From positions 62,001-126,000 of the forward strand of contig FUZG01000006.1 of NCBI GenBank assembly GCA_900168235.1: a stretch of 64,000 nt of DNA, given 5' to 3'. The translations under genes and the position numbers were made by a program. Origin of the DNA: Lachnospiraceae bacterium. GTDB lineage: Bacteria > Bacillota > Clostridia > Lachnospirales > Lachnospiraceae. Of the stretch, positions 1 through 64,000 are shown piece by piece (the first letter of the stretch is position 1; every line of letters begins with the position of its first letter). The notes below the pieces were generated by a model. The model had not been told where the DNA came from. It saw nothing but the letters and a program-made list of their open reading frames with translations, and searched no databases.

Positions 1-2
1 TT

Positions 3-1592
3 ATCGTAGATATGGACGGCAATATACCTGCGAGACTTTACGGAGATATGGGCAGGATACGCCAGATAATGATAAATCTCGTGACCAACGCCATAAAATA
101 TACGTCTAACGGCGGAATCTACATGCGTATCGGTGTAAAGAGAAAGGATACGCCGATCCTCGTTGTCAGGGTTGAGGATACAGGCGTAGGCATAAAACCG
201 GAGGATCTTGAGCGGATATTTCAGAGCTTCGAGCAGGTGGATAAGACAAGGACAAGACCAATAGAAGGAACAGGCCTGGGACTCACTATCTCAAAAAGGC
301 TTGCAGATCTCATGGGTGGTGTCATTACCGTTGAAAGTGAGTATGGATGCGGCGCAGTTTTTACCATGTGGATACCTGTAAAGATCAGGGATCTGAGCCC
401 CATCATAAAGGATCACAATTCGCTGGAAGAGGAGTACGGTATCTGCACGGATATTAATAACATACATCCGCGTCTCAGGAATAAATATAATGCACACATT
501 GAGGATATGTGCTCTTTTTTGCACATGAGGATGCTTCCTGTCCCGACAAAGGAAAAAGACCGGAGTTCCAGATATGAAGGGCTGAAAGGATGCTTTGTCG
601 ATGCTGCGATATATGAAGAATATAAAGAAAGATTTGACCGGATATCTGAAAAAACGGAGATCATCCTGATAGGTGATGATTTTAGCCAGAGAGCAGAGTC
701 AAAGGATCTGAAAATGATCTATAAACCGCTTTACCTGTTGTCGTTTATGGATTTTGTGGGAAAAGATGCGGAAGACTCAGATACAACCTTGAGCGGAGCA
801 TATATGAGGTTCACTGCACCTACCGCAAAAGTGCTGTTAGTCGATGATAATCCTATTAACCTGAGAGTCGAGCGGGGCCTAATGGAAATCTATGATATGG
901 ATATCACTACGGCGTCCAGCGGTATGGAAGCTCTTCATATAGCGGACAAAGTAGAGTTTGACATTATCTTTATGGATCACATGATGCCTGAGATGGACGG
1001 TATAGAGACTATGAAGCGTATTCATGGAAGGGATATAAAGCGGAATAAAGGGACGCCTGTTATCGCACTGACAGCTAATGCGGTAAAGGGCATAAAAGAG
1101 ATGTTCCTGGAAAACGGTTTCAACGGATTTATTTCTAAGCCCATAGATCTGAATGAACTGGACAGGATACTAAGGAGCTACATCCCGAGGTACAAGATAA
1201 TCGAGAATACGGAAGTGAAAAAACGTAAGACCGAAAAACTTCCTGTTGAAATAGAAAGTATGCTGAATGAGTCAGAATTATTCGACTACGATGAAGCAAT
1301 GAGGAACAGGATAGATGAAGAAAACCTGCTGTTATATATGAAGGGTTATGAGAAGAATTTCAGGGAGCTTCAGGAGTTTTTCGATGCAAAGGACTGGGAA
1401 AACTACACCTTACAGGTCCATTCACTGAAAAGCTCGTCCAGGATGATAGGAGCCGTGAAACTCAGCGAACTCGCGGAAAAAGCGGAGAAATTGTCAAAAA
1501 TACCTGACGAAACGGGTGTTTTTGAAATACAGGACGAGATATTAAAGCTATATACAGATGTATTTAATACGATAAAAAAATATGTATTTTGA
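3..1592 (+). CDS. Hybrid sensor histidine kinase, C-terminal part (ATPase, receiver, Hpt); 5' end outside window
   Basis: The reading frame is open at the left edge, so the first methionine (base 12) is not the real start; sensor and His-acceptor domains lie outside. Visible order: HATPase_c domain (residues about 1-125) with an N-box (NLVTNAIKY), G1 box (VEDTGVGI), F-box region and G2 box (GTGLGLTISKRL); a linker; a receiver domain (about 270-390) with VDDN, phospho-acceptor MDHMMPEMDG, ALTAN and SKP signatures; and a C-terminal Hpt domain whose phospho-accepting His is in VHSLKSSSRMIGA. This is the usual layout of an ArcB/BarA-like phosphorelay kinase that passes phosphate His-Asp-His to a separate regulator. 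No partner regulator is adjacent in the window, so the signal and target are unknown. Confidence 0.93.
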   Translation: MVDMDGNIPARLYGDMGRIRQIMINLVTNAIKYTSNGGIYMRIGVKRKDTPILVVRVEDTGVGIKPEDLERIFQSFEQVDKTRTRPIEGTGLGLTISKRLADLMGGVITVESEYGCGAVFTMWIPVKIRDLSPIIKDHNSLEEEYGICTDINNIHPRLRNKYNAHIEDMCSFLHMRMLPVPTKEKDRSSRYEGLKGCFVDAAIYEEYKERFDRISEKTEIILIGDDFSQRAESKDLKMIYKPLYLLSFMDFVGKDAEDSDTTLSGAYMRFTAPTAKVLLVDDNPINLRVERGLMEIYDMDITTASSGMEALHIADKVEFDIIFMDHMMPEMDGIETMKRIHGRDIKRNKGTPVIALTANAVKGIKEMFLENGFNGFISKPIDLNELDRILRSYIPRYKIIENTEVKKRKTEKLPVEIESMLNESELFDYDEAMRNRIDEENLLLYMKGYEKNFRELQEFFDAKDWENYTLQVHSLKSSSRMIGAVKLSELAEKAEKLSKIPDETGVFEIQDEILKLYTDVFNTIKKYVF

Positions 1593-1656
1593 AATGGAAA
1601 AATTGTCCATTTTGATTATCAGCAAAAACTATACAGATTAAAGATTAAGGAGTATA

Positions 1657-1692
1657 ATGAGTCGTATTTTTATCGACAGATGCGTAGGGTAA
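1657..1692 (+). CDS. Possible 11-codon mini-ORF after the hybrid kinase
   Basis: A perfect AAGGAG sits four bases before an ATG that opens a frame encoding MSRIFIDRCVG and stops at the foot of the terminator hairpin that follows. It is too short to judge by composition. It could be a small peptide, a vestigial gene start, or chance. The only support is the strong ribosome binding site and the position. Confidence 0.18.
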   Translation: MSRIFIDRCVG

Positions 1693-1736
1693 AAAATACC
1701 GCTGGGGTTCATAAATTCGGGTCCCAGCGGTATTTT
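1691..1736. terminator. Bidirectional intrinsic terminator between the hybrid kinase and udk
   Basis: A near-perfect 14-bp stem pairs AAAATACCGCTGGG with CCCAGCGGTATTTT around a 16-base loop. In the minus direction (udk) it is followed by six T; in the plus direction the T tract is four. The two genes converge here, so one hairpin can end both. Confidence 0.85.
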
Positions 1737-1790
1737 GTGCGTAAACTGTCAAAAAAATTATGCCGATAAATTATTAAAACGTGTTTCTTT

Positions 1791-2423
1791 TTAGTGGCTG
1801 TTCAAGTGTGCTTGAACACGATTAACGACCATGTCGAGAGCTACGCGGTTCTGACCACCTTCGGGGATGATGATATCAGCGTAACGCTTACTCGGCTCGA
1901 CAAATGCCTCGTGCATGGGTTTAACGGTTGAAAGGTACTGGTTTATCACAGAATCAAGTGATCTTCCGCGTTCCTTTACATCACGCTGGATCCTGCGGAG
2001 GATGCGGACATCAGCATCAGCATCAACAAAGAGGCGGATATCCATGAGCTCACGGAGACGCTTCTCGTGGAAGATAAGGATACCTTCTACGATGATGACC
2101 TTTGCAGGACGGATGGTGAGAGTCTGGTTGCTCCTGTCGTGGATCGTGTAATCGTAAACAGGACATTCGATGGTCTTGCCGTTACGGAGAGCTTCCAGAT
2201 CGTTCACGATCAGATCGGTGTCAAATGAATCCGGATGATCGTAGTTTAAGTGGGAACGCTCCTCCATGCTGAGTTCGTGGTGGGATTTATAGTAGTTATC
2301 ATGATAGAGCACGGTAACATCGTTTCCGAAGTGCTCCATGATAGTACGGGTGATGGTAGTCTTTCCGGAACCTGTACCTCCGGCGATACCGATAACGATA
2401 ATGTCATTGATGTTTTCAGCCAT
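1791..2423 (-). CDS. udk: Uridine kinase
   Basis: Phosphorylates uridine and cytidine to UMP and CMP in the pyrimidine salvage pathway; cytosolic. The 210-residue length is normal for Udk. A P-loop GGTGSGKT lies at residues 15-22, followed by the family motifs YHDNYYKS (nucleoside-binding Asp), NYDHPDSFDTDL, the VEGILIF Walker-B-like stretch, and the lid region RRIQRDVKERGR. The start has a GAGG ribosome binding site about nine bases upstream. The gene is transcribed away from the nucleoside-type Bmp importer that begins about 100 bases to its right, so uptake and salvage of nucleosides are side by side on divergent transcripts. Confidence 0.95.
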   Translation of the reverse strand: MAENINDIIVIGIAGGTGSGKTTITRTIMEHFGNDVTVLYHDNYYKSHHELSMEERSHLNYDHPDSFDTDLIVNDLEALRNGKTIECPVYDYTIHDRSNQTLTIRPAKVIIVEGILIFHEKRLRELMDIRLFVDADADVRILRRIQRDVKERGRSLDSVINQYLSTVKPMHEAFVEPSKRYADIIIPEGGQNRVALDMVVNRVQAHLNSH

Positions 2424-2524
2424 GAATAAAGCCTCATTTCTAAAAATTGTTTTTTCGGAAGTGTCTATTGTAGCACATGTTTAATCATAGTATCGGCATT
2501 TGTTAAATTTTTTTGGAGGAAAAA

Positions 2525-3706
2525 ATGAGAAAACTTATTTCGACGGCGTTGGCGCTGCTTATGGCAGTGAGTCTGACTGCATGCGGTTCCGGTGAGTCAG
2601 GGCGCGGTGCATCGGCTGATGATGGTGAGATGAAAGTCGCCATGATCGCTGACTTCGCGGACATCACAGATATGTCCTTTAACCAGACGAGCTATGAGGC
2701 CTGCAAGAAATGGGCCGCAGCTAACGGAAAAGAGTTTACCTATTACCGTGCACCGGGTGATTCTACAGCGGATCGTGTGGCAATGGTAGATAAAGCCGTA
2801 GCTGACGGATACAACGTTATCGTTGCTCCGGGATATGCTTTTGCAGGAATGGTCATCGAGGAGTCTGCTCTTTACCATGATGTAAAGTTCATCATCCTCG
2901 ATATGTCTGCAGGAGATCTGCTGTCAGATGCCTTGGGAGATAAGTATGACTATAATCCGGATAACTGGAACGTAAAGGATTATTATTACGCAGACAACGT
3001 TTACTGCGCGATCTATGCTGAGGAAAAGGCAGGATACATGACAGGTCAGTATGCAGTAAAGAGCGGTCATAAGAAGCTGGGATATCTCGGCGGTATGGCG
3101 CTTCCTGCGGTAATGCGTTTCGGATACGGTTTTGTAAAGGGCGCGGATGATGCGGCTGCAGAGCTGGGGCTTACTGATGTGGAAGTAAATTACGCATACG
3201 GAAACCAGTTCAACGGTGATGCGGATATAACAGCTGCTATGGACACCTGGTACCACAACGGAACAGAGGTCGTATTTGCCTGCGGCGGAAGTATCTACAC
3301 ATCTGTAGCAGAGGCAGCGGCAAAGATGGACGGCAAGGTTATCGGTGTTGACGTTGACCAGAAGGAAACCATCGACGGAACATACGGAGAGGGCATGACA
3401 GTCACTTCCGCAATGAAGGGTCTCGAAGCTACTATAAATACACTCCTTGATTCTATCCGCGATGACCGTTTTGAGGATTACGCAGGAAAGATCGAAACAC
3501 TGGGACTTGTATCAGAAAATCCGGAAGAAAATTATGTTCAGCTTCCTATTGAGTCAACTCAGTGGAACGAAGGTTTTTCAGAGGAAGACTATCGTACTCT
3601 TGTAGCTGATATCGTGAATGGAAAGATTGAGGTATCAAGCGACGTTTCTGCACCGGAGCCTCCGGCAGAACATGTAAAGGTTAATTATCAGGGAAATCTG
3701 AAGTAA
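2525..3706 (+). CDS. BMP-family substrate-binding lipoprotein of a nucleoside-type ABC importer
   Basis: A membrane-anchored extracytoplasmic receptor that delivers purine or pyrimidine nucleosides to the ABC transporter encoded next. The signal peptide ends in lipobox LTAC with the lipidated Cys at residue 20, then a Ser/Gly-rich spacer. The body has the Bmp/Med fold pattern (MIADFADITDMSFNQ, ADGYNVIVAPGYAF, YLGGMALPAVMRFGYGFVKG, VVFACGGS, VIGVDVDQ). I chose the ATG at 2525, five bases after GGAGG (2515-2519); an in-frame TTG at 2513 overlaps that ribosome binding site. It is first in a four-gene operon. Nucleoside specificity is inferred from the family and from the adjacent uridine kinase; sugars or related compounds remain possible. 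Confidence 0.9.
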   Translation: MRKLISTALALLMAVSLTACGSGESGRGASADDGEMKVAMIADFADITDMSFNQTSYEACKKWAAANGKEFTYYRAPGDSTADRVAMVDKAVADGYNVIVAPGYAFAGMVIEESALYHDVKFIILDMSAGDLLSDALGDKYDYNPDNWNVKDYYYADNVYCAIYAEEKAGYMTGQYAVKSGHKKLGYLGGMALPAVMRFGYGFVKGADDAAAELGLTDVEVNYAYGNQFNGDADITAAMDTWYHNGTEVVFACGGSIYTSVAEAAAKMDGKVIGVDVDQKETIDGTYGEGMTVTSAMKGLEATINTLLDSIRDDRFEDYAGKIETLGLVSENPEENYVQLPIESTQWNEGFSEEDYRTLVADIVNGKIEVSSDVSAPEPPAEHVKVNYQGNLK

Positions 3707-3746
3707 AAACGATATATCAATTCCAGAAAAGAGAGGAAGCAGAAAT

Positions 3747-5291
3747 ATGGGAGAGACACCATATGCAATAGAAATGCTGGGGATCACAAAAAGGTTTTCC
3801 GGCATAACAGCAAATGACGATATCACGCTGAAGCTAAAAAAAGGCGAGATCCACGCGCTCCTTGGCGAGAACGGCGCAGGAAAGTCCACCCTCATGAGCG
3901 TACTTTTCGGTCTTTATACACCGGAAGAGGGCACGATAAAGAAGGACGGACAGGTTGTAAATATCACAGATCCGAACGTGGCTGACCGTCTCGGCATCGG
4001 AATGGTACATCAGCATTTCAAGCTGGTCGAGTGCTTTACGGTCCTTGAGAATATCGTTCTTGGCGTAGAGACTACAAAGAACGGATTTTTACAGCAGAAG
4101 GAAGCCAGAAAGAAGATCATGGAGCTTTCCGAGCGCTACGGTCTGAAGGTAGATCCTGACGCAAAAATATCAGATGTTACAGTTGGTATGCAGCAGAGAA
4201 CAGAGATCCTTAAGATGCTCTACCGCGACAGCGATGTACTGATCTTTGACGAACCTACGGCTGTTCTTACTCCTCAGGAGATCGAAGAGCTCATGCACAT
4301 ACTGAAGAATCTCGCAGCAGAGGGAAAATCAATTCTTTTCATTTCCCATAAGCTTAACGAGATCATGGAAGTTGCTGACCGCTGTTCAGTTCTCCGTAAG
4401 GGTAAATATATCGGCACTGTGGATATCAGCAGCACAACTCCTGAGGAACTGTCCCGTATGATGTGCGGACACGATGTAAAGCTCAGCGTTGATAAAAAGC
4501 CTGCAAAGACAGGAGAAGTGGTCCTCGACGTAAAGGGACTTTCTGTAAAGGGTAAGAACAAGCACAAGGATAAAGTAAGGAACGTTTCATTTAACGTCCG
4601 CGCAGGCGAGATCGTCTGCATCGCAGGAATCGACGGAAACGGCCAGTCAGAGCTGGTGTACGGTCTTACAGGACTTACTAATGTGTCCGGCGGAAAGATT
4701 GAGCTCTGCGGAGCTGATATAACTCATTCACCGGTGAGAAAGCGTTCTGAAAAGATGTCCCATATCCCGGAAGACCGTCATAAGCATGGTCTGGTACTGG
4801 ACTACAGCCTTGAGTACAACATTGTGCTCCAGAGATATTTCGAGCCTGAATTTGTTACAGGTGCGGGATTCCTGAAAAAGAATGCAATCCGTGAGTATGC
4901 AGAGCGTCTCATCGAAAAGTATGACGTCAGAAGCGGACTCGGCGCAGCGACAACCGTTAGGAGCATGTCCGGCGGTAATCAGCAGAAAGCGATCATCGCC
5001 CGTGAGATAGACCGTGATCCGAAGCTCATCGTTGCAGTTCAGCCCACAAGAGGACTGGATGTAGGAGCGATCGAAAATATCCATAAACAGCTCATTGCTG
5101 AGAGAGATGCAGGAAAGGCAGTGCTTCTCGTGTCTCTTGAGCTTGAAGAAGTAATGAATCTTTCTGACAGGATCCTCGTTATGTATGAGGGTGAGATCGT
5201 CGGAGAGATAGATCCAAAGAAAACTGACAGTGAGGAACTTGGTATGTATATGTCCGGTGCAAAGAGGGATAAAGTGGAGGCAGACAGATGA
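3747..5291 (+). CDS. Nucleoside/sugar-type ABC importer ATPase with two fused nucleotide-binding domains
   Basis: Powers the importer from the cytoplasmic face. Two ABC domains are fused: the first has Walker A GENGAGKST (residues 40-48) and Walker B VLIFDEPTAVL; the second has a degenerate P-loop region GIDGNGQSELV and a signature MSGGNQQKAIIAREI. A degenerate second P-loop is typical of the RbsA/MglA/Bmp class. It starts after AGAGAGGAAGC, 40 bases behind the binding protein, and its 3' end overlaps the next permease by four bases (ATGA), indicating translational coupling. Confidence 0.94.
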   Translation: MGETPYAIEMLGITKRFSGITANDDITLKLKKGEIHALLGENGAGKSTLMSVLFGLYTPEEGTIKKDGQVVNITDPNVADRLGIGMVHQHFKLVECFTVLENIVLGVETTKNGFLQQKEARKKIMELSERYGLKVDPDAKISDVTVGMQQRTEILKMLYRDSDVLIFDEPTAVLTPQEIEELMHILKNLAAEGKSILFISHKLNEIMEVADRCSVLRKGKYIGTVDISSTTPEELSRMMCGHDVKLSVDKKPAKTGEVVLDVKGLSVKGKNKHKDKVRNVSFNVRAGEIVCIAGIDGNGQSELVYGLTGLTNVSGGKIELCGADITHSPVRKRSEKMSHIPEDRHKHGLVLDYSLEYNIVLQRYFEPEFVTGAGFLKKNAIREYAERLIEKYDVRSGLGAATTVRSMSGGNQQKAIIAREIDRDPKLIVAVQPTRGLDVGAIENIHKQLIAERDAGKAVLLVSLELEEVMNLSDRILVMYEGEIVGEIDPKKTDSEELGMYMSGAKRDKVEADR

Positions 5292-6379
5292 AAAACAAAA
5301 GTATTCTGAAAAATGATGCTTTTCAGTCAGTTGCAGCCGCACTGATCTGCATCGCAGCCGGTATATTTGTAGGTTATCTCGTGCTCCTCATGATCAATCC
5401 AAAGGGCGCAGCAGAAGCCATCATGGATATCATCCGAAATTTTGCAAACTATCCGAGAACAACTGCAAAGGTTAAGTATCTTGGAAATACTCTCGTAAAG
5501 ACAGCACCGCTCCTTATGTGTGCGCTTTCCGTAAATTTCTGCTATAAGACAGGACTTTTCAATATCGGCGCAGCGGGACAGTACGTTGTGGGAGCAGCAG
5601 CTTCTCTTTACGGCGCTCTTGCATGGCATATGCCCTGGTACGTATGTGTACTTATGGCAATGGCGGCAGGAATGGTATGGGGCTCTTTTGTAGGTATCTT
5701 AAAGGCTTACAGAAACGTTAATGAGGTTATCTCCGGTATCATGCTGAACTGGATCGCGCTCTACCTCACAAATATGCTCCTGAACACCGTTTCTGAGTCA
5801 GGAACTCCTTATACTACTCAGGTTAAGTCAGTTAATACGGCAGCGCTTATCCCGGGACTCGGACTCCAGGAGCTCTTCGTGAACAGATATGTTACCATCG
5901 CGATCCCGCTTTCTGTAGTCATCGCAGTTATCGTGTGGGTAGTTCTTTCAAAGACAAAGTTTGGATTTGAGCTTTGTGCGACAGGTTACAACAGACATGC
6001 GGCAAAGTACTCAGGTATGAGTGAAAAGAGAAATGTGATCCTCTCTACAATGATCGGTGGAGCACTCGCAGCAGTCGGCGCTTCATTCCTGTATCTCTCA
6101 GGATATGAGCAGTGGCAGACTACACAGAGCGCTGTTCCGGCAATGGGATTTAACGGTATTGCAGCTACTTTCCTCGGCGGATTAAATCCTATAGGTACAA
6201 TTTTTTCATCATACTTTATCCAGCACATTACATCAGGCGGTGCGTACCTTGATACAAATATTTATCCGCTGCAGATAGCTGATCTTATCACAGCGATAAT
6301 CATTTATCTCTGTGCATTTATCCTCTTTTTCAAGCAGCTTCTTGACAGGAGAAACGCATCGAAAGGAGGTAAGAACTGA
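5288..6379 (+). CDS. Nucleoside-type ABC importer permease, subunit 1 (BPD_transp_2 family)
   Basis: An integral membrane subunit of 363 residues with about eight to ten hydrophobic segments, starting with one at residues 14-38. Family signatures of the branched-chain/ribose/nucleoside permease class are visible: FCYKTGLFNIGAAGQYVVGA, the coupling-loop stretch EVISGIMLNWIALYLTN and LCATGYNRHAAKYSGM, which contacts the ATPase. It overlaps the ATPase gene by four bases and the next permease by one base (TGATG). The two permeases are dissimilar partners that form a heterodimer. Confidence 0.92.
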   Translation: MKNKSILKNDAFQSVAAALICIAAGIFVGYLVLLMINPKGAAEAIMDIIRNFANYPRTTAKVKYLGNTLVKTAPLLMCALSVNFCYKTGLFNIGAAGQYVVGAAASLYGALAWHMPWYVCVLMAMAAGMVWGSFVGILKAYRNVNEVISGIMLNWIALYLTNMLLNTVSESGTPYTTQVKSVNTAALIPGLGLQELFVNRYVTIAIPLSVVIAVIVWVVLSKTKFGFELCATGYNRHAAKYSGMSEKRNVILSTMIGGALAAVGASFLYLSGYEQWQTTQSAVPAMGFNGIAATFLGGLNPIGTIFSSYFIQHITSGGAYLDTNIYPLQIADLITAIIIYLCAFILFFKQLLDRRNASKGGKN

Positions 6380-7317
6380 TGGTACTTCTTATTCAGTATA
6401 CACTTATATTTGCAGCAGTTCTGACACTCGTTGCCCTTGGCGGATGTTTTTCCGAGCACTCAGGTGTTATAAACCTTGGTCTTGAGGGTGTGATGGTAAT
6501 GGGAGCACTTGGCGGAGCCCTGACTCTTAAGTACCTCGGCGGAAATCCGGCACCTGTAGTTGTTATAGCGGTTTTACTTGTTTCTGCGCTGTCAGGACTT
6601 GTTTATACGGTGCTTCTCGGTGTTGCCTGCATTAACTTAAAGGCTGACCAGACACTTGTGGGAACAGCGCTCAATATTCTTGCGGCAGCGGCTGCATCCA
6701 TCATTGCCAGAACAATCAATACTGCGGAAAATCCTGATAATATGTCCACGATCATCAAGTATACCGATGGCCGAAAGGCATTTATCGCGAATTTCGAAAG
6801 CTTTGAATTTAGCTGGTCAATGCTCGTTGCAGTGATCGCACTTGTGATCGCATATGTAGTGCTTTACCGCACAAAGTACGGTGTTCATCTGAGAGCCTGC
6901 GGTGAAAATCCTCAGGCAGCGGATTCTGTAGGTATCAATGTTATCAAGAACCGCTGGGCAGGTGTCCTTATCTCAGGTGTTCTTGGAGGCATCGGAGGTG
7001 TTGTTTACATTATGGCAGGTGTTTCCGAGTGGAAATTTGAGCTTGGTGTTGCAGGCTTTGGTTTCCTTGCGCTGGCAGTTATGATCTTTGGTTCATGGAA
7101 GCCTGTAAATATCGGTCTTGCTGCACTGCTTTTCGGATTCTTCCGGGCTCTTTCCAATGTGTACAGCGGATTTGACTGGCTCGCAGACCTCAATATCCCG
7201 GGAACAGTCTACAATATGTTCCCTTACCTGATCTCTCTTCTGGTGCTGGCATTTACTTCTAAAAACTCAGCTGCACCGAAGGCAGAGGGAATCCCCTACG
7301 ATAAGGGACAGCGATAA
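6379..7317 (+). CDS. Nucleoside-type ABC importer permease, subunit 2 (BPD_transp_2 family)
   Basis: The second membrane subunit, 312 residues and strongly hydrophobic. Typical motifs include EHSGVINLGLEGVMVMGALG near the N-terminus, ADQTLVGTALNILAAA, and the coupling loop HLRACGENPQAADSVGI. GGAGG lies just before the start inside the preceding gene. It is the last gene of the operon; a clear terminator follows 18 bases after the stop codon. Confidence 0.92.
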   Translation: MVLLIQYTLIFAAVLTLVALGGCFSEHSGVINLGLEGVMVMGALGGALTLKYLGGNPAPVVVIAVLLVSALSGLVYTVLLGVACINLKADQTLVGTALNILAAAAASIIARTINTAENPDNMSTIIKYTDGRKAFIANFESFEFSWSMLVAVIALVIAYVVLYRTKYGVHLRACGENPQAADSVGINVIKNRWAGVLISGVLGGIGGVVYIMAGVSEWKFELGVAGFGFLALAVMIFGSWKPVNIGLAALLFGFFRALSNVYSGFDWLADLNIPGTVYNMFPYLISLLVLAFTSKNSAAPKAEGIPYDKGQR

Positions 7318-7334
7318 ATTATATATTTGAACAT

Positions 7335-7372
7335 AAAAAACTCCGACTGTTTATTTCAGTCGGAGTTTTTTT
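7335..7372 (+). terminator. Intrinsic terminator of the nucleoside importer operon
   Basis: A perfect stem pairs AAAAAACTCCGACTG with CAGTCGGAGTTTTTT around a short loop and is followed by a run of T. The T tract overlaps the shared motif that starts at 7367. Confidence 0.9.
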
Positions 7373-7383
7373 GTCCGATATAT
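7367..7383 (+). promoter_or_regulatory. 17-base motif shared with 50765-50781; possible promoter -10 region of the GGDEF gene
   Basis: TTTTTTGTCCGATATAT occurs here and, identically, before the Cache-receptor gene at 50820. Both copies lie on the tail of the previous terminator and 39-50 bases upstream of a membrane signalling gene. CCGATA resembles the -10 of the motility sigma factor (SigD/FliA family), but no clear TAAA -35 is visible at the expected distance. The motif is seen; the promoter role is inferred. Confidence 0.4.
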
Positions 7384-7433
7384 CTTGTAGACACAGGGTA
7401 GTGGGAGTATTTGATCAACGGGGATTAGGGCGC

Positions 7434-8624
7434 ATGAATGAATTTGACCTGAAAGAGATATATGTATCTAATCTGATGGGGCTTTTGCTGATGATGGGCG
7501 TTTACCTTGGAAACGCCTGGAAGATGCAGAAGAGAAACAGCGAGGATAAGGTTCTCCGCGGAATGATTTTTACGGTCATGGTTTCCTGTATAGTGGATCC
7601 CATGGTCTATACAGTTGATGGTCGGCCCGGGGAGATCTTTTACTTTATGAATTATGTCGGTAATATCTGGTCTTTCGTGGCAGATCTTATTATTGGACCG
7701 CTCTGGATCGCGCTCATCAAGCGTCATGTTATAGGACTGGATGAAAAGATACAGCAATTTTTTGTATGGGCTTCATCCATTATTGGTTATGGTGCGCTTC
7801 TTTTTAACTTCATTTATCCCATTATTTTCAGAGTTGACAGCGACAACCACTACCATAGAGGACCGCTTTTCTGGATATTCCCGCTTATCGGAGCGATGTT
7901 TATTTTAGACGGAATCGTGGTGTATCTCATCGGACGTGCAAAGGGAAGTGTGCTCAGATTTTTCCCTGTGATGCAGTTCTTCGTACCTGTCATCATCGGT
8001 GTTGCGGTGCAGATCTACTTCTACAATATCACGATGATCTGGCCCGGTATCGCAGTTGGTATCACGATCATGATCCTTTCTCTGCAAAATGAAAATATAT
8101 TCCGTGATAAGCTCACGGGGCTCTTAAACAGGTTTTATTTGTACAGGATGCAGGAGGATCTGAGGCACCAGAAGGCTTTTGGATTTATGCTACTTGATAT
8201 CAATAATTTCAAGAAGATAAACGAGGCTTTCGGTCATTCGGAGGGTGATAAAGCGCTCATCGCCATGGCGGGTATCTTAAGAAAGTGCGTATGGGTCCAC
8301 GGAACCGTTATCCGTTATTCAGGAGACGAGTTCGCAGTGCTTTTATACGCAGACCGTGAGGAAGTTGTGGACTCATTCAAGACCCTCATAAGCCGCGGTA
8401 TCGATGACTACAATCTCTGCAGCGGAAAGGACTACAAGCTGTCGGTATCCATGGGCTACGGCGTCTTCAGTCTGAAAACAGAGACCATGGACGACATCAT
8501 GCGCGTCGTGGACAAGCGCATGTTCGAAGAAAAGAAGCAGTTCTACGAGTCCAACCCTGGACTTGAGAGACGGCATATGTTGGAAACAACGCTCTCCACT
8601 TCCGCCACTACTAAAACAAAATAA
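7434..8624 (+). CDS. Membrane-anchored GGDEF-domain protein (putative diguanylate cyclase)
   Basis: Likely makes the second messenger cyclic di-GMP. About 220 N-terminal residues contain six or seven hydrophobic segments (for example LMGLLLMMGVYLGNAW and FVADLIIGPLWIALI). The C-terminal GGDEF domain starts at RDKLTGLLNRFYLY and has the metal-binding Asp in MLLDINNFKKINEAFGH and the active-site loop RYSGDEF, i.e. SGDEF instead of GGDEF, a substitution found in some active enzymes. No inhibitory-site RxxD is evident just before the loop. An in-frame TTG start at 7371 would overlap the terminator tail and the putative promoter, so the ATG at 7434 is preferred. Monocistronic: a wobble-paired terminator follows. 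Confidence 0.85.
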   Translation: MNEFDLKEIYVSNLMGLLLMMGVYLGNAWKMQKRNSEDKVLRGMIFTVMVSCIVDPMVYTVDGRPGEIFYFMNYVGNIWSFVADLIIGPLWIALIKRHVIGLDEKIQQFFVWASSIIGYGALLFNFIYPIIFRVDSDNHYHRGPLFWIFPLIGAMFILDGIVVYLIGRAKGSVLRFFPVMQFFVPVIIGVAVQIYFYNITMIWPGIAVGITIMILSLQNENIFRDKLTGLLNRFYLYRMQEDLRHQKAFGFMLLDINNFKKINEAFGHSEGDKALIAMAGILRKCVWVHGTVIRYSGDEFAVLLYADREEVVDSFKTLISRGIDDYNLCSGKDYKLSVSMGYGVFSLKTETMDDIMRVVDKRMFEEKKQFYESNPGLERRHMLETTLSTSATTKTK

Positions 8625-8679
8625 CGAGCGATATAGTACGAGTTGTACTCATTTTAGTACAAAAGTGTGTTATGATGGT

Positions 8680-8717
8680 GGCACTGGAGTGGTTTGCTCC
8701 GGTGTCATTATTTTTTT
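8680..8717 (+). terminator. Intrinsic terminator after the GGDEF gene
   Basis: GGCACTGGAGT pairs with GCTCCGGTGTC (three G-U pairs) and is followed by ATTATTTTTTT. It lies 56 bases after the GGDEF stop codon and 45 bases before the phospholipid operon. Confidence 0.7.
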
Positions 8718-8729
8718 AGCAGGGGAGAA

Positions 8730-8761
8730 CCGTGGCGTGTTGTGACCACGGGTGATTTTTT
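8730..8761 (+). promoter_or_regulatory. Hairpin overlapping the ribosome binding site of the phospholipid operon's first gene
   Basis: CCGTGG (8730-8735) pairs with CCACGG (8746-8751), and the last pair takes in the first base of GGTGA, the ribosome binding site of the gene at 8762. Six T follow. It could modulate translation or be a second weak terminator. It matches no riboswitch class I recognise. Confidence 0.35.
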
Positions 8762-9124
8762 ATGGAAAATTTTAAGAACAAAACATTTCTGGACAGTATA
8801 ATCTGCGCGGTACGCGGCATGGTAAAGGCATTTCGTACCGAGAAGAATTTCGCATATTATTTCTGCATCGCTGTATTTTTCCTCTTATTAAATCTGCATC
8901 TCGGCGTAAAGAGCTGGCTTTATATAGCATATGCTATTCCTGTGGCGGGAGTCATATCCGCAGAGCTTATCAATACTGCGGTGGAGCATCTCTGTAACTA
9001 CGTGTCGACTGAGATCCATCCTGAACTTGGCATAGTAAAAGATATCGCGGCGGCTACAGTGCTTTTCTGGGGATTCGGATACTTTGCGGTCGAGATAATG
9101 ATAATAATGCAGACCGTTCGCTGA
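8762..9124 (+). CDS. dgkA: DgkA-family membrane lipid kinase (diacylglycerol/undecaprenol kinase)
   Basis: A small integral membrane kinase that phosphorylates a lipid alcohol with ATP. At 120 residues it has the family size and three hydrophobic segments. The family signature is clear: AELINTAVEHLCNYV followed by HPELGIVKDIAAATVLF, corresponding to the E-x-x-NTAIE and K-D-x-AAxAV core of DgkA. In Gram-positive bacteria this family mostly phosphorylates undecaprenol; here it opens a phospholipid-headgroup operon, so a lipid alcohol made or recycled in the same pathway is also possible. The next gene begins nine bases downstream. Confidence 0.88.
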   Translation: MENFKNKTFLDSIICAVRGMVKAFRTEKNFAYYFCIAVFFLLLNLHLGVKSWLYIAYAIPVAGVISAELINTAVEHLCNYVSTEIHPELGIVKDIAAATVLFWGFGYFAVEIMIIMQTVR

Positions 9125-9133
9125 GGTGTCCCT

Positions 9134-9706
9134 ATGAAAATGATACTTGGCATGTACGTCACGCTGATGCCTGTGATCCTCGCAGGGATACTGAACATGG
9201 TCTTTGTGAAGACGCCTGTATATAAAAAGCTCAGATCCCCGATAGACGGCGGACAGACATTAAAAGACGGGAAAAGGATATTCGGAGACAATAAGACCTG
9301 GATCGGATTTATCAGCATGATAGTGATATCCGTGCTGACAGCCGTTGCATGGGGAGCCCTTTGCAGGGCAGCAGGAATAGAGCATATGAATGAGCTCTAT
9401 TCAATATACAGCAACAAAATTTTGTACAATGCGTTGGTGGGTGCATATTTTGGTGCATCCTATATGCTCTTTGAACTGCCGAACAGCTTCGTAAAGAGAC
9501 GGATAGATATAGAGCCCGGGAAAACCGTAAATAAGCTGTTTTTTGTGATAGACCAGATAGACAGTCTCTTTGGAGTCATGCTGATACTCTTTGTCACCAG
9601 CAGGATTCCGGTTTGGAAATACTTCCTGTACATATTTATAGGCGGGTTTACCCATATCGCGGTAAATCTCATCCTGTACAGGCTGAAGATCAGGAGAAAT
9701 TTATGA
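9134..9706 (+). CDS. CDP-archaeol synthase-like (CarS/DUF46) CTP:lipid-phosphate cytidylyltransferase
   Basis: Probably activates a phosphatidic acid or ether-lipid phosphate with CTP to give a CDP-lipid. The 190-residue membrane protein has the CarS/DUF46 pattern rather than the longer bacterial CdsA pattern: VKTPVYKKLRSPIDGG, KRIFGDNKTWIGF, FELPNSFVKRRIDIEPGK and DQIDSLFGVML. The K-x-x-x-x-GDNKTWxG and KR-x(5)-PG motifs are those of archaeal CDP-archaeol synthase and its bacterial homologues. It lies between a lipid kinase and a CDP-alcohol phosphatidyltransferase and overlaps the latter by four bases (ATGA), so the metabolic order matches the gene order. Confidence 0.8.
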   Translation: MKMILGMYVTLMPVILAGILNMVFVKTPVYKKLRSPIDGGQTLKDGKRIFGDNKTWIGFISMIVISVLTAVAWGALCRAAGIEHMNELYSIYSNKILYNALVGAYFGASYMLFELPNSFVKRRIDIEPGKTVNKLFFVIDQIDSLFGVMLILFVTSRIPVWKYFLYIFIGGFTHIAVNLILYRLKIRRNL

Positions 9707-10311
9707 AAAAAATGATAATAGGAGTCTACAACAGGTCGGTGATACTGACCTATGTAGGGATTCTCTGCGCTGTTTCAGGAATCGGCTTTCTGGTGAATGG
9801 GTCAGACGTGCGCTCGGCTATGCTCTGCCTCATATTTTCAGGAATATGCGACCTTTTTGACGGTGTGATAGCGCGGAAATGCAAGAGAACAGAGATGGAA
9901 AAGCAGTTTGGAATCCAGATAGATACCCTTGCAGATGTTATTTCATTTCTGATGCTTCCGATAGTGCTCCTGCAGTTCATGACAGGGGTAAATACAGTGT
10001 CCATGGTACTTGGGATGTTTTATGTGCTCTGCGGAGTAACGAGACTCGGATGGTTCAATATCACGACTGAGAGTAACCCGGGGTACTTTACGGGATTACC
10101 TGTGACATATACGGCGCTGATCGTCCCGGTTTACTACATCATATCGATGTATACGGCAGGGCAGATTTTTCAATATCCTACTTACGCAGTGTATTTCCTT
10201 ATCGCCTGCGCTTATGTGTTAAATGTCCGTATCCCGAAGCCCAGAGGAATCTGGTACGTGGTATTCCCGCTTATCGCAGTCGTTGCTGTGGTAATGCTCG
10301 TAGTGAGATGA
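9703..10311 (+). CDS. pssA: CDP-alcohol phosphatidyltransferase, probably phosphatidylserine synthase
   Basis: Transfers a phosphatidyl group from CDP-lipid to an alcohol. The CDP-OH-P motif is complete: D50, D53-G54, A57-R58, G70, D74 and D78 in a 202-residue protein with about six hydrophobic segments. L-serine is inferred as acceptor because the next gene is phosphatidylserine decarboxylase. A longer in-frame start at 9613 would lie deep inside the previous gene; the ATG at 9703 overlaps the previous stop codon (ATGA) and follows AGGAGAAATTT, so it is preferred. Confidence 0.85.
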   Translation: MKKMIIGVYNRSVILTYVGILCAVSGIGFLVNGSDVRSAMLCLIFSGICDLFDGVIARKCKRTEMEKQFGIQIDTLADVISFLMLPIVLLQFMTGVNTVSMVLGMFYVLCGVTRLGWFNITTESNPGYFTGLPVTYTALIVPVYYIISMYTAGQIFQYPTYAVYFLIACAYVLNVRIPKPRGIWYVVFPLIAVVAVVMLVVR

Positions 10312-10317
10312 TCCGCT

Positions 10318-11193
10318 ATGCAGTACTTTGACAGAAAAAAAGGACAGCTCTTCGAAGAGCAGGAGTACGGAAAAGAAGCTCTGGAATTTCTCTACAACAC
10401 GGTTCCGGGGCGGATTCTTCTGAAGCTTTTCATCGCGCGTCCAATATTCAGCAGAATAAGGGCAAGATACTATAAGTCACAAAAATCTGTACATGAGATA
10501 GTTCCATTTATTGAAAAGTATCATGTGGACATGACAGGATACAGCCTGGATTCCTTCAGGACCTTTAATGATTTCTTCACGAGAAAAAGGCGGATCACGG
10601 ATAACTCTGATGACGGGGAGCTGGTATCCATTGCAGACAGCAGGCTTTCTGTATATGAAATAACAGATGATCTGAAACTCGGGATAAAAAATACGGTCTA
10701 CACGTTGGATGATATCCTTCAGGATAAAGAGCTCTCGGATAAGTACCGAGGCGGGACATGTCTCGTTTTCAGGCTGTGTGTAGACGACTATCACAGGTTT
10801 CACTTTATCGATGAAGGACGGGTCATTTCCCGGTACCGTATAGAGGGTATGCTTCACACGGTGCGTAGTATTTCAGAAAAATATCACGTGTATTCATCAA
10901 ACACCCGTGAAGTCACGGTGATGGACACAGAGCACTTTGGACAGGTGACAGAAATCGATGTGGGTGCGCTTCTCGTTGGGTGCATCAGGAACAGAAAAGT
11001 ATCGTCCTTTCATAAGCTAATGGAAAAGGGTTATTTTGAATACGGCGGTTCAACGATCGTAATGCTCCTTCAAAAAGGAGTCGAGATCGACCCTGACATA
11101 ATCGGACTCAGTAAAAAAGAAATCGAGTGCAAGGTCAGGATCGGAGAAAAAATAGGGAGAGTAAAAAATGGTTCAGGCATTAAAACGACTTAA
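10318..11193 (+). CDS. psd: Phosphatidylserine decarboxylase proenzyme
   Basis: Decarboxylates phosphatidylserine to phosphatidylethanolamine at the membrane. The precursor cleaves itself at a conserved Ser that becomes the pyruvoyl cofactor: YGGST with Ser near residue 245 (G-S-T form; LGST in E. coli). Upstream motifs FNDFFTRKRR and CVDDYHRFHF carry the conserved His/Asp residues. The 291-residue length fits the Clostridium-type short Psd. It follows the synthase gene by six bases, and its last 26 bases overlap the UbiA-like gene. Confidence 0.93.
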   Translation: MQYFDRKKGQLFEEQEYGKEALEFLYNTVPGRILLKLFIARPIFSRIRARYYKSQKSVHEIVPFIEKYHVDMTGYSLDSFRTFNDFFTRKRRITDNSDDGELVSIADSRLSVYEITDDLKLGIKNTVYTLDDILQDKELSDKYRGGTCLVFRLCVDDYHRFHFIDEGRVISRYRIEGMLHTVRSISEKYHVYSSNTREVTVMDTEHFGQVTEIDVGALLVGCIRNRKVSSFHKLMEKGYFEYGGSTIVMLLQKGVEIDPDIIGLSKKEIECKVRIGEKIGRVKNGSGIKTT

Positions 11194-12079
11194 TATTTAT
11201 CAGAAGGAAATGTATCCGGTGCTTCCTCGTCTGGCGCTGGGGTATATCGTAGCGGCGGAAATCTACTTTATCATTTTATTAAATCACGGGATCACATCAT
11301 TCAGCCTTGGAATACAGGAAGTTGTTGCGGGATTCACCATATTCAGCTTTCTTTTCTGGCTCCGTATCGCGGATGATTTCAAGGACTATGAGCTGGACTG
11401 CAGACTGTTCAATTCGCGTCCCCTGCCGTCAGGCCGTGTACATAAAAAGGATCTTGCGGTATTTATTGGACTGCTGATCGCATTTACACTTGTCATCAAC
11501 TTTTTGTACATGCCGAATTTCATTTTCTGCCTGATCCTTTACACTTACGGATCACTCATGGCAGTGTGGTTCTTCCAGAAGCATAAGATCGCAAAGTCAC
11601 TTCCGCTTGCGCTTGTCACACATAATCCGGTGCAGATACTTATGAATATATATATCATTTCATTCACGGTGATAAAGTATCATGTGACTCCGGTTGATCT
11701 CACAAATGTACTGGCATGCTTTACCCTGTATTTCCCGGCTCTTATATGGGAAGTATCGAGAAAGATCCGTGCTCCGCAGGAAGAAACAGAGTATGTCACT
11801 TATTCAAAGCTTTTCGGATACAAAAAAGCGGTAAATTTCGTATTTATCGTGACATGGGTCGATATCATCACAAACTTTATCCTTGTGTGGAATCTGAATA
11901 AGATATCAGTTGCAGTACTGTTCCTTCTCGTGTGCTGGATGAGCTGGAAATTCATCGAGTACAAAAAAGATCCTCTGAAATACAGGATCGTGACACGTGT
12001 GGAAACATACACTTATCTGCAGGAGAGCACCATGATCCTGACAGTAGTACTGTATCTGATCTTTGGTAAAATCTTATGA
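11168..12079 (+). CDS. UbiA-family membrane prenyltransferase-like protein
   Basis: UbiA proteins attach a prenyl chain to an acceptor inside the membrane. The 303-residue protein has eight or nine hydrophobic segments and the first Asp-rich motif LRIADDFKDYELD (D69, D70, D73, D77) followed by NSRPLPSGRV, which is typical of the family. The usual second Asp-rich loop is replaced by EVSRKIRAPQEE, common in distant members. GGGAGAG lies six bases before the ATG, inside psd. In Archaea a UbiA enzyme (DGGGP synthase) acts just before CarS; the co-location here makes an ether-lipid or polyprenyl-lipid role worth testing, but no geranylgeranylglyceryl phosphate synthase is present in the window. 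Confidence 0.75.
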   Translation: MVQALKRLNIYQKEMYPVLPRLALGYIVAAEIYFIILLNHGITSFSLGIQEVVAGFTIFSFLFWLRIADDFKDYELDCRLFNSRPLPSGRVHKKDLAVFIGLLIAFTLVINFLYMPNFIFCLILYTYGSLMAVWFFQKHKIAKSLPLALVTHNPVQILMNIYIISFTVIKYHVTPVDLTNVLACFTLYFPALIWEVSRKIRAPQEETEYVTYSKLFGYKKAVNFVFIVTWVDIITNFILVWNLNKISVAVLFLLVCWMSWKFIEYKKDPLKYRIVTRVETYTYLQESTMILTVVLYLIFGKIL

Positions 12080-12090
12080 GGTGAATCCTA

Positions 12091-14229
12091 TTGAAGGCTG
12101 AAAATCTGAAGATACTGCGTGAAAACGGCTATCCTGTGCCGGAATTTATCGTAGTGGAAAGTGAGAATGATCACAGGATAAATGATCTCTCTAACGGAAA
12201 GTACGCAGTAAGATCTTCATCGGAAGTAGAAGACAGTGATAATGAGTCCTATGCAGGACAGTTCCATACGGAATTAAATGTGGAGAAAGACGTTATCCGA
12301 AGGGCTGTTAAAAAAGTCCTTGAAAGCGGGAAAAAACTCGGATGCAGTATGAAAGTCATTATCCAGAAAATGGTGGATGCAGACTATTCAGGTGTACTTT
12401 TTACTGCGAACCCAATGGGGATACTGAATGAAGCGGTCATCGTCATCGGAAAAGGTCTCGGTGAAAATGTGGTGGAAGATAAGGTCGAGACCACGGCGTA
12501 TTACTACAATCTGGATGATGACCTCTTTTACCATGAACAGCAGGAAGGGGCTGTACTTGTCGGCAATGACCTGATAAAAGAGCTGATTGAAACAGGTAAG
12601 AGCATACGGGATACCTTTGACAAAAATATGGACATAGAATTTGCTGTTAAAGACGGTAAAGTATATGTCCTGCAGGCGCGTCCTATCACAACTCTTCACT
12701 ACAAGAGAAAGGTGATACTCGACAACAGCAATATCGTCGAGAGCTATCCCGGGATATCACTTCCACTGACCCAGAGCTTTGTCCGTGAAATATATCGCGA
12801 CATATTCAGGGCAATGGTACTCCGTCTCACAGGGAATAAAAAGCTCGTAAAAAAGATGGAGCTTGTATTTCAGAACATGGTCACGGAAGCAAACGGACGG
12901 GTGTACTATGACATCACAAACTGGTACAACGTCCTGAGCCTCGTGCCTTTTTCCGGAAAGATCATATCAGTATGGCAGGAAATGCTTGGGGTCAGAAATA
13001 AGGATGTCTCCATAGATTTCTGTACAGGCTTTTTTGAAAAGGCTCATGTGCTCTTTTCGTTCCTAAAGTACCTCAGGGTAACACCGAAGGAAATGGAAAA
13101 GCTCAATGAGAAGTTTATAAAGCTCTATCCCGAATATATCCATCGCGTACAAAAAAATGCCAATATAAAAGATCTCTTACAGGTGTATGACGATATCGAA
13201 GAGGAGCTGATACCGCTCTGGGATATAACTCTCGTAAACGATATGTACGCTTTTATCTACACTCATCTGGCAGGGAAAAGGCATCCTGACGAGATATCGG
13301 ACATAAAGGATCTGGAGAGCATGCGTCCTGTAAGAGAGCTGAACAGCCTTATAAGGACTGCGTCAGAGCGCGGGATAAAATCCGGTGAGTATCAGAAAAA
13401 GCGTGAGAGCTATATAAATAAATACGGCGACAGGTGCTTGGAGGAATTGAAGCTTGAGACAAGGACTTACCGCACGGACCCGAAGCTCCTTGATGAATAT
13501 GTAAAAAGCAGGATGAAAGACCGACTGCCTGAAAATACAGAAGGTAAAAAGGTGACTGACAGCTCATATCTCGTGAAGAGAGCGAAAACAGGCATCGCTA
13601 ATCGGGAAAGATCCCGCATGAACCGCACCAGGATCTTTGGAATAGTGCGGTATATCGCGCTGAAGATCGGTGCGGAAATGACAAAGCAGGGAAAGCTCAG
13701 TGATCCGAGAGATGTTTTTTATCTGACGCTCGATGAACTGAGAAAGGAAGCAGTGAGTCCGGCAAAAGCCATGCACTATATCGGTCTCATCCGCGAGAGG
13801 AAGGACAGATATGCGGGATTTGCGAATATACCTGCTTACAGCAGACTGATATTTGCAGATCATGTGATAGATAAGCCTGTGAGAAAGATTCGTGCGGATA
13901 TTATATGCACATCGTCTACGTTGTCAGGAATACCGTCATCACCGGGAAAGGTCAGGGGCGAAGTGCTGGTCATCGACCACGCAGATCAGATGATAGATAC
14001 AAAGGGAAAGATAATCGTCACAAAGATGACAGACCCCGGATGGGTATTTCTCATCCGTCCGTCTCTCGGTATCGTGGCAGAAAAGGGCTCTATGCTGAGC
14101 CACACAGCCATAATAACAAGAGAATTGAAGAAACCGTCTGTGGTTAATGTAAAGGATGTTACGAAGATCCTGAAGACCGGAGACATGATAGAGCTTGATG
14201 CATATAACGGGTCGGTCACGATCCTTTAA
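12091..14229 (+). CDS. PEP-synthase/rifampin-phosphotransferase-like protein lacking the PEP-binding barrel
   Basis: Likely an ATP-dependent dikinase-type phosphotransferase with an unknown acceptor. N-terminal ATP-grasp (PPDK_N) region: YAVRSSSEVEDSDNESYAGQ, QKMVDADYSGVLFTANP and LQARPITTL. A middle region of about 350 residues has no motif I recognise. The C-terminal phospho-histidine swivelling domain is intact: KMTDPGWVFLIRPSLGIV and GSMLSHTAIITRELKKP, with catalytic His near residue 671. The protein ends there, so the C-terminal TIM barrel that binds PEP/pyruvate in PpsA is missing. This is the layout of rifampin phosphotransferase-like enzymes. The TTG start at 12091 has GAGGTGA six bases upstream. 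Its place in a phospholipid operon suggests a lipid-pathway substrate rather than an antibiotic. Confidence 0.8.
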   Translation: MKAENLKILRENGYPVPEFIVVESENDHRINDLSNGKYAVRSSSEVEDSDNESYAGQFHTELNVEKDVIRRAVKKVLESGKKLGCSMKVIIQKMVDADYSGVLFTANPMGILNEAVIVIGKGLGENVVEDKVETTAYYYNLDDDLFYHEQQEGAVLVGNDLIKELIETGKSIRDTFDKNMDIEFAVKDGKVYVLQARPITTLHYKRKVILDNSNIVESYPGISLPLTQSFVREIYRDIFRAMVLRLTGNKKLVKKMELVFQNMVTEANGRVYYDITNWYNVLSLVPFSGKIISVWQEMLGVRNKDVSIDFCTGFFEKAHVLFSFLKYLRVTPKEMEKLNEKFIKLYPEYIHRVQKNANIKDLLQVYDDIEEELIPLWDITLVNDMYAFIYTHLAGKRHPDEISDIKDLESMRPVRELNSLIRTASERGIKSGEYQKKRESYINKYGDRCLEELKLETRTYRTDPKLLDEYVKSRMKDRLPENTEGKKVTDSSYLVKRAKTGIANRERSRMNRTRIFGIVRYIALKIGAEMTKQGKLSDPRDVFYLTLDELRKEAVSPAKAMHYIGLIRERKDRYAGFANIPAYSRLIFADHVIDKPVRKIRADIICTSSTLSGIPSSPGKVRGEVLVIDHADQMIDTKGKIIVTKMTDPGWVFLIRPSLGIVAEKGSMLSHTAIITRELKKPSVVNVKDVTKILKTGDMIELDAYNGSVTIL

Positions 14230-14237
14230 CTGAAAAA

Positions 14238-15305
14238 ATGAATTACAGATGTTTATACGGAAAAGATAAAAATATAGAAAAACGTTTTCTGAAAATGCCC
14301 GGAAAACACTACAGAGGCGGGATCTGCCCTCAGGACATAGGTACAGAGAAAGCGCTGCTTGATGGAACACATCCGTTAAGCGGCACTTTTGATATTGTCC
14401 CCATGGTGGTGATCGATGACCGCGGAAATACGGCAGCCAGAGGTATGCTCACATTTTATGAGGATGAAGATACGGCGTATCTCGGATTTTTTGACTGTAT
14501 AAACGATATGGAAGCCTGCATGGCACTCATCACCAATGCGGAAAAAATTGCACGTGACCATGGAAAGATCAGCATTACGGGACCCGTGGACTCTTCTATC
14601 TGGATCGGCTACAGGTTTAAGACAGATAAGTTTGACAGACCATGCAGTGCAGAACCGTGGAACAAACCGTACTATGTTGAACTATGGGAAAAGTGCGGGT
14701 TTGAAGTGTGGAAGCGTTACTATTCATTCCGACTTAACTGTATCACTGAGAAAAAGGGCAACCCTAAATATGAGGCAAGAGTCGAGAGCTTCCGTAAGAA
14801 AGGATACGAGTACAAGAACCTTGATAAAAAGGACTTTGACCGTATTTTCAGGGAAATCTATGAACTGCTGATAAGGATATATGCTTCATTCCCCGGGTAT
14901 AAATGGATAAGCTATGAGGCATTTTATGCGCTGTTTCATAAGCTGAAATTCATACTGGTACCGGATGACGTGATGCTCATTTATAAAGACGGAGCGCTGG
15001 CAGCATTTTCCATTAGCATACCGAACTTTTATGAAAATCTATTTGGAAAGCTGACTCTTACAAAGCTCATTCGTATCCTGAAGATCAGAAAAGATCCAAA
15101 AGAAATGATCTATCTCTACATGGGTGTAGATCCATCGCATCTGGGACTTGGAAGCGTCATTGCGGAGCTGACGAGAAGAGAACTCTACGAAAACGGACGA
15201 ATCCCCTTAAAAGCGCTCATTCTCGAAAATAAAATAACCGCTTTCTACTATAACGATCTCCTCAATGAAAAAATGGAGTACGTGCTCCTTCGTAAAAAAC
15301 TCTGA
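14238..15305 (+). CDS. YghO-like GNAT-fold protein of the phospholipid operon
   Basis: Function unknown. It begins nine bases after the PEP-synthase-like gene, without an obvious ribosome binding site, so coupling to the upstream gene is likely. The 355 residues look like two GNAT (acetyltransferase) folds. The middle has the pattern ITGPVDSSIWIGYRFK then PWNKPYYVELWEKCGF, similar in layout to E. coli YghO and related proteins often seen beside lipid genes. The C-terminal half has MGVDPSHLGLGSVIAELTRRE, the acetyl-CoA-binding loop pattern of GNAT enzymes. An acyltransferase acting on a lipid intermediate is plausible but not shown. Confidence 0.65.
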   Translation: MNYRCLYGKDKNIEKRFLKMPGKHYRGGICPQDIGTEKALLDGTHPLSGTFDIVPMVVIDDRGNTAARGMLTFYEDEDTAYLGFFDCINDMEACMALITNAEKIARDHGKISITGPVDSSIWIGYRFKTDKFDRPCSAEPWNKPYYVELWEKCGFEVWKRYYSFRLNCITEKKGNPKYEARVESFRKKGYEYKNLDKKDFDRIFREIYELLIRIYASFPGYKWISYEAFYALFHKLKFILVPDDVMLIYKDGALAAFSISIPNFYENLFGKLTLTKLIRILKIRKDPKEMIYLYMGVDPSHLGLGSVIAELTRRELYENGRIPLKALILENKITAFYYNDLLNEKMEYVLLRKKL

Positions 15306-15400
15306 TAAACTGTTCCTTCTGTGCCTTATCCTGCCGATATTCATAGTGGTATTAATGGCAAATGTACTTTGCCGGATTATTTTGGATAAGGAGTGTGCCA

Positions 15401-16864
15401 ATGAGGGAGTGGACCAGGGAAGAAAGATACAGGACACTGGAGTCACCTGATGATGTGAGAGAGCTTTACAACAGCCGTATAAAGGAATCTGTTTACAGGC
15501 AGTCCTACCACATACAGCCTGTTACAGGTCTTCTTAATGACCCTAACGGATTCCTGCATTACAACGGCGAATGGCATCTTTTCTATCAGTGGTTCCCGCT
15601 GGGACCTGTGCATGGATTAAAGCACTGGTATCATGTGTCGTCAAAGGATCTGGTGAACTGGAAAAATCTGGGGCTCGCTGTAGCACCGGACCGCTGGTAT
15701 GACAATAAGGGTGCGTATTCCGGTTCTGCGCTTCTCACATCAGGAAAGCTCTATCTCTATTACACGGGAAATCATCGTAATGACCAGTGGGAGAGGATAC
15801 CGTATACCTGCCTCGCTGAGCTTTTTGAAGGAAGCTGGCGGATAAAGAAGTGGGATGAACCGCTTTTCGGACCGGCAGAGGGCTATACGGAGCACCAGAG
15901 AGACCCGAAGATAATAAAGCTCGCGGAAAACCGTTACGTCATCGTTCTCGGTGCTCAGAATAGCGAGAAAAAAGGGCGTGCCATCGTATATGAATCAGAT
16001 AATCCCGTGAGCAACTGGCATTTTAAGGGCGAGATAAATGTGCCGGGATTCATGGATTTTGGAGACATGTGGGAGTGCCCGTCGGTACAGCATATAAGCG
16101 GCTTTGATGTATTGATGTTCTGTCCTCAGCATATCACGCTTCAGTACAGGGGACAGTCCCAGAACCATAACGGATATCTCATAGGAAAAATGGATTGGGA
16201 TACTCTTGTTTTCCAGCCTATAGGACAGTTCCATGAGCTTGATTTTGGATTTGATTCCTATGCTGCGGAGTGTGCTGCTCGGAAGCGTACCTGGGCGGAG
16301 ACAAATATGATCGCATGGATGGGCATACCGGATGCGTCCTATCCTACGGATGATGAAGGGTGGAGCGGTTGCATGACGCTTCCTCGAACCCTGAGAGTAA
16401 GGAACAGGCGTCTTATTCAGGAGCCTCTGGAAGAGCTCACAAAACTCCGTATCGATGAAGCGGACCCTGCAATGGGTATCCTTCCGGATGCCTGCGAGAT
16501 GAATGTTTTTAATCAGGAGGAAGATCTGGATCTCACGCTGTTTTCAAAGAAAGATCATACAGGCGGTATAAATATCTACTTTAACAGCAAGTCAAGGATA
16601 CTCACTGTGGACAGATCCGGAATGAACAGGCTCTTTAATTGTGATGACGGAAACGTGCGGACGAGAAAGCTTGAGAATCCGCTTGAACACTTACGGATAT
16701 ATGTTGATCACAGTTCTGTGGAAATTTTTGTAAACAGCGGCGATGCAGTATTTACATCGAGAGTTTTTCCACACTATACAGAACATCATTTTGAGATGAA
16801 GACAAAAGCCGAGATTCATATTTGGAATCTGAGACCATCGGTAGAAGACAATTTTATAATTTGA
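15401..16864 (+). CDS. Glycoside hydrolase family 32 (sucrose-6-phosphate hydrolase / beta-fructosidase)
   Basis: Hydrolyses beta-fructosidic bonds of sucrose, sucrose-6-phosphate or fructo-oligosaccharides. There is no signal peptide, so it is cytoplasmic. All three GH32 catalytic residues are present: nucleophile D47 in NDPNG, transition-state stabiliser D168 in RDPK, and acid/base E225 in WECPS. The C-terminal beta-sandwich contains LRIYVDHSSVEIFVNSG. I chose the ATG at 15401 because AAGGAG lies seven bases upstream; an earlier in-frame ATG at 15362 has none. No sucrose transporter or PTS gene is adjacent, so the natural substrate is open. It lies 95 bases after the phospholipid operon and may be transcribed separately. 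Confidence 0.9.
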   Translation: MREWTREERYRTLESPDDVRELYNSRIKESVYRQSYHIQPVTGLLNDPNGFLHYNGEWHLFYQWFPLGPVHGLKHWYHVSSKDLVNWKNLGLAVAPDRWYDNKGAYSGSALLTSGKLYLYYTGNHRNDQWERIPYTCLAELFEGSWRIKKWDEPLFGPAEGYTEHQRDPKIIKLAENRYVIVLGAQNSEKKGRAIVYESDNPVSNWHFKGEINVPGFMDFGDMWECPSVQHISGFDVLMFCPQHITLQYRGQSQNHNGYLIGKMDWDTLVFQPIGQFHELDFGFDSYAAECAARKRTWAETNMIAWMGIPDASYPTDDEGWSGCMTLPRTLRVRNRRLIQEPLEELTKLRIDEADPAMGILPDACEMNVFNQEEDLDLTLFSKKDHTGGINIYFNSKSRILTVDRSGMNRLFNCDDGNVRTRKLENPLEHLRIYVDHSSVEIFVNSGDAVFTSRVFPHYTEHHFEMKTKAEIHIWNLRPSVEDNFII

Positions 16865-16883
16865 AAAACGGATAAACAAAGAT

Positions 16884-16916
16884 ATGGGAGCTTCGATTTT
16901 GAAGCTCCCATTTTTG
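16884..16916 (+). terminator. Terminator between GH32 and the DUF1846 gene
   Basis: ATGGGAGCTTC pairs perfectly with GAAGCTCCCAT across a six-base loop, followed by five T in the plus direction. The genes on either side converge on it. Confidence 0.85.
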
Positions 16917-16962
16917 TCTAGAATCCGGACAAAGGACTTTTGACACTTATATCATATAATGC

Positions 16963-18462
16963 TTAGTTGTGATACAGCTTATTTCCTTCGTATCTCGGCT
17001 CGCATGTGAGATTTACACCGAGCTGCTTAAACATCCTTACGTCAACGGATGAAAGGATAACTGAGGAATGAACTTCGAGTCCTGCGAGCTTCGGAAGGCA
17101 TGCGTATGCTTTCTTTGCAGCCTCGTTGCTGATAGCTTCCATGGAGAGCGCGATCAGGAGCTCGTTAAGGTGAAGGAGCGGATTGTGGTCTCCGAGGTAA
17201 TTTACCTTGAGGTTCATGATAGGTGTCAGAACTTCAGGAGAGATGAGCTTTATCTCGTTATCGATACCTGCAAAGTACTTCAGTGCATTAAGGATAAGTG
17301 CGGATGATGCACCGAGCATGGATGAAGTTTTTCCTGTAAGGATAGTTCCGTCAGGCATTTCCATTGCTGCAGCGGGAGCGCCTGTCTGCTCGTCTCTGAC
17401 ATTGGCAGCGGCTACGACCGGTCTGTCTGCTACAGAGATACCTGCCTTGTCCATGAGGAGCTCGAGCTTATTTACAGGCATGTCACCTGCTTCACCGCGT
17501 CTTCTCTGGCAGAGAGCCTCGTAGTAACGGCGGATGATCTCCTGATTTGCAGCCTTGCAGCATGTCTCGTCATCAACGATAGCAAAACCTGCCATGTTTA
17601 CGCCCATGTCTGTAGGAGACTGGTAAGGTGATGTGCCCTGGATCTTTTCAAACATTGCCTTAAGGACAGGGAATACTTCAACGTCTCGGTTGTAATTAAC
17701 AGCCTTTTCGTTGTATGCCTCGAGGTGGAACGGATCGATCATATTTACGTCGTTAAGATCCGCTGTAGCTGCCTCGTATGCGAGGTTTACCGGATGGTTG
17801 AGCGGGATGCTCCAGATCGGGAATGTCTCGAACTTTGCATAACCTGCCTTGATACCGCGCTTTGACTCATGGTAGAGCTGGGACAGGCATGTAGCCATCT
17901 TTCCGCTTCCAGGACCGGGTGCTGTAACGACTACGAGAGGACGTGTTGTTTCGATGTAATCGTTCTTTCCGAAGCCCTCATCGCTTACGATAAATGGAAT
18001 GTTTGAAGGATATCCCGGAATGATGTAGTGACGGAATACCTTGAGCCCTAAAGCCTTTAACTTCTTTTCATAGGCTACTGCTGCCGGCTGATCCGCAAAC
18101 TGGGTCAGGACAACGCTTCCAACGAAAAGACCGTTATTTGTGAAAGCATCGATAAGTCTTAAAAGGTCCATATCGTAAGTGATTCCGATATCGCCTCTTA
18201 CCTTATTTTTCTCAATATCGCCTGCTTTGATAGCGATCACGATCTCAGTCTTATCAGCGAGATGCTTGAGCATTGTGATCTTGGAATCCGGCTTGAATCC
18301 CGGAAGTACTCTTGATGCATGGAAATCATCAAAAAGCTTTCCGCCAAATTCAAGGTAAAGCTTTCCGCCAAACTGATCGATCCTCTCGCGGATCTTCTTT
18401 GACTGAAGCTCGGTGTATTTCTCGTTGCTGAAGCCCTTACGGATATTGCTTGTATCTGTCAT
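16963..18462 (-). CDS. DUF1846 (UPF0371) family protein
   Basis: A cytosolic protein of about 499 residues that is widely conserved in Firmicutes and biochemically undefined. Recognisable family stretches are the N-terminal KLYLEFGGKLFDDFHASRVL, the glycine-rich VTAPGPGSGKMATCLSQLYH and GTSPYQSPTDMGVNMAGF. The second resembles a phosphate-binding loop, so nucleotide binding is possible. I chose the ATG at 18462 over an upstream in-frame start because AAGGAAGG lies about ten bases before it. It stands alone between convergent and divergent neighbours, so context gives no functional clue. Confidence 0.9.
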   Translation of the reverse strand: MTDTSNIRKGFSNEKYTELQSKKIRERIDQFGGKLYLEFGGKLFDDFHASRVLPGFKPDSKITMLKHLADKTEIVIAIKAGDIEKNKVRGDIGITYDMDLLRLIDAFTNNGLFVGSVVLTQFADQPAAVAYEKKLKALGLKVFRHYIIPGYPSNIPFIVSDEGFGKNDYIETTRPLVVVTAPGPGSGKMATCLSQLYHESKRGIKAGYAKFETFPIWSIPLNHPVNLAYEAATADLNDVNMIDPFHLEAYNEKAVNYNRDVEVFPVLKAMFEKIQGTSPYQSPTDMGVNMAGFAIVDDETCCKAANQEIIRRYYEALCQRRRGEAGDMPVNKLELLMDKAGISVADRPVVAAANVRDEQTGAPAAAMEMPDGTILTGKTSSMLGASSALILNALKYFAGIDNEIKLISPEVLTPIMNLKVNYLGDHNPLLHLNELLIALSMEAISNEAAKKAYACLPKLAGLEVHSSVILSSVDVRMFKQLGVNLTCEPRYEGNKLYHN

Positions 18463-18599
18463 TCGAAAAAATCCTTCCTTCCAAATATAACTTTTCCAAA
18501 GGAACATAATATCATACAATGCATCAAAAAAACGAGTATAAAAATTGCAACAATTAAAAAATAAACGATGGTAAGAGAAAAAGTAAAAAATGGATACAA

Positions 18600-18795
18600 A
18601 ATATTGTCGACAGGGGTTTAGAGACAGTATCTATATGACGATATATAAGACAAATAAATATGCTTAAGGAAGAGCATATTATAAGCCATGGCAGGCATCT
18701 GTTCTGAGAGGAAGTCGCTCCGGGGCAGGTGTTTTCCTTTTAAAGAAAAGTGCTTCGAAATCCCAAAGGAGAGTGGGATTCCGAAGCACTTTTTG
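18600..18795 (+). ncRNA. Possible structured small RNA ending in an orphan terminator
   Basis: The stretch between the divergent DUF1846 and GH43 genes contains no credible ORF but does contain ordered structure. TCGACA (18607) with TATCTA/TCTATA-like bases 17-18 nt later resembles a promoter. A perfect hairpin pairs ATATGCT with AGCATAT (near 18660-18680). A G-U-rich stem pairs CATCTGTTCTG with CGGGGCAGGTG, and a long terminator hairpin follows. Since no protein gene precedes that terminator on the plus strand, a free-standing RNA is the simplest reading. I could not assign it to 6S, SRP, tmRNA or RNase P RNA. Confidence 0.4.
18747..18795 (+). terminator. Strong orphan terminator hairpin
   Basis: An 18- to 20-bp stem pairs AAAAGTGCTTCGAAATCCCA with TGGGATTCCGAAGCACTTTT, with one or two mismatches and a short loop, and runs directly into T. 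The nearest upstream plus-strand gene ended almost 1.9 kb earlier, behind its own terminator. Confidence 0.8.
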
Positions 18796-18826
18796 GCATG
18801 TCCAGCATATTCTTTTCTTTCTCTTT

Positions 18827-18942
18827 AAAAGTTGTATTGTCATATATTATCAAAAAAGCATTAAAATTAAAGATTTAAAAGTAAAAATCACCAAAGTTAT
18901 TAAGTTTTAGGGATGGATTGCACGTGAAAATGTGCAAAAATA
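18827..18942 (+). promoter_or_regulatory. Conserved upstream footprint, copy A (before the first GH43 gene)
   Basis: This segment aligns without gaps to 24701-24816, upstream of the paralogous gene at 24933. Identical blocks AAAAGTTGTATTGT, ACCAAAGT, AGGGATGGATTG and TGTGCAAAAATA keep exactly the same spacing, while the A/T-rich sequence between them has diverged. That is the pattern expected of a shared promoter or operator under selection. It lies about 250-360 bases before the ATG, so a long leader is implied. Confidence 0.6.
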
Positions 18943-19037
18943 TACCCATAAATAATTAATTTTCCGTGAAGATTTCCTGTAATTGCTCTGAAAAGTGCAA
19001 GTTTGAGGGGCAGGAACCGTTCCCCGGAACTTAATTA

Positions 19038-19124
19038 TGCGGAGCACTTAGCGAGGTAGTTTCGAGCTTAGTGCGTGCTATGCAAGTTCGCTTGGCGAGG
19101 TCTTGTCGAGCCTAGCGTAACTTG
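19038..19124 (+). repeat. Two copies of a dispersed imperfect-palindrome repeat
   Basis: Copy 1 (19038-19073) contains GAGCACTTAGCGAGGT and copy 2 (19091-19117) contains CTTGGCGAGGTCTTGTCGAG; a third copy lies inverted at 46270-46305. Copy 1 and the third copy match at about 30 of 36 positions by eye, and share 16 identical bases. Each unit can fold on itself, and copy 2 is flanked by CAAGTT/AACTTG arms. The repeats lie in the leader of the GH43 gene. Confidence 0.6.
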
Positions 19125-19188
19125 TTATTAGTCGTATCTGCGAAAAGTGTCGTACAGATACGTAGTATTGGGAAAAAGGAGAGAGTAA

Positions 19189-22100
19189 ATGGGAAGGAAA
19201 GCAAAGTTGATGGGGCATCGCGCCACAGCAGTTGGTCTGGCACTGATGCTTTCGGCAACCGGCGCAGTGCCAATGAATGTTATTGCTGCACCGAAGGACA
19301 CAGCGGCAAAAGAAACCTTTAGCAACCCTTTTATCTATTCGGATGTTCCGGATATCGATATCATCAGGGTTGGAAGTGCTTACTATATGGTAAGTACTAC
19401 AATGCATCTGTCGCCCGGTGTACCGGTTATGAAGTCCACAGACCTGGTGAACTGGGAAACAGTGAACTATGTATATGACAGACTCGATGAAGGCGATGAA
19501 ATGAACCTTCGCAACGGCAAGTCCATGTATGGTAAAGGTCAGTGGGCATCCAGCATTGTTTACCATAACGGAACCTATTACGTTGGATTCAATTCAAATA
19601 CTACGGGAACTGCATACATTTTCCAGACAGATGATATAGAAAAGGGCTCATGGAAGCGCACAAAGCTCAATGCTTACATGCACGACATGGCAATTTTCTT
19701 CGACGGAGACACCCCTTATGTTTTATATGGCGGAAAGAATATCCAGTTCAGAGAACTGAAAGAGGATCTTTCCGGAATAAAAGAAGATGGTAAGAGCGGC
19801 ACACTTTTTACCGACGACACAGCAAGCACCATCGTTAATGCTGAAGGTACTCACGTACTTAAAAAAGATGGTTACTACTACGTATTTAATATCGTATGGC
19901 CGTCAGGCGGCGTAAGACAGGAAATCTGCCACAGAAGCAAGACTTTCCCGGGCACACCCGATGATTGGGAAAAGAAAGTTATCCTCAATGCAAACTTCTC
20001 TAATAACGGCACATCAGCAGGAGTTGCACAGGGCGGTATCATCGATACAGAAGACGGCAGATGGTATGGTTATCTCTTCCAGGATCACGGCGCTGTAGGA
20101 CGTGTTCCGGTTCTCACTGACTGCGAGTTCAAGGATGGATGGCCGATGCTCGGTAAGAACGGAGACGGCAAGACTGTTGAGCTTACTATGGATATGCCTC
20201 TTGAATCAAGCGGTGAGGCATCTCTTACAAAGTCTGATGAGTTCTACAACGATGCAGAGCACAGAGTTTTTGAAGAGGGCTACACAAGCTCAAAATTTGA
20301 GTCAGCCGCATCAGAAGGCAGCGTAGGCAATAAGCCGACTCCTACAGTTGGAAAGGGCATCCAGGAGCTTTTGGTAAATGGTGACGTAAGCACCGGCACA
20401 ACAGAAGGCTGGGGTGTAATGGAGCAGGCTAAGCTCGCAGTTGCTGAAGATGAGGACGCTGAGGGCGACGAAAAGAACTACGTTATCCATGTAAAGGACC
20501 GTGAGGCATGCGCAGGCGGTGCTATGCAGGATGTCAGCGGAAAGCTTGAAGTCGGCAAGGAATACACATTTAAGGGCAGACTTAAGTATGTAGATGGCCC
20601 TGACACAAAGCCTTTCAGACTCGAGATCCAGAACGGCCCGAACTATAAGTGGAGAGACAACATCGTTCAGTTCACTGCTAAGAAGGGTGAATGGACTGAG
20701 TTTGAAGCAACGTACACAATTCCTGAGAGCGTAAATAATGCAGGAGAAGACTGTGCTTTCAATGCGGATCAGAACTATATCTTCTTTGAGACTCCGTGGA
20801 CACAGAGACCTGACAGCAAGAACGATCTCATGGACTTCTACGTAGACGATTTCTCCATGACCGGTGAGACAGGAACTATCGTTGAAAACGGTGATATGGA
20901 GGAAGGCGCTCAGGGATGGGGCAAGTACAAGCACACATCCGCTGAGGGTACTGTTGATGTAGAAGTAACTGACGACGCTCATGAGGGTGAGAAGGCGTTA
21001 AAGACCAAGAACCGTGAGCATACAAATGACGGTCTTGGACAGGTATTCAAGAATGTATTTATCCCCGGCTATACTTATGAATTTACTGCATGGGTAAAGC
21101 AGGAAGAGGTTGATTCTAAGAAGATCGCAATGACTGTTCGTAAGGGAACAGGCGAGAACTTCACAACGATCGATTCTCAGGATGTAAAGAAGGGTGAGTG
21201 GACAAAGCTCACAGGAACTTACAAGTTTACAGAGGACGATGATGTATCAGTTGATACACTGTTCTTTGAGACAGAGTGGAAGAGCGCTGACGATACTAAG
21301 GAAGAGGATCTGGTAGACATCTATGTAGATGACGTTTCTATCGTAGAAAAGTCACGTGCAAAGGATCCTGAAAAGGGTGCATCCGGCGAGGATGACTACT
21401 ATGGATCAGACCTTGATCTGGCATGGCAGTGGAACCACAATCCTGATAACACAAAGTGGTCACTGACAGACAGAAACGGCTGGCTCAGACTCACAACAGG
21501 CAAGAAGTGCGAGAGTATTCTTGATGCAAGAAATACTCTTACCCAGAGAACATACGGACCTACATGCTCCGGTACAACAAAGCTTGACATCTCACACATG
21601 AAGGAAGGCGATGTTGCAGGTCTCGCAGCTTTCTCCTATAACTACAGCTATATCGCTGCAAAGAAGACAGCTGAAGGAACAAAGCTTGTTATGGTTGATG
21701 CAACAGGCAATGATTCCAAGAAGGAAGATTCACCGAAGGAAGTAGCATCTGTTGACTGCGAGAGCAACGTAGTTTATCTGAAGGATGATTACGATTTCGC
21801 TGGCGGCGATAAGGTAAGCTTCTTCTACAGCTTTGACGGAAAAGAGTGGAAACAGCTCGGCGAAACAGTTAAGACAAGCTACGAGCTTACTCACTTCATG
21901 GGAAGCAGATTTGCACTCTTTAACTACGCTACACAGTCTAAGGGCGGATATGTTGACTTTGATTACTTCAGAGTTTCTGATGAGATCACAGGTACAGAGG
22001 CTTCCAAGGTTGACAGCGCAGCAACTGTTGAGTTCGACAAGGCAGAGATCAGCGGTGTTGTAAATAATGAAGTTTCCGCAACACTGAAGCTCGGCAAGAT

Positions 22101-24507
22101 CGAGAGCGGTTCACACAAGAAGCTGAAGGCTTCCTTCTCAGTTCCGAAGCTCTTCGATGTAACTGATGTTGAATTTAATAAGGATGCTATCAAGGGCAGC
22201 GCAACATATTCATTCAGTAAGAATCGTCTCACTATCGAAGTAACAGGCGACGATGTTTCATTCGATGCTGCAGATGATGTATTCGCAACCATCAAGTTTA
22301 AGCTTAATGGTTACGTAAGGGAGGATCAGACAGTAAGCATTAATGCAGACTATATCCAGCTGGACGGCGGAAAGACATCCGTTGATTCCTCAGCTGCGAA
22401 GGCATCTGTAAAGCTTACATATCTTGATACAGGCGCTATTGCAAAGAAGCTCGGCTTCTCCAATCCGCTTGTAACACAGGAATATGGCGCAGATCCGTAT
22501 GCACTTGTTTACAATGACAGAGTATATGTATATATGACAGCAGATGCACCGCAGTATGACAGCAACGGAAATCTGCAGGAGAACGGATATGGATATATCA
22601 ATACTCTGAGAGTTATCTCATCCTCTGATATGGTGAACTGGACAGATCACGGTGAGATCAAGGTTGCAGGTAAGGATGGAGCTGCAAAGTGGGCAACAAA
22701 CTCATGGGCTCCTGCTATCGCACATAAGGTAGTTGACGGCAAGGATAAGTTCTTTGTTTACTTCGCAAATAACGGAAGCGGAATCGGCGTTATCGAAGGT
22801 GATTCACCTCTTGGACCGTGGAGAGATCCGGTTGGACACGCTCTTCTTAATCAGCAGACTCCGGGATGCAGCGGCGTTGTATGGTGCTTCGACCCTGCAG
22901 TACTGGTTGATGATGACGGAACAGGCTATATCTACTTCGGCGGCGGTGTTCCGAGCGGAAAGCAGAACAATCCTAAGACAGCACGTGTTGCAAAGCTTGG
23001 AGATGACATGATAAGCATCGTCGGCGAAGCTAAGGAGATCGATGCTCCTTGCATGTTCGAGGATTCCGGCATCTTTAAGTACAACAACAAGTACTACTAC
23101 AGCTATTGCTCCAACTTTACAGGCCCGCATAAGGAAGGCTATCCGGGAATGGGTAACATTGCTTACATGGTAAGTGATAACCCGATGGGACCTTTCACAT
23201 ATGCAGGTGAGATTTTTGATAATCCGGGAGTATGGTTCAATACACAGGGTAATAACCACCATGCAACATTCGTATTCAGAGATAAGAGCTACTTTATCTA
23301 TCATGCACAGACAGTAGCAAAGGAAAAGAATGAGCAGAAGGGTTATCGTTCTACTCATATCGATACTATCGAGATGACACCTAAGGGAAATATCAAGCCT
23401 GTAAAGGGAACATACGAAGGTATCTCACAGATTGAGACAGTTGATCCGTTCCAGACGATCGAGGCAGAGACCATCGCATGGAATAAGGGCATCAAGGTAA
23501 AGAATATTGATGACTTCCATATGGAGCTCAGCTCTATCGATAACGGCGACTGGACAAGCGTAGCAGGCGTAGACTTTGGCAGAAAGGGTGCTGAAAAGAT
23601 CACCGCCAGAGTTAAATCTGCAAAGGGAGGAAATATAGAGGTTCGTCTCGACAGTCCGAGCGGCAGCCTCATCGGTACTATCAAGGTTCCTGCAGGTACA
23701 AAGGAGTATGAGGACATTACAGCAGATGTCGCTCCTGTAGCAGGTGAGAGAAATGTATTCTTCGTTTATACAGGTGAAGGTGAAGACATAATGAACGTTG
23801 ATTCCTATGTATTCACTGAGAATCAGGGAGAACTTCCTGACCAGCCTGCAAATCCTGACAAGCCGGATCCTACAAATCCTGACAAGCCGGATCCTGTAAA
23901 GCCCGATCCTACAACACCGGACAATCCTACAGATCCGGGTAACGGAGAGGTAACACCTGAGGATGTAACAAAGCCTGTAAGTGAGCCTGCAGCAAAGGCA
24001 AGCGCAGGTAACGGAAAGTCCTCAACTGCTGATCAGATCGCAGCTCCGACAGATACAACTACACTTGCATCTAACGAGTCAGGTACCGTAACTGTAAATA
24101 CAGGCGCTAAGAAACTTGTACTTAAGGGCGACAAGGGCTCCTTCAAGGTTGAAAGCGGCAAGGGCGTAAAGGTTGGTAAGACAGGTAAGCTTTCATTCAA
24201 GGGCGGCGAATCTGAGAATGTTATTAAGTACACTGTTGACGGCAAGGAAGTTGTAAAGACCATTCGGGTTTCTAAGCCTGTTGCTGCGAAGAAGGTTAAA
24301 GCAGAGGCAGGAAAGCCTGCAGTACTTGAGCTTAAGGGAACAGATATTTCAACAGCTGTTTGGACAACAAACAAGGCTAAGAAGGCTACAGTTTCCGTAT
24401 CCAAGGATGGTAAGCACGTAAGCGTAAGCTACGGCAAGAAGGGCACCATCAAGGTATCTGCTGAGATCAACGGAAAGAAGTACACAACAAAGGTTACATT
24501 CAAGTAA
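19189..24507 (+). CDS. Secreted modular xylan-degrading enzyme: GH43 + CBM4/22-like x2 + cohesin-like + GH43 + CBM6
   Basis: A 1772-residue exported enzyme, probably a beta-xylosidase/arabinofuranosidase acting on arabinoxylan. Approximate order: signal peptide (1-34); first GH43 domain (43-325) with SDVPDIDIIR, MHDMAIF and acid/base-type AEGTH; two CBM4/9/22-like sandwiches (393-560, 562-722); GH43 C2-type sandwich (734-934); a cohesin-like domain ending in VFATIKFKLNGY (940-1077); second GH43 (1084-1420), XynD-like, with GADPYA, WCFDPAV and MFEDSG carrying the Asp/Asp/Glu triad; CBM6 (1420-1543); Pro-Asp-Lys-rich linker; and a Lys-rich C-terminal domain probably holding it to the cell surface. 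No LPXTG motif or SLH domain was seen. Start: ATG after AAGGAGAGAG. The paralogue at 24933 lacks the first GH43. Confidence 0.9.
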   Translation: MGRKAKLMGHRATAVGLALMLSATGAVPMNVIAAPKDTAAKETFSNPFIYSDVPDIDIIRVGSAYYMVSTTMHLSPGVPVMKSTDLVNWETVNYVYDRLDEGDEMNLRNGKSMYGKGQWASSIVYHNGTYYVGFNSNTTGTAYIFQTDDIEKGSWKRTKLNAYMHDMAIFFDGDTPYVLYGGKNIQFRELKEDLSGIKEDGKSGTLFTDDTASTIVNAEGTHVLKKDGYYYVFNIVWPSGGVRQEICHRSKTFPGTPDDWEKKVILNANFSNNGTSAGVAQGGIIDTEDGRWYGYLFQDHGAVGRVPVLTDCEFKDGWPMLGKNGDGKTVELTMDMPLESSGEASLTKSDEFYNDAEHRVFEEGYTSSKFESAASEGSVGNKPTPTVGKGIQELLVNGDVSTGTTEGWGVMEQAKLAVAEDEDAEGDEKNYVIHVKDREACAGGAMQDVSGKLEVGKEYTFKGRLKYVDGPDTKPFRLEIQNGPNYKWRDNIVQFTAKKGEWTEFEATYTIPESVNNAGEDCAFNADQNYIFFETPWTQRPDSKNDLMDFYVDDFSMTGETGTIVENGDMEEGAQGWGKYKHTSAEGTVDVEVTDDAHEGEKALKTKNREHTNDGLGQVFKNVFIPGYTYEFTAWVKQEEVDSKKIAMTVRKGTGENFTTIDSQDVKKGEWTKLTGTYKFTEDDDVSVDTLFFETEWKSADDTKEEDLVDIYVDDVSIVEKSRAKDPEKGASGEDDYYGSDLDLAWQWNHNPDNTKWSLTDRNGWLRLTTGKKCESILDARNTLTQRTYGPTCSGTTKLDISHMKEGDVAGLAAFSYNYSYIAAKKTAEGTKLVMVDATGNDSKKEDSPKEVASVDCESNVVYLKDDYDFAGGDKVSFFYSFDGKEWKQLGETVKTSYELTHFMGSRFALFNYATQSKGGYVDFDYFRVSDEITGTEASKVDSAATVEFDKAEISGVVNNEVSATLKLGKIESGSHKKLKASFSVPKLFDVTDVEFNKDAIKGSATYSFSKNRLTIEVTGDDVSFDAADDVFATIKFKLNGYVREDQTVSINADYIQLDGGKTSVDSSAAKASVKLTYLDTGAIAKKLGFSNPLVTQEYGADPYALVYNDRVYVYMTADAPQYDSNGNLQENGYGYINTLRVISSSDMVNWTDHGEIKVAGKDGAAKWATNSWAPAIAHKVVDGKDKFFVYFANNGSGIGVIEGDSPLGPWRDPVGHALLNQQTPGCSGVVWCFDPAVLVDDDGTGYIYFGGGVPSGKQNNPKTARVAKLGDDMISIVGEAKEIDAPCMFEDSGIFKYNNKYYYSYCSNFTGPHKEGYPGMGNIAYMVSDNPMGPFTYAGEIFDNPGVWFNTQGNNHHATFVFRDKSYFIYHAQTVAKEKNEQKGYRSTHIDTIEMTPKGNIKPVKGTYEGISQIETVDPFQTIEAETIAWNKGIKVKNIDDFHMELSSIDNGDWTSVAGVDFGRKGAEKITARVKSAKGGNIEVRLDSPSGSLIGTIKVPAGTKEYEDITADVAPVAGERNVFFVYTGEGEDIMNVDSYVFTENQGELPDQPANPDKPDPTNPDKPDPVKPDPTTPDNPTDPGNGEVTPEDVTKPVSEPAAKASAGNGKSSTADQIAAPTDTTTLASNESGTVTVNTGAKKLVLKGDKGSFKVESGKGVKVGKTGKLSFKGGESENVIKYTVDGKEVVKTIRVSKPVAAKKVKAEAGKPAVLELKGTDISTAVWTTNKAKKATVSVSKDGKHVSVSYGKKGTIKVSAEINGKKYTTKVTFK

Positions 24508-24566
24508 TCCATAAAACCTGAAATTGTAAAGGCAGCAGCATCTGTTTTTTACAGTACAAGGTGATC

Positions 24567-24611
24567 AAAACAGGGCTGTACATCGAAAAAATCGGTGTGC
24601 AGTCCTGTTTT
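24567..24611 (+). terminator. Terminator of the first GH43 gene
   Basis: A 20-bp stem (AAAACAGGGCTGTACATCGA against its partner, with four G-U pairs) closes a five-A loop, and its distal arm ends in TTTT. It lies 60 bases after the stop codon. Confidence 0.85.
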
Positions 24612-24700
24612 GCTGTCCGTCATATGTGCAGAAAAATGTGCGTTATTTGTTGAAAACAGGCTATTTGCTGTACAAAATGACGAATCGAGTAAAAACTATA

Positions 24701-24816
24701 AAAAGTTGTATTGTTACATCAGTTTAAAAAATCTAAAAAACTAAAGGATTTATTTGCAAAATTACCAAAGTAATAAACTTTAAGGGATGGATTGTTCTCA
24801 TATTTGTGCAAAAATA
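24701..24816 (+). promoter_or_regulatory. Conserved upstream footprint, copy B (before the second GH43 gene)
   Basis: The counterpart of 18827-18942, with the same four blocks at identical spacing (offsets 0, 63, 82 and 104). The remaining intergenic sequence, 24817-24932, holds only the leader and the GAAGGAGAGAG ribosome binding site; I see no gene in it. Confidence 0.6.
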
Positions 24817-24932
24817 GATGTCAGACGGGACAAGTTCAGATGGATATAAATAATTGTAAGTCCAAGAGGGAGAAAGAGCCATCAGTCAGTTTGTCTTATC
24901 GAGAATCATGTAATAGGGAAGAAGGAGAGAGT

Positions 24933-27900
24933 ATGGGAAGGAAGTCAAGAATTATTGGCACACGTACCGCAGCAGTTGGTCTTGCTCTTATGCTTGCAGC
25001 AGGAAGCGCACCGATCAATGCACTGGCTGCAGAGGTTCGTACAGACAGCGCTGTAAGAGCAGTGCTCGATGAAAGCGAAGCTTCAGAAGCAAAGGTTACA
25101 GCATCTGCGAGAAAGAAAGTAGCAGTTGAACTGTTTACAAACGGTGATGTATCCACAGGTACAACTGAGGGGTGGACAATTACAAATACAGAGCGAGGCG
25201 ATGTTGATGTTGCTTCCGTAAAGGATCTCGATGCTGCAGGCAGAGATGACGTATCAGATGATGATATGTGCATCTGGGTAAAGAACAGAGAGACAACCGG
25301 TGCAGGCGCACAGCAGGATGTTACAGGAAAGCTTGAAGTTGGAAAGACTTATACATTTAAGGGTAAGGTTATGTATAAGGATGGTCCGGCAACAAAGCCT
25401 TTCCGTCTTGAGATCCAGAACGGCCCGAGCTATAAATGGAGAGATAATATTGTTCAGTTCACTGCTAAGAAGGGTGAATGGACAGAGTTTGAAGCAAAGT
25501 ACACAGTACCTGAGAGCGTAAACACAGCTAATGAAGTTTGCGAGTTCTCTAACGAACAGAACTATATCTTCTTTGAGACACCGTGGGCACAGAGTCCTTC
25601 AAAGACTGACGACCTGATGGATTTCTATGTTGATGATATGTCCATGACATACGAGACAGGTGACGTAGAGCTCGTTGGTAACGGTGATGCTGAAAAGGGT
25701 ACAGAAGGCTGGACAATCTATGAGCATGAGGCAGGCAAGAACGAGGACCTCAAGATCGTAGAGACAGATGACGCTCACAGCGGAAAGAAAGCTCTTAAGG
25801 TTGTAAACAGAACTCATACAAACGATGGTTTCGGTCAGAAATTTGAGAAAGAGTTCAAAGAGGGCTATACATATAAGTTCAGTGCATGGGTAAAGCAGGA
25901 TGCGGTTGATTCACAGGATATCGCACTTTCCATCAGAAAGGGTAAAGGAGAGAACTTTACTACTATCGATACAAAGGCAGTTAAGAAGGGTGAGTGGGTA
26001 AACCTTTCCGGTAAGTACACATTCACTGAGTCTGATGAAAGAGATGTTGTAAGCGTTTACTTTGAGACACCCTGGAAGAGCGCATCGAGCGCAACAGAGG
26101 CTGATCTCTTAGATATTACAGCTGATGACCTTTCTATCGTTGAGCTTTCACAGGATGTGAACGATGGAAATAAGGATTACAGAGAGAGCGATCTCAAGGC
26201 AGACCTTGAAGTTCCCGATGAGATCCTTGGCGTTATCAATCAGGAAGCAGAAGCAAAGATCAAGCTCGATAAGCTCGAGAAGAACGGCTACAAGAACCTG
26301 AAGCTCACAGTAGCACTTCCTGAAAAGGTTGGCGTTGATGATGTTGAGTTCAACGAGGATGCTATTGACGGCGATGCTAAGTTTGAAGTTAAAGACGGCA
26401 AGCTTGTGATCGACGTAGACGGCGATGATGTTTCATTTGATGCTGAGGACGGAGTATTTGCAACACTTAAGCTCAAGATGAGCGGATATGTAAGAAAGGA
26501 TGTTGAAGGCAAGTTTAATTTCCTTTCTGCACACGTAGACGGCGGTAAGACTGTTTTCTATGAAGTTAAGGATGCTGCAAAGATCGTAAATCTCAAGTAT
26601 CTTGATACAGGCGCTATCGCTAAGAAGCTTGGATGCTCCAACCCGCTTTATACTCAGGAATTTGGTGCTGACCCGTACGCTATCGTTTATAACGACAGAG
26701 TATATGTTTACATGACAGCTGATGATTATGAGTATGATAAAAACGGAAAACTTAAGGACAATGCTTATGGTTACATCAAGACTCTTAGAGTAATTTCTTC
26801 TTCCGATATGGTGAACTGGACTGACCACGGCACAATGAAGATCGCAGGTCAGGATGGTCCTGCTAAGTGGGCAAGCCATTCATGGGCTCCTGCTGTCGCA
26901 CATAAGGTTGTTGACGGTAAGGATAAGTTCTTCCTTTACTTTGCAAATGACGGAAGCGGAATCGGCGTAGTAGAGAGTGATTCTCCTATCGGACCCTGGA
27001 AGGATCCTATCGGCGGATATCTCTTAAACAGAAAGGTTCCCGGCTGCGAAACTGTTGAATGGTGCTTCGACCCGGCTGTACTTGTAGATGATGACGGTTC
27101 AGCTTACATCTACTTCGGCGGCGGTATTCCGAATAACGCAAGCGTTGGTGATGCTTACAACCCGCATACAGCAAGAGTTGCTAAGCTCGGCGCTGACATG
27201 ATCAGTATCGATGGAGCAGCTGTAGAGATTGATGCTCCTGCAATGTTTGAGGACTCCGGTATCTTCAAGTATAAGGGCAAGTACTACTACAACTACTGCA
27301 CGAATTTCTCCAACCACAACAGAGCAGGCTACCCCGGAAACGGTAATATTGCTTACATGGTAAGTGATAGCCCGATGGGACCTTTCGAGTATGCAGGAGA
27401 GATCTTTGACAATCCGGCTACATGGTTCGGTGTTGGCGGAAATAACCACCATGCAACATTTGTATTCAGAGATAAGAGCTACTTCATTTATCACGCTCAG
27501 ACAGTTGCAAAGGAACTTGGTACTGCAAAGGGATATCGTTCAACTCATATTGACAGCATGTCATTTGACGAGGATGGAAATATCCTTCCTATCAAGGGAA
27601 CTTATGAAGGAATAAGCCAGCTCGAGACTCTTGATCCTTATAAGACCATCGAAGCAGAGACTATCGCATGGAATAAGGGCATCAAGGTTGCAGATATTGG
27701 CGGCAGCAATGCAAACAGAGAGCTTACATCACTTGATGACGGCGACTGGACAAGCGTTGCAGGCGCTGACTTCGGCAAAGAAGGAGCAAACAAGTTTACT
27801 GCAAGAGTTAAGTCCGAGAAGGGCGGCAGCATCGAAGTTCGCCTTGACAGCCCTCAGGGAAGCCTCATCGGTACACTTGAAGTACCTGCAGGAACAGATG

Positions 27901-28736
27901 AGTACACTGATCTTTCAACAGAGATCACAAAGATCACAGGTGAGAGAAACGTATTCTTCGTATTCCACGGAGAAGGCGAAGATCTGATGAATGTTGACTC
28001 CTACATCTTCGGAGACGGCGAGATCGTAACTCCGGATGTTCCGGGAAGTGAAACACCTTCAGAAAATCCTGATAAGCCGGAGCCTACAACTCCTGACAAG
28101 CCGACCCCTGAGAAGCCGGATCCTGTTAAGCCCGATCCTGTAACACCCGGTGATCCTACAACTCCCGGTAACGGAGAGGTAACACCTGAGGATGTAACAA
28201 AGCCTGTAAGTGAGCCTGCTGCAAAGGCAAGTGCAGGTAACGGTAAGTCTTCAACTGCTGATCAGATTGCAGCACCGACAGATACAACTACACTGGCATC
28301 TAACGAGTCAGGTACAGTGACTGTTAATACAGGAGCTAAGAAGCTCGTTCTTAAGGGCGACAAGGGTTCCTTCAAGGTTGAAAGCGGCAAGGGCGTAAAG
28401 GTTGGTAAGACCGGTAAGCTCTCCTTCAAGGGCGGCGCATCTGAAGGCGTTGTTAAGTACACTGTTGACGGCAAGGAAGTTGTAAAGACTATCCGCGTTT
28501 CTAAGCCTGTTGCTGAGAAGAAGGTTAAAGCAGAGGCAGGAAAGCCTGCAGTACTTGAGCTTAAGGGAACAGATATTTCAACAGCTGTTTGGACAACAAA
28601 CAAGGCTAAGAAGGCTACAGTTTCCGTATCTAAGGATGGTAAGCACGTAAGCGTTGCTTATGGTAAGAAAGGTACCATCAAGGTTTCTGCTGAGATCAAC
28701 GGAAAGAAATATACTACAAAAGTAACTTTCAAATAA
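24933..28736 (+). CDS. Secreted modular arabinoxylan arabinofuranosidase-like enzyme: CBM4/22-like x2 + cohesin-like + GH43 + CBM6
   Basis: A 1267-residue exported enzyme likely to remove arabinose side chains from xylan. Approximate order: signal peptide (1-33, similar to that of the upstream paralogue); two CBM4/9/22-like modules (66-240, 243-405); a cohesin-like domain with VFATLKLKMSGY (423-552); one XynD-like GH43 (556-902) with FGADPYA, WCFDPAV and MFEDSG; CBM6 (903-1026); a Pro-rich linker; and a Lys-rich C-terminal domain (about 1123-1267) nearly identical in protein and DNA to that of the first enzyme. The ATG at 24933 follows GAAGGAGAG; an in-frame start at 24792 lies in the footprint region and would bury the signal peptide. 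Compared with its neighbour, the first GH43 and the C2 sandwich are absent. Confidence 0.9.
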   Translation: MGRKSRIIGTRTAAVGLALMLAAGSAPINALAAEVRTDSAVRAVLDESEASEAKVTASARKKVAVELFTNGDVSTGTTEGWTITNTERGDVDVASVKDLDAAGRDDVSDDDMCIWVKNRETTGAGAQQDVTGKLEVGKTYTFKGKVMYKDGPATKPFRLEIQNGPSYKWRDNIVQFTAKKGEWTEFEAKYTVPESVNTANEVCEFSNEQNYIFFETPWAQSPSKTDDLMDFYVDDMSMTYETGDVELVGNGDAEKGTEGWTIYEHEAGKNEDLKIVETDDAHSGKKALKVVNRTHTNDGFGQKFEKEFKEGYTYKFSAWVKQDAVDSQDIALSIRKGKGENFTTIDTKAVKKGEWVNLSGKYTFTESDERDVVSVYFETPWKSASSATEADLLDITADDLSIVELSQDVNDGNKDYRESDLKADLEVPDEILGVINQEAEAKIKLDKLEKNGYKNLKLTVALPEKVGVDDVEFNEDAIDGDAKFEVKDGKLVIDVDGDDVSFDAEDGVFATLKLKMSGYVRKDVEGKFNFLSAHVDGGKTVFYEVKDAAKIVNLKYLDTGAIAKKLGCSNPLYTQEFGADPYAIVYNDRVYVYMTADDYEYDKNGKLKDNAYGYIKTLRVISSSDMVNWTDHGTMKIAGQDGPAKWASHSWAPAVAHKVVDGKDKFFLYFANDGSGIGVVESDSPIGPWKDPIGGYLLNRKVPGCETVEWCFDPAVLVDDDGSAYIYFGGGIPNNASVGDAYNPHTARVAKLGADMISIDGAAVEIDAPAMFEDSGIFKYKGKYYYNYCTNFSNHNRAGYPGNGNIAYMVSDSPMGPFEYAGEIFDNPATWFGVGGNNHHATFVFRDKSYFIYHAQTVAKELGTAKGYRSTHIDSMSFDEDGNILPIKGTYEGISQLETLDPYKTIEAETIAWNKGIKVADIGGSNANRELTSLDDGDWTSVAGADFGKEGANKFTARVKSEKGGSIEVRLDSPQGSLIGTLEVPAGTDEYTDLSTEITKITGERNVFFVFHGEGEDLMNVDSYIFGDGEIVTPDVPGSETPSENPDKPEPTTPDKPTPEKPDPVKPDPVTPGDPTTPGNGEVTPEDVTKPVSEPAAKASAGNGKSSTADQIAAPTDTTTLASNESGTVTVNTGAKKLVLKGDKGSFKVESGKGVKVGKTGKLSFKGGASEGVVKYTVDGKEVVKTIRVSKPVAEKKVKAEAGKPAVLELKGTDISTAVWTTNKAKKATVSVSKDGKHVSVAYGKKGTIKVSAEINGKKYTTKVTFK

Positions 28737-28758
28737 TCCCATAAGATAGCAATTTTCA

Positions 28759-28795
28759 ACAAGGCCCTCGCCGGATTTCCGGTGGGGGCTTTGTT
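28759..28795 (+). terminator. Terminator of the second GH43 gene
   Basis: ACAAGGCCCTCGCCGG pairs with CCGGTGGGGGCTTTGT across a four-base loop. The following T tract is poor, so efficiency is uncertain. Confidence 0.65.
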
Positions 28796-28827
28796 AGTTC
28801 GTCGAGTTTTGGTATCATATAGTTATT

Positions 28828-30579
28828 ATGAAGTGGTTTGATGATCTGAAGCTCAGAGAAAAGAGCATAATAGTTGTCGCGGTAAGTGTCATTATCCCGA
28901 TGCTCCTCACAAATATCTTCTTTTTCTGGAGCATAGAAAAAGAAAGAAAAAGCCAGAGCATCATGGAAATGAAGAACGATGCCGGACAGATAGAATATGA
29001 CATAAGAAATTCCGTAAGAGAGGCGATCTCCATTGCGGATTATCTTGGTCACATGGAAAAACTTGATGATTTTCTAAAGAAGAAGTACGAAAGCGAATCG
29101 GATTATTATGAGGCTTACAGTGATTTTATGGAAAATGAGACCATAAGATATTACTACACAGCCCAGTCTGCATGGAGTATCACCATCTGCACAGAAAATC
29201 CCACCATCATAAACGGTACTTATTTTGTAAATAAAAGCAACGTGGAGTCTGCTTCCTGGTACAAGAAATTTAAAAATTCCGGGAGAAACTACATGGTGCA
29301 GAGTTTTTTTGAAAATGGGGAATCAGATGGATATGTCATTAACGGAAGACATATCGTTGTCATAGAAAAGCTGAATTATTATGGCGGAAATGACATCATA
29401 ATGCTGGATCTCGATTATTCTAAGATACAAAAAAGTGTCACCCGTACATGCGGGCAGAGAAAAGGGTACGTTCTGGATGACAGGGGGAATGTGCTTGTGT
29501 CTGCAGGCGGTGGAACCTATATAGATAAGCCTTTTTCCAATATAGCTGATATTTCAAAAAAAGGAATAACATTTGAAAGAGATTGTGAGATATACGGTAA
29601 ACCTTTAAAGATACTAATTGTTGACCAGGGCAAATCCTGGATAGAGCTTTTAAGAGAAAAAAGCGTCGCTCTATTTTTGATATGTATGTTTAACATGATC
29701 CTGCCTATCATCGTGATGTTTCTTTTTTATCACTCCATAAATGACAGATTGTCGGTCATGGGTAAGAATATCGATGATATAAAAAATGACAGGTACAAGG
29801 AGATTGAGCTGGAAACGACTCATGATGAGCTCGGAATGGTGATACAGAGCTACAATCTCATGGTTGCGCGGATAAGGGAACTGATAGAAACAGTTTATAA
29901 AAATAAAGAGCGGGAGCAGGAACTTCTGATAGCGAAAAAGCAGGCGGAGATCCATGCGATACAAAGCCAGATAAATCCTCACTTTTTATTTAACGCGCTT
30001 GAGAGCATCAGGATGCACAGTCTGATTAAAAAGGAAAATGAGACCGCAAACATTCTTGAGAATTTTTCGGTGCTCCTTAGAGAAAATATTCAGTGGGACA
30101 ATGATATCGTAACTGTTGAAAAGGAATGTAAGAACGTTCAGAGATACCTTGAACTGCAGCAGTACAGGTTTGGAAACAGACTTGATTATTCAGTACGGGT
30201 TCAGGATGAATGTAAGGACATCATGATCCCGAAATTCAGTATCGTAACATTTGTAGAAAATTCATGTATTCATGGTATAGAAACAAGTGTCGACGGCGGT
30301 TCCATAGCAGTAGTCGTGTCAAAAGACGAGGGCATGCTTTATCTGGAAATAATGGACAGCGGAGGTGGAATGAGTGATGAGGAGCTTTCTGATCTGAAGA
30401 ACAGGATAGAAACCGCTGATATTAAATATCTGGAATCGGCAAAAAAGAGTATCGGTATCGTAAATACAGTGATCAGATTAAAACAGCTCTATGGAGAGAA
30501 TTTTTACATAGATATAAATAGTTCCGTTGGAGGCGGAACCGAGATCTGTATAGTTCTGAAGTGTGAAGAGGAAGAATAA
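28828..30579 (+). CDS. YesM-type membrane sensor histidine kinase
   Basis: Senses an extracellular cue, usually a sugar or oligosaccharide, and phosphorylates the regulator encoded next. A transmembrane segment at residues 14-34, an extracellular region of about 250 residues, a second membrane segment (SVALFLICMFNMILPIIVMF), a HAMP-like linker, then a His_kinase domain with phospho-accepting H385 in INPHFLFNALESI, and an ATPase domain with FVENSCIHGIE and DSGGGMSDEE. No Shine-Dalgarno is visible before the ATG. A TTGTTA (28792) and TATCAT pair would place the transcript start within a few bases of the ATG, so a leaderless message is possible. The gene abuts its regulator (TAAATG). Confidence 0.9.
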   Translation: MKWFDDLKLREKSIIVVAVSVIIPMLLTNIFFFWSIEKERKSQSIMEMKNDAGQIEYDIRNSVREAISIADYLGHMEKLDDFLKKKYESESDYYEAYSDFMENETIRYYYTAQSAWSITICTENPTIINGTYFVNKSNVESASWYKKFKNSGRNYMVQSFFENGESDGYVINGRHIVVIEKLNYYGGNDIIMLDLDYSKIQKSVTRTCGQRKGYVLDDRGNVLVSAGGGTYIDKPFSNIADISKKGITFERDCEIYGKPLKILIVDQGKSWIELLREKSVALFLICMFNMILPIIVMFLFYHSINDRLSVMGKNIDDIKNDRYKEIELETTHDELGMVIQSYNLMVARIRELIETVYKNKEREQELLIAKKQAEIHAIQSQINPHFLFNALESIRMHSLIKKENETANILENFSVLLRENIQWDNDIVTVEKECKNVQRYLELQQYRFGNRLDYSVRVQDECKDIMIPKFSIVTFVENSCIHGIETSVDGGSIAVVVSKDEGMLYLEIMDSGGGMSDEELSDLKNRIETADIKYLESAKKSIGIVNTVIRLKQLYGENFYIDINSSVGGGTEICIVLKCEEEE

Positions 30580-31473
30580 ATGAGGGTAATGATTGTTGAT
30601 GATGAGCCATTTATCAGGGAGGGACTGAAGCAGCTTATAGAGGCATCGGGGCATGACTGCCGGGTTGTTGCGGAAGCCGGAAACGGGCTGGAGGCTCTGG
30701 ATAAGATCAAAACTGAAAAGATAGATCTGATGTTTGTGGACATAAAAATGCCTGCTATGTCAGGACTTGAGATGATAGAGAGGATAAAAAAGTATAATCT
30801 GTCGGATGCACAGATAGTGATCCTCACTGGTTTTGCAGACTTTGATTATGCACGGACCGCCATGAGGAACAACATAACCTATTATCTCCTGAAACCTGTG
30901 CAGGTGGATGAACTTGAGAAGGTTCTCATAAAAACGGAAAACTGTCATATAGACAGGATCAATCAGATATACAGGCAGCAGAAAAAGATACTTCAGGAAA
31001 TGCTTGAAGACGAAGAAGACGATGAAAATGTCGACGGAAACGTAATGTCGGATATATTGTCAAAACAGAAAGATATCAACTTCCTTATAGATGAAGTGCG
31101 TCGGAATAATGAGATGCGAAAGAGGGAGAAAAAGGAGATAGGGTACGAGGTTGATAAATATGTAGCTGAGCACTACAGGGAAAATATCAGCTTAAAACAG
31201 ATCGGTGAGATCTTTTTTGTAAATAACGTATATCTCGGACAGCTTTTTAAGAAGCGCCATAACATGCTTTTTAAGGACTATATAACGTCCCTCAGGATGG
31301 CAGATGCCGAGGACATGCTGTTAAACACAAATAAGAGAATTTATCAGATTTCGGAGGAGCTGGGATTTACCAATGCTGATATCTTTATCAGTAAATTTGT
31401 CCAGCTGAAAGGCATCACCCCTAACCAGTACAGGATAAAGAACAGGATGAAGAGTGATCATGCTGAGATCTAA
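30580..31473 (+). CDS. YesN-type response regulator, AraC family DNA-binding
   Basis: Partner of the kinase immediately upstream. The receiver domain has acidic residues D7/D8, phospho-acceptor D54 in FVDIKMP, and a conserved KP near residue 106. A 60-residue linker precedes a C-terminal AraC-type double helix-turn-helix: ISLKQIGEIFFVNNVYLGQLF and ISEELGFTNADIFISKFVQ, ending in GITPNQYR. Such regulators usually activate carbohydrate-use genes; the neighbouring arabinoxylanases and the solute-binding lipoprotein are candidate targets. Its 3' end overlaps the next gene. Confidence 0.92.
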   Translation: MRVMIVDDEPFIREGLKQLIEASGHDCRVVAEAGNGLEALDKIKTEKIDLMFVDIKMPAMSGLEMIERIKKYNLSDAQIVILTGFADFDYARTAMRNNITYYLLKPVQVDELEKVLIKTENCHIDRINQIYRQQKKILQEMLEDEEDDENVDGNVMSDILSKQKDINFLIDEVRRNNEMRKREKKEIGYEVDKYVAEHYRENISLKQIGEIFFVNNVYLGQLFKKRHNMLFKDYITSLRMADAEDMLLNTNKRIYQISEELGFTNADIFISKFVQLKGITPNQYRIKNRMKSDHAEI

Positions 31474-33121
31474 AGTTGTGTTCAAAAAATTGTCGTGTTT
31501 ATTACTGGCTTCGGTGATAGGACTGAGCACTGTTTCTTTAATGGGGTGTAAGAAGGAACAGAAAACAGTAAAGACATTTTCGGCATTTATCGCAGTTACA
31601 GGACCTTCGGAAAACAGGGAGAGCAGACTCAAGAAAAAAATCGCGGAAAAGCTCGGAGCAGAGGTTTATGTGGAGCGTCTTTCGGGGCAGACACCGGAAG
31701 AAAAGATACAGAGCATGATAGCAGGAGGAAACTATCCTGATTTTATCGACGGAAGCGGAGCGACAGATCTGCTTATAGATGCAAATGCGTTGGTGCCTCT
31801 TGATGAGTATCTTGACGATTATCCGATACTCAAGAATTACCTTACGGATGTTCAGTGGGAATCCTTGAGAAAAGAAGACGGTCATATTTACTTTATCCCG
31901 CCTTTTGGGGTTATAAACGGTCATGATACCAGTACGATGCCTTCGGGAGAGGCTTTTTGGATTCAAAAGAGGGTGCTTGTCTGGGCAGGTTATCCTGAGG
32001 TTAAGACATTGGATCAGTATTTTGATCTGATAGAGCGTTATCAGGAAGCGGAACCCATGACTAACGGTGAACCGACTATCGGATTTGAGATTCTCTGTGA
32101 CGACTGGAAGTATTATTGCCTCGAGAATCCGCCTATGTTCCTTGCGGGATATCCGAATAACGGATGTGCCATTGTCGACCCGAAAACAGGCAAGACAGGA
32201 GTGTATGACACGCTTCCCGAAGCAGAGCAGTACTATAAAAAGCTTAATGAAGTTTATAATAAGGGGCTTATCGACAGGGAAACCTTTACACTTTCATATA
32301 CCCAGTACATTCAGCGCCTGTCCTCAGGCAGGGTCCTCGGAATGGTGGACCAGCACTGGAATATTATCGATGCGCTGAGCATACTCCATGGAAACGGAAT
32401 GGATGACTGTGCATACGTGCCGCTCCCGATAACCGCAAATGAGAATATAGAGGGAAATTATCTCTGCACAGAGTCAAATGTTAATACTGCATCAGGAATA
32501 GGTATTTCTGTAAGCTGTGAAGACGTTCAGGGAGCATTGTCGTTCCTTGAGGGACTTTTATCGCCGGAAGTCATGATTCTAAGAAACTGGGGCGAAAAAG
32601 GCGTGGATTACGAAGTTGATGAAGATGGTATCTTTTATCGTAATGAGGAGGAAACAGCTAATTGGGCAAGAGGAGATTACATCGAAGAAAATAGCTGTCC
32701 GTATTCACAGTTTCCTGCATATGAAGGAATGCTTGCGGACAATAAAAATGCAGTGAATCCTATCGAGCAGCCTGATGCATTTTATGCGGGTCTTTCTGAG
32801 TATGACAAAAAATTGATGGATGCATATGGTCATAAGACCTGGAAGGAATTTCTCGGCGAAGAGAAAAAGGGTGAAGCCTGGTTCCCGCTTTATTCTGTGA
32901 CAGCTGACTGGAAGAGTGACACGCCCTACGGCAAGGCACGGGATGACATGGAAAAGATAAAGAGACGTTGGCTTCCGCTCCTTATCATGGCAGAAGACGG
33001 AAGTTTTGATGACATGTGGGCAGAGTATATGAAGGAGTACAGCGAGACCATTGATACGAAGTCATATCTTGACAGACTGGATATGGAAGTGCAGAAACGG
33101 ATCAAAGCATCCGCACCTTAA
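31460..33121 (+). CDS. Extracellular solute-binding lipoprotein (LplA-like, carbohydrate ABC type)
   Basis: A lipid-anchored binding protein, probably for an oligosaccharide. Signal peptide with lipobox LMGC, Cys at residue 30; 553 residues, the large size typical of LplA-type binding proteins paired with YesM/YesN systems. The body has the type 1 solute-binding pattern (MIAGGNYPDFIDG, NALVPLDEYLDDYPILKNYL). It overlaps the regulator gene, so the three form one transcript. An in-frame GTG lies six bases before the chosen ATG. No permease or ATPase genes follow, which is unusual: it may use permeases elsewhere or act as a co-sensor for the kinase. Confidence 0.85.
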   Translation: MLRSKVVFKKLSCLLLASVIGLSTVSLMGCKKEQKTVKTFSAFIAVTGPSENRESRLKKKIAEKLGAEVYVERLSGQTPEEKIQSMIAGGNYPDFIDGSGATDLLIDANALVPLDEYLDDYPILKNYLTDVQWESLRKEDGHIYFIPPFGVINGHDTSTMPSGEAFWIQKRVLVWAGYPEVKTLDQYFDLIERYQEAEPMTNGEPTIGFEILCDDWKYYCLENPPMFLAGYPNNGCAIVDPKTGKTGVYDTLPEAEQYYKKLNEVYNKGLIDRETFTLSYTQYIQRLSSGRVLGMVDQHWNIIDALSILHGNGMDDCAYVPLPITANENIEGNYLCTESNVNTASGIGISVSCEDVQGALSFLEGLLSPEVMILRNWGEKGVDYEVDEDGIFYRNEEETANWARGDYIEENSCPYSQFPAYEGMLADNKNAVNPIEQPDAFYAGLSEYDKKLMDAYGHKTWKEFLGEEKKGEAWFPLYSVTADWKSDTPYGKARDDMEKIKRRWLPLLIMAEDGSFDDMWAEYMKEYSETIDTKSYLDRLDMEVQKRIKASAP

Positions 33122-33246
33122 TTTTTCTTTAAGATAGATTGGGGTTGTACAATAAATTGTCGGTGTAAAGATTGTGAATATCAGTATTTATCGTGTTTAT
33201 CAAAAGTTAAGAAAACTTTTGGATAATGATTTAACAGTTAATTCAC

Positions 33247-33276
33247 TTGTCCTTGTTGAGATTGATATTTTATAAT
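33247..33276 (+). promoter_or_regulatory. Promoter of the small secreted-protein gene
   Basis: TTGTCC (33247-33252), an 18-base spacer and a perfect TATAAT (33271-33276). ACTTGTCC over the -35 is mirrored by GGACAAGT at 33304-33311 in the leader, which could be chance or an operator pair. Confidence 0.7.
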
Positions 33277-33348
33277 GTAGTAGTTTTAGAGATAAAACTT
33301 AAGGGGACAAGTTAAGCACCCGTAAAAAACAAAAAAGGAGACAAGAAA

Positions 33349-34035
33349 TTGAAGAAAATGATCAAGAAGGCTGTTGCAGGCGTTGTAGCAGCAACAATGG
33401 TAACAGCAATGTCAGTTCCTGTAATGGCAGCTGATGTAACAGCAGCATTTATCCACGCAGGAACATCAGAGGCAAAGACAGTTGCTCAGGGTTCTAACGT
33501 AACAGCACCGGCAGTTCCGCTGGTAGCAGGATACACATTCTGCGGATACGATAAGTCTCTGTACAACATTCAGGCAAATACTGCATTTAACGCAGTTTAT
33601 GTTCCTACAGCAGTTGGTGAGGCAGTTATCGCAGCAACTAAGGCTTCTCTTCCGACTCCTGCTGTAACAGATACAACAGTAGCTGATCCTAATGCAGCAG
33701 CAACAGCACCTGCTGCAGATAGTGTTTCACTTGAGGCTCTTCAGCGTCTTATCGCTGCACAGGCAGCACAGGCTCAGCAGGTTGCTCAGACAGCTCTTCC
33801 GGCAGTAACAGGCACTGTAGAGACACCTGTTGCAACAACAGGTCCGGCACTTATCCCGGCAGCAGCAGTAGGCGTTCCGAGCTGGGTTGTAGGTCTTGAG
33901 GGTGTAGATGCAGCAGGAGCTGCAAAGGCTTATAACTATCTCAAGAATACAAAGGGCTTTGATGATGCTACTATCCAGGGCAACTGGGGTGCATTCATGC
34001 ATCATTATGCTGAGTACGGCACACAGGGCTGGTAA
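33349..34035 (+). CDS. Small secreted Ala-rich protein with an InlB B-repeat-like domain
   Basis: Function unknown. The start is TTG, eight bases after AAAAAAGGAG, with an alternative ATG three codons on. The signal peptide is about 28 residues (ending VMAA). The mature N-terminus, about 60 residues, matches the Listeria-Bacteroides (Flg_new/InlB B-repeat) pattern: AFIHAGTSEAKTVAQG, then APAVPLVAGYTFCGYDKS. A long low-complexity Ala/Thr/Pro/Gln region follows, then a Trp-containing C-terminus (GVPSWVVGLEG to GTQGW). It has its own promoter and terminator. The restricted codon choice suggests strong expression, so it may be an abundant wall-associated protein. Confidence 0.75.
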   Translation: MKKMIKKAVAGVVAATMVTAMSVPVMAADVTAAFIHAGTSEAKTVAQGSNVTAPAVPLVAGYTFCGYDKSLYNIQANTAFNAVYVPTAVGEAVIAATKASLPTPAVTDTTVADPNAAATAPAADSVSLEALQRLIAAQAAQAQQVAQTALPAVTGTVETPVATTGPALIPAAAVGVPSWVVGLEGVDAAGAAKAYNYLKNTKGFDDATIQGNWGAFMHHYAEYGTQGW

Positions 34036-34065
34036 GTTCGGTCATAATTAAATACGTTTAACTCG

Positions 34066-34108
34066 AGGCACGCGGTCAATTCAGACGATCGCGTGCCTTT
34101 CTTTATTT
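34066..34108 (+). terminator. Terminator of the small secreted-protein gene
   Basis: AGGCACGCG pairs with CGCGTGCCT and is followed by TTCTTTATTT. Confidence 0.8.
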
Positions 34109-34190
34109 GCATAGCTTATTTCCTCTAGAAAAAATACTGTTTTGGAATTATAATAGTCATAAAAAAATTTGAGACGGGGAGATGGGGAAG

Positions 34191-34847
34191 ATGGACTCGA
34201 AGTCAGAAGAAAAGATCATAAACGATGCCATTGAATATATAAAAGATTTTTTTATAAATGAGTACAGCGGACACGATTACTGGCATACTATCCGTGTTTA
34301 CCGTACTGCCGTGAAGCTTGCGGAGAAGGAAAATGCTGATCTTTTTGTCGTAAAGCTTGCGGCACTTCTTCATGATATTGATGATGTAAAGATCTCACCG
34401 CTTACTGCTTCCGGAAAGCTCAATGCAGTGATGTTTATGTCTGAGCACGGAATTGATCAGGAGACTATTGATACGGTCTGTGAGATCATTGACGAAAATT
34501 CGTTTAAAGGATTAGATTCTGTTGTTCCTGTGACTATCGAGGGTAAGTGCGTACAGGACGCAGACAGGCTGGACGCTATCGGAGCTATCGGTATCGCAAG
34601 AGCCTTTACCTATGGCGGAAGCCGGAGAAGGGTTCTCTATGATCCGGGTCTCAAACCTGAAATGGAAATGAATGAAGCTGAGTACCGACGACATATGTCG
34701 ACTACTGTTAATCACTTCTACGAGAAACTGCTCAAACTGAAAGATATGATGAATACGGAAGCTGCAAAGAAGCTTGCTGAGCATCGTGATCAGGTGATGA
34801 GAGAATATCTCGATGAGTTTATGTTGGAGTGGGAAGGTAATAAGTAA
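34191..34847 (+). CDS. HD-domain phosphohydrolase (YpgQ/YedJ-like)
   Basis: A metal-dependent hydrolase of phosphate esters or nucleotides. Ligands: H32 in GHDYWHTIRVYR, H61-D62 in LLHDIDD, and the distal Asp in VQDADRLDAIG. The size (218 residues) and the ADRLDAIGAIGIARAF stretch fit the YpgQ/YedJ family; B. subtilis YpgQ hydrolyses nucleoside triphosphates to monophosphates and pyrophosphate. I prefer the ATG at 34191, since the one at 34182 abuts the GGGGAG that would serve as ribosome binding site. Confidence 0.85.
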   Translation: MDSKSEEKIINDAIEYIKDFFINEYSGHDYWHTIRVYRTAVKLAEKENADLFVVKLAALLHDIDDVKISPLTASGKLNAVMFMSEHGIDQETIDTVCEIIDENSFKGLDSVVPVTIEGKCVQDADRLDAIGAIGIARAFTYGGSRRRVLYDPGLKPEMEMNEAEYRRHMSTTVNHFYEKLLKLKDMMNTEAAKKLAEHRDQVMREYLDEFMLEWEGNK

Positions 34848-34862
34848 ATTAAACGCTTAAGG

Positions 34863-34916
34863 GTCGGGCAGTGAATGGACAAATTTTTGAGTCTGTTCTG
34901 TCCGGCTATATTTTTG
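34863..34916 (+). terminator. Terminator or attenuator-like hairpin before the antiporter gene
   Basis: GTCGGGCAG pairs with CTGTCCGGC (two G-U pairs) over a long loop, followed by TATATTTTT. It ends 24 bases before the antiporter ATG, so it could end the HD gene or attenuate the antiporter gene. Confidence 0.5.
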
Positions 34917-34939
34917 CGTATAGAACCAGAGGATTTTTT

Positions 34940-36256
34940 ATGAGTGAAACAAAGAAAGAAAATGTAACAGCAAACCCGAAAGCACTTTTGCCGATATTGG
35001 TATTTCTGCTTTTATATCTTGGAACAGGCATCTATTTTGAGTACGTAGATAAAAACAGTGACGGCATGGGTTTTTATATCATGTCTGTGGTCGTGGCATT
35101 CGGAATAGCGCTTATCGTGGCTTTTATGCAGAACAGAAAGCTGGATTTCGGTGAAAAGATCCATATCTGTTCAAAGGGAATCGGGGATGACAACATTACT
35201 ATCATGCTGTTCATCTTCCTTATGTCAGGCGCTTTCAGCGGTATCGCAAAGGCTGCAGGCGGAGTGGAGAGCACAGCAAACTTTCTTTTAAGTATCGTGC
35301 CGGGACAGTTTGCGGTGCCAGGACTTTTTGTGATCGCGTGCCTTATCGCCATGTCCATGGGAACCAGTGTGGGAACTATCACTGTACTCGTTCCTATCGC
35401 TGCGGCGGTGGCTTCGGCAGCGGGATATAATCTTGCCATGTGTGTAGCTACAGTCGTGGGCGGTGCTATGTTTGGAGACAATCTTTCATTTATTTCTGAC
35501 ACGACTATAGCGGCGACCAAGACACAGGGCGTTGAGATGAAGGATAAATTTCGTGAGAATTTCAAGATCGCCCTTCCTGCAGCGGTACTGACCATTGTGA
35601 TAAATGTTGCGATGACTTTTACAAGCGGAAGTGCAGATCTCGGAAACTGCGAGTACACCATCGGTCTGGCACTGCCGTATTTTGTAGTGCTCCTGATGGC
35701 ACTCTGCGGGATAAATGTTTTTGTTGTTCTCGGCACAGGAATAGTGCTATTCCTCATTATGGGCGGTCTCTGCGGTGATCTGAATTTTACATCAGCATTT
35801 TCTGCCATGGGAACAGGAACCGAAGGAATGTTTGAGACGATGATCGTCACCATCCTTGTAGCGTCTATCAGTGCTCTTATGAAGGAAAACGGCGGTTTTG
35901 AAGCTATCCTTGATACCATCAGACGCTTCTCAAAGACAAAGAAGGGTGGAATGTTCGGCATTGCGCTCCTTACGGCACTCATGGACGTTGCTACTGCAAA
36001 TAATACGGTGGCGATCGTTGTAGCTGCACCGATCGCAAAGACTGTAAGTGAAGAATACGGTATCGATCCGAAGAAGACGGCGTCTCTCTTAGATACATGC
36101 TCATGCATCCTGCAGGGCATCATCCCTTATGGAGCGCAGTTACTCATAGCGGCAAGCCTTGCAGGGATTTCCAGCGTAAAGATAATCCCCTGGCTTTTTT
36201 ATCCTTTTTTACTGCTGATATTTGTGGTATTCTCAATACTTCTGGATAAGGACTGA
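34940..36256 (+). CDS. NhaC-family Na+/H+ antiporter-like membrane protein
   Basis: Likely exchanges cytoplasmic sodium or an organic solute for protons. The 438 residues form about eleven hydrophobic segments. NhaC signatures: ACLIAMSMGTSVGTITVLVP, and FGDNLSFISDTTIAATKTQG, which corresponds to the conserved GD-x-x-SPLSDTT motif; a repeat-related MDVATANNTVAIVVAAP occurs in the second half. The ATG at 34940 follows AGAGGA; an in-frame start at 34871 lies inside the preceding hairpin. NhaC relatives also include malate/lactate antiporters, so the ion specificity is unproven. Confidence 0.85.
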   Translation: MSETKKENVTANPKALLPILVFLLLYLGTGIYFEYVDKNSDGMGFYIMSVVVAFGIALIVAFMQNRKLDFGEKIHICSKGIGDDNITIMLFIFLMSGAFSGIAKAAGGVESTANFLLSIVPGQFAVPGLFVIACLIAMSMGTSVGTITVLVPIAAAVASAAGYNLAMCVATVVGGAMFGDNLSFISDTTIAATKTQGVEMKDKFRENFKIALPAAVLTIVINVAMTFTSGSADLGNCEYTIGLALPYFVVLLMALCGINVFVVLGTGIVLFLIMGGLCGDLNFTSAFSAMGTGTEGMFETMIVTILVASISALMKENGGFEAILDTIRRFSKTKKGGMFGIALLTALMDVATANNTVAIVVAAPIAKTVSEEYGIDPKKTASLLDTCSCILQGIIPYGAQLLIAASLAGISSVKIIPWLFYPFLLLIFVVFSILLDKD

Positions 36257-36392
36257 ATTGCAGTCATGTGTTATGTTTCGCATAACTATCAAAAATCTTA
36301 AGAAAATGTGCACAAAAATTTGGACAATTATCCTTCGCAAAGGTTATTCACTGTTCTATAATGTGGGTAACGATTTAAGGATTGGGGGTATT

Positions 36393-37091
36393 ATGAAAAA
36401 AATACTAGCCGGGTTATTGGTCGTATTTGCAGCTCTGGCTGTCATACACGTTGAAGGGCGTGCAGAGAGCAGCAGTAAGTCGGTATCAGACGGATGCGTA
36501 TTTGATAAGGACGACTTAAAATACGAAGTAACCAAGCAGAATAATGTCGAGGTCGCAGGATTCTCAGACAAGGCAAAATCTCACGAAAATCTGATAATCA
36601 GTGAATTTGAAGTTGAAAACGGCGGAAAAAAGTACGCTGTCACAGGTATAAAGGGGTCATCCTTTGTGGGAGACCAGAAGATCAAGGGTGTTTACATCGG
36701 TACTATCGGAAATAAGTATGGAAACACCGGATTTACGATAGGAAGAGAAGCTTTCAGGGACTGCACGGAGCTCTGCAGTGTGAGCATCTTTAAGTCAAAT
36801 ACCGATGTACAGGAAAATGCATTTTCCTTAAACAGAAATAATCTGAACAGCGTCAGGAGTCTCAAGGTCGCATCAGAAAATATTTCTATCAGGACGGGCG
36901 CATTTGCAGGATTTTCTGATGTAGAATTTAGCTGTAAACAGGTGGATTCTATAGAAAAAGAGGCTTTCAGCAGTACCATACAGAATCTGGGGCTTTGGTC
37001 GGATTATAGAAAGACCATTCGTGAAAAACTCACACAGAGCGGAGTGTCTGTAGTGAAAAAGACCTACGAAGCTACAAAGTATGATTTTTAA
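36393..37091 (+). CDS. Secreted BspA-like leucine-rich-repeat (LRR_5-like) protein
   Basis: Function unknown. Signal peptide of about 27 residues (MKKILAGLLVVFAALAVIHV...). The mature protein has LRR_5/BspA-type units, e.g. VTGIKGSSFVGDQKIKGVYI, IGREAFRDCTELCSVSIF and VDSIEKEAFSS, only three or four in total, so it is short for the family. The ATG at 36393 follows GGGGG; the longer in-frame ORF from 36222 overlaps the antiporter gene and has no ribosome binding site. A TTCGCA-17-TATAAT promoter-like pair precedes it. The helicase gene begins 35 bases after its stop, so the two may share a transcript. Confidence 0.7.
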   Translation: MKKILAGLLVVFAALAVIHVEGRAESSSKSVSDGCVFDKDDLKYEVTKQNNVEVAGFSDKAKSHENLIISEFEVENGGKKYAVTGIKGSSFVGDQKIKGVYIGTIGNKYGNTGFTIGREAFRDCTELCSVSIFKSNTDVQENAFSLNRNNLNSVRSLKVASENISIRTGAFAGFSDVEFSCKQVDSIEKEAFSSTIQNLGLWSDYRKTIREKLTQSGVSVVKKTYEATKYDF

Positions 37092-37126
37092 ATCGTTCTT
37101 TTTAGGGTTAAATTGAGGGGAAAAGT

Positions 37127-40100
37127 ATGGGGAATGAGAAGCTTGAGCGTCTGGCAAAGGAACTGCTGGACACCGGAAAAAGAAACAATCTCGTAAATTT
37201 CAAGGACCACAAGGCTTCAACCGCAGAAATCGTCTGCCCTGATGCTGAGACCTTTTTTGAAAAGTGTTTCAGCACCTCGGTCTTTGAAATATACGATCCG
37301 AAGATCACGGACGATGAAGATGAAATCGCGGGCATTGAGGATTCAGAGGTAAATACTGATGAGACCGATGCCCGCAGTATAAAGCGTCAGGAATATATCG
37401 AGCGTTATTCTGCAAAGCTCACAAAAAACAGTCAGATCCTGGTATTCGCACAGGATACAGATCCCATTAAGACAATCAAAAATATTGATAAAAAGGCAGC
37501 ATCACAGCTTGAGGAAACAGGTGTGAATGTTGCCTATATGGCGTTTGGTTTTGTACGGTGGAAGGAAAGTGAAAATTCCGACATCGTGAACCGTGCGCCT
37601 CTTTTGCTGATACCTATTAGATTCAGGAATGAATCTGCGGTTTCGCCGTATTACATCGAACCGCTGGAAGATGAAGTTGTGGTGAATCCCACGTTTCAGT
37701 ACATCCTGAAAGCCCAGTTCGGGATAGAACTGCCGGAATTCCCTGAGGATGAAGGCTTAGCTTCTTATCTTGAAAAGGTTCGGGAGATAGTGTCTAAGCT
37801 CAAGTGGGAAGTGGTATCTGAGTGCAAGATCGGCATTTTTTCCTTTGCAAAGATCAACATGTACCATGATCTCATGGACAATCAGGATATCATCCTTAAG
37901 AATCCAAATGTGCAGAGGTTACTTGGAGAGCATGTTGCTGATGCGGGTGTTGGACCTGCTTCGGTGCCGACAGGTGGAGAAACGAAGAATGAGATCATAG
38001 ACCTGCATACGGTGGTGGATGCTGATTCGAGCCAGATAGAGGCTATCGAAATGGCGAAAGCGGGGCAGAGCTTTGTATTGCAGGGACCTCCCGGAACGGG
38101 AAAGAGCCAGACCATCACGAATATCATTGCAGAGTGCCTGTATGACGGACGTAAAGTCCTGTTCGTGTCTGAAAAGATAGCCGCTCTTAATGTTGTTTAT
38201 GACAAGTTAAAGAAGAACGGATTAGAGGAATTTTGTCTGGAGCTTCACAGCCAGAAGGCAAGTAAAAAGCAGGTAATAGAGGAACTCTGCAAAACGCTGA
38301 AAGCAAGTAAAAGCTCTGTTTCCTCAAAGGCTGATGCGGAAGTCCGGGCAAAGGCAGAAGCGCAGGCACAGCTCGATACCTATGCAGAGGAGCTTCATAA
38401 GCCGATACCCGGTATCAACAGGTCGATGTATCAGCTTTATAATGCCTATTCTGCTCACAGGAACGCGCCTGACATGGAGCCTATACTTACAGGCATTTCG
38501 GCAAAGGATGAAGCATACCTCAATGAAGCCGTGAATCTCCTGAAACAGTACGAGCAGTATGTGCCCTTAGTAGGCGCGGAGTACAGGTCGAATGTGTGGT
38601 ATGGCTTTAAGGGGCAGGACGGCTCATTCGAAGCCCGGAGCAGGTTAAAGCAGAATATTCAGGGGCTCAGCGCGGAAGTTGACAACCTTATAAAAAAGAT
38701 AGAGATATGCGATTCTTCCTACGGTATCGAAACAGGGTCGCTGGACAGAGCGGAGATGTACCAAAAAATGTTTCAGGTGATCTCCGGGACATCTATCCTG
38801 AGACCTAATGCTTTCATGCCTGAAAATCTGAAGATTTTTTCTGACACGGTAAATAAGCTTGCAGAAATATGTACACGGCTTATACCGATAAAGCAGAGGC
38901 TCTCAGATAATTTTGATGACAGAATTTACGCTGTAAACGGCAGTGACTACTATGACAGGCTGACGAAGCTCTATTCAGGATTTTTCAGCAGGCTTTTCAG
39001 TAAGGATTATAAAAACATCCTGGCGGATATCCGTGTCGCTTCAAAGCGTGGAGATAAGATCAGCTATAAAGAAGCCTGCGAGTACATGAAGCTCCTCATG
39101 GATCACCAGTATCTAATGGGGCAGTTTTCTGCTGAGAAAAAGAATATCGCGGATTTGGAGCTTTCTGAGGAACTGACGATAAATATCGACTGGGAGAAGC
39201 TTAAAATTGATGTAGGTATTGTGGGCTCATGCTTTGAAAAGGGCGTGACCGGCGGAAATATCGCATTTATGTCGGATGATAAATTCCGTGCGGAAAAGCC
39301 TGTCCTCGGAAAGCATGCTTCTGACCTTTCGGATTCGCTGAATAAGCTTAGAAGCGGTATCGCAGAGCTTCAGGAGTATTTTGATCCGTCTGTCATTTTC
39401 TTTGGAGGGATGGAACTTCCATATTTATCAGAAAGGCTTAAGAGTTATGAAGGCTCAATAGATAAGCTTCAGAACTGGATCAATTTCAGTATCCTTTTAC
39501 GTCAGCTCGGAGCGCGTGATCTTCTCAGATTTATCGATAAGACCGTGGAGCAAAAAATAGATACTGATAAAATAACAGACACTTATCAGAAGCTATTCTT
39601 CAGGCAGTGGATAAGCCATGTTATGAGTTCGGATCCTGTCTTTGCAGGCTTTACACGGGTATCTCAGGACAGAGCAGTGGAAGTCTTTTCCGAGAAGGAC
39701 AGACTGCAGTTTGAGATAAGTAAAGCAAGGATAAAGGCAGAGCTGTCCGCAAAGAGACCGTCTCTCGACATGATAGCAGGCGGAAGCGCGGTTTCCATAC
39801 TTATCCGTGAGGGAGAAAAGAAACGTAAGCAGAAGAGCATACGAAAGATATTTGAAGAGGCAGGAGAGCTGGTGCAGGTATTAAAGCCCTGCTTCCTCAT
39901 GTCGCCTTTAAGTGTCAGCACATTTTTAAGTGAAAACAGCATAACATTTGATACCGTTGTATTTGATGAGGCTTCCCAGATCTTTCCGCAGGATGCGATC
40001 GGTGCCATATACAGAGGAAAACAGGTTATCGTTGTGGGCGATTCACGGCAGATGCCTCCGAGCAATTTCTTCAACTCTGCGGTTGAGATGGATTCTGATG

Positions 40101-41758
40101 AAGAGGATGTGACAGACTTTGAATCAATTCTTGACCTCTGCTCGGCATCATTCCCGCAGAAGAGGCTCAGATGGCACTACAGGAGCCGTTACGAACAGCT
40201 GATTTCCTACTCAAATAAGAACTTCTACGACAATTCGCTGGTGACATTCCCATCGTCTGTTGTGGATCATGAAGGTGTGGGAGTCGACTATTACCATGTA
40301 GACGGTATTTTTGACAGAAAGAGCCATACAAACAGGGATGAAGCGGCGTATGTAGTGGATCTCGTATTTAAAAATATCGAGCGGTATCCAAACAGAAGTC
40401 TTGGTGTAGTGGCGTTCAGCGTGGCACAGCAGGATGTGATAGATAAGCTCTTAAATAAGAGAAGGCAGGAAGATCCTTCGTATGAGTGGTTCTTTAAGAA
40501 GGATGAGACCGTTAAAGAGCCGTTCTTTATAAAGAATCTGGAAACTGTTCAGGGTGATGAAAGAGATACTATCATTTTCAGCGTGGCATACGGAAGGGAC
40601 AGCGCAGGAAAGCTCCTGCATAATTTCGGACCGCTGAACCGCGTGGGAGGAGAAAGAAGACTCAACGTAGCGGTAACACGTGCGAAGGAAAATATTCAGG
40701 TAGTGTCATCCATGCACCACACGGACATAGATCCGTCAAGGTCAAGTGCAGAAGGCGTTCGTCTCCTTAAAGAGTATCTGGACTATGCAGAAAACGGGGA
40801 TATTGCGCTTTCTCGATCGATAACAGCTGATCCTTTAGAGCAGTCAGACACTGAGTTTGAAATGGAAGTGTACGATTTTCTTAAGGAAAAAGGCTTTGCG
40901 GTTGATGCTCAGGTTGGACGCTGCGGTTTCAGGATAGATGTTGGTATAAGGATGCCGGACAGCGCTGACTATGTGCTTGCTGTTGAGTGTGACGGAGCGG
41001 ATTATCATTCTGAAAAGAATACGAGAGACAGGGACAGGCTCCGTCAGGATATTCTGGAGCGGATGGGATGGAGATTTTACCGCATCTGGTCTACAGACTG
41101 GTTCAGGAATACTGAGATAGAGAAAGAGCGACTTTTTAATGCTGCGACAGAAGCTGTGCATCTCGGTCCGAAGAACAGTCAGACTGTGAAGGAAAGCAGT
41201 GCTGACACCGTGCCGAGCTTTGAGACGGTCATACAGGTGAAGGCAGTATCATTCCCGGAATACAGGGACGTTGATATCGAGAACTTTGGTAATCTCGACC
41301 TTTACAGCAGGCAGGATGTCGTGAAACGGGTAATGGAGGTCGAAGCGCCTGTATCCGAAGAGTATCTCTTACGGCAGATCTCGACCATGTACGGTCGTGA
41401 AAAAGTAACGAGCGTTGTGAAACAGTATTATGAGTCTGATATGCATGGATGCGAGAAAAACGGCATCATAAGGCGGAACGGCTTCATGTATCTCGCGGAT
41501 CAGACTGAATTTAAGCTGAGAGTTCCGGGAGTTAAGCGTGATGTGAAGTACATCGCACCGGAAGAGCTGGCGGCAGGTCTGCATTTCCTTATAGAGCAGA
41601 ATGTCACGGCAGAAAAAGAAGGGCTTTATAAAGCTCTTGCATCCCAACTCGGATTTACCAGAATGGGGGATGCGATATATACTAAGTTTGATGAAGCGCT
41701 GACGCTTCTTCAGGATGTAGATATCAAGGACAATATTTTGTCCCTGAAAGAAAATTGA
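37127..41758 (+). CDS. Large SF1 helicase-nuclease (DUF4011, AAA_11/AAA_12, Vsr-like REase, DUF3320)
   Basis: A 1543-residue cytosolic nucleic-acid enzyme, likely unwinding and cutting DNA. The N-terminus (about 1-270, starting KLERLAKELLDTGKRNNLVN) fits the DUF4011 helicase-associated region. Walker A LQGPPGTGKSQ is near residue 320 and Walker B VVFDEASQIFPQD near 946, with motif III VVGDSRQMPPSNFF, then YRSRYEQLISYSN, TVQGDERDTIIFSVAYG and LNVAVTRAKENIQVVSS. After this comes a PD-(D/E)XK-type nuclease (about 1243-1328) with FRIDVG and LAVECDGADYHS, and a C-terminal DUF3320-like tail. Such proteins occur in defence islands, but a repair role is equally open. GAGGGG precedes the ATG. Two zinc-ribbon membrane genes follow within 16 bases each. 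Confidence 0.88.
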   Translation: MGNEKLERLAKELLDTGKRNNLVNFKDHKASTAEIVCPDAETFFEKCFSTSVFEIYDPKITDDEDEIAGIEDSEVNTDETDARSIKRQEYIERYSAKLTKNSQILVFAQDTDPIKTIKNIDKKAASQLEETGVNVAYMAFGFVRWKESENSDIVNRAPLLLIPIRFRNESAVSPYYIEPLEDEVVVNPTFQYILKAQFGIELPEFPEDEGLASYLEKVREIVSKLKWEVVSECKIGIFSFAKINMYHDLMDNQDIILKNPNVQRLLGEHVADAGVGPASVPTGGETKNEIIDLHTVVDADSSQIEAIEMAKAGQSFVLQGPPGTGKSQTITNIIAECLYDGRKVLFVSEKIAALNVVYDKLKKNGLEEFCLELHSQKASKKQVIEELCKTLKASKSSVSSKADAEVRAKAEAQAQLDTYAEELHKPIPGINRSMYQLYNAYSAHRNAPDMEPILTGISAKDEAYLNEAVNLLKQYEQYVPLVGAEYRSNVWYGFKGQDGSFEARSRLKQNIQGLSAEVDNLIKKIEICDSSYGIETGSLDRAEMYQKMFQVISGTSILRPNAFMPENLKIFSDTVNKLAEICTRLIPIKQRLSDNFDDRIYAVNGSDYYDRLTKLYSGFFSRLFSKDYKNILADIRVASKRGDKISYKEACEYMKLLMDHQYLMGQFSAEKKNIADLELSEELTINIDWEKLKIDVGIVGSCFEKGVTGGNIAFMSDDKFRAEKPVLGKHASDLSDSLNKLRSGIAELQEYFDPSVIFFGGMELPYLSERLKSYEGSIDKLQNWINFSILLRQLGARDLLRFIDKTVEQKIDTDKITDTYQKLFFRQWISHVMSSDPVFAGFTRVSQDRAVEVFSEKDRLQFEISKARIKAELSAKRPSLDMIAGGSAVSILIREGEKKRKQKSIRKIFEEAGELVQVLKPCFLMSPLSVSTFLSENSITFDTVVFDEASQIFPQDAIGAIYRGKQVIVVGDSRQMPPSNFFNSAVEMDSDEEDVTDFESILDLCSASFPQKRLRWHYRSRYEQLISYSNKNFYDNSLVTFPSSVVDHEGVGVDYYHVDGIFDRKSHTNRDEAAYVVDLVFKNIERYPNRSLGVVAFSVAQQDVIDKLLNKRRQEDPSYEWFFKKDETVKEPFFIKNLETVQGDERDTIIFSVAYGRDSAGKLLHNFGPLNRVGGERRLNVAVTRAKENIQVVSSMHHTDIDPSRSSAEGVRLLKEYLDYAENGDIALSRSITADPLEQSDTEFEMEVYDFLKEKGFAVDAQVGRCGFRIDVGIRMPDSADYVLAVECDGADYHSEKNTRDRDRLRQDILERMGWRFYRIWSTDWFRNTEIEKERLFNAATEAVHLGPKNSQTVKESSADTVPSFETVIQVKAVSFPEYRDVDIENFGNLDLYSRQDVVKRVMEVEAPVSEEYLLRQISTMYGREKVTSVVKQYYESDMHGCEKNGIIRRNGFMYLADQTEFKLRVPGVKRDVKYIAPEELAAGLHFLIEQNVTAEKEGLYKALASQLGFTRMGDAIYTKFDEALTLLQDVDIKDNILSLKEN

Positions 41759-41773
41759 TCATAGGAGAAACAA

Positions 41774-42997
41774 ATGGGAGATATCAATTCAAATAACAGA
41801 CCTTCATTTTGCAGTAAATGCGGTGCGAAGCTCAGTAGTTCGGCAGCTTTCTGCCCGAAATGCGGAAATAAGGTTTCAGGAAGTGTGGCTCAGAATCAGA
41901 TCCCGACGGTAAATGAGCCGTCAGGAAAGTCTAAGGTAGGCAGTAAGACAGTTCTCTTACCTGTGATAATTGTTGCGGTGATCGTTTTTGTAATTGTAGC
42001 TGTAGGCGGAGTGCTGATCGCAGTAAATTTTGACTCCATAAAAGAGAATCTCTTTAGCTCTTCTGTGAAGAAAGAAGCGGTTATCGACGATGATGACGAT
42101 CATCATGGTAAGGATGATGAGGATGAGGGAAGTACGGAGGAGTATTCTGACGTAAGTACAGAGAGCTCCGAAGAGTATCCGGCAGATGAAAAAACAGATG
42201 ATACCATTGCTGATGCAGGTCCTCTCACAGAGAGTGATATAGATATGTCTGAGCTCAACATGCTTTTTGACGTGATCTCTTATGACCCGGAGAACATAAG
42301 CGATAAAAAGGGCAGTTTCCCCTGGAGCTTTTTCTGCTATTCATCACAGTACAGGGATAGGATCGCTTCTAAATATGACGTCGAAAATAAAGAATGGATG
42401 ACGGTAATGAGCGTTGAAGACGCAAAGGATCTCATGCTCAATTCTATCGGCTCCGATGATCTGTCTGAGATCGAGGAACGTGTCGAGGGTGATTACTGCT
42501 ATATAAAGAACGGAGAGCTCTATTCAACAACTCCCGATACAGGTGATATGTGGTATGGAGATGCAGTCATTACGGATTACAGGATCACTTCTGACGGAGA
42601 TCTGTGGGTGTCAGGATACCGCGAGGAAGGATGCTTCACGGAAACATGGCGTCATGAGATAGAGGCATATTTTAAGAAAAATCCTGAAAGCGTATGGAGC
42701 GGACTGACTCTTGAGTATGCGTATGAGCTGAATGAGACTCACTACCTACTTCCGGAAGCACAGACCAGAAACTACTACCGCGACGAAGTTGATTTTTCTG
42801 CTGAGTACGCAAGGCTTGCAAGAAATGAAATCTATGCCCGTCACGGCAGGATCTTTAAGGATCAGGCGCTTCAGGAATATTTCGACCAGCAGTCATGGTA
42901 CGAGGGAACAGTGGAAGAAGTACCGGAGACGGAATTAAACGAATACGAAAAGAACAATATTGAGTTAATGGCTTCGATTGAAAAAGAGATGCAGTGA
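41774..42997 (+). CDS. Zinc-ribbon, single-pass membrane protein with C-terminal YARHG domain
   Basis: Function unknown. An N-terminal cytosolic zinc ribbon CSKCGAKL/CPKCGNKV (residues about 13-35), one transmembrane segment (about 57-80: VLLPVIIVAVIVFVIVAVGG), an acidic, Ser/Glu/Asp-rich spacer, a region of about 200 residues without recognisable motif, and a C-terminal YARHG domain (ARNEIYARHGRIFKD ... YFDQQSWYEG) expected outside the membrane. The gene starts 15 bases after the helicase-nuclease and 14 bases before the next zinc-ribbon gene, so the three are probably co-transcribed. Confidence 0.8.
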   Translation: MGDINSNNRPSFCSKCGAKLSSSAAFCPKCGNKVSGSVAQNQIPTVNEPSGKSKVGSKTVLLPVIIVAVIVFVIVAVGGVLIAVNFDSIKENLFSSSVKKEAVIDDDDDHHGKDDEDEGSTEEYSDVSTESSEEYPADEKTDDTIADAGPLTESDIDMSELNMLFDVISYDPENISDKKGSFPWSFFCYSSQYRDRIASKYDVENKEWMTVMSVEDAKDLMLNSIGSDDLSEIEERVEGDYCYIKNGELYSTTPDTGDMWYGDAVITDYRITSDGDLWVSGYREEGCFTETWRHEIEAYFKKNPESVWSGLTLEYAYELNETHYLLPEAQTRNYYRDEVDFSAEYARLARNEIYARHGRIFKDQALQEYFDQQSWYEGTVEEVPETELNEYEKNNIELMASIEKEMQ

Positions 42998-43011
42998 AAG
43001 GAAGGGACTGA

Positions 43012-44217
43012 ATGGAATTAGAAAATCGTAAGTTCGCATACTGCGTGAAATGCGGAGCTAAGGTCGATTCATCAACAAAATTTTGTCCTGATTGCGGAAC
43101 TCCCATAGAGGTTCCGGGAAACAGTATCCAGTATAAAAACGATACGAAAAGCTCGGCAGTGGTGATAGCAGTCATTGCGCTGCTTGTCCTGGCAATGGTG
43201 GTCATTATCGGTTTTGTGTTTATTAAGAGCTATGGATTCATAGCGGACAAGGCGAATACGATTGTTCAGGAAAAGATCGAGAACATCGAAAAAGAGCCTG
43301 ATGATCGGGGAGTACGTGATACCGAGCAGGTAGTGGAAAGAGCTACGGAGGAAGCGTCTACTGAGGAGCCCCAGACCACAGAGGGAAGCGGTGAGCTTCC
43401 GACTGAAACGGAAGTCAGGGCATGCCTTGACCGCTTCCGTGACTGGAGCGGAACTCATATGCTGGCGACTCAGGTGGATATCTTCGGACTTGATGTACAG
43501 TCTGCGGTTCCCATGGCAATGGCTTACGTATCATATGATCACAGTAAGTATGAATATGATGAGACGGGATGCAGCCTCGTGATCCCGAATGAAGATATCG
43601 AAGATGGAATGGAAGAGCTTTTCGGCAGGAAGTTCGATCTCGATGACTATGAAGTAAACAGCAAGGAATACATGGTGGACAGAAGCGGACAGGACGCATT
43701 TCTCATGAAAATGGGTGACTGGGGCGACACTTATCCCATGTATGATATCAACAGCATTGAGGAAGGTGACACGGAGGGTACATTTACGATAAATGCTGAG
43801 TACTATCCCTGGAGCGACCCTGACAATGCAAGGTGGGACAGATACACCATGGTTGCTTCCTATGAATGTGAGATCGCAGAGGATTCGCCGAACGGTTTCT
43901 ATATAACAAATGTTATATACATGTGCTCTGATCTGGAAGGAACATCAGGAAGTACGACAGAGTCTAAAGGACCTTACCTTGACAGCGAGCTCATCGACAT
44001 GGCAACGAGGTACTATGTTGAGAAGCATGAGTTAAAGCCTCCGTATGTGGAGATCGATCACAGGGACGGAAACGAAGTCATGATCCAGCTATACGAGATC
44101 ATTGATAACGGAGATGAGTCTCACATAGCCACATGGGACTGGTTCACCATCGACAGGACTACAGGCAAGGGCGAGGATGTGCTTGGGAATCCGATTGACC
44201 TCACGGAAGTGGAATAA
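43012..44217 (+). CDS. Zinc-ribbon, single-pass membrane protein
   Basis: Function unknown. Same plan as its upstream neighbour: zinc ribbon CVKCGAKV/CPDCGTPI at the N-terminus, one transmembrane segment (about 50-72), a Glu/Thr-rich spacer, and a large domain beyond the membrane. It lacks the YARHG motif and the two C-terminal regions are not obviously similar, so this is shared architecture rather than simple duplication. GGAAGGG precedes the start. It is the last gene of the probable helicase operon. Confidence 0.75.
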   Translation: MELENRKFAYCVKCGAKVDSSTKFCPDCGTPIEVPGNSIQYKNDTKSSAVVIAVIALLVLAMVVIIGFVFIKSYGFIADKANTIVQEKIENIEKEPDDRGVRDTEQVVERATEEASTEEPQTTEGSGELPTETEVRACLDRFRDWSGTHMLATQVDIFGLDVQSAVPMAMAYVSYDHSKYEYDETGCSLVIPNEDIEDGMEELFGRKFDLDDYEVNSKEYMVDRSGQDAFLMKMGDWGDTYPMYDINSIEEGDTEGTFTINAEYYPWSDPDNARWDRYTMVASYECEIAEDSPNGFYITNVIYMCSDLEGTSGSTTESKGPYLDSELIDMATRYYVEKHELKPPYVEIDHRDGNEVMIQLYEIIDNGDESHIATWDWFTIDRTTGKGEDVLGNPIDLTEVE

Positions 44218-44372
44218 GTATATTCGGCAAAAAAATGGATTAACGCGAGTGAAAAGTAACACATATTTCTGTACAAAAATTGGCACTATTATTTTGTCGT
44301 AAACCCTTATTTTTTCGGGAATGATGACGATACTAAAGGTGAGGGAGCTGAACACAAAATGAGGTGAAGCAT

Positions 44373-44795
44373 ATGGATTACAAGGATGTAAACACACTTC
44401 GGGTGCCTTTAGAAAGTGTTGAAAATTATCTGGAATCAAGAGAAAGGTTTCTCAGCCGGGTAGTATTTGAGTATCATTCCAGAATAAGATGCAGTATCCT
44501 TCTGGAAAACGGCTATCACAGGGAGGTCGATGTTGACTTTTACCACGAGCGGTATTCGTCAGCATGGTCTTCAGAAGAGAGTCATGAGACGCTTTCGCAG
44601 TGGATCAGGGAGTATTCAGGAAAGAACTTTGAACTGAATATGATGATGAGTGATTGTGAAGTTGAGCTAAGTAACACAGATATCAAGATCACGTATATGT
44701 ATCAGTACCCTCAGAAAGTAGAATTTGGCAGTATGAATGAGTTCAATGAGCACTGGAACTCCATGCTCAGTTTTAAGAGGTTCATTTATTACTGA
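44373..44795 (+). CDS. Hypothetical protein, 140 residues
   Basis: I do not recognise this protein. It is soluble, without a signal peptide or membrane segment, and rich in acidic and aromatic residues (MDYKDVNTLRVPLESVENYL at the start, KRFIYY at the end). The ATG at 44373 has GAGGTG six bases upstream. It is 155 bases from the zinc-ribbon gene and has its own terminator. The leader, 44218-44372, is A/T-rich with no clear structure. Confidence 0.6.
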   Translation: MDYKDVNTLRVPLESVENYLESRERFLSRVVFEYHSRIRCSILLENGYHREVDVDFYHERYSSAWSSEESHETLSQWIREYSGKNFELNMMMSDCEVELSNTDIKITYMYQYPQKVEFGSMNEFNEHWNSMLSFKRFIYY

Positions 44796-44828
44796 TGCTG
44801 TGTCATCAGGTAAAATACGGGGTTATAC

Positions 44829-44862
44829 AAGGAACCGTTCCTTTGCGGGATCGGTTCCTTTT
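44829..44862 (+). terminator. Terminator after the 140-residue hypothetical gene
   Basis: AAGGAACCG pairs with CGGTTCCTT, followed by TT and an A-rich tail. The arms resemble the GGAACC/GGTTCC stem at 46310. Confidence 0.7.
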
Positions 44863-44929
44863 CAAAATGTCAGGGTGTATAATATAGAACGTTTGTAAAA
44901 ATTACCTGTTTATTTTCGGAGGATTTGTA

Positions 44930-46246
44930 ATGAAATCATACTTAAAAATGTCCAGAGAAGAACTCGCTTCTGAGATCCAGACACTTCGTGCTGAGTACAA
45001 AAAGTATCAGGCAATGGATCTGAATCTGGATATGAGCCGTGGAAAGCCGTGCAGAGAGCAGCTTGATCTGTCAATGGCGATGATGGATGCGCTTAATTCT
45101 GAAGCGGATCTTTCGTGCGAAGATGGAACAGACTGCCGTAATTACGGTGTGCTTGAAGGAATCTGGGAGGCAAGAGTCCTGATCGCAGATATGATGGAAA
45201 ACAATCCCGATAATGTTCTTTTATATGGAAATTCATCCCTGAACGTTATGTATGATCAGATCGCGCGTTCATTCACACATGGTGTTATGGGAAATACTCC
45301 CTGGTGTAAGCTTGATAAGGTGAAGTGGCTCTGTCCTGTGCCGGGTTATGACAGACACTTTGGTATCACAGAGTACTTTGGTATCGAGATGATCCCTGTT
45401 CCCATGAGCCCGAACGGCCCTGATATGGACATGATCGAAAAGCTTGTTGCAGAGGATGAGGCTATCAAGGGTATCTGGTGTGTTCCGAAGTATTCCAATC
45501 CTCAGGGATACTCATACAATGACGAGACAGTTAGAAGATTTGCCCGCCTTAAGCCTGCTGCAAAGGATTTCAGAATTTACTGGGATAATGCATACGGCGT
45601 TCATCATCTGTATGACAAAAATCAGGATTATCTCATTGAGATCCTCGCAGAATGTAAGAGAGCCGGAAATCCTGATCTCGTTTACAAGTTCTCTTCAACA
45701 TCAAAGATCACTTTCCCGGGAAGCGGTATAGCAGCTCTCGCCACAAGTGCAAATAACCTTGAGGATGTAAAGAAACAGCTTTCTCATCAGACTATCGGTC
45801 ATGACAAGGTAAACCAGCTCCGTCACGTAAGATTTTTCGGAGATATCCACGGTATGATAGAGCACATGCGCAAGCATGCAGCTGTTATCCGTCCTAAGTT
45901 TGAGGCAGTTGAGCAGATTTTTGCGCAGAACCTTGAAGGACTTGAGATCGCATCATGGACAAAGCCGAATGGCGGATACTTTATCAGCTTTGATGGTCTT
46001 GACGGAACAGCAAAGGCGATAATCGACAGAGCAAAGAAAGCCGGTGTAAAGATGACTCCGGCAGGATCCACATGGCCTTATCACAAAGATCCTCATGACA
46101 ACAATATCCGTATCGCGCCTACATATCCGCCTACGGAAGAGCTGAAGACAGCAGCAAAGCTCTTTACAGTATGTGTAAGACTTGTAAGTGCTGAGAAGCT
46201 GTACGGAAAAACTGATGACAAGAAAGCTGTGAAGGTTGAAAAATAA
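44930..46246 (+). CDS. PLP-dependent aminotransferase (Aminotran_MocR / aspartate aminotransferase-like)
   Basis: A fold-type I aminotransferase of 438 residues. The pyridoxal-phosphate lysine is K259 in SSTSKITFPGSG; other landmarks are MSRGKPCREQLDLS, YGNSSLNVMYD, the conserved CVPKYSNPQGYSY and the cofactor-binding Asp in IYWDNAYGVHHLY. The family (PF12897-like) is annotated in Firmicutes as aspartate or aromatic aminotransferase; the donor amino acid cannot be read from the sequence. The ATG follows TCGGAGGA. A TATAAT at 44878 with a weak -35 could be its promoter. Confidence 0.9.
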   Translation: MKSYLKMSREELASEIQTLRAEYKKYQAMDLNLDMSRGKPCREQLDLSMAMMDALNSEADLSCEDGTDCRNYGVLEGIWEARVLIADMMENNPDNVLLYGNSSLNVMYDQIARSFTHGVMGNTPWCKLDKVKWLCPVPGYDRHFGITEYFGIEMIPVPMSPNGPDMDMIEKLVAEDEAIKGIWCVPKYSNPQGYSYNDETVRRFARLKPAAKDFRIYWDNAYGVHHLYDKNQDYLIEILAECKRAGNPDLVYKFSSTSKITFPGSGIAALATSANNLEDVKKQLSHQTIGHDKVNQLRHVRFFGDIHGMIEHMRKHAAVIRPKFEAVEQIFAQNLEGLEIASWTKPNGGYFISFDGLDGTAKAIIDRAKKAGVKMTPAGSTWPYHKDPHDNNIRIAPTYPPTEELKTAAKLFTVCVRLVSAEKLYGKTDDKKAVKVEK

Positions 46247-46269
46247 CATTTAAATCTGCACTGCAAATT

Positions 46270-46305
46270 CACTAGGTTCGACAAAACCTCGCTAAGTGCT
46301 CTGCA
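46270..46305 (-). repeat. Third copy of the dispersed imperfect-palindrome repeat (inverted)
   Basis: Contains ACCTCGCTAAGTGCTC, the exact reverse complement of 19041-19056. It lies just after the aminotransferase stop and before a hairpin. See 19038-19124 for the other copies. Confidence 0.6.
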
Positions 46306-46309
46306 CAAG

Positions 46310-46345
46310 AGAAGCGGAACCCGGGACTGTCCAGGTTCCGCTTCT
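46310..46345. terminator. Hairpin between converging aminotransferase and flavin reductase genes
   Basis: AGAAGCGGAACC pairs perfectly with GGTTCCGCTTCT. There is no T run on either side (ATATATATA follows), so a barrier between converging transcripts is as likely as a classic terminator. Confidence 0.5.
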
Positions 46346-46394
46346 ATATATATACATACACCGGACCCTGTGGTCTGTGTATGATTCACAACCA

Positions 46395-46898
46395 TTACCT
46401 TGCGGCGCTTTCGATTATCTCCGCGAGATACATGGTGTGCATATCATGATTCTGATAGAACTTCTCCATTGCCTTCTTTGGAAGAAGGTCTTCCGTAAAC
46501 GGTACTGCAATGAGCTTGTTGCAGAGCAGTACAAGATTTGCTTCGTCAGGATAAGGAATATTATGACGGAAAGCAGGTGTCAGACCGGCTTCCGCAAACT
46601 TATCAACGTCTCTTCCGGATTTCTCTCCGCAAAGCTTCAGCGCGTCGCGGTACTCTTCATCAAGAAAAGCGATAGAGAAAAGATCGCCGGAATCAAGAAG
46701 CTCCTTTGTGTATCTGGATTCGCGGATAAAGATCATAGCTACCTGCTTATTCCAGAAAACTCCTAAGCCTCCCCAACTGACGGTCATTGTGTTGTATTTG
46801 CTTTTTCCTCCTGCGGATACAAGCGCCCATTCCTTATTGAACTTTACAAATGGATTAAGGTCGATATCAGTGAGTTTAAATGGTTGGAATGAATGCAT
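46395..46898 (-). CDS. Flavin reductase-like (FMN-binding split barrel) protein
   Basis: Probably an FMN-binding oxidoreductase that uses NAD(P)H. The 167 residues include the family-like stretches FNKEWALVSAGGKSKYNTMT, VSWGGLGVFWNKQVAMIFI and SIAFLDEEYRDAL. The second ATG (46898) is chosen because AAGGGGGATC lies about seven bases upstream; the first in-frame ATG at 46919 follows only T/A. The gene stands alone on the minus strand, divergent from the hydro-lyase operon. Confidence 0.75.
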   Translation of the reverse strand: MHSFQPFKLTDIDLNPFVKFNKEWALVSAGGKSKYNTMTVSWGGLGVFWNKQVAMIFIRESRYTKELLDSGDLFSIAFLDEEYRDALKLCGEKSGRDVDKFAEAGLTPAFRHNIPYPDEANLVLLCNKLIAVPFTEDLLPKKAMEKFYQNHDMHTMYLAEIIESAAR

Positions 46899-47067
46899 GG
46901 AGATCCCCCTTTTAGACATATTTTTTTTACATGCCGGAACATCTTCACATGATATTTCGGCATTTTAAGTATGATTCTTGAGTTGAAAATACAAGGAAAA
47001 CTGTTTTTTGAATGTGAAAAAAGATCAAGTTATTACTTTTGCACATTAAAACATTAAAATATTAAAA

Positions 47068-47096
47068 TTGATACTTCTAAAACAGAAGGTTATAAT
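47068..47096 (+). promoter_or_regulatory. Strong promoter of the double hydro-lyase operon
   Basis: TTGATA (47068-47073), a 17-base spacer and a perfect TATAAT (47091-47096). The leader of about 100 bases contains an ATCACT/AGTGAT inverted pair around the perfect palindrome GGAAAATATTTTCC, which may be regulatory. Confidence 0.75.
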
Positions 47097-47204
47097 GATT
47101 TTATCACTACTTTGAGAAAAAGTGGAAAATATTTTCCTTAAAGTGATGTGGCATAAATGCCGAAACACATATTAAAAACGTAACTAACGAAGGAGGAATC
47201 GAAA

Positions 47205-47678
47205 GTGGGAAAGATTTTCCGTTTTTATAAGGATGTTGATACTGATCAGATAATCGCGTCTCAGTACCTGCTTTTTCCGACATTTGATGAAATGAAAGTA
47301 CATACTTTTGAATCGCTGGATCCTGACTTTGCAGCTAATGTAAAGCCCGGTGATTTCGTTGTGGCTGACGAAAATTTTGGATGCGGTTCATCAAGAGAAC
47401 AGGCACCGTCTGTCCTGAAAGCGCTTGGCGTAAAGGCAGTCATTGCCAAGTCCTTTGCACGTATTTTTTACAGAAATTCCATAAATATCGGTCTTCCGGT
47501 GCTGATCTGCAAGGATCTGTATGATGCAGTAAATGCCGGAGATGAGATGGAGCTTAACATGGAAGAGGGCATCATCACAACAGGAGGAAAGACATTTTAT
47601 TGTACAAAGCTTCCTGAGAACCTGCAGAAAATCCTGGATGAAGGCGGACTTCTCGCTTCACTGAATAAGGAGGACTGA
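47205..47678 (+). CDS. Aconitase-family hydro-lyase small subunit (LeuD-like), first pair
   Basis: The swivel subunit of a two-subunit isopropylmalate isomerase-type hydro-lyase. The 157 residues are of normal LeuD length. DVDTDQIIASQYLLF carries the substrate-recognition loop (YLLF; homoaconitases have YLRT), and GCGSSREQAP and AKSFARIFYRN are the conserved catalytic stretches. The start is GTG at 47205, after AAGGAGGA. The gene order is small subunit then large, opposite to the usual leuC-leuD, and no leuA or leuB is in the window, so leucine biosynthesis is not demonstrated. Confidence 0.85.
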   Translation: MGKIFRFYKDVDTDQIIASQYLLFPTFDEMKVHTFESLDPDFAANVKPGDFVVADENFGCGSSREQAPSVLKALGVKAVIAKSFARIFYRNSINIGLPVLICKDLYDAVNAGDEMELNMEEGIITTGGKTFYCTKLPENLQKILDEGGLLASLNKED

Positions 47679-47682
47679 GACA

Positions 47683-48930
47683 ATGGGAATGACTATCGCA
47701 GAGAAGATCATTGCACGTGCCTCCGGTAATGAGGTTGTTAAGGCAAATGACATATGTACGGTGGAGCTTGATCTCCTCATGAGTAATGACGGAACAAGCC
47801 ACATCACAGTTGATAAATACAACGCGCTGAAAAATCCTCACATTGCAGATCCTTCAAAGCTTGTATGGATCGTGGATCACAATCTGCCGAGTGACAGCGT
47901 GAAGACTGCAGCATCTCATAAAAAGATGCGCGATTTTGCAAGAGAGAACGGAATCACTTATTACGAGGGCGAGGGTGTCTGCCATCAGGTCATGATGGAA
48001 AAGCATGTCCGTCCGGGCCAGCTGATATTTGGTGCGGACAGTCATACCTGTGCATATGGTGCGCTCGGAGCATTTGGTACGGGTGTCGGAAATACTGATT
48101 ATCTCTATGCCATGGTCACTGGAACTTCATGGGTACTGGTTCCTGAGACTCTGAGATTCAACCTTACAGGAAAGCTTTCTGAGGGCGTTTACGCAAGGGA
48201 TCTGATACTCACTATCATCGGAAAGATAAGTGCGAACGGTGCAAACTATAAAGCAATGGAATTTGGAGGAGAAGGCTTAAAGTCCATTGATATGGCTGGA
48301 CGTATCTCTATCTGCAATCTCTGTGTAGAGGCAGGAGCAAAGACTGCCCTCATGGAAGTTGATGAAGTGGCTATGGATTATCTGAAAGCTCACGGCAGAG
48401 AGCCTGTTCAGTGCTTTGCACCGGATGCTGATGCAGAGTATGCCCATGTTTACGATATCGACCTCAGCACCATTAAGCCAATCGTTGCAAAACCTCACTT
48501 TGTAGATAATGTGGTTCCTGCGGAAGAGGCATTTGGAACTCATATCGACGAGGCGTTTCTCGGTTCCTGCAACAACGGACGTATCGAGGATTTCCGTATC
48601 GGTGCAGAGATACTGAAGGGCAGGAAAGTAAATCCTGATGTACGTTTTCTTGTAGTTCCTGCAAGCCGTGATGTTTATCGTCAGGCGATGAAGGAAGGAC
48701 TGCTCGCGATCTTTATGGAAGCAGGCGCAATAGTCATGAACCCTAACTGCTCCGTATGCTGGGGCGCGTGTCAGGGTGTCATCGGAGAAGGTGAGACACT
48801 TATAAGCACCGGAACCAGAAACTTTAAGGGAAGATGCGGTCACAGGGAGTCCTTCGTATATCTTGCGAGTGCAGCAACCGTAACAGCATCAGCGATAAAG
48901 GGTGAGATCACCACAGCAGACAGACTGTGA
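47683..48930 (+). CDS. Aconitase-family hydro-lyase large subunit (LeuC-like), first pair, divergent cluster motif
   Basis: The catalytic subunit with a [4Fe-4S] cluster that dehydrates and rehydrates a hydroxy-acid. Landmarks: FGADSHTCAYGALGAFGTGVG, GSCNNGR (first Cys ligand; usually GSCTNGR) and NPNCSVCWGACQG, where LeuC normally has TPTCGPCLG. The two Cys of C-x-x-C are kept, but the surrounding residues differ, which suggests a substrate other than isopropylmalate; related enzymes include 2,3-dimethylmalate dehydratase. AAGGAGGA overlaps the end of the small-subunit gene. Confidence 0.82.
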   Translation: MGMTIAEKIIARASGNEVVKANDICTVELDLLMSNDGTSHITVDKYNALKNPHIADPSKLVWIVDHNLPSDSVKTAASHKKMRDFARENGITYYEGEGVCHQVMMEKHVRPGQLIFGADSHTCAYGALGAFGTGVGNTDYLYAMVTGTSWVLVPETLRFNLTGKLSEGVYARDLILTIIGKISANGANYKAMEFGGEGLKSIDMAGRISICNLCVEAGAKTALMEVDEVAMDYLKAHGREPVQCFAPDADAEYAHVYDIDLSTIKPIVAKPHFVDNVVPAEEAFGTHIDEAFLGSCNNGRIEDFRIGAEILKGRKVNPDVRFLVVPASRDVYRQAMKEGLLAIFMEAGAIVMNPNCSVCWGACQGVIGEGETLISTGTRNFKGRCGHRESFVYLASAATVTASAIKGEITTADRL

Positions 48931-48950
48931 GGCAATAGGAGCGTAACACC

Positions 48951-49445
48951 ATGGAGAAATTTACAGGTAAGGTATGGGTAATGGGTGATGACATTGATAC
49001 AGACATCATCCTGCCCACAGAGTATCTGGTTTTTAAGACGATAGATGAAATGAAGCCCTATGCTTTTTCTCCTCTTCGTCAGGATATAGCTAAAGAGTTA
49101 AAGTCCGGAGATATCATTGTTGCGGGCAACAATTTCGGATGCGGCTCATCACGTGAGCAGGCACCGGAAGTTGTAAAGGCGCTTGGAGTGAAGTGTGTTA
49201 TCGCCAAGAGCTTTGCCCGGATCTTTTTCCGAAATGCGATAAATAATGGTCTGCTCCTCATCGAGAATCCTGATCTCGCGGATGACATCAAAGAGGGTGA
49301 CGAGATCACAGTTACCATTAATGAAAAGATCGAATATAACGGTAAGGAATATCCGATCGTTTCACTGCCGGATAATCTGGTAGAGATACTGGATGCAGGC
49401 GGACTCGTAAAAGCTATGAGAAGAAGAAACGGTCTTTCGGATTAA
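48951..49445 (+). CDS. Aconitase-family hydro-lyase small subunit (LeuD-like), second pair
   Basis: 164 residues with DIDTDIILPTEYLVF (recognition loop YLVF), GCGSSREQAP and AKSFARIFFRNAINNG. It is clearly homologous to the subunit at 47205 but not a recent copy. It follows the first large subunit by 20 bases with TAGGAG upstream, so all four genes form one operon. Each small subunit is presumed to pair with the large subunit directly after it. Confidence 0.85.
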   Translation: MEKFTGKVWVMGDDIDTDIILPTEYLVFKTIDEMKPYAFSPLRQDIAKELKSGDIIVAGNNFGCGSSREQAPEVVKALGVKCVIAKSFARIFFRNAINNGLLLIENPDLADDIKEGDEITVTINEKIEYNGKEYPIVSLPDNLVEILDAGGLVKAMRRRNGLSD

Positions 49446-49455
49446 AGGAGATATC

Positions 49456-50700
49456 ATGGGACACACAATGATAGAAAAGATCATCGCTCACAATGTAGGG
49501 CATGAAGTAAAGCCCGGAGACATTGTGACGGTTGATGTGGATTATGTGATGCTGGACGACATCATGATGCCGTTCATCGTTTCAAAATTTAAGGAAATGG
49601 GATTCAGCAAGGTCTGGGACCCGAAAAAAACTGTTATCATCTGCGATCATCTGGTGCCTGCGAGTCAGGTAGACGATACCCGAGCATATCATATAAGCTG
49701 TGACTTTGCGAAGGAGCAGGAGATACCGAATCTCCACAGAAGTGACGGCATCTGCCATCAGCTCATGACTGAGGCTGGTTATGTAAAGCCGGGACACGTG
49801 GTATTTGGTACTGACAGCCACACTACGACCTATGGCTGCGTAGGAGCTTTTTCATCAGGAATCGGCTACACAGAGATGGCATCCATCCTTGGAACAGGAC
49901 AGCTTTGGATCCGCGTGCCGTCCACGATAAAGGTAAATATCACGGGAAAGCTTCCGTCAAATGTCATGAGTAAGGATGTTATCCTGAAGATCATCGGAGA
50001 CCTGACAGCTGCGGGAGCAACATACAAAGCGCTTGAGTTTACGGGTGATACTGTAGAAAACATGAGTGTTTCATCCCGAATGACCATGACAAATATGGCT
50101 ATCGAAGCAGGCGCTAAGTGCGGTCTTTTTGCACCGGATGAAAAGACGGCAGAGTACTGCGAGATCGAGCTGGATGATTTCCAGAAGAACTTAAAGGGTG
50201 ATGATGACGCGGTTTACGAGCAGGTACTGAACTACCGTGCTGAGGATTTTGTACCTGTGATGGCTGTTCCGTCTAATGTCGATCACTGCGTTCCGATTTC
50301 AGAGATCGGAGATGTGAAGGTGGACCAGGTCTTCCTTGGTTCATGTACAAATGGCCGTCTTGAAGACCTGATGGCAGCGGCAGAGGTACTTAAGGGTAAA
50401 AAAATTGCACCATTCGTGAGATTTATCGTGACTCCGGCAAGCCGTAAGGTTTATCAGGAAGCTCTTCAGAACGGCACTCTGGATATCCTCCTCGATGCAG
50501 GAGCTGATATCACCCATCCGTCATGCGGTCTCTGCTGCGGAAGAACAGGCGGTATCCTTACTGACGGAGAAGTTGTGGTTGCCACAAATAACCGGAACTT
50601 CCTCGGACGAATGGGTACAAATAAAGTAAATATTTATCTTGCTTCACCTAAATCTGCTGCAATGTCTGCACTTACAGGAAAGATTTCAGCAGCGGAATAA
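49456..50700 (+). CDS. Aconitase-family hydro-lyase large subunit (LeuC-like), second pair
   Basis: 414 residues with FGTDSHTTTYGCVGAFSSGIG, canonical GSCTNGRLEDL, and HPSCGLCCGRTGG at the second and third cluster Cys (again not the CGPC of standard LeuC). GICHQLM near residue 101 matches GVCHQVM in the first large subunit. Closer to standard LeuC than the first copy, but still atypical. AAAGGAGAT precedes the ATG. Last gene of the operon; a perfect terminator follows. Confidence 0.84.
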   Translation: MGHTMIEKIIAHNVGHEVKPGDIVTVDVDYVMLDDIMMPFIVSKFKEMGFSKVWDPKKTVIICDHLVPASQVDDTRAYHISCDFAKEQEIPNLHRSDGICHQLMTEAGYVKPGHVVFGTDSHTTTYGCVGAFSSGIGYTEMASILGTGQLWIRVPSTIKVNITGKLPSNVMSKDVILKIIGDLTAAGATYKALEFTGDTVENMSVSSRMTMTNMAIEAGAKCGLFAPDEKTAEYCEIELDDFQKNLKGDDDAVYEQVLNYRAEDFVPVMAVPSNVDHCVPISEIGDVKVDQVFLGSCTNGRLEDLMAAAEVLKGKKIAPFVRFIVTPASRKVYQEALQNGTLDILLDAGADITHPSCGLCCGRTGGILTDGEVVVATNNRNFLGRMGTNKVNIYLASPKSAAMSALTGKISAAE

Positions 50701-50723
50701 TAGACAGATAAAAATGTTTTGCT

Positions 50724-50762
50724 AAAAAAGCTGTATTTCAATCAAAGAAATACGGCTTTTTT
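50724..50762 (+). terminator. Terminator of the double hydro-lyase operon
   Basis: AAAAAAGCTGTATTTC pairs with GAAATACGGCTTTTTT (one G-U pair) around a seven-base loop. Confidence 0.9.
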
Positions 50763-50764
50763 AC

Positions 50765-50781
50765 TTTTTTGTCCGATATAT
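50765..50781 (+). promoter_or_regulatory. Second copy of the 17-base motif before a signalling gene
   Basis: TTTTTTGTCCGATATAT, identical to 7367-7383 and again directly downstream of a terminator, 39 bases before the ATG of the Cache receptor. If it is a -10 region, the transcript would begin near 50787. Confidence 0.4.
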
Positions 50782-50819
50782 ATTTAAGATTCTCATTAAA
50801 GGATGAAGGGGTACTGCAT

Positions 50820-52289
50820 ATGAGAAATTTAAAAGTCAGGACAAAAATGATCCTTATAGTCGGATTATCTGTTTTCAACATGTTCATAATAATCCTGATG
50901 GCTCTGTTCGCTATAACAGCTCTCGATAAGATCTCTACAAATAAACTCCGTGAATCTATCATGGAGGACTATGACCAGAGGATTAAAGAGCAGGTTGAAA
51001 ATGCTTCGTCCATGGTAGATGGAGTAATGGCTATGGCGGATAATGGAGATGCTACCAGAGAAGAAGCACTGGAATATGCTGCAAGAGCGCTGAGAGATAT
51101 CCGTTATGGCGAAGACGGTTATTTCTGGGCTGATACCATTGAGGGTACAAATGTGGTGCTGCTCGGTTCTGATACAGAAGGTACCATGCGATTGCATGCA
51201 AAGGATGCAGATGGATTTGAATTTGTATCAGCTATCATCAATGCCGCAAAAAGAGGCGGAGGATATGTTGATTATAAATTTGCAAAGGAAAATGGAACAA
51301 CGCCTTTTCCTAAAAGAGCATACAGCCTCTTAAATGAAAAGACAGGCTGGGTCATCGGAACAGGTAACTATATTGACGATATGGAAGTTGCCATACAGGA
51401 AGAAACCCAGTATATGCAGAAGAGGATAATGGCTGTAGGCATGCTTCTTTTTGAAACTTCGCTTTTCCTGGCAGTGCTCACGTTTGTTTTAGCTCGCGGT
51501 ATTTCAAAGTCGATACTCAGCGCATTGAGAACCAGCTTTTCTTATATAGAAAGTATGGCGGGCGGAGATTTTACCACCGAGATTTCAGAGGAGATGCTTG
51601 AGCGTAAGGATGATTTCGGAAAACTTGCGGAAGAGCTGGAGTTTTTGAAGGATTCTATTGGAAAACTAATTAAAGATATCAAGGTCATGGCTGAAACCGT
51701 TGAAGAGAATAATGACGAAGTGGACGCGGGCTTTGCAAAGGTGCGCTCCGATACGGATGATGTGTGCCAGAATATTGAGAACCTTTCAGCAATCTTTGCA
51801 GAAACTGCCGCATCAATGGATCAGTTCACAGAGTTTGCCCTGAATGTAGGAAAATGCACAGCCGGACTGTATGATAAGACAAATGATGCTGTAGAGAAGA
51901 TATTTGAACTTCATAGAAAGATCGATATAGACCGAAATAAAGCTTTCGGTAAAAACAATCTGAATCAGGATGGTGATGAGAAATCCAAGGCGGACCAGAA
52001 AGAGTTTCTGGAAGAAAGCATGGAGTATGAAAATTACGTTGATGAAGCTCTTGCTGATATTGAGCACACGTCCGCAGAACTTCGTGAAGATATGGAATCA
52101 CTCATGGCATCCATCGGTCAGATAAGCGATGTGAGCGGTCAGGGTTCAATCGGCGTAGACAGTATCGAGGACAGTATCCTAGCTATCAGGGAAAAAATAG
52201 CCGAACTCGAAGAGTCATTTAAGAATACAGAGGAAATGGTCTTTGAGCTCGACTATGAAGTCGCAAAATATGCAGTTAGAGATAAATGA
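50820..52289 (+). CDS. Cache-domain membrane receptor lacking the chemotaxis signalling tip
   Basis: Senses a small ligand outside the cell. The ATG at 50820 follows GATGAAGGGG; the in-frame TTG at 50769 lies inside the putative promoter. Transmembrane segment at about 10-33, an sCache_2-type domain (about 40-180) with YGEDGYFWADTIEGTNVVLL and YSLLNEKTGWVIGTGNYIDD, second transmembrane segment (about 190-210), then a HAMP-like linker and a long acidic coiled-coil region. The methyl-accepting hairpin tip is missing (no EAARAGE-type motif), and I see no kinase, GGDEF or EAL domain. It may signal through a partner or be a decayed chemoreceptor. Confidence 0.82.
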   Translation: MRNLKVRTKMILIVGLSVFNMFIIILMALFAITALDKISTNKLRESIMEDYDQRIKEQVENASSMVDGVMAMADNGDATREEALEYAARALRDIRYGEDGYFWADTIEGTNVVLLGSDTEGTMRLHAKDADGFEFVSAIINAAKRGGGYVDYKFAKENGTTPFPKRAYSLLNEKTGWVIGTGNYIDDMEVAIQEETQYMQKRIMAVGMLLFETSLFLAVLTFVLARGISKSILSALRTSFSYIESMAGGDFTTEISEEMLERKDDFGKLAEELEFLKDSIGKLIKDIKVMAETVEENNDEVDAGFAKVRSDTDDVCQNIENLSAIFAETAASMDQFTEFALNVGKCTAGLYDKTNDAVEKIFELHRKIDIDRNKAFGKNNLNQDGDEKSKADQKEFLEESMEYENYVDEALADIEHTSAELREDMESLMASIGQISDVSGQGSIGVDSIEDSILAIREKIAELEESFKNTEEMVFELDYEVAKYAVRDK

Positions 52290-52313
52290 TACAGCTTTTA
52301 GCCGGTCGTGACA

Positions 52314-53720
52314 TCATGTAAGAGATATGGGCGAAGAAACCTTTCTGACTTTCATATTAAAGGGTTCGTGGGCGGCACAGCTGAGTACGTGAGTGTCATC
52401 GATGACCGAGCTTTCTGTGTGCCATCCGTCCATAAATGAAGGGTCAGATCGGGGGTCCAGCATAAAGCCTGTTCCGTGGGCTTTCAGCACGGCTTCGACC
52501 TTTGTCCAAAATTTTGCACGTGTTGTCTGATCACTGTTTTTTTCAATATGTTCATAATCCGCAGGGGGAAGAACTCTTTTTAGTACGGGAAGAGTGATTC
52601 TCTCTGCGTTTTCTATGTCTGCACCTATTGGAATAGGGCTCACTGCGAGAACGACATAGTTGTCGCTGTGGGAGATGCTGAAATCCGTGCAGTTACCTTC
52701 ATAGTCACCGCTCAGCTGGGGTCTTCCGTATTCGTTAAAGGTAAGAGCAGAGTCGTCCTTTAATTTCAGATATTTTGACAAAAGGTATCCCGCACCCAGT
52801 TCCTGAAGTTTATTTTCTTCAATAGAAGCGTCCTGATATTTCTCTCTGTAGCATGAAGGGATGAGTGGAAGTAGTTCGTTTTCGATCCCTTTCAGAAATT
52901 CTATGTCGAGTACATAAACTGTGACACGAGGAGCTTCGGGATTTTCGGAGAGGATAAGTCCTACAGGTTCAGGGGTTGCCGTATGTACATAAAAATATCC
53001 TTCGGCGTAGGGAGGTCTGGGATACATATATTTGTGAAAACGTTTTTTTCCTAAATTTGTTAAACAGTCAGCCATGACAGAGAGGAGCTCTTTGGGGTAG
53101 AGTTTATCACTGTGAGCTGTGGCAAAGTGCCGGAAATCAAGAGTCTGCACGTTTTTTACCGTGGCAAGCTGTTCTTCAGCAGTGCCGTGATTAGCAAATA
53201 TGAGACACATTATGGGGCTCAGGGAATCGCCCGCGAGGAAAAGCTCCAGCTCAGGCAGAAAAATGCCCACAGATCCTGTACTGTGCCCCGGAAGAGGGAT
53301 GATCTTTCCTGTGATATCGCCGAGAGAAAAGCTGTCGAAGTCAAGGTTTTCGAAATTAGCGCAGTGGTTTAGGTCAAGGGCAGGATTCTGCACCCATTCC
53401 CGAAGAACATCCATATCATAATTTTCCACCATTTCCCTGTCGTATTCTGAAATGTAAACTTTTTCAAACTGACTGCTTCCGCCGACATGGTCAAAGTGGC
53501 CGTGGCTTACGATCACAAGGAGCGGAAGGTCTGTTACAGCCTCGACTGCGCTTTTCAAATCATCTGAACCGCATCCTGTGTCAAACAGCAGAGCTTTTTT
53601 GCTTCCGATGATGAGCTCGCAGTAGGTATCAAAACGGTCCTTCAGCATGTAGAAACGGTCATTTATTTTTATAGTCTGTATCCCCGGGATGATGGGGGTT
53701 TTTCTTTTTGAACGGATCAT
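52314..53720 (-). CDS. Fusion of a metallo-beta-lactamase-fold hydrolase and a 4'-phosphopantetheinyl transferase
   Basis: The N-terminal half is an MBL-fold metallohydrolase with the metal motif SHGHFDHVGG (H73, H75, D77, H78), LPGHSTGSVG and AGDS. The C-terminal half (about 260-455) is a Sfp/AcpS-type PPTase: ISHSDNYVVLAVS, IGADIENAER with the Mg-binding Asp, and FWTKVEAVLKAHGTGF, the W-x-x-(K)EA-x-x-K helix. PPTases convert apo carrier proteins to holo form; the acyl carrier protein at 62718 is an obvious client. The ATG at 53720 has GAAAGG seven bases upstream; the longer frame would use TTG. It follows the PucR-type regulator by 21 bases on the same strand. Confidence 0.85.
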   Translation of the reverse strand: MIRSKRKTPIIPGIQTIKINDRFYMLKDRFDTYCELIIGSKKALLFDTGCGSDDLKSAVEAVTDLPLLVIVSHGHFDHVGGSSQFEKVYISEYDREMVENYDMDVLREWVQNPALDLNHCANFENLDFDSFSLGDITGKIIPLPGHSTGSVGIFLPELELFLAGDSLSPIMCLIFANHGTAEEQLATVKNVQTLDFRHFATAHSDKLYPKELLSVMADCLTNLGKKRFHKYMYPRPPYAEGYFYVHTATPEPVGLILSENPEAPRVTVYVLDIEFLKGIENELLPLIPSCYREKYQDASIEENKLQELGAGYLLSKYLKLKDDSALTFNEYGRPQLSGDYEGNCTDFSISHSDNYVVLAVSPIPIGADIENAERITLPVLKRVLPPADYEHIEKNSDQTTRAKFWTKVEAVLKAHGTGFMLDPRSDPSFMDGWHTESSVIDDTHVLSCAAHEPFNMKVRKVSSPISLT

Positions 53721-53741
53721 GTTAAAACCTTTCAAAGATCA

Positions 53742-55268
53742 TCATTCGCTTTTTATCCCGTCAAGGAGACGGAGTGAATACTCGTAGGAAAAAAGCGCGT
53801 CGCTGTCGTCGAGCTTTATATTAAAGAGCTGCTTCATTTTGTCAAAGCGGTAGAAGAGCGTTGACTTATGAATGAAGAGGGCAGCGGCGGTAGCAGGAGC
53901 GTTTCTGTTATTTTTTAGGTAAGTCCTGAGCGTAGAAATATAGTTTGTGCCGTTAAGCTCGTCGTGTTTTTTCATGAACTTTATTGATGGGTTCACGGAT
54001 GCAGAAACGAGCGCGGTTTTATTCAGTGTGCTGAGGATGTGTTTCAGGTAATGGTCGTTGTAGTAGATCACAGGTGACTCATTAAAAATATTTAGTCTCT
54101 GGGACAGCAGACCCTGACACTGGGCGTAATATGCGTAACTTTCTGTGAGGCTGTCATAAACGTGACTCACTGTGGCTATCATGTTATTCATGGTGAGGAA
54201 CGTTTTCAGTCTTTTCAGGGTGTTTGGTTCCATGGGTTCCATGGTGTCGGTGGGTATCAGAGTCACGAATCTGCTTCCGAAGATTCCGGTCACGCTGTTT
54301 GTGAAGATACCGGATAACTGCTGGATATAGTGATGATAAGCCATGAGTCTCGCTGTATTTTTTGTAAAACTGCATATTATCATGCAGTAGAAAGCCTTGG
54401 GCTTTACGCCGAGGAGTGACAGCTGTTCTACGGCAAGTGTTTCATCGTAATACCGTTCAAAGAGTTCCTTAAGGAACATATCGTATTTAATGCCGTGAGG
54501 ATTTCTGTAGCTGTCGTCTTTCTGAAGCTGGATCGATACCATCTGAGCCAAAGCGTGGACCAGATCAAGGTCATTTTCCGTATGTGGTCTTTCGCTGCAT
54601 CGTACACAGATATATCCCACAACAGCATGCTTTATCCTGATACTCTCAAAAATCCACTGATACGGATAGTCGTCAAATTTTGCAGCAAAAGGATATACGG
54701 AGTGGTAAATGCGTTCCGTGATCTTTTTCTGTTCCATATCCTCCGTATAACGGGAACGGACAGTCAGACGGTTATTTTTGATCTCAAGATTCTGGCTGTC
54801 ATTAAGCTCGGGAAATGATGAAAGAATACCGTAACTGCTGTCGCAGACCATGATGGGATTATTCAGATATTTGTAGGCTGTTTTCAGAAGAGTTTCAAGA
54901 CCGTAACCATTATGCAGGATACTGAATAGATTCTGCTTCTCCACATCTATCCGTCGATAGGACAGTATCGCGTCTTCACATGTATTGAAAAGATCTATGA
55001 GGTCAATGTCCTCATCTATATAAAAAACGTCTGATAAAGGCGTATCTCCGTGAGCTCCGGTGAACAGCACATCGCCGTATACTTCACACTTTCCGTATTT
55101 TGAAAAGGAAGCCAGATAAAGAACATTTGGCGACAAGTGTTCAATGTTGGCATCGTTATCATTGAAGAAATGTATTCCGTCAGTTGTACGTCTATTCGGG
55201 CGGCTTCCGTGAACTTTTATGCCGTATTTCTTTTCCAAAGAGTCAATAATATCTGATAAATAAGCCAT
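53742..55268 (-). CDS. PucR/CdaR-type transcriptional regulator
   Basis: A 508-residue DNA-binding regulator. The C-terminus carries the PucR helix-turn-helix: TLRTYLKNNRNAPATAAALF, then IHKSTLFYRFDKMKQLF. The N-terminal two-thirds has a GAF-like/ligand-binding layout (NNPIMVCDSSYGILSSFPEL) but no diagnostic PucR N-terminal domain. Such regulators normally control the adjacent divergent catabolic operon in response to its substrate. The ATG at 55268 follows AGGGGAATATAGAGAA; a longer frame would use TTG. A palindrome at 55330-55351 overlaps its likely -35 (TTACTT, then TACAAT), suggesting autoregulation. Confidence 0.85.
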   Translation of the reverse strand: MAYLSDIIDSLEKKYGIKVHGSRPNRRTTDGIHFFNDNDANIEHLSPNVLYLASFSKYGKCEVYGDVLFTGAHGDTPLSDVFYIDEDIDLIDLFNTCEDAILSYRRIDVEKQNLFSILHNGYGLETLLKTAYKYLNNPIMVCDSSYGILSSFPELNDSQNLEIKNNRLTVRSRYTEDMEQKKITERIYHSVYPFAAKFDDYPYQWIFESIRIKHAVVGYICVRCSERPHTENDLDLVHALAQMVSIQLQKDDSYRNPHGIKYDMFLKELFERYYDETLAVEQLSLLGVKPKAFYCMIICSFTKNTARLMAYHHYIQQLSGIFTNSVTGIFGSRFVTLIPTDTMEPMEPNTLKRLKTFLTMNNMIATVSHVYDSLTESYAYYAQCQGLLSQRLNIFNESPVIYYNDHYLKHILSTLNKTALVSASVNPSIKFMKKHDELNGTNYISTLRTYLKNNRNAPATAAALFIHKSTLFYRFDKMKQLFNIKLDDSDALFSYEYSLRLLDGIKSE

Positions 55269-55329
55269 TTCTCTATATTCCCCTAGATATAACAATATGA
55301 ATAATTGTATCAGACATTTGTCGGAAAAG

Positions 55330-55351
55330 TAATGTTAAATTTCTAACATTA
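55330..55351. promoter_or_regulatory. Candidate operator palindrome in the divergent PucR/operon control region
   Basis: TAATGTTA and TAACATTA are perfect inverted arms around a six-base spacer. It lies 62 bases upstream of the regulator ATG, over its likely -35, and ahead of a weak plus-strand promoter (TTGGAT at 55364, ATGATA 17 bases on). Binding by the adjacent regulator is inferred. Confidence 0.45.
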
Positions 55352-55401
55352 TCTGACTGTATGTTGGATGAATATCAATACATCGGATGATAAAGTGGAC
55401 C

Positions 55402-55674
55402 ATGTCAGGGTCAAAAGGTACAAATCCGATTGTGCTTGCACAAAGAGGATTTGGAACTTGGGACCCGCAAAACACGAGCACGTAGCGCTGTTGCGCGGAG
55501 TGCGAGTGTTTTAGAATCGCGAGAGCTGCGAAGCAGCGAAGCGATTCGTGACATTGTCAGGGCAAAAGGTACAAATCCGATTGTGCTTGCACAAAGAGGA
55601 TTTGGAACTTGGGACCCGCAAAACGCGAGAGCTGCGAAGCAGCGAAGCGATTCGTGACATTGTCAGGGCAAAAG
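55402..55674 (+). repeat. Tandem structured repeat (two full units and one partial) in the leader of the reductase-kinase operon
   Basis: Unit 1 is 55403-55554, unit 2 is 55555-55660, and a partial third is 55661-55674. Each starts TGTCAGGG(T)CAAAA and ends TTCGTGACAT, so the ends pair (TGTCA/TGACA). Inside are nested stems: GGGTC with GACCC, AAATCC with GGATTT, TTGTGC with GCACAA, and GCTGC with GCAGC. Unit 2 lacks a 45-base internal segment and one T found in unit 1; otherwise they are nearly identical. A short form lies at 62624-62665. The open frames across this repeat are by-products. Confidence 0.75.
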
Positions 55675-55713
55675 CCCCAAAAGAATTAATGAAAGCTTTA
55701 AAGGAGAAATCAA

Positions 55714-56658
55714 ATGGGAATCAAGGTAATGGGGGTTACTTCCGGAAGAAAGAACAGCAATAGTGAGATCCTTCTGAAAGAAGCGCTGATCGCTTGTGAA
55801 GAAGCAGGTGCAGAAGTAACGATGATCAATCTTCGCGATTATAACATTCTCGACTGCACAGGATGCACATCCTGCACTATCGGAATGTCACAGGGAAAGA
55901 ACACAGGATGCGTTCTTGATGAGAAGGATGATAAGAAAAAGATCATGGATGTACTTCTGAATCAGGACGCTGTTATATATTCCGTTCCGACATATGATCT
56001 GATGCCGTCCGCTAACTATCTGGCATTTGCACAGAGAAGTCTTAGTTATGAAACAGCATTTCTTGAGACTATCGGCGCTATCGAGCATCGAGACAGAGTT
56101 GCAGGACTTATTTCTGTAGGTGGTTCTACACGTGCATGGCAGTCAATGGCATTAGAGGGTATGCAGGCAACAATGTTTACAACAGATATGAAGGTTGTAG
56201 ATATGATCCTCGCAACAAGAGTTCCGGGACCTGCACAGTGCCTGCTCAATGATGAGCTTATCGCACGCGCTCACAAGATGGGTGAGAACATCATGAAAGC
56301 AGTTAAGACACCTGTTGAAGAGAGAAAGTGGCTCGGTGACGAGGATATGGGATGGTGCCCGAACTGTCACTCAAATGCACTTGTTCTCGGTGAGCCTCAG
56401 TGGGACGGTCTTCACTATCCGATCGAGTGTCAGGTATGCGGTGCAGGTGGAAACCTTGAGAAGACAGAGGATGGTAAATGGAAGTTTGTCATTCAGGAAG
56501 ATGGCCTCTTAAAGGACAGAACAACGGTTGAGGGACGCGCAAGACATCTTGAAGAGATCGGACGCACACAGGGCGGATTCTTCGCAAATCCTGAGAACAG
56601 AGAGATCGTAGGAAAGAAGATCCTTAGATACAAGGAAAAGAATTTTAAGGGTATCTGA
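55714..56658 (+). CDS. Iron-sulfur flavoprotein-like NAD(P)H/FMN reductase with C-terminal zinc ribbon
   Basis: Probably an FMN electron-transfer protein feeding the operon's reductase. A flavodoxin-like fold of the NADPH-dependent FMN reductase family (residues 1-190) carries a compact Cys cluster CTGCTSC (C48, C51, C54) plus C66, close to the 4Fe-4S motif of archaeal iron-sulfur flavoprotein but with a longer last gap. The C-terminal third adds a zinc-ribbon-like pair WCPNCHSN and CQVCGAGG, unusual for the family. AAGGAG lies seven bases before the ATG. It is the first gene of the operon; the next begins 17 bases after its stop. Confidence 0.82.
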   Translation: MGIKVMGVTSGRKNSNSEILLKEALIACEEAGAEVTMINLRDYNILDCTGCTSCTIGMSQGKNTGCVLDEKDDKKKIMDVLLNQDAVIYSVPTYDLMPSANYLAFAQRSLSYETAFLETIGAIEHRDRVAGLISVGGSTRAWQSMALEGMQATMFTTDMKVVDMILATRVPGPAQCLLNDELIARAHKMGENIMKAVKTPVEERKWLGDEDMGWCPNCHSNALVLGEPQWDGLHYPIECQVCGAGGNLEKTEDGKWKFVIQEDGLLKDRTTVEGRARHLEEIGRTQGGFFANPENREIVGKKILRYKEKNFKGI

Positions 56659-56675
56659 TAAACGGAGGAAAGAAA

Positions 56676-58169
56676 ATGAAACAGTTAAATGCAGACGTAA
56701 TCGTAGTTGCAGCAGGACTTTCAGGTCTCGCAGCAAGCATCGCAGCCGCTGAGAACGGCGCAAGCGTTATCACATTTGAGAAGTCATCAACAACAGGCGG
56801 AGCAGCAAACATGGGAATGGGACCTCTTGGTGTAGGTTCAAGGATCCAGAGAGAGCACATGATCTCCCTTACACCCGGTGAAGCATTCCGTAAGCATATG
56901 TATTTCACTCATTACAAAGTAGACGCAAGAATGGTAAGAGACTATTACTTCAAGTCCGGTGATACCATCGACTGGCTCATGGACATGGGTGTTGAGTTCG
57001 TAGGTGTTCAGAGAGCATTCAGCGCACCTGAGGCAACACGTGCATATTCCGACGGTGAGTTCACATGGCACGTAGTTAAGCCCGAAGACGGCGGTATGCC
57101 GGGACCCAGATGCGCAACTGCCATGACAAAGAAGATGACAGAGAGAGCAAAGGATCTCGGAGTAGATTTCCAGTTTGAGACTCCTGTAAAGAAGATCATC
57201 ATGGAGGACGGCGCAGCAGTAGGTGTCATCGCTGTTGATAAGAACGGTGAAGAGATTGAAGCACGTGCAAATGCAGTCATCATCTGCACAGGCGGTTTCG
57301 GTGACAACCCGGAAATGATCAAAGAGCAGACAGAGTTTGAGTACGGCAATACTATCTACAACTTCGCGATCCCGGGAATGAAGGGCGAAGGTATCAAGAT
57401 GGCATGGGAAGCAGGAGCAGGCAAAGAGCCCTGCATCATGGAGCTCATGTACCAGCTTCCTGACAACATGAATCACTTCATTCTTGACGGCGCATTCCGT
57501 CAGCCCTGCCTCTGGGTAAACAGAAACGGTCAGAGATTCATGCCTGAGGATCAGATCGCAAATACAACATTCACAGGTAATGCCATCGCAGCTCAGCCGG
57601 GCAAGGTAGCATATGCGATCTTCGACAGCAAGCTCCTTAAGAAGTATAAGAAAAAGGGTCCGGATATCGTTTCACACGTTCATCCTCATGACCTCTTTGA
57701 TCACTTCGATGAGCAGTGGGAGAGAGATCTTGCTGATGGATATGAGCCTATCGCACAGGCTGATACTATCGAGGAACTTGCTGAAAAGGCGGGTATCGAT
57801 GTAGAAGGACTTGTAGCTCAGATCGAAGAGTACAACGAAATGTGTGAAGCAGGATATGATGAGATCTTTGAAAAGGACCGCGCATACATGCAGCCTATCG
57901 AGAAAGCTCCGTTCTATCTCTGCCGTGAAAATGTAGGTGCATACGGTTCACTTGGCGGTGTAAAGATCAACCACAAGACTCAGGTTCTCACACAGGACGC
58001 AAAGGTTATCCCGGGACTTTACTGCGCAGGAACAGACGCATGCAATATCTTCGGAGACAGCTATCCGTTCATCCTGTCCGGAAACACAATGGGCTTCTGC
58101 CTGAACAGCGGACGTATCGCTGGTGAAAATGCTTCTGCCGGTTCAGAAGATTTCGATGATTTCGAGTAA
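56676..58169 (+). CDS. FAD-dependent reductase of the fumarate reductase/ketosteroid dehydrogenase flavoprotein family
   Basis: Likely the catalytic reductase (or dehydrogenase) for an unsaturated organic substrate. At 497 residues without a signal peptide or heme motifs it is a soluble single-domain flavoprotein. FAD-binding landmarks: AAGLSGLAASIAAAENGASV (an Ala replaces the first Gly of GxGxxG), FEKSSTTGGAANMGMG, VIICTGGFGDNPEMI, and the C-terminal PGLYCAGTDACNIFGDSYPF. GAYGSLGGVKINHKTQVL matches the active-site region of the family. Electron donors are probably the flavoprotein before it and the Fe-S proteins after it. GGAGG precedes the ATG. The substrate cannot be read from sequence. 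Confidence 0.85.
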   Translation: MKQLNADVIVVAAGLSGLAASIAAAENGASVITFEKSSTTGGAANMGMGPLGVGSRIQREHMISLTPGEAFRKHMYFTHYKVDARMVRDYYFKSGDTIDWLMDMGVEFVGVQRAFSAPEATRAYSDGEFTWHVVKPEDGGMPGPRCATAMTKKMTERAKDLGVDFQFETPVKKIIMEDGAAVGVIAVDKNGEEIEARANAVIICTGGFGDNPEMIKEQTEFEYGNTIYNFAIPGMKGEGIKMAWEAGAGKEPCIMELMYQLPDNMNHFILDGAFRQPCLWVNRNGQRFMPEDQIANTTFTGNAIAAQPGKVAYAIFDSKLLKKYKKKGPDIVSHVHPHDLFDHFDEQWERDLADGYEPIAQADTIEELAEKAGIDVEGLVAQIEEYNEMCEAGYDEIFEKDRAYMQPIEKAPFYLCRENVGAYGSLGGVKINHKTQVLTQDAKVIPGLYCAGTDACNIFGDSYPFILSGNTMGFCLNSGRIAGENASAGSEDFDDFE

Positions 58170-58188
58170 AAAGAGGTTTTGATACAAA

Positions 58189-60276
58189 ATGAAGATTTTT
58201 ATTGACGGAAAGGAAATAGAAGCTTCAGAGGGCGCGTCAGTTCTTGACGCAGCCCTTGAGGCAGGTGTTTTTATTCCACATTTATGTTCACATCCCGATC
58301 TGGAAGCAAAGGGAGGATGCCGTCTCTGCTCAGTTGAGATCGAGGGAATGGAAGGCGCACATCCTGCCTGCAAGACAGAAGTCACAGAGGGAATGAAGAT
58401 CACCGTAAACGGTCCCGAAGCAGAAAAAGTGCGAAAGACCGCAATGGAACTGATCCTTGCGACTCATCCCGCTGACTGCACAGGCTGTCCTAAGTACGGA
58501 AAGTGCGAGCTCCAGTCCATGTATCAGTATATGGGCGTGAGTCCTGAGAGATGGAGAAAGAAGTCCAGAGCAGTTCCCAACGATGAAAGTAATCCGCTCA
58601 TTTCACACCTTTTCACGAGATGCGTCCGCTGCGGCAGATGTATCCGTGCGTGTCAGGAAATGAGGGGCGTAAAAATACTTGATTACATAAAGACAGGTGC
58701 GGGTATCAGAGCAGGCGTACCTGACGGAAAATCTCTCGCAGAAGCAGGATGCAGATTCTGCGGTGCATGTATCGAAGTTTGTCCTACAGGTTCCATCATG
58801 GATGCATTTAACTTAATGAAGCCTGAGAGAACCTATGAAGAGAATGTGGTTCCTTGCAGAAGCACATGTCCTGCACATATCGATATCCCGGAATACATCA
58901 GAGCCATCAAGGAAGGAAACTTTGATAAAGCGGCAGCTATCATCAGAGAAAAAGTTCCGTTCCCTGAAACTCTTGGATCAGTATGTACAAGAAATTGTGA
59001 GAGTAACTGTAAGAGAGGCGAGCTGAATTCACCTGTTTCCATTTGCAGGCTCAAGAGAGCAGCAGCTACAGTTGAGAGCGGTGCGTGGAAGGAAAGAGTG
59101 AGAAAAGATCCTGCGACAGGTAAAAAAGTTGCAGTGATCGGTGCAGGTCCTTCCGGACTCACAGGTGCTTATTATCTTGCAAAGAAGGGCCATGATGTAA
59201 CTGTTTTTGAGAAAAATGCAAAGGCAGGCGGCCAGTGCAGATACGGAATCCCGGCATACAGACTTCCGGACGAACTTCTTGACAGAGAGATAAGTACGAT
59301 CCTTGAAGCAGGTTTTGAATTAAAAACTTCTGAAGCGGTTGAAGAACCTTCAAAGCTTTTGGATGAAGGCTATGATGCAGTTCTCGTATCCATCGGAACA
59401 CATCAGGGAACAAAGCTTCCAATCGATGGAAATGACCTTGAAGGAGTATATGTAAACGCTGACTTCCTGAAAGCTGCAAGAGAGGGAAATCCTCTTCCTG
59501 TAGGTGAAAAAGTAATGGTGCTTGGCGGCGGAAACGTGGCATATGACTGCGCACGTACTGCGATCAGACAGGGTGCTAAGGAAGTTCATATCGCATGTCT
59601 CGAGAATCTTCAGCAGATGACATCATCAGAGGATGAGAGAAAAGAAGGCGAAGAAGAGGGAGTGATCCTTCACGCAGCTCATTCATTCCTTCGCATCACA
59701 GGAGACACAAAGGCAACAGGTGTAGAACTCCAGAAGGTAAACAAGTTCTATTTTGATGAGAACAGAAAAGCGATCATCGAGCTTGAAGAAGGATCAAATC
59801 AGATAATCGACGTTGATAACGTGATCTTTGCCGTCGGACAGAAGCCGTCAGGCACAGAAAAAATGGGCGTCGAGCTCACACACGGTCCGTATATCGCAGC
59901 AAAGGATCATGCAACAAGCGTTGAGGGAATCTTTGCATCAGGTGACGTTGTGACAGGAACAAGATCTGTTATCGAAGCGATAGCAGGAGGAAGAGAAGCC
60001 GCCATCGCGATCGACAAGTATCTCGGAGGAGACGGTGACATCAGTGAAGTACTGACAGACCGTGAAGCTCCTGAGAAATACATCGGACGTGTGGAAGGCT
60101 TTGCAGGTCTTGAAAGAACAGAGGCTGAGATCATGTCTGCTGATAAGAGAAAGTGCGGATTTGATGCTATCGAGAAGCCGCTCACCTGTGAACAGGCAAA
60201 GTGCGAAGCAGGACGATGCCTGCAGTGTGATCTTAGAACAACCATATCCAAAGTGAAGCTTTGGAACGAGTACTGA
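58189..60276 (+). CDS. NAD(P)H-linked electron-transfer flavoprotein: NuoG-like Fe-S domains fused to a GltD-type module
   Basis: A 695-residue redox hub, cytosolic. Order: 2Fe-2S ferredoxin domain (C33, C44, C47, C61); His-Cys3 4Fe-4S site (H93, C97, C100, C106); two 4Fe-4S sites (CVRCGRCIRAC, CRFCGACIEVCP); then a GltD/NfnB-like module with its own Cys motifs (CRSTCPAHIDIPEYI, CTRNCESNCKRGE), FAD site VAVIGAGPSGLTGAYYLAKK and a second dinucleotide site VMVLGGGNVAYDCARTA, ending with CEAGRCLQCD. The N-terminal part matches NuoG/HydA-type proteins without any hydrogenase or molybdenum domain. It probably takes electrons from NAD(P)H and passes them along Fe-S centres to the FAD reductase. Confidence 0.88.
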   Translation: MKIFIDGKEIEASEGASVLDAALEAGVFIPHLCSHPDLEAKGGCRLCSVEIEGMEGAHPACKTEVTEGMKITVNGPEAEKVRKTAMELILATHPADCTGCPKYGKCELQSMYQYMGVSPERWRKKSRAVPNDESNPLISHLFTRCVRCGRCIRACQEMRGVKILDYIKTGAGIRAGVPDGKSLAEAGCRFCGACIEVCPTGSIMDAFNLMKPERTYEENVVPCRSTCPAHIDIPEYIRAIKEGNFDKAAAIIREKVPFPETLGSVCTRNCESNCKRGELNSPVSICRLKRAAATVESGAWKERVRKDPATGKKVAVIGAGPSGLTGAYYLAKKGHDVTVFEKNAKAGGQCRYGIPAYRLPDELLDREISTILEAGFELKTSEAVEEPSKLLDEGYDAVLVSIGTHQGTKLPIDGNDLEGVYVNADFLKAAREGNPLPVGEKVMVLGGGNVAYDCARTAIRQGAKEVHIACLENLQQMTSSEDERKEGEEEGVILHAAHSFLRITGDTKATGVELQKVNKFYFDENRKAIIELEEGSNQIIDVDNVIFAVGQKPSGTEKMGVELTHGPYIAAKDHATSVEGIFASGDVVTGTRSVIEAIAGGREAAIAIDKYLGGDGDISEVLTDREAPEKYIGRVEGFAGLERTEAEIMSADKRKCGFDAIEKPLTCEQAKCEAGRCLQCDLRTTISKVKLWNEY

Positions 60277-60290
60277 TGAGGAGGAATTAA

Positions 60291-60863
60291 ATGAACAGCA
60301 CAGAGAAGATCAAAGGATTAAAAGAAGATCAGTGCGTAGTTGATGTCCTTCTCAAAGAAGTCGAGAACCATCCCTGCAAAGACTGCGGGAAATGCGTTTT
60401 TGGATATGAAGGAATCACACAGCTTGAAATGATCCTTAAAGATATTACTGAAAAGAAAGGGCGCAGCGCAGATAAAGATCTCTTAAATGACCTCTGTCAC
60501 ATGATGAAGACACAGTCACTCTGTGAAGACGGTGAAGAGATCGCTGATGCGGTAAAAGAGGCTCTTAACACATATGGGGAAATTTTTGACGAGCATATTT
60601 CTAAAAAGGGATGCCGCGCCGGAGTCTGCAAGAAGTTCATGACCTATCACATCCTTGCCAGCAAGTGCGTTGGATGCGGTGAGTGTATGGATGTCTGCGA
60701 AGACGATGCGATCCTTGGAAAGATAAAATTTGTACATGTCATCGATCTTTCCGAGTGTACTCTCTGCGGTAAGTGCATGAATGCCTGTGATGAAGACGCG
60801 ATCGTCATGGCAGGTGCAAAGAAGCCGAAGTGCCCCACAAAACCTATTCCGTGCAAACGATAA
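60291..60863 (+). CDS. NuoF C-terminal-like Fe-S domain fused to a 2x[4Fe-4S] ferredoxin
   Basis: A 190-residue electron carrier. The first half is only the tail domain of NuoF/HydB: PCKDCGKCVFGYEGITQLEM (C29, C32, C35) with TQSLCEDG (C78), the fourth ligand, but with no FMN- or NADH-binding domain. The second half is a ferredoxin with CVGCGECMDVC and CTLCGKCMNAC. It likely docks on the preceding Fe-S flavoprotein, completing a wire. GAGGAGG precedes the ATG; it lies 14 bases behind its partner gene. Confidence 0.85.
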   Translation: MNSTEKIKGLKEDQCVVDVLLKEVENHPCKDCGKCVFGYEGITQLEMILKDITEKKGRSADKDLLNDLCHMMKTQSLCEDGEEIADAVKEALNTYGEIFDEHISKKGCRAGVCKKFMTYHILASKCVGCGECMDVCEDDAILGKIKFVHVIDLSECTLCGKCMNACDEDAIVMAGAKKPKCPTKPIPCKR

Positions 60864-60877
60864 AAATGAGGTAAACT

Positions 60878-62185
60878 ATGAAAACTTTTGGAAAATATTC
60901 AAGAAGTGTATCTATCATCGGTGTTGGATGCACACCCTTTATGTATACGGTTGATAAAGAGGAAACAAACGGACTTACTGAAGGAGAACTCTTTGGTTAT
61001 GCGGCTCTGAAAGCAATGGAAGACGCAGGCGTAAATCCGCAGGACGTTGATTTCTATTTCCATGGATGTGCGAGCCCGCTCAACGGTTCAAACTACCTCA
61101 CACCGAATGTACAGATCGCAAACTGGTTCGGTATGAAGGGAAAGGGTTCTATTCACCATTCCGAGGCATGTTGTACAGGATATCTCGCTATAGAGCAGGC
61201 TGTAAATGCAGTAGCTTCCGGAAAATATGACTGCGTACTTACAGGCGCTGTTGAGTTTGGTGACAGCACACCGAGCCCGGCAGACAATGTAGAGTCACCG
61301 AAGCACCCGTATAAGCGTGACAAGATGACTATGGAGAAGTTCCTTAAAACAACTTCATGGTTATACGATCGCACATATACCAGAAGCCTTATGGCAGGTC
61401 AGGAACTTATCTATGATGACGCTGCTGAGTGGTATGTGAGGACCAGAGGTATTTCCGATGAGGATATGAACCGCACACTTAATGCTATGTGTGTAAATAA
61501 CAGGAGAAATGCATCTGTAAACCCTCTTGCTATCGAGAGAAAGACTTACGAGGAACTGGCAGAGGAAGCAGGAATGACTCTTGATGAGTACATGAACTCT
61601 CCATACAACCCGAAGATGGGTGATTTCCTCCGTGCAGGCGGTTTGGAGCTTAAGTGCGACGGTGCTGCAGCATGTATCGTATGCGCTACAGAAAAGATCC
61701 CTGAGATCGCAAAGAATCTGAAGCACAAGCCTATCGAGGTTGTTGGTATCGGAAGCGCAGCATGCGAAGCAACTACACCTCACTTTGAAGTAAGAGCTAC
61801 AGAGGAAGCAGTTCGTCAGGTTTACGAGTCAACAGGTCTCTCAGGAGATGATCTGGATCTCTTCTTTGCTAATGACTTTATCATCACATCCCATCTGGTA
61901 TCTGCTGAGATCGCAGGATATCTGCCCTATGGCGAAGGATGGAAATACATCTGCGACGGACGTACAGCATGGGACGGCGATAAGCCCATCAACTCCAACG
62001 GCGGAAGAACTTCCTTCGGACATGCACATGCTGCATCAGGTCTTGCTGATATGTATGAAGCGTGTAAGCAGATGTGGAATGAGTGCGGCGACCGTCAGGT
62101 AAAGAAACTGCCGAAGACAACAATGCTCCGTGGTTACGGCGGTGCACAGAATGTCGCAGCTATCATCATCAGGACTATGGACTAA
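60878..62185 (+). CDS. Thiolase-fold enzyme of the SCP2/lipid-transfer type, partner of DUF35
   Basis: Makes or breaks a carbon-carbon bond next to a thioester. The 435 residues contain the nucleophile region HHSEACCTGYLAIEQAVNAV (C98 or C99), VLTGAVEFGD, the C-terminal NGGRTSFGHAHAASGLADMY (catalytic His) and GYGGAQNVAAIIIR. Enzymes of this group work with a DUF35 zinc-ribbon/OB-fold partner, which is the next gene. Known pairs include archaeal acetoacetyl-CoA thiolase/HMG-CoA synthase, the actinobacterial steroid retro-aldolase Ltp2-ChsH2 and the phloroglucinol acyltransferase PhlCB; which chemistry applies here is not evident. GAGGT precedes the ATG. Confidence 0.85.
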   Translation: MKTFGKYSRSVSIIGVGCTPFMYTVDKEETNGLTEGELFGYAALKAMEDAGVNPQDVDFYFHGCASPLNGSNYLTPNVQIANWFGMKGKGSIHHSEACCTGYLAIEQAVNAVASGKYDCVLTGAVEFGDSTPSPADNVESPKHPYKRDKMTMEKFLKTTSWLYDRTYTRSLMAGQELIYDDAAEWYVRTRGISDEDMNRTLNAMCVNNRRNASVNPLAIERKTYEELAEEAGMTLDEYMNSPYNPKMGDFLRAGGLELKCDGAAACIVCATEKIPEIAKNLKHKPIEVVGIGSAACEATTPHFEVRATEEAVRQVYESTGLSGDDLDLFFANDFIITSHLVSAEIAGYLPYGEGWKYICDGRTAWDGDKPINSNGGRTSFGHAHAASGLADMYEACKQMWNECGDRQVKKLPKTTMLRGYGGAQNVAAIIIRTMD

Positions 62186-62203
62186 CAGGGAGGCGTGATA
62201 ACC

Positions 62204-62626
62204 ATGGCAATAAAGTTGGAAAAGATCGTTGAGAAATTTTATTTATCCCTGGAAGAGGGAAAGATCATGGGACGCAAGTGCCCGAAGTGCGGACATGTGG
62301 AGTTTCCGCCTGTATATGCATGCAACGAGTGCGGAAACTACGAGACTGAGTGGGTTGAACTGAGCGGAAAGGCAAAGCTTCACTCCATCGTTCTCCCGGC
62401 AGCACTTTCTTCAAAGCCTGAGTACAAAAAAATGGGCAAGTTCGCTTACGGCGAAGTGGAGATCGAAGAGGGCACAAGACTCAATGCAGTTGTACGCGGC
62501 ATTAGCAAGAAGAACAGAAAAGAGCTTGCTGAGAAGCTTCCGCTTAACATCCACGCATCTATCATCGACCGTGACGGCGGATTTAAGACAGTGATCTTTG
62601 ATCTGGATGATGAGTACCTCAACTGA
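62204..62626 (+). CDS. DUF35 zinc-ribbon/OB-fold partner of the thiolase-like enzyme
   Basis: 140 residues: rubredoxin-like zinc ribbon C26, C29, C40, C43 (KCPKCG / CNECGN), then an OB-fold with AALSSKPEYKKMGKFAYGEV. DUF35 proteins bind the CoA or acyl-thioester end of the substrate for their thiolase partner. I chose the ATG at 62204, ten bases after GGGAGG; the GTG at 62195 sits one base from it. Its stop codon is part of the repeat hairpin at 62624-62665. Confidence 0.85.
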   Translation: MAIKLEKIVEKFYLSLEEGKIMGRKCPKCGHVEFPPVYACNECGNYETEWVELSGKAKLHSIVLPAALSSKPEYKKMGKFAYGEVEIEEGTRLNAVVRGISKKNRKELAEKLPLNIHASIIDRDGGFKTVIFDLDDEYLN

Positions 62627-62665
62627 TGTCAGGGTCAAAAACCGAAGATACGGTTCGTGACATCA
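62624..62665 (+). repeat. Short form of the TGTCAGGG...TGACAT structured repeat, between DUF35 and ACP genes
   Basis: TGATGTCA pairs with TGACATCA, with an inner AACCG/CGGTT stem. Its first 14 bases after TGA (TGTCAGGGTCAAAA) and its last ten paired bases (TTCGTGACAT) are identical to unit 1 at 55403-55554, while the interior differs. There is no T run, so it is not a classic terminator. Confidence 0.7.
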
Positions 62666-62717
62666 TTAAATGATTGATATACATAAATTTGAACATAGAC
62701 AGACAGGAGAAAAAACA

Positions 62718-62957
62718 ATGGAAAGACAGGAAATCGTAGAGCAGGTATTAAACATGGTAGCAATGTCCTATAAGAAGGACGTAGCAGAGCTTTCAGAGGC
62801 AACTTCTTTTAAGACAGACCTTAACGGTGCATCCGTACAGATGGTAGCACTTGTTTCTGAGATCGAGAACGAGCTGGATGTAGCTCTTATGCTTTCTGAT
62901 GCAAGCGGATGTGAGACTATCGCAGATCTTATCAACCTCATTGAAGAAGAGATGTGA
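62718..62957 (+). CDS. Acyl carrier protein
   Basis: 79 residues, strongly acidic, with the ACP four-helix pattern. The phosphopantetheine attachment Ser is probably S39 in LNGASVQMVALVSEIENEL, where typical fatty-acid ACPs have DSL; Ala precedes and Val follows the Ser. That divergence marks it as a dedicated carrier rather than the housekeeping AcpP. AGGAGA precedes the ATG at 62718; an upstream in-frame ATG at 62670 begins just after the repeat. The PPTase fusion on the opposite strand is its likely activator. Confidence 0.85.
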   Translation: MERQEIVEQVLNMVAMSYKKDVAELSEATSFKTDLNGASVQMVALVSEIENELDVALMLSDASGCETIADLINLIEEEM

Positions 62958-62966
62958 GAGGCAGAC

Positions 62967-63971
62967 ATGAGTGTAATTGACAAGATTTTTGAAAAAGCAA
63001 AGCTTGATCCTCAGAGAGTAGCTTTTCCGGAAGCACTCAATGAGAAAATGATGCAGGCAGCTTATGAGGCAGGCTCTGAAGGTTATATCAAGCCGATCCT
63101 CGTAGGTGATGAGGCTGAGATCAGAGCAGCTATCGCAGAGCGCGGCTACAACGAAGAAGTATTCAGCATAGTTGATATCAATAATGAAGAATACAAGGCT
63201 ATGCTCGTTGAGAAATATACATCACTACCTGAAACAAGACTTAAGGAAAAGGCTCTCAGACGCCGTATGGAAGATAGGCTGCAGTTTGCAATGGTAATGC
63301 AGGCGTCAGGTGAAGCTGATGTAACTTTTGCAGGTATCGACTACACCACAGGTGATGTACTCCTTGCGGGTCAGATGATCATCGGACTGAAGCCCGGCAT
63401 CGCAACTATTTCAAGTATCGGTCTCTGCGACATCCCGGGATATGAGGGAAGCGAAGGCTCACTCCTTGCAGTAGGCGACAGCGCAGTGTGCACTAACCCT
63501 AATGCGGAGCAGCTGGCAAGCATCGCCATTTCCGCATGCGATACAGTAAAGTCACTTCTTGACTGGGAGCCGAGATGCGCATGTGTAAGCTATTCAACTC
63601 TCGGAAGCGGTCAGGGTGAACTTATCGACAAAGTAACAGAAGCAGTAAAGATCGCAAATGAACTCCGGCCGGATCTCGCGATCGACGGTGAATTCCAGCT
63701 GGATGCAGCTATCAATCCTGAAGTTGCAAAGAAAAAGGTTGGTCGTGAGAGTAAGGTTGCAGGACAGGCAAACGTAGTTATCTGGCCTGATCTCAATGTT
63801 GGAAATGTAGCGGTAAAGCTTATCCAGCAGTTTGGTCATGCAAATGCTTACGGTCCTATGCTTCAGGGCTTTAATAAGGTCGTTTGCGACTGTTCCAGAA
63901 GCGCTCCGGTTTCAGAGATCAAGGGAAATATCGTGATCAGTGCAGTAAGAGCCGCAGGAGAAAAAAGATGA
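62967..63971 (+). CDS. Phosphate acetyl/butyryltransferase family enzyme
   Basis: Converts an acyl thioester plus phosphate to acyl phosphate and free thiol. 334 residues with the Pta/Ptb landmarks FAGIDYTTGDVLLAGQMIIG, SYSTLGSGQGELIDKV and PDLNVGNVAVKLIQQFGHAN, then GPMLQGFNKVVCDCSRS. Family membership is sure; whether the acyl group is acetyl, butyryl or something else, and whether the thiol is CoA or ACP, is not. Its stop overlaps the following kinase ATG by four bases, so acyl phosphate is passed on to make ATP. Confidence 0.88.
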   Translation: MSVIDKIFEKAKLDPQRVAFPEALNEKMMQAAYEAGSEGYIKPILVGDEAEIRAAIAERGYNEEVFSIVDINNEEYKAMLVEKYTSLPETRLKEKALRRRMEDRLQFAMVMQASGEADVTFAGIDYTTGDVLLAGQMIIGLKPGIATISSIGLCDIPGYEGSEGSLLAVGDSAVCTNPNAEQLASIAISACDTVKSLLDWEPRCACVSYSTLGSGQGELIDKVTEAVKIANELRPDLAIDGEFQLDAAINPEVAKKKVGRESKVAGQANVVIWPDLNVGNVAVKLIQQFGHANAYGPMLQGFNKVVCDCSRSAPVSEIKGNIVISAVRAAGEKR

Positions 63972-64000
63972 AAGAGTATAAGGTTTTAACAATTAATCCG
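63968..64000 (+). CDS. buk: Butyrate/acyl kinase, first 11 codons (runs off the window)
   Basis: Only MKEYKVLTINP is visible, which matches the conserved start of butyrate kinases (...LTINPGSTSTK). The ATGA overlap with the phosphotransacylase gene is the usual ptb-buk arrangement. The call rests on 11 residues plus context. Confidence 0.6.
   Translation, partial: MKEYKVLTINP

Follow-up and report, generated by a model that had tools for sequence, protein, structure and literature searches.

The genes described here form a real and conserved set that is not due to chance, and we consider it probable that the operon encodes a pathway which reduces flavonoid-type polyphenols and conserves energy in doing so. 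We give about an even chance to a more specific reading, in which an aryl ketone would be cleaved by ACP-dependent thiolysis (retro-Friedel-Crafts), a step that would lead to an acyl phosphate and ATP and would replace phloretin hydrolase, and in which the same operon would encode the electron chain to an FLR-type ene-reductase. Known flavonoid degraders hydrolyse this bond, so that its energy is wasted. We infer the acceptor, the substrate and the direction of the pathway. An earlier note on this DNA had proposed NAD(P)H-driven reduction, thiolysis and substrate-level phosphorylation with a dedicated ACP, and this part is the one we favour; the substrate class had stayed open there, and the description of the flavoprotein as Isf-like was not upheld. 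Dietary phenolics were among its candidates, and flavonoids are now indicated because of the relationship to FLR, the C-glycoside-deglycosidase neighbourhoods and the presence of PF18089 beside the reductive module in three thiolase-negative loci.

Table 1. Features of the divergent locus. Coordinates are positions in the window (the whole stretch of DNA analysed, 64,000 nt); the operon runs beyond its 3' end.
Feature	Position	Strand	Evidence and remarks
Metallo-beta-lactamase-fold (MBL) hydrolase fused to Sfp-type phosphopantetheinyl transferase (PPTase), 473 aa	52314..53735	-	Pfam Lactamase_B 2.5e-12, ACPS 6.7e-08
PucR-type transcriptional regulator, divergent	53742..55295	-	HTH_30 1.3e-16
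Divergent promoter region with direct repeats of 70 nt and of 61 nt; the two families overlap and have 2 copies each	55409..55681	.	
FLR-family flavoprotein, flavone-reductase-like predicted ene-reductase	55714..56658	+	Pfam FMN_red; PDB match 7d38
FAD_binding_2 reductase	56676..58169	+	Nearest NCBIfam model is vinyl phenol reductase VprA, under its cut-off
NuoG-like Fe-S and GltD-like NAD(P)H/FAD electron-input protein	58189..60276	+	Pfam Fer2_4/NADH-G/Fer4_20/Pyr_redox_2
NuoF-tail and 2x[4Fe-4S] ferredoxin	60291..60863	+	Pfam NADH_4Fe-4S and 2x Fer4
SCP2/DUF35-type thiolase	60878..62185	+	Pfam Thiolase_C_1; nucleophile C99, H382; N332-D333-F334
DUF35 protein, Zn ribbon	62204..62626	+	Pfam zf-ChsH2; residue numbering from GTG at 62195
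Dedicated acyl carrier protein (ACP)	62718..62957	+	PP-binding 7.3e-07; open frame from 62670
Phosphotransacylase (PTA)	62967..63971	+	Pfam PTA_PTB 296 bits
Butyrate kinase (BUK), start	63968..64000	+	Continues to G000:C9:127080, L002:3080

All ten genes named in one divergent locus by the earlier note are open frames at these places, each with a Pfam match. The start of a butyrate kinase recognised at the window edge was also correct, the full gene past 64000 matching TIGR02707 with 366 bits (cut-off 289). Reading the operon further, as had been suggested, we found after this kinase a DUF1097 membrane protein, and the gene beyond it is a xylanase as read from its translation.

We call core the thiolase, DUF35, ACP, phosphotransacylase and butyrate kinase genes. 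Eighty loci, kept from 132 relatives among 140 pattern matches, were fetched with the thiolase alone as query and their genes were called with codon scoring; a gene was counted as near when it lay within 3 genes before to 6 genes after the thiolase on the same strand. By this rule all five core genes were found in 56 of the 80 loci. DUF35 directly followed the thiolase in 72 loci and was fused to it in 4 more (L081, L082, L087, L088), and in the remaining 4 the contig ends within 184 bp. The ACP was near in 73 loci; in the other 7 the contig extends for no more than 703 bp. PTA and BUK were near in 67 and 64 loci respectively. Some of the PTA and BUK misses are contig ends; in others the gene is elsewhere or absent from the fetched stretch. 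The gene order, whose loss in every relative had been named as a refutation, is kept; nor did the literature search find a described pathway with this gene set, which was the other outcome named.

Regarding its distribution, the core recurs in Lachnospiraceae, Oscillospiraceae, Erysipelotrichaceae and rumen Chloroflexota MAGs. Since the genomes compared are related, the co-occurrence counts given in this text do not represent independent events. In the class-wide search the thiolase (E 1e-25) and DUF35 (E 1e-8) were each found in 1 of 391 sampled genomes, therefore the set is patchy in that sample, whereas it is widespread in the other collection (the 132 relatives mentioned above). That scan was made with one protein, the thiolase, and recovers close relatives only; the counts are therefore too low for more divergent versions, of which the 50% thiolase in L123 is an example. 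A search of plasmids with the thiolase (480 records) gave matches all below 60% identity. The remote thiolase of G053 (L008, 34%), whose neighbourhood differs, was left out of the comparisons.

On the comparisons made, FLR-family is a better description of the first gene of the operon than Isf-like. At E values up to 1 the sole PDB match of its product is 7d38 (FLR; E 3.6e-30, residues 4-297, 29.4% identity), which spans both domains, and therefore the iron-sulfur flavoprotein (Isf) reading was dropped. FLR too has all three Cys of the CTGC..C motif, and the term iron-sulfur is absent from the available text of the FLR paper (PMC7862272). Mutation of G106, W149, H271 and I275 significantly lowered or abolished FLR activity, according to the same text. 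The equivalents of W149, H271 and I275 were present in 35/35, 35/35 and 35/35 ISF-type proteins, so three of these four critical residues are invariant, and G106 was Ser in 32 of 35; the window protein differs from FLR at G106 and at the FMN-contact positions 89, 91, 92 and 103. In the N10-type proteins, of which the one from L032 matches 7d38 with E 6.4e-82, the same three equivalents were found in 24/24, 24/24 and 22/24. Like FLR, the window protein may reduce the C2=C3 bond of flavones. The FLR family is present in all 29 core-bearing genomes tested at E 1e-10; at the different threshold of 1e-20, used for 61 relatives, it occurred together with the FAD enzyme only in the four core-thiolase genomes and in G033.

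The FAD enzyme scores 324 bits against the VprA model NF053717, under the cut-off of 600. Its homologues were found in 29/29 core-bearing genomes tested. Of the 391 genomes, 7 were FAD-positive, and 6 of these had no core thiolase. No FAD match above 200 bits was present in the fetched stretch of 46 of the 87 thiolase-bearing loci, some of which cover one place twice (e.g. L010/L019, L011/L016, L012/L018, L043/L136, L076/L135); L139 is likewise the same place as L144. In L076 and L093 a homologue of the ferredoxin and the FAD enzyme form a natural fusion, which supports a ferredoxin to FAD enzyme electron step. Fumarate reductase of Shewanella has the catalytic residues R402, H504 and R544 (Arg/His/Arg). 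In alignments read by eye the corresponding positions of the FAD enzyme differ, and a fumarate/urocanate-type dicarboxylate reduction was rejected on this basis.

The clearest indication of what the thiolase may do came from genomes that lack it. In 3 of the 9 FAD loci fetched from thiolase-negative genomes, a PF18089 (phloretin-hydrolase family) gene adjoins the reductive module (L143, E 8.8e-68; L144, 6.7e-77; L146, 1.4e-63), in L143 together with a cluster resembling those for phloroglucinol degradation. With these three proteins as tblastn queries, no phloretin-hydrolase family gene was found in any of the 87 thiolase-bearing loci. Furthermore, 17 of 19 core genomes, that of the window included, were without PF18089, and the other 2 have such a protein away from the core locus. 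No PF18089 was found in the fetched stretches of L120 (G033), L145, L147, L148, L149 and L150; for the six thiolase-negative class genomes the search covered the fetched stretches only, and a search over the relatives, G033 included, gave no match, which alone is no proof of absence. In a tree of the FAD enzymes, the rows of L143 and L144 are placed with those linked to the thiolase.

The locus L143 also bears on a different substrate, namely a ring 1,3-diketone: the reductases would make a cyclohexane-1,3-dione from phloroglucinol or resorcinol, and the thiolase would open the ring onto the ACP by thiolysis. This chemistry is of the same type; the known pathway opens dihydrophloroglucinol hydrolytically (PMC10470551, available part), and phloroglucinol would be the product of the upstream steps. 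However, L143 holds SDR, PF04199 cyclase and BKACE genes resembling the phloroglucinol cluster of Clostridium scatologenes (PMC10470551, available part). These PGR/DPGC/BKACE-like genes stand alongside the same reductive module, therefore the module is unneeded for the ring step there. Moreover, the enzyme common to the three swap loci is PF18089, the PF04199 cyclase occurring in L143 only, and we regard the ring-diketone explanation as improbable.

The neighbourhood in relatives is catabolic, with glycosidases, esterases, transporters and the C-glycoside deglycosidase CGDB, which is present in 23 of the 29 core genomes. C-deglycosylation yields the enone 1,5-anhydro-hex-1-en-3-ulose, and the pathway could instead degrade this sugar half, with reduction by the FAD enzyme followed by cleavage by the thiolase. 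In agreement with this, unlinked FAD/GLT/FDX genes lie beside CGDB, AP_endonuc_2 and Gfo/Idh genes in L121, L122, L123 and L126, and G033 has the FAD enzyme and CGDB with no core thiolase. Nevertheless, 6 of the 29 core genomes have no CGDB, the fetched stretches of L143, L144 and L146 hold no homologue of CGDB, N54, N22 or N27, and FLR-family proteins accompany the core in every one of the 29 genomes, so a sugar substrate seems to us quite unlikely.

Regarding the thiolase itself, C99 is present as nucleophile, but the HDCF motif is NDFI in 30/30 rows, so it differs from a canonical SCP-2 thiolase, which has the nucleophilic Cys and the HDCF Cys (PMC12329534, available part). In its partner, C29, C32, C43 and C46 are invariant in 14 rows. 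The structure model is modest (mean pLDDT 68.6, pTM 0.75), and a fold search places the protein among the SCP2/DUF35 thiolases and does not single out PhlC; therefore we do not claim PhlC membership. The similarity to PhlC is remote (E 2.5e-14 with a profile), and archaeal thiolases, SCP2 thiolases and BbsB score equal to or better than PhlC. As described in the accessible part of PMC6392133, the Friedel-Crafts acylase PhlC belongs to the thiolase/DUF35 superfamily and deacylates phloroglucinol via its Cys independently of CoA, with His56, Cys88, Tyr298 and His347 as active site. Only two of these positions were compared, the Cys and the GH His, and both are present in the operon thiolase. No PhlA/HMGCS-like gene was found among the operon genes, so the three subunits PhlA, PhlB and PhlC are not all represented in the operon.

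The best PDB scores of the thiolase are with CoA thiolases. The enzyme might be a conventional beta-ketothiolase that depends on CoA, the ACP being redundant and the acid kinase pair generic; it would then act, for instance, on a beta-ketoacyl-CoA made elsewhere. This, too, we find hardly probable: the second catalytic Cys is gone, no CoA ligase or CoA-transferase is among the operon genes, and the ACP has a PP-binding domain whose phosphopantetheine attachment Ser is invariant in 78/78, with PPTases of several kinds recurring nearby across loci. The MBL and PPTase halves are separate genes elsewhere (MBL of 247-279 aa in 16 loci, PPTase of 191-237 aa in 8), and related regulators adjoin the set in the clusters REG.14 (13 loci) and N12 (18 loci). 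In a biosynthetic direction, the kinase and phosphotransacylase would charge the ACP with an acid, which the thiolase would condense with a phenol or acyl unit. This we regard as very improbable, because, although PhlC-type enzymes can acylate phloroglucinol and resorcinol (PMC6392133, available part), the alternative partner of the module is a hydrolase (PF18089) and the neighbourhood is catabolic.

In the catabolic pathway that we propose, electrons from NAD(P)H would enter at the NuoG/GltD protein, and the NuoF-tail ferredoxin would hand them on to both the FAD enzyme and the FLR-family flavoprotein. These two ene-reductases would reduce C=C bonds of a flavone- or chalcone-type substrate to a dihydrochalcone or similar acyl-phloroglucinol, a step that we infer because of the enzyme families and the PF18089 swap. 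The thiolase Cys would then attack the aryl ketone with the phenolic ring (phloroglucinol or a derivative) as leaving group, and the phosphopantetheine arm of the ACP would take up the aryl-acyl part, which would be aryl-propionyl or, in the case of flavonols, aryl-acetyl, this thiolytic retro-Friedel-Crafts cleavage standing in for the hydrolysis by phloretin hydrolase. Judging by the phosphotransacylase and kinase families, acyl-ACP would be converted into acyl phosphate and this into ATP and the free aryl acid, although we know of no butyrate-kinase-type enzyme that acts on aryl-propionyl phosphates. The PPTase would load the ACP, removal of stalled acyl-ACP may be the task of the MBL domain, and the PucR-type protein would act as regulator. 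Chalcone isomerase is not among the genes identified in the operon. Quercetin C-ring cleavage to phloroglucinol has been attributed to Butyrivibrio and Clostridium species, which agrees with the proposed pathway; that the Butyrivibrio cleavage is termed hydrolytic, with an aryl-acetate as product, in the available part of that source counts against it (PMC8780962).

If the reading holds, gut and rumen bacteria would gain ATP at the flavonoid C-C cut, which would help to explain why polyphenol degradation pays in the gut, and this ACP-dependent thiolytic energy conservation from polyphenols would be previously undescribed. The operon would also point to genes that may carry out the C-ring cleavage ascribed to Butyrivibrio (PMC8780962), to possible members of the electron chain of FLR, which makes no direct use of NAD(P)H and whose electron chain is left open in the available text (PMC7862272), and to a new reaction for the thiolase/DUF35 superfamily. 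Genome surveys take FLR, CHI, Fcr and Phy as the measure of flavonoid degradation (e.g. PMC11170127, available part), therefore a genome without Phy would count as incomplete, and the genes would be extra markers for such surveys.

Several known systems resemble parts of the operon. It shares with Ptb-Buk and Pta-Ack a phosphotransacylase and a butyrate-family kinase; unlike there, the acyl donor would be acyl-ACP, and the phosphotransacylase reaches the cut-off of none of the ten NCBIfam models listed, those for pta and ptb included (best 268 of 310). BbsAB is a benzoylsuccinyl-CoA thiolase that cleaves an aryl-ketone-containing substrate and has the same two-subunit thiolase/DUF35 arrangement, but it is CoA-dependent, whereas the operon has an ACP and no CoA ligase, and the operon proteins are far under the NCBIfam cut-offs for BbsAB (93 vs 750 and 27 vs 250). 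The C. scatologenes cluster opens the ring hydrolytically with genes absent from the window operon, and its SDR, cyclase, BKACE, thiolase and CoA-transferase also adjoin the reductive module in L143 (PMC10470551, available part). PhlABC/CsATase likewise has a thiolase-fold subunit with a nucleophilic Cys and a DUF35 subunit, and performs CoA-independent acyl transfer to and from phloroglucinol (PMC6392133, available part), as may be the case here; unlike PhlABC, the operon has no PhlA/HMGCS-like subunit and has a dedicated ACP, an acid kinase and a catabolic context. Finally, the FLR/CHI/Fcr(EnoR)/Phy pathway of Flavonifractor plautii and Eubacterium ramulus, as far as described in the available parts of PMC7862272, PMC10470551 and PMC11170127, shares the FLR-family ene-reductase, would have the same end products (phloroglucinol and aryl acid) and likewise occurs with C-deglycosylation genes. 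Unlike it, the operon encodes thiolase/DUF35/ACP/PTA/BUK in place of the hydrolase Phy, together with a VprA-like FAD enzyme and a dedicated electron input by way of NuoG/GltD and ferredoxin, and would conserve energy at the C-C cleavage.

In our genome set, where the window is G000:C9:62001-126000, we found all ten frames proposed in the earlier note, with Pfam domains that match. Reading past position 64000, a check that it had asked for, showed that the operon goes on with a butyrate kinase and a DUF1097 membrane protein, and the translation of the gene after these, read by eye, is that of a xylanase. The genes can be divided into a core (thiolase, DUF35, acyl carrier protein or ACP, phosphotransacylase, butyrate kinase) and a reductive module, namely an FLR-family flavoprotein (ISF), a FAD_binding_2 reductase (FAD), a NuoG/GltD protein (GLT) and a NuoF-tail ferredoxin (FDX). 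The best-supported reading, which we consider rather probable, is a new variant of flavonoid degradation, and its boldest parts are ACP as the acceptor and the gain of ATP.

Features of the window and of the fetched loci (L), with coordinates where available
Location	Feature	Details
Window 47683-50700	One LeuD-like small subunit between two aconitase/LeuC-like large subunits	Translations read
Window 50769-52289	506-aa protein, cache/HAMP chemoreceptor-like by reading	Adjoins MBL-PPTase gene
Window 52314-63971	Ten frames of the earlier note	
Window 55409-55681	Two interleaved direct-repeat families in divergent promoter region	70 nt (2 copies, 97% alike); 61 nt (2 copies, 93% alike)
Window 63968 (start)	Butyrate kinase	TIGR02707, 366 bits (cut-off 289)
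L002:3084-3590	DUF1097 small membrane protein	Downstream of butyrate kinase
L043:1995-3992	Old-Yellow-type reductase between FLR-type and FAD genes; also in L036	L043 copy: Oxidored_FMN + Pyr_redox_2, 666 aa
L085:3-596	BKACE-like fragment in a thiolase-bearing locus	60% identical to that of L143
L120:8103-18083	CGDB, CGD alpha-like, Gfo/Idh, FLR-like and FAD genes clustered	G033, of the window's genus, without core thiolase
L123:11584-13584	Diverged ACP-thiolase(50%)-DUF35(43%)	Beside FAD/GLT/FDX and C-glycoside deglycosidase genes
L143	PF18089-regulator-ISF(74%)-FAD(85%)-GLT-FDX	PF18089 E 8.8e-68
L144	PF18089-ISF(61%)-FAD(80%)-GLT-FDX	PF18089 E 6.7e-77
L146	PF18089-MFS-FAD(57%)-ISF(26%)	PF18089 E 1.4e-63

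The promoter repeats may be either an operator duplication or a mobile repeat, and the duplicated dehydratase set, by reading of its translations, appears unusual.

Regarding conservation, scanning genomes with the thiolase yielded 140 pattern matches, 132 of which were relatives, and the best 80 of these (77-99% identity) were kept; the closest named loci were in Lachnospiraceae MA2020 (thiolase 99% identical) and Butyrivibrio VCD2006 (98%). Across these best 80 of 132 relatives the core set is conserved around the thiolase. DUF35 directly follows the thiolase in 72 loci and is fused to it in four (L081, L082, L087, L088; frames of 581-587 aa), and in the remaining four the contig ends within 184 bp. 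On the same strand, from three genes before the thiolase to six after it, we found ACP in 73 loci (the other seven have at most 703 bp of contig left), phosphotransacylase in 67 and butyrate kinase, either last or ahead of the thiolase, in 64, with DUF35 and these three all near in 56. An FLR-type gene (ISF or the second family, N10) occurs in 47/80, FAD in 33, GLT and FDX in 36 each, and 26 loci carry a PPTase or MBL gene. Small membrane proteins of the DUF1097 and DUF2798 kinds, in L002 and in cluster N15, and an MFS transporter (N11) are recurrent companions of the core, and are candidate polyphenol or aryl-acid transporters.

By record titles and tree taxonomy the loci belong to Lachnospiraceae, Oscillospiraceae, Erysipelotrichaceae, Eubacteriaceae, Clostridiaceae and Chloroflexota MAGs, many records being of rumen or herbivore gut origin. 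Within the genus the distribution is patchy: among 61 genomes the core thiolase occurs in the window's, G009, G014 and G031, and the fifth match, in G053, is a 34% relative only.

The 29 core-bearing genomes (the window's and 28 reached through the best 80 loci) all hold an FLR-family protein (best E <=4.6e-25) and a FAD-enzyme homologue (best E <=1.2e-128), even where these are absent from the core locus itself. Among the 61 relatives, both reductases occur in the same five genomes, that is, the four with the core thiolase and G033. Unlinked FAD/GLT/FDX genes were found in eleven stretches of core genomes (L121-L131), and L121, L122, L123 and L126 also hold a C-glycoside deglycosidase (CGDB, PF19906; 4.4e-39 in L092). 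G033 has CGDB as well, as do 23 of the 29 core-bearing genomes, among them the window's, and L135 carries thiolase, DUF35, kinase, FAD, GLT, FLR-type and two CGDB genes within 20 kb. The genome of L123 holds the main core in addition to the diverged set, which is probably a paralogue with a different substrate.

The sole PDB match of the window flavoprotein at E up to 1 is 7d38 (E 3.6e-30), a code that occurs once in the FLR paper, PMC7862272, and the 7d38 sequence has G, W, H and I at the positions that this paper gives as G106, W149, H271 and I275. N10, which also adjoins the core (24 proteins in 20 loci), matches 7d38 with E 6.4e-82 in its L032 copy. We aligned 35 ISF-type proteins, including the window's and two linked to PF18089, with the 24 of N10: the W149 and H271 equivalents are invariant in all, 35/35 and 22/24 respectively retain I275, and the G106 position is Ser in 32/35 ISF-type and Gly in 20/24 N10 proteins. 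ISF-type proteins differ from FLR at FMN-contact positions 89, 91, 92 and 103. According to excerpts of the same paper, activity was significantly lowered or lost in the G106A, W149A, H271A and I275A mutants, H271 binds the A-ring 7-OH, and FLR is unable to use NAD(P)H directly, its electron chain being left unknown; we infer that natural candidate members of that chain are the NuoG/GltD protein and the ferredoxin encoded by the operon. Ferredoxin-FAD enzyme fusions of 906 aa occur in L076 and L093. The Old-Yellow-type reductase of L043 and L036 is a candidate flavanone-cleaving reductase, and the SnoaL-like small proteins (N24) that recur in clusters (L047, L123, L125-L128, L130, L145, others) are a candidate chalcone-isomerase stand-in.

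The strongest substrate clue, with three loci behind it, comes from the module apart from the core. In a sample of 391 genomes from the class, seven have the FAD enzyme (E 1e-80) and only the window's the core thiolase (E 1e-25). Eight of the ten matches in the other six, together with that of G033, gave nine FAD loci lacking core thiolase, and in three of these (L143, L144, L146) a gene of the PhlG/phloretin hydrolase family, PF18089, lies beside the module; none was found in the other six (L120, L145, L147-L150). A tblastn search with these three PF18089 proteins (1e-6), which also recovered the known PF18089 loci L094 and L095, found the family in 0/87 thiolase-bearing loci, and at genome level the family is absent from 17 of 19 core genomes. 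One reductive module thus has two alternative followers, either an aryl-ketone hydrolase or the thiolase core. In a FAD-enzyme tree built by a quick method, 9 of the 11 rows in the fork that holds L143 are thiolase-linked (support 86, not starred), as are 24 of the 27 rows in the fork of L144 (support 91, not starred), L146 being a long basal branch.

The thiolase belongs, by sequence and by fold, to the SCP2/DUF35 superfamily. It retains C99 and H382 and lacks the second catalytic Cys, with NDFI in place of HDCF in 30/30 rows; its partner DUF35 has four Cys (14 rows). PhlC, in the same superfamily, offers a precedent for the proposed chemistry, since its Cys88 attacks the monoacetylphloroglucinol ketone and frees phloroglucinol without CoA (excerpts of PMC6392133). 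The ACP attachment Ser is invariant (78/78). PPTases of different types recur near the core, as the MBL fusion of the window, separate Sfp-like proteins in 8 loci and N18, AcpS-like by reading of its sequence, in 9, a recurrence that points to a need for functional holo-ACP. Judging from the families of the last two enzymes, PTA_PTB and butyrate kinase, acyl-ACP would be converted into acyl phosphate and then yield ATP; an aryl acid would be formed together with phloroglucinol or one of its derivatives.

The earlier note knew of no described pathway with this set, and our full-text literature search, mostly of papers outside subscription, found none either. Excerpts of PMC11170127 describe one species of Catenibacillus that has FLR, Fcr and CHI and lacks Phy. 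In those of PMC8780962, Butyrivibrio and Clostridium species split quercetin at its C ring into phloroglucinol and dihydroxyphenylacetate, a cleavage termed hydrolytic and traced to 1970 work, and those of PMC9137580 contain a similar statement. Finally, L143 further holds cupin, SDR, PF04199 cyclase, BKACE and thiolase genes and, by reading, CoA-transferase genes, a set that resembles the phloroglucinol cluster described in the excerpts of PMC10470551.
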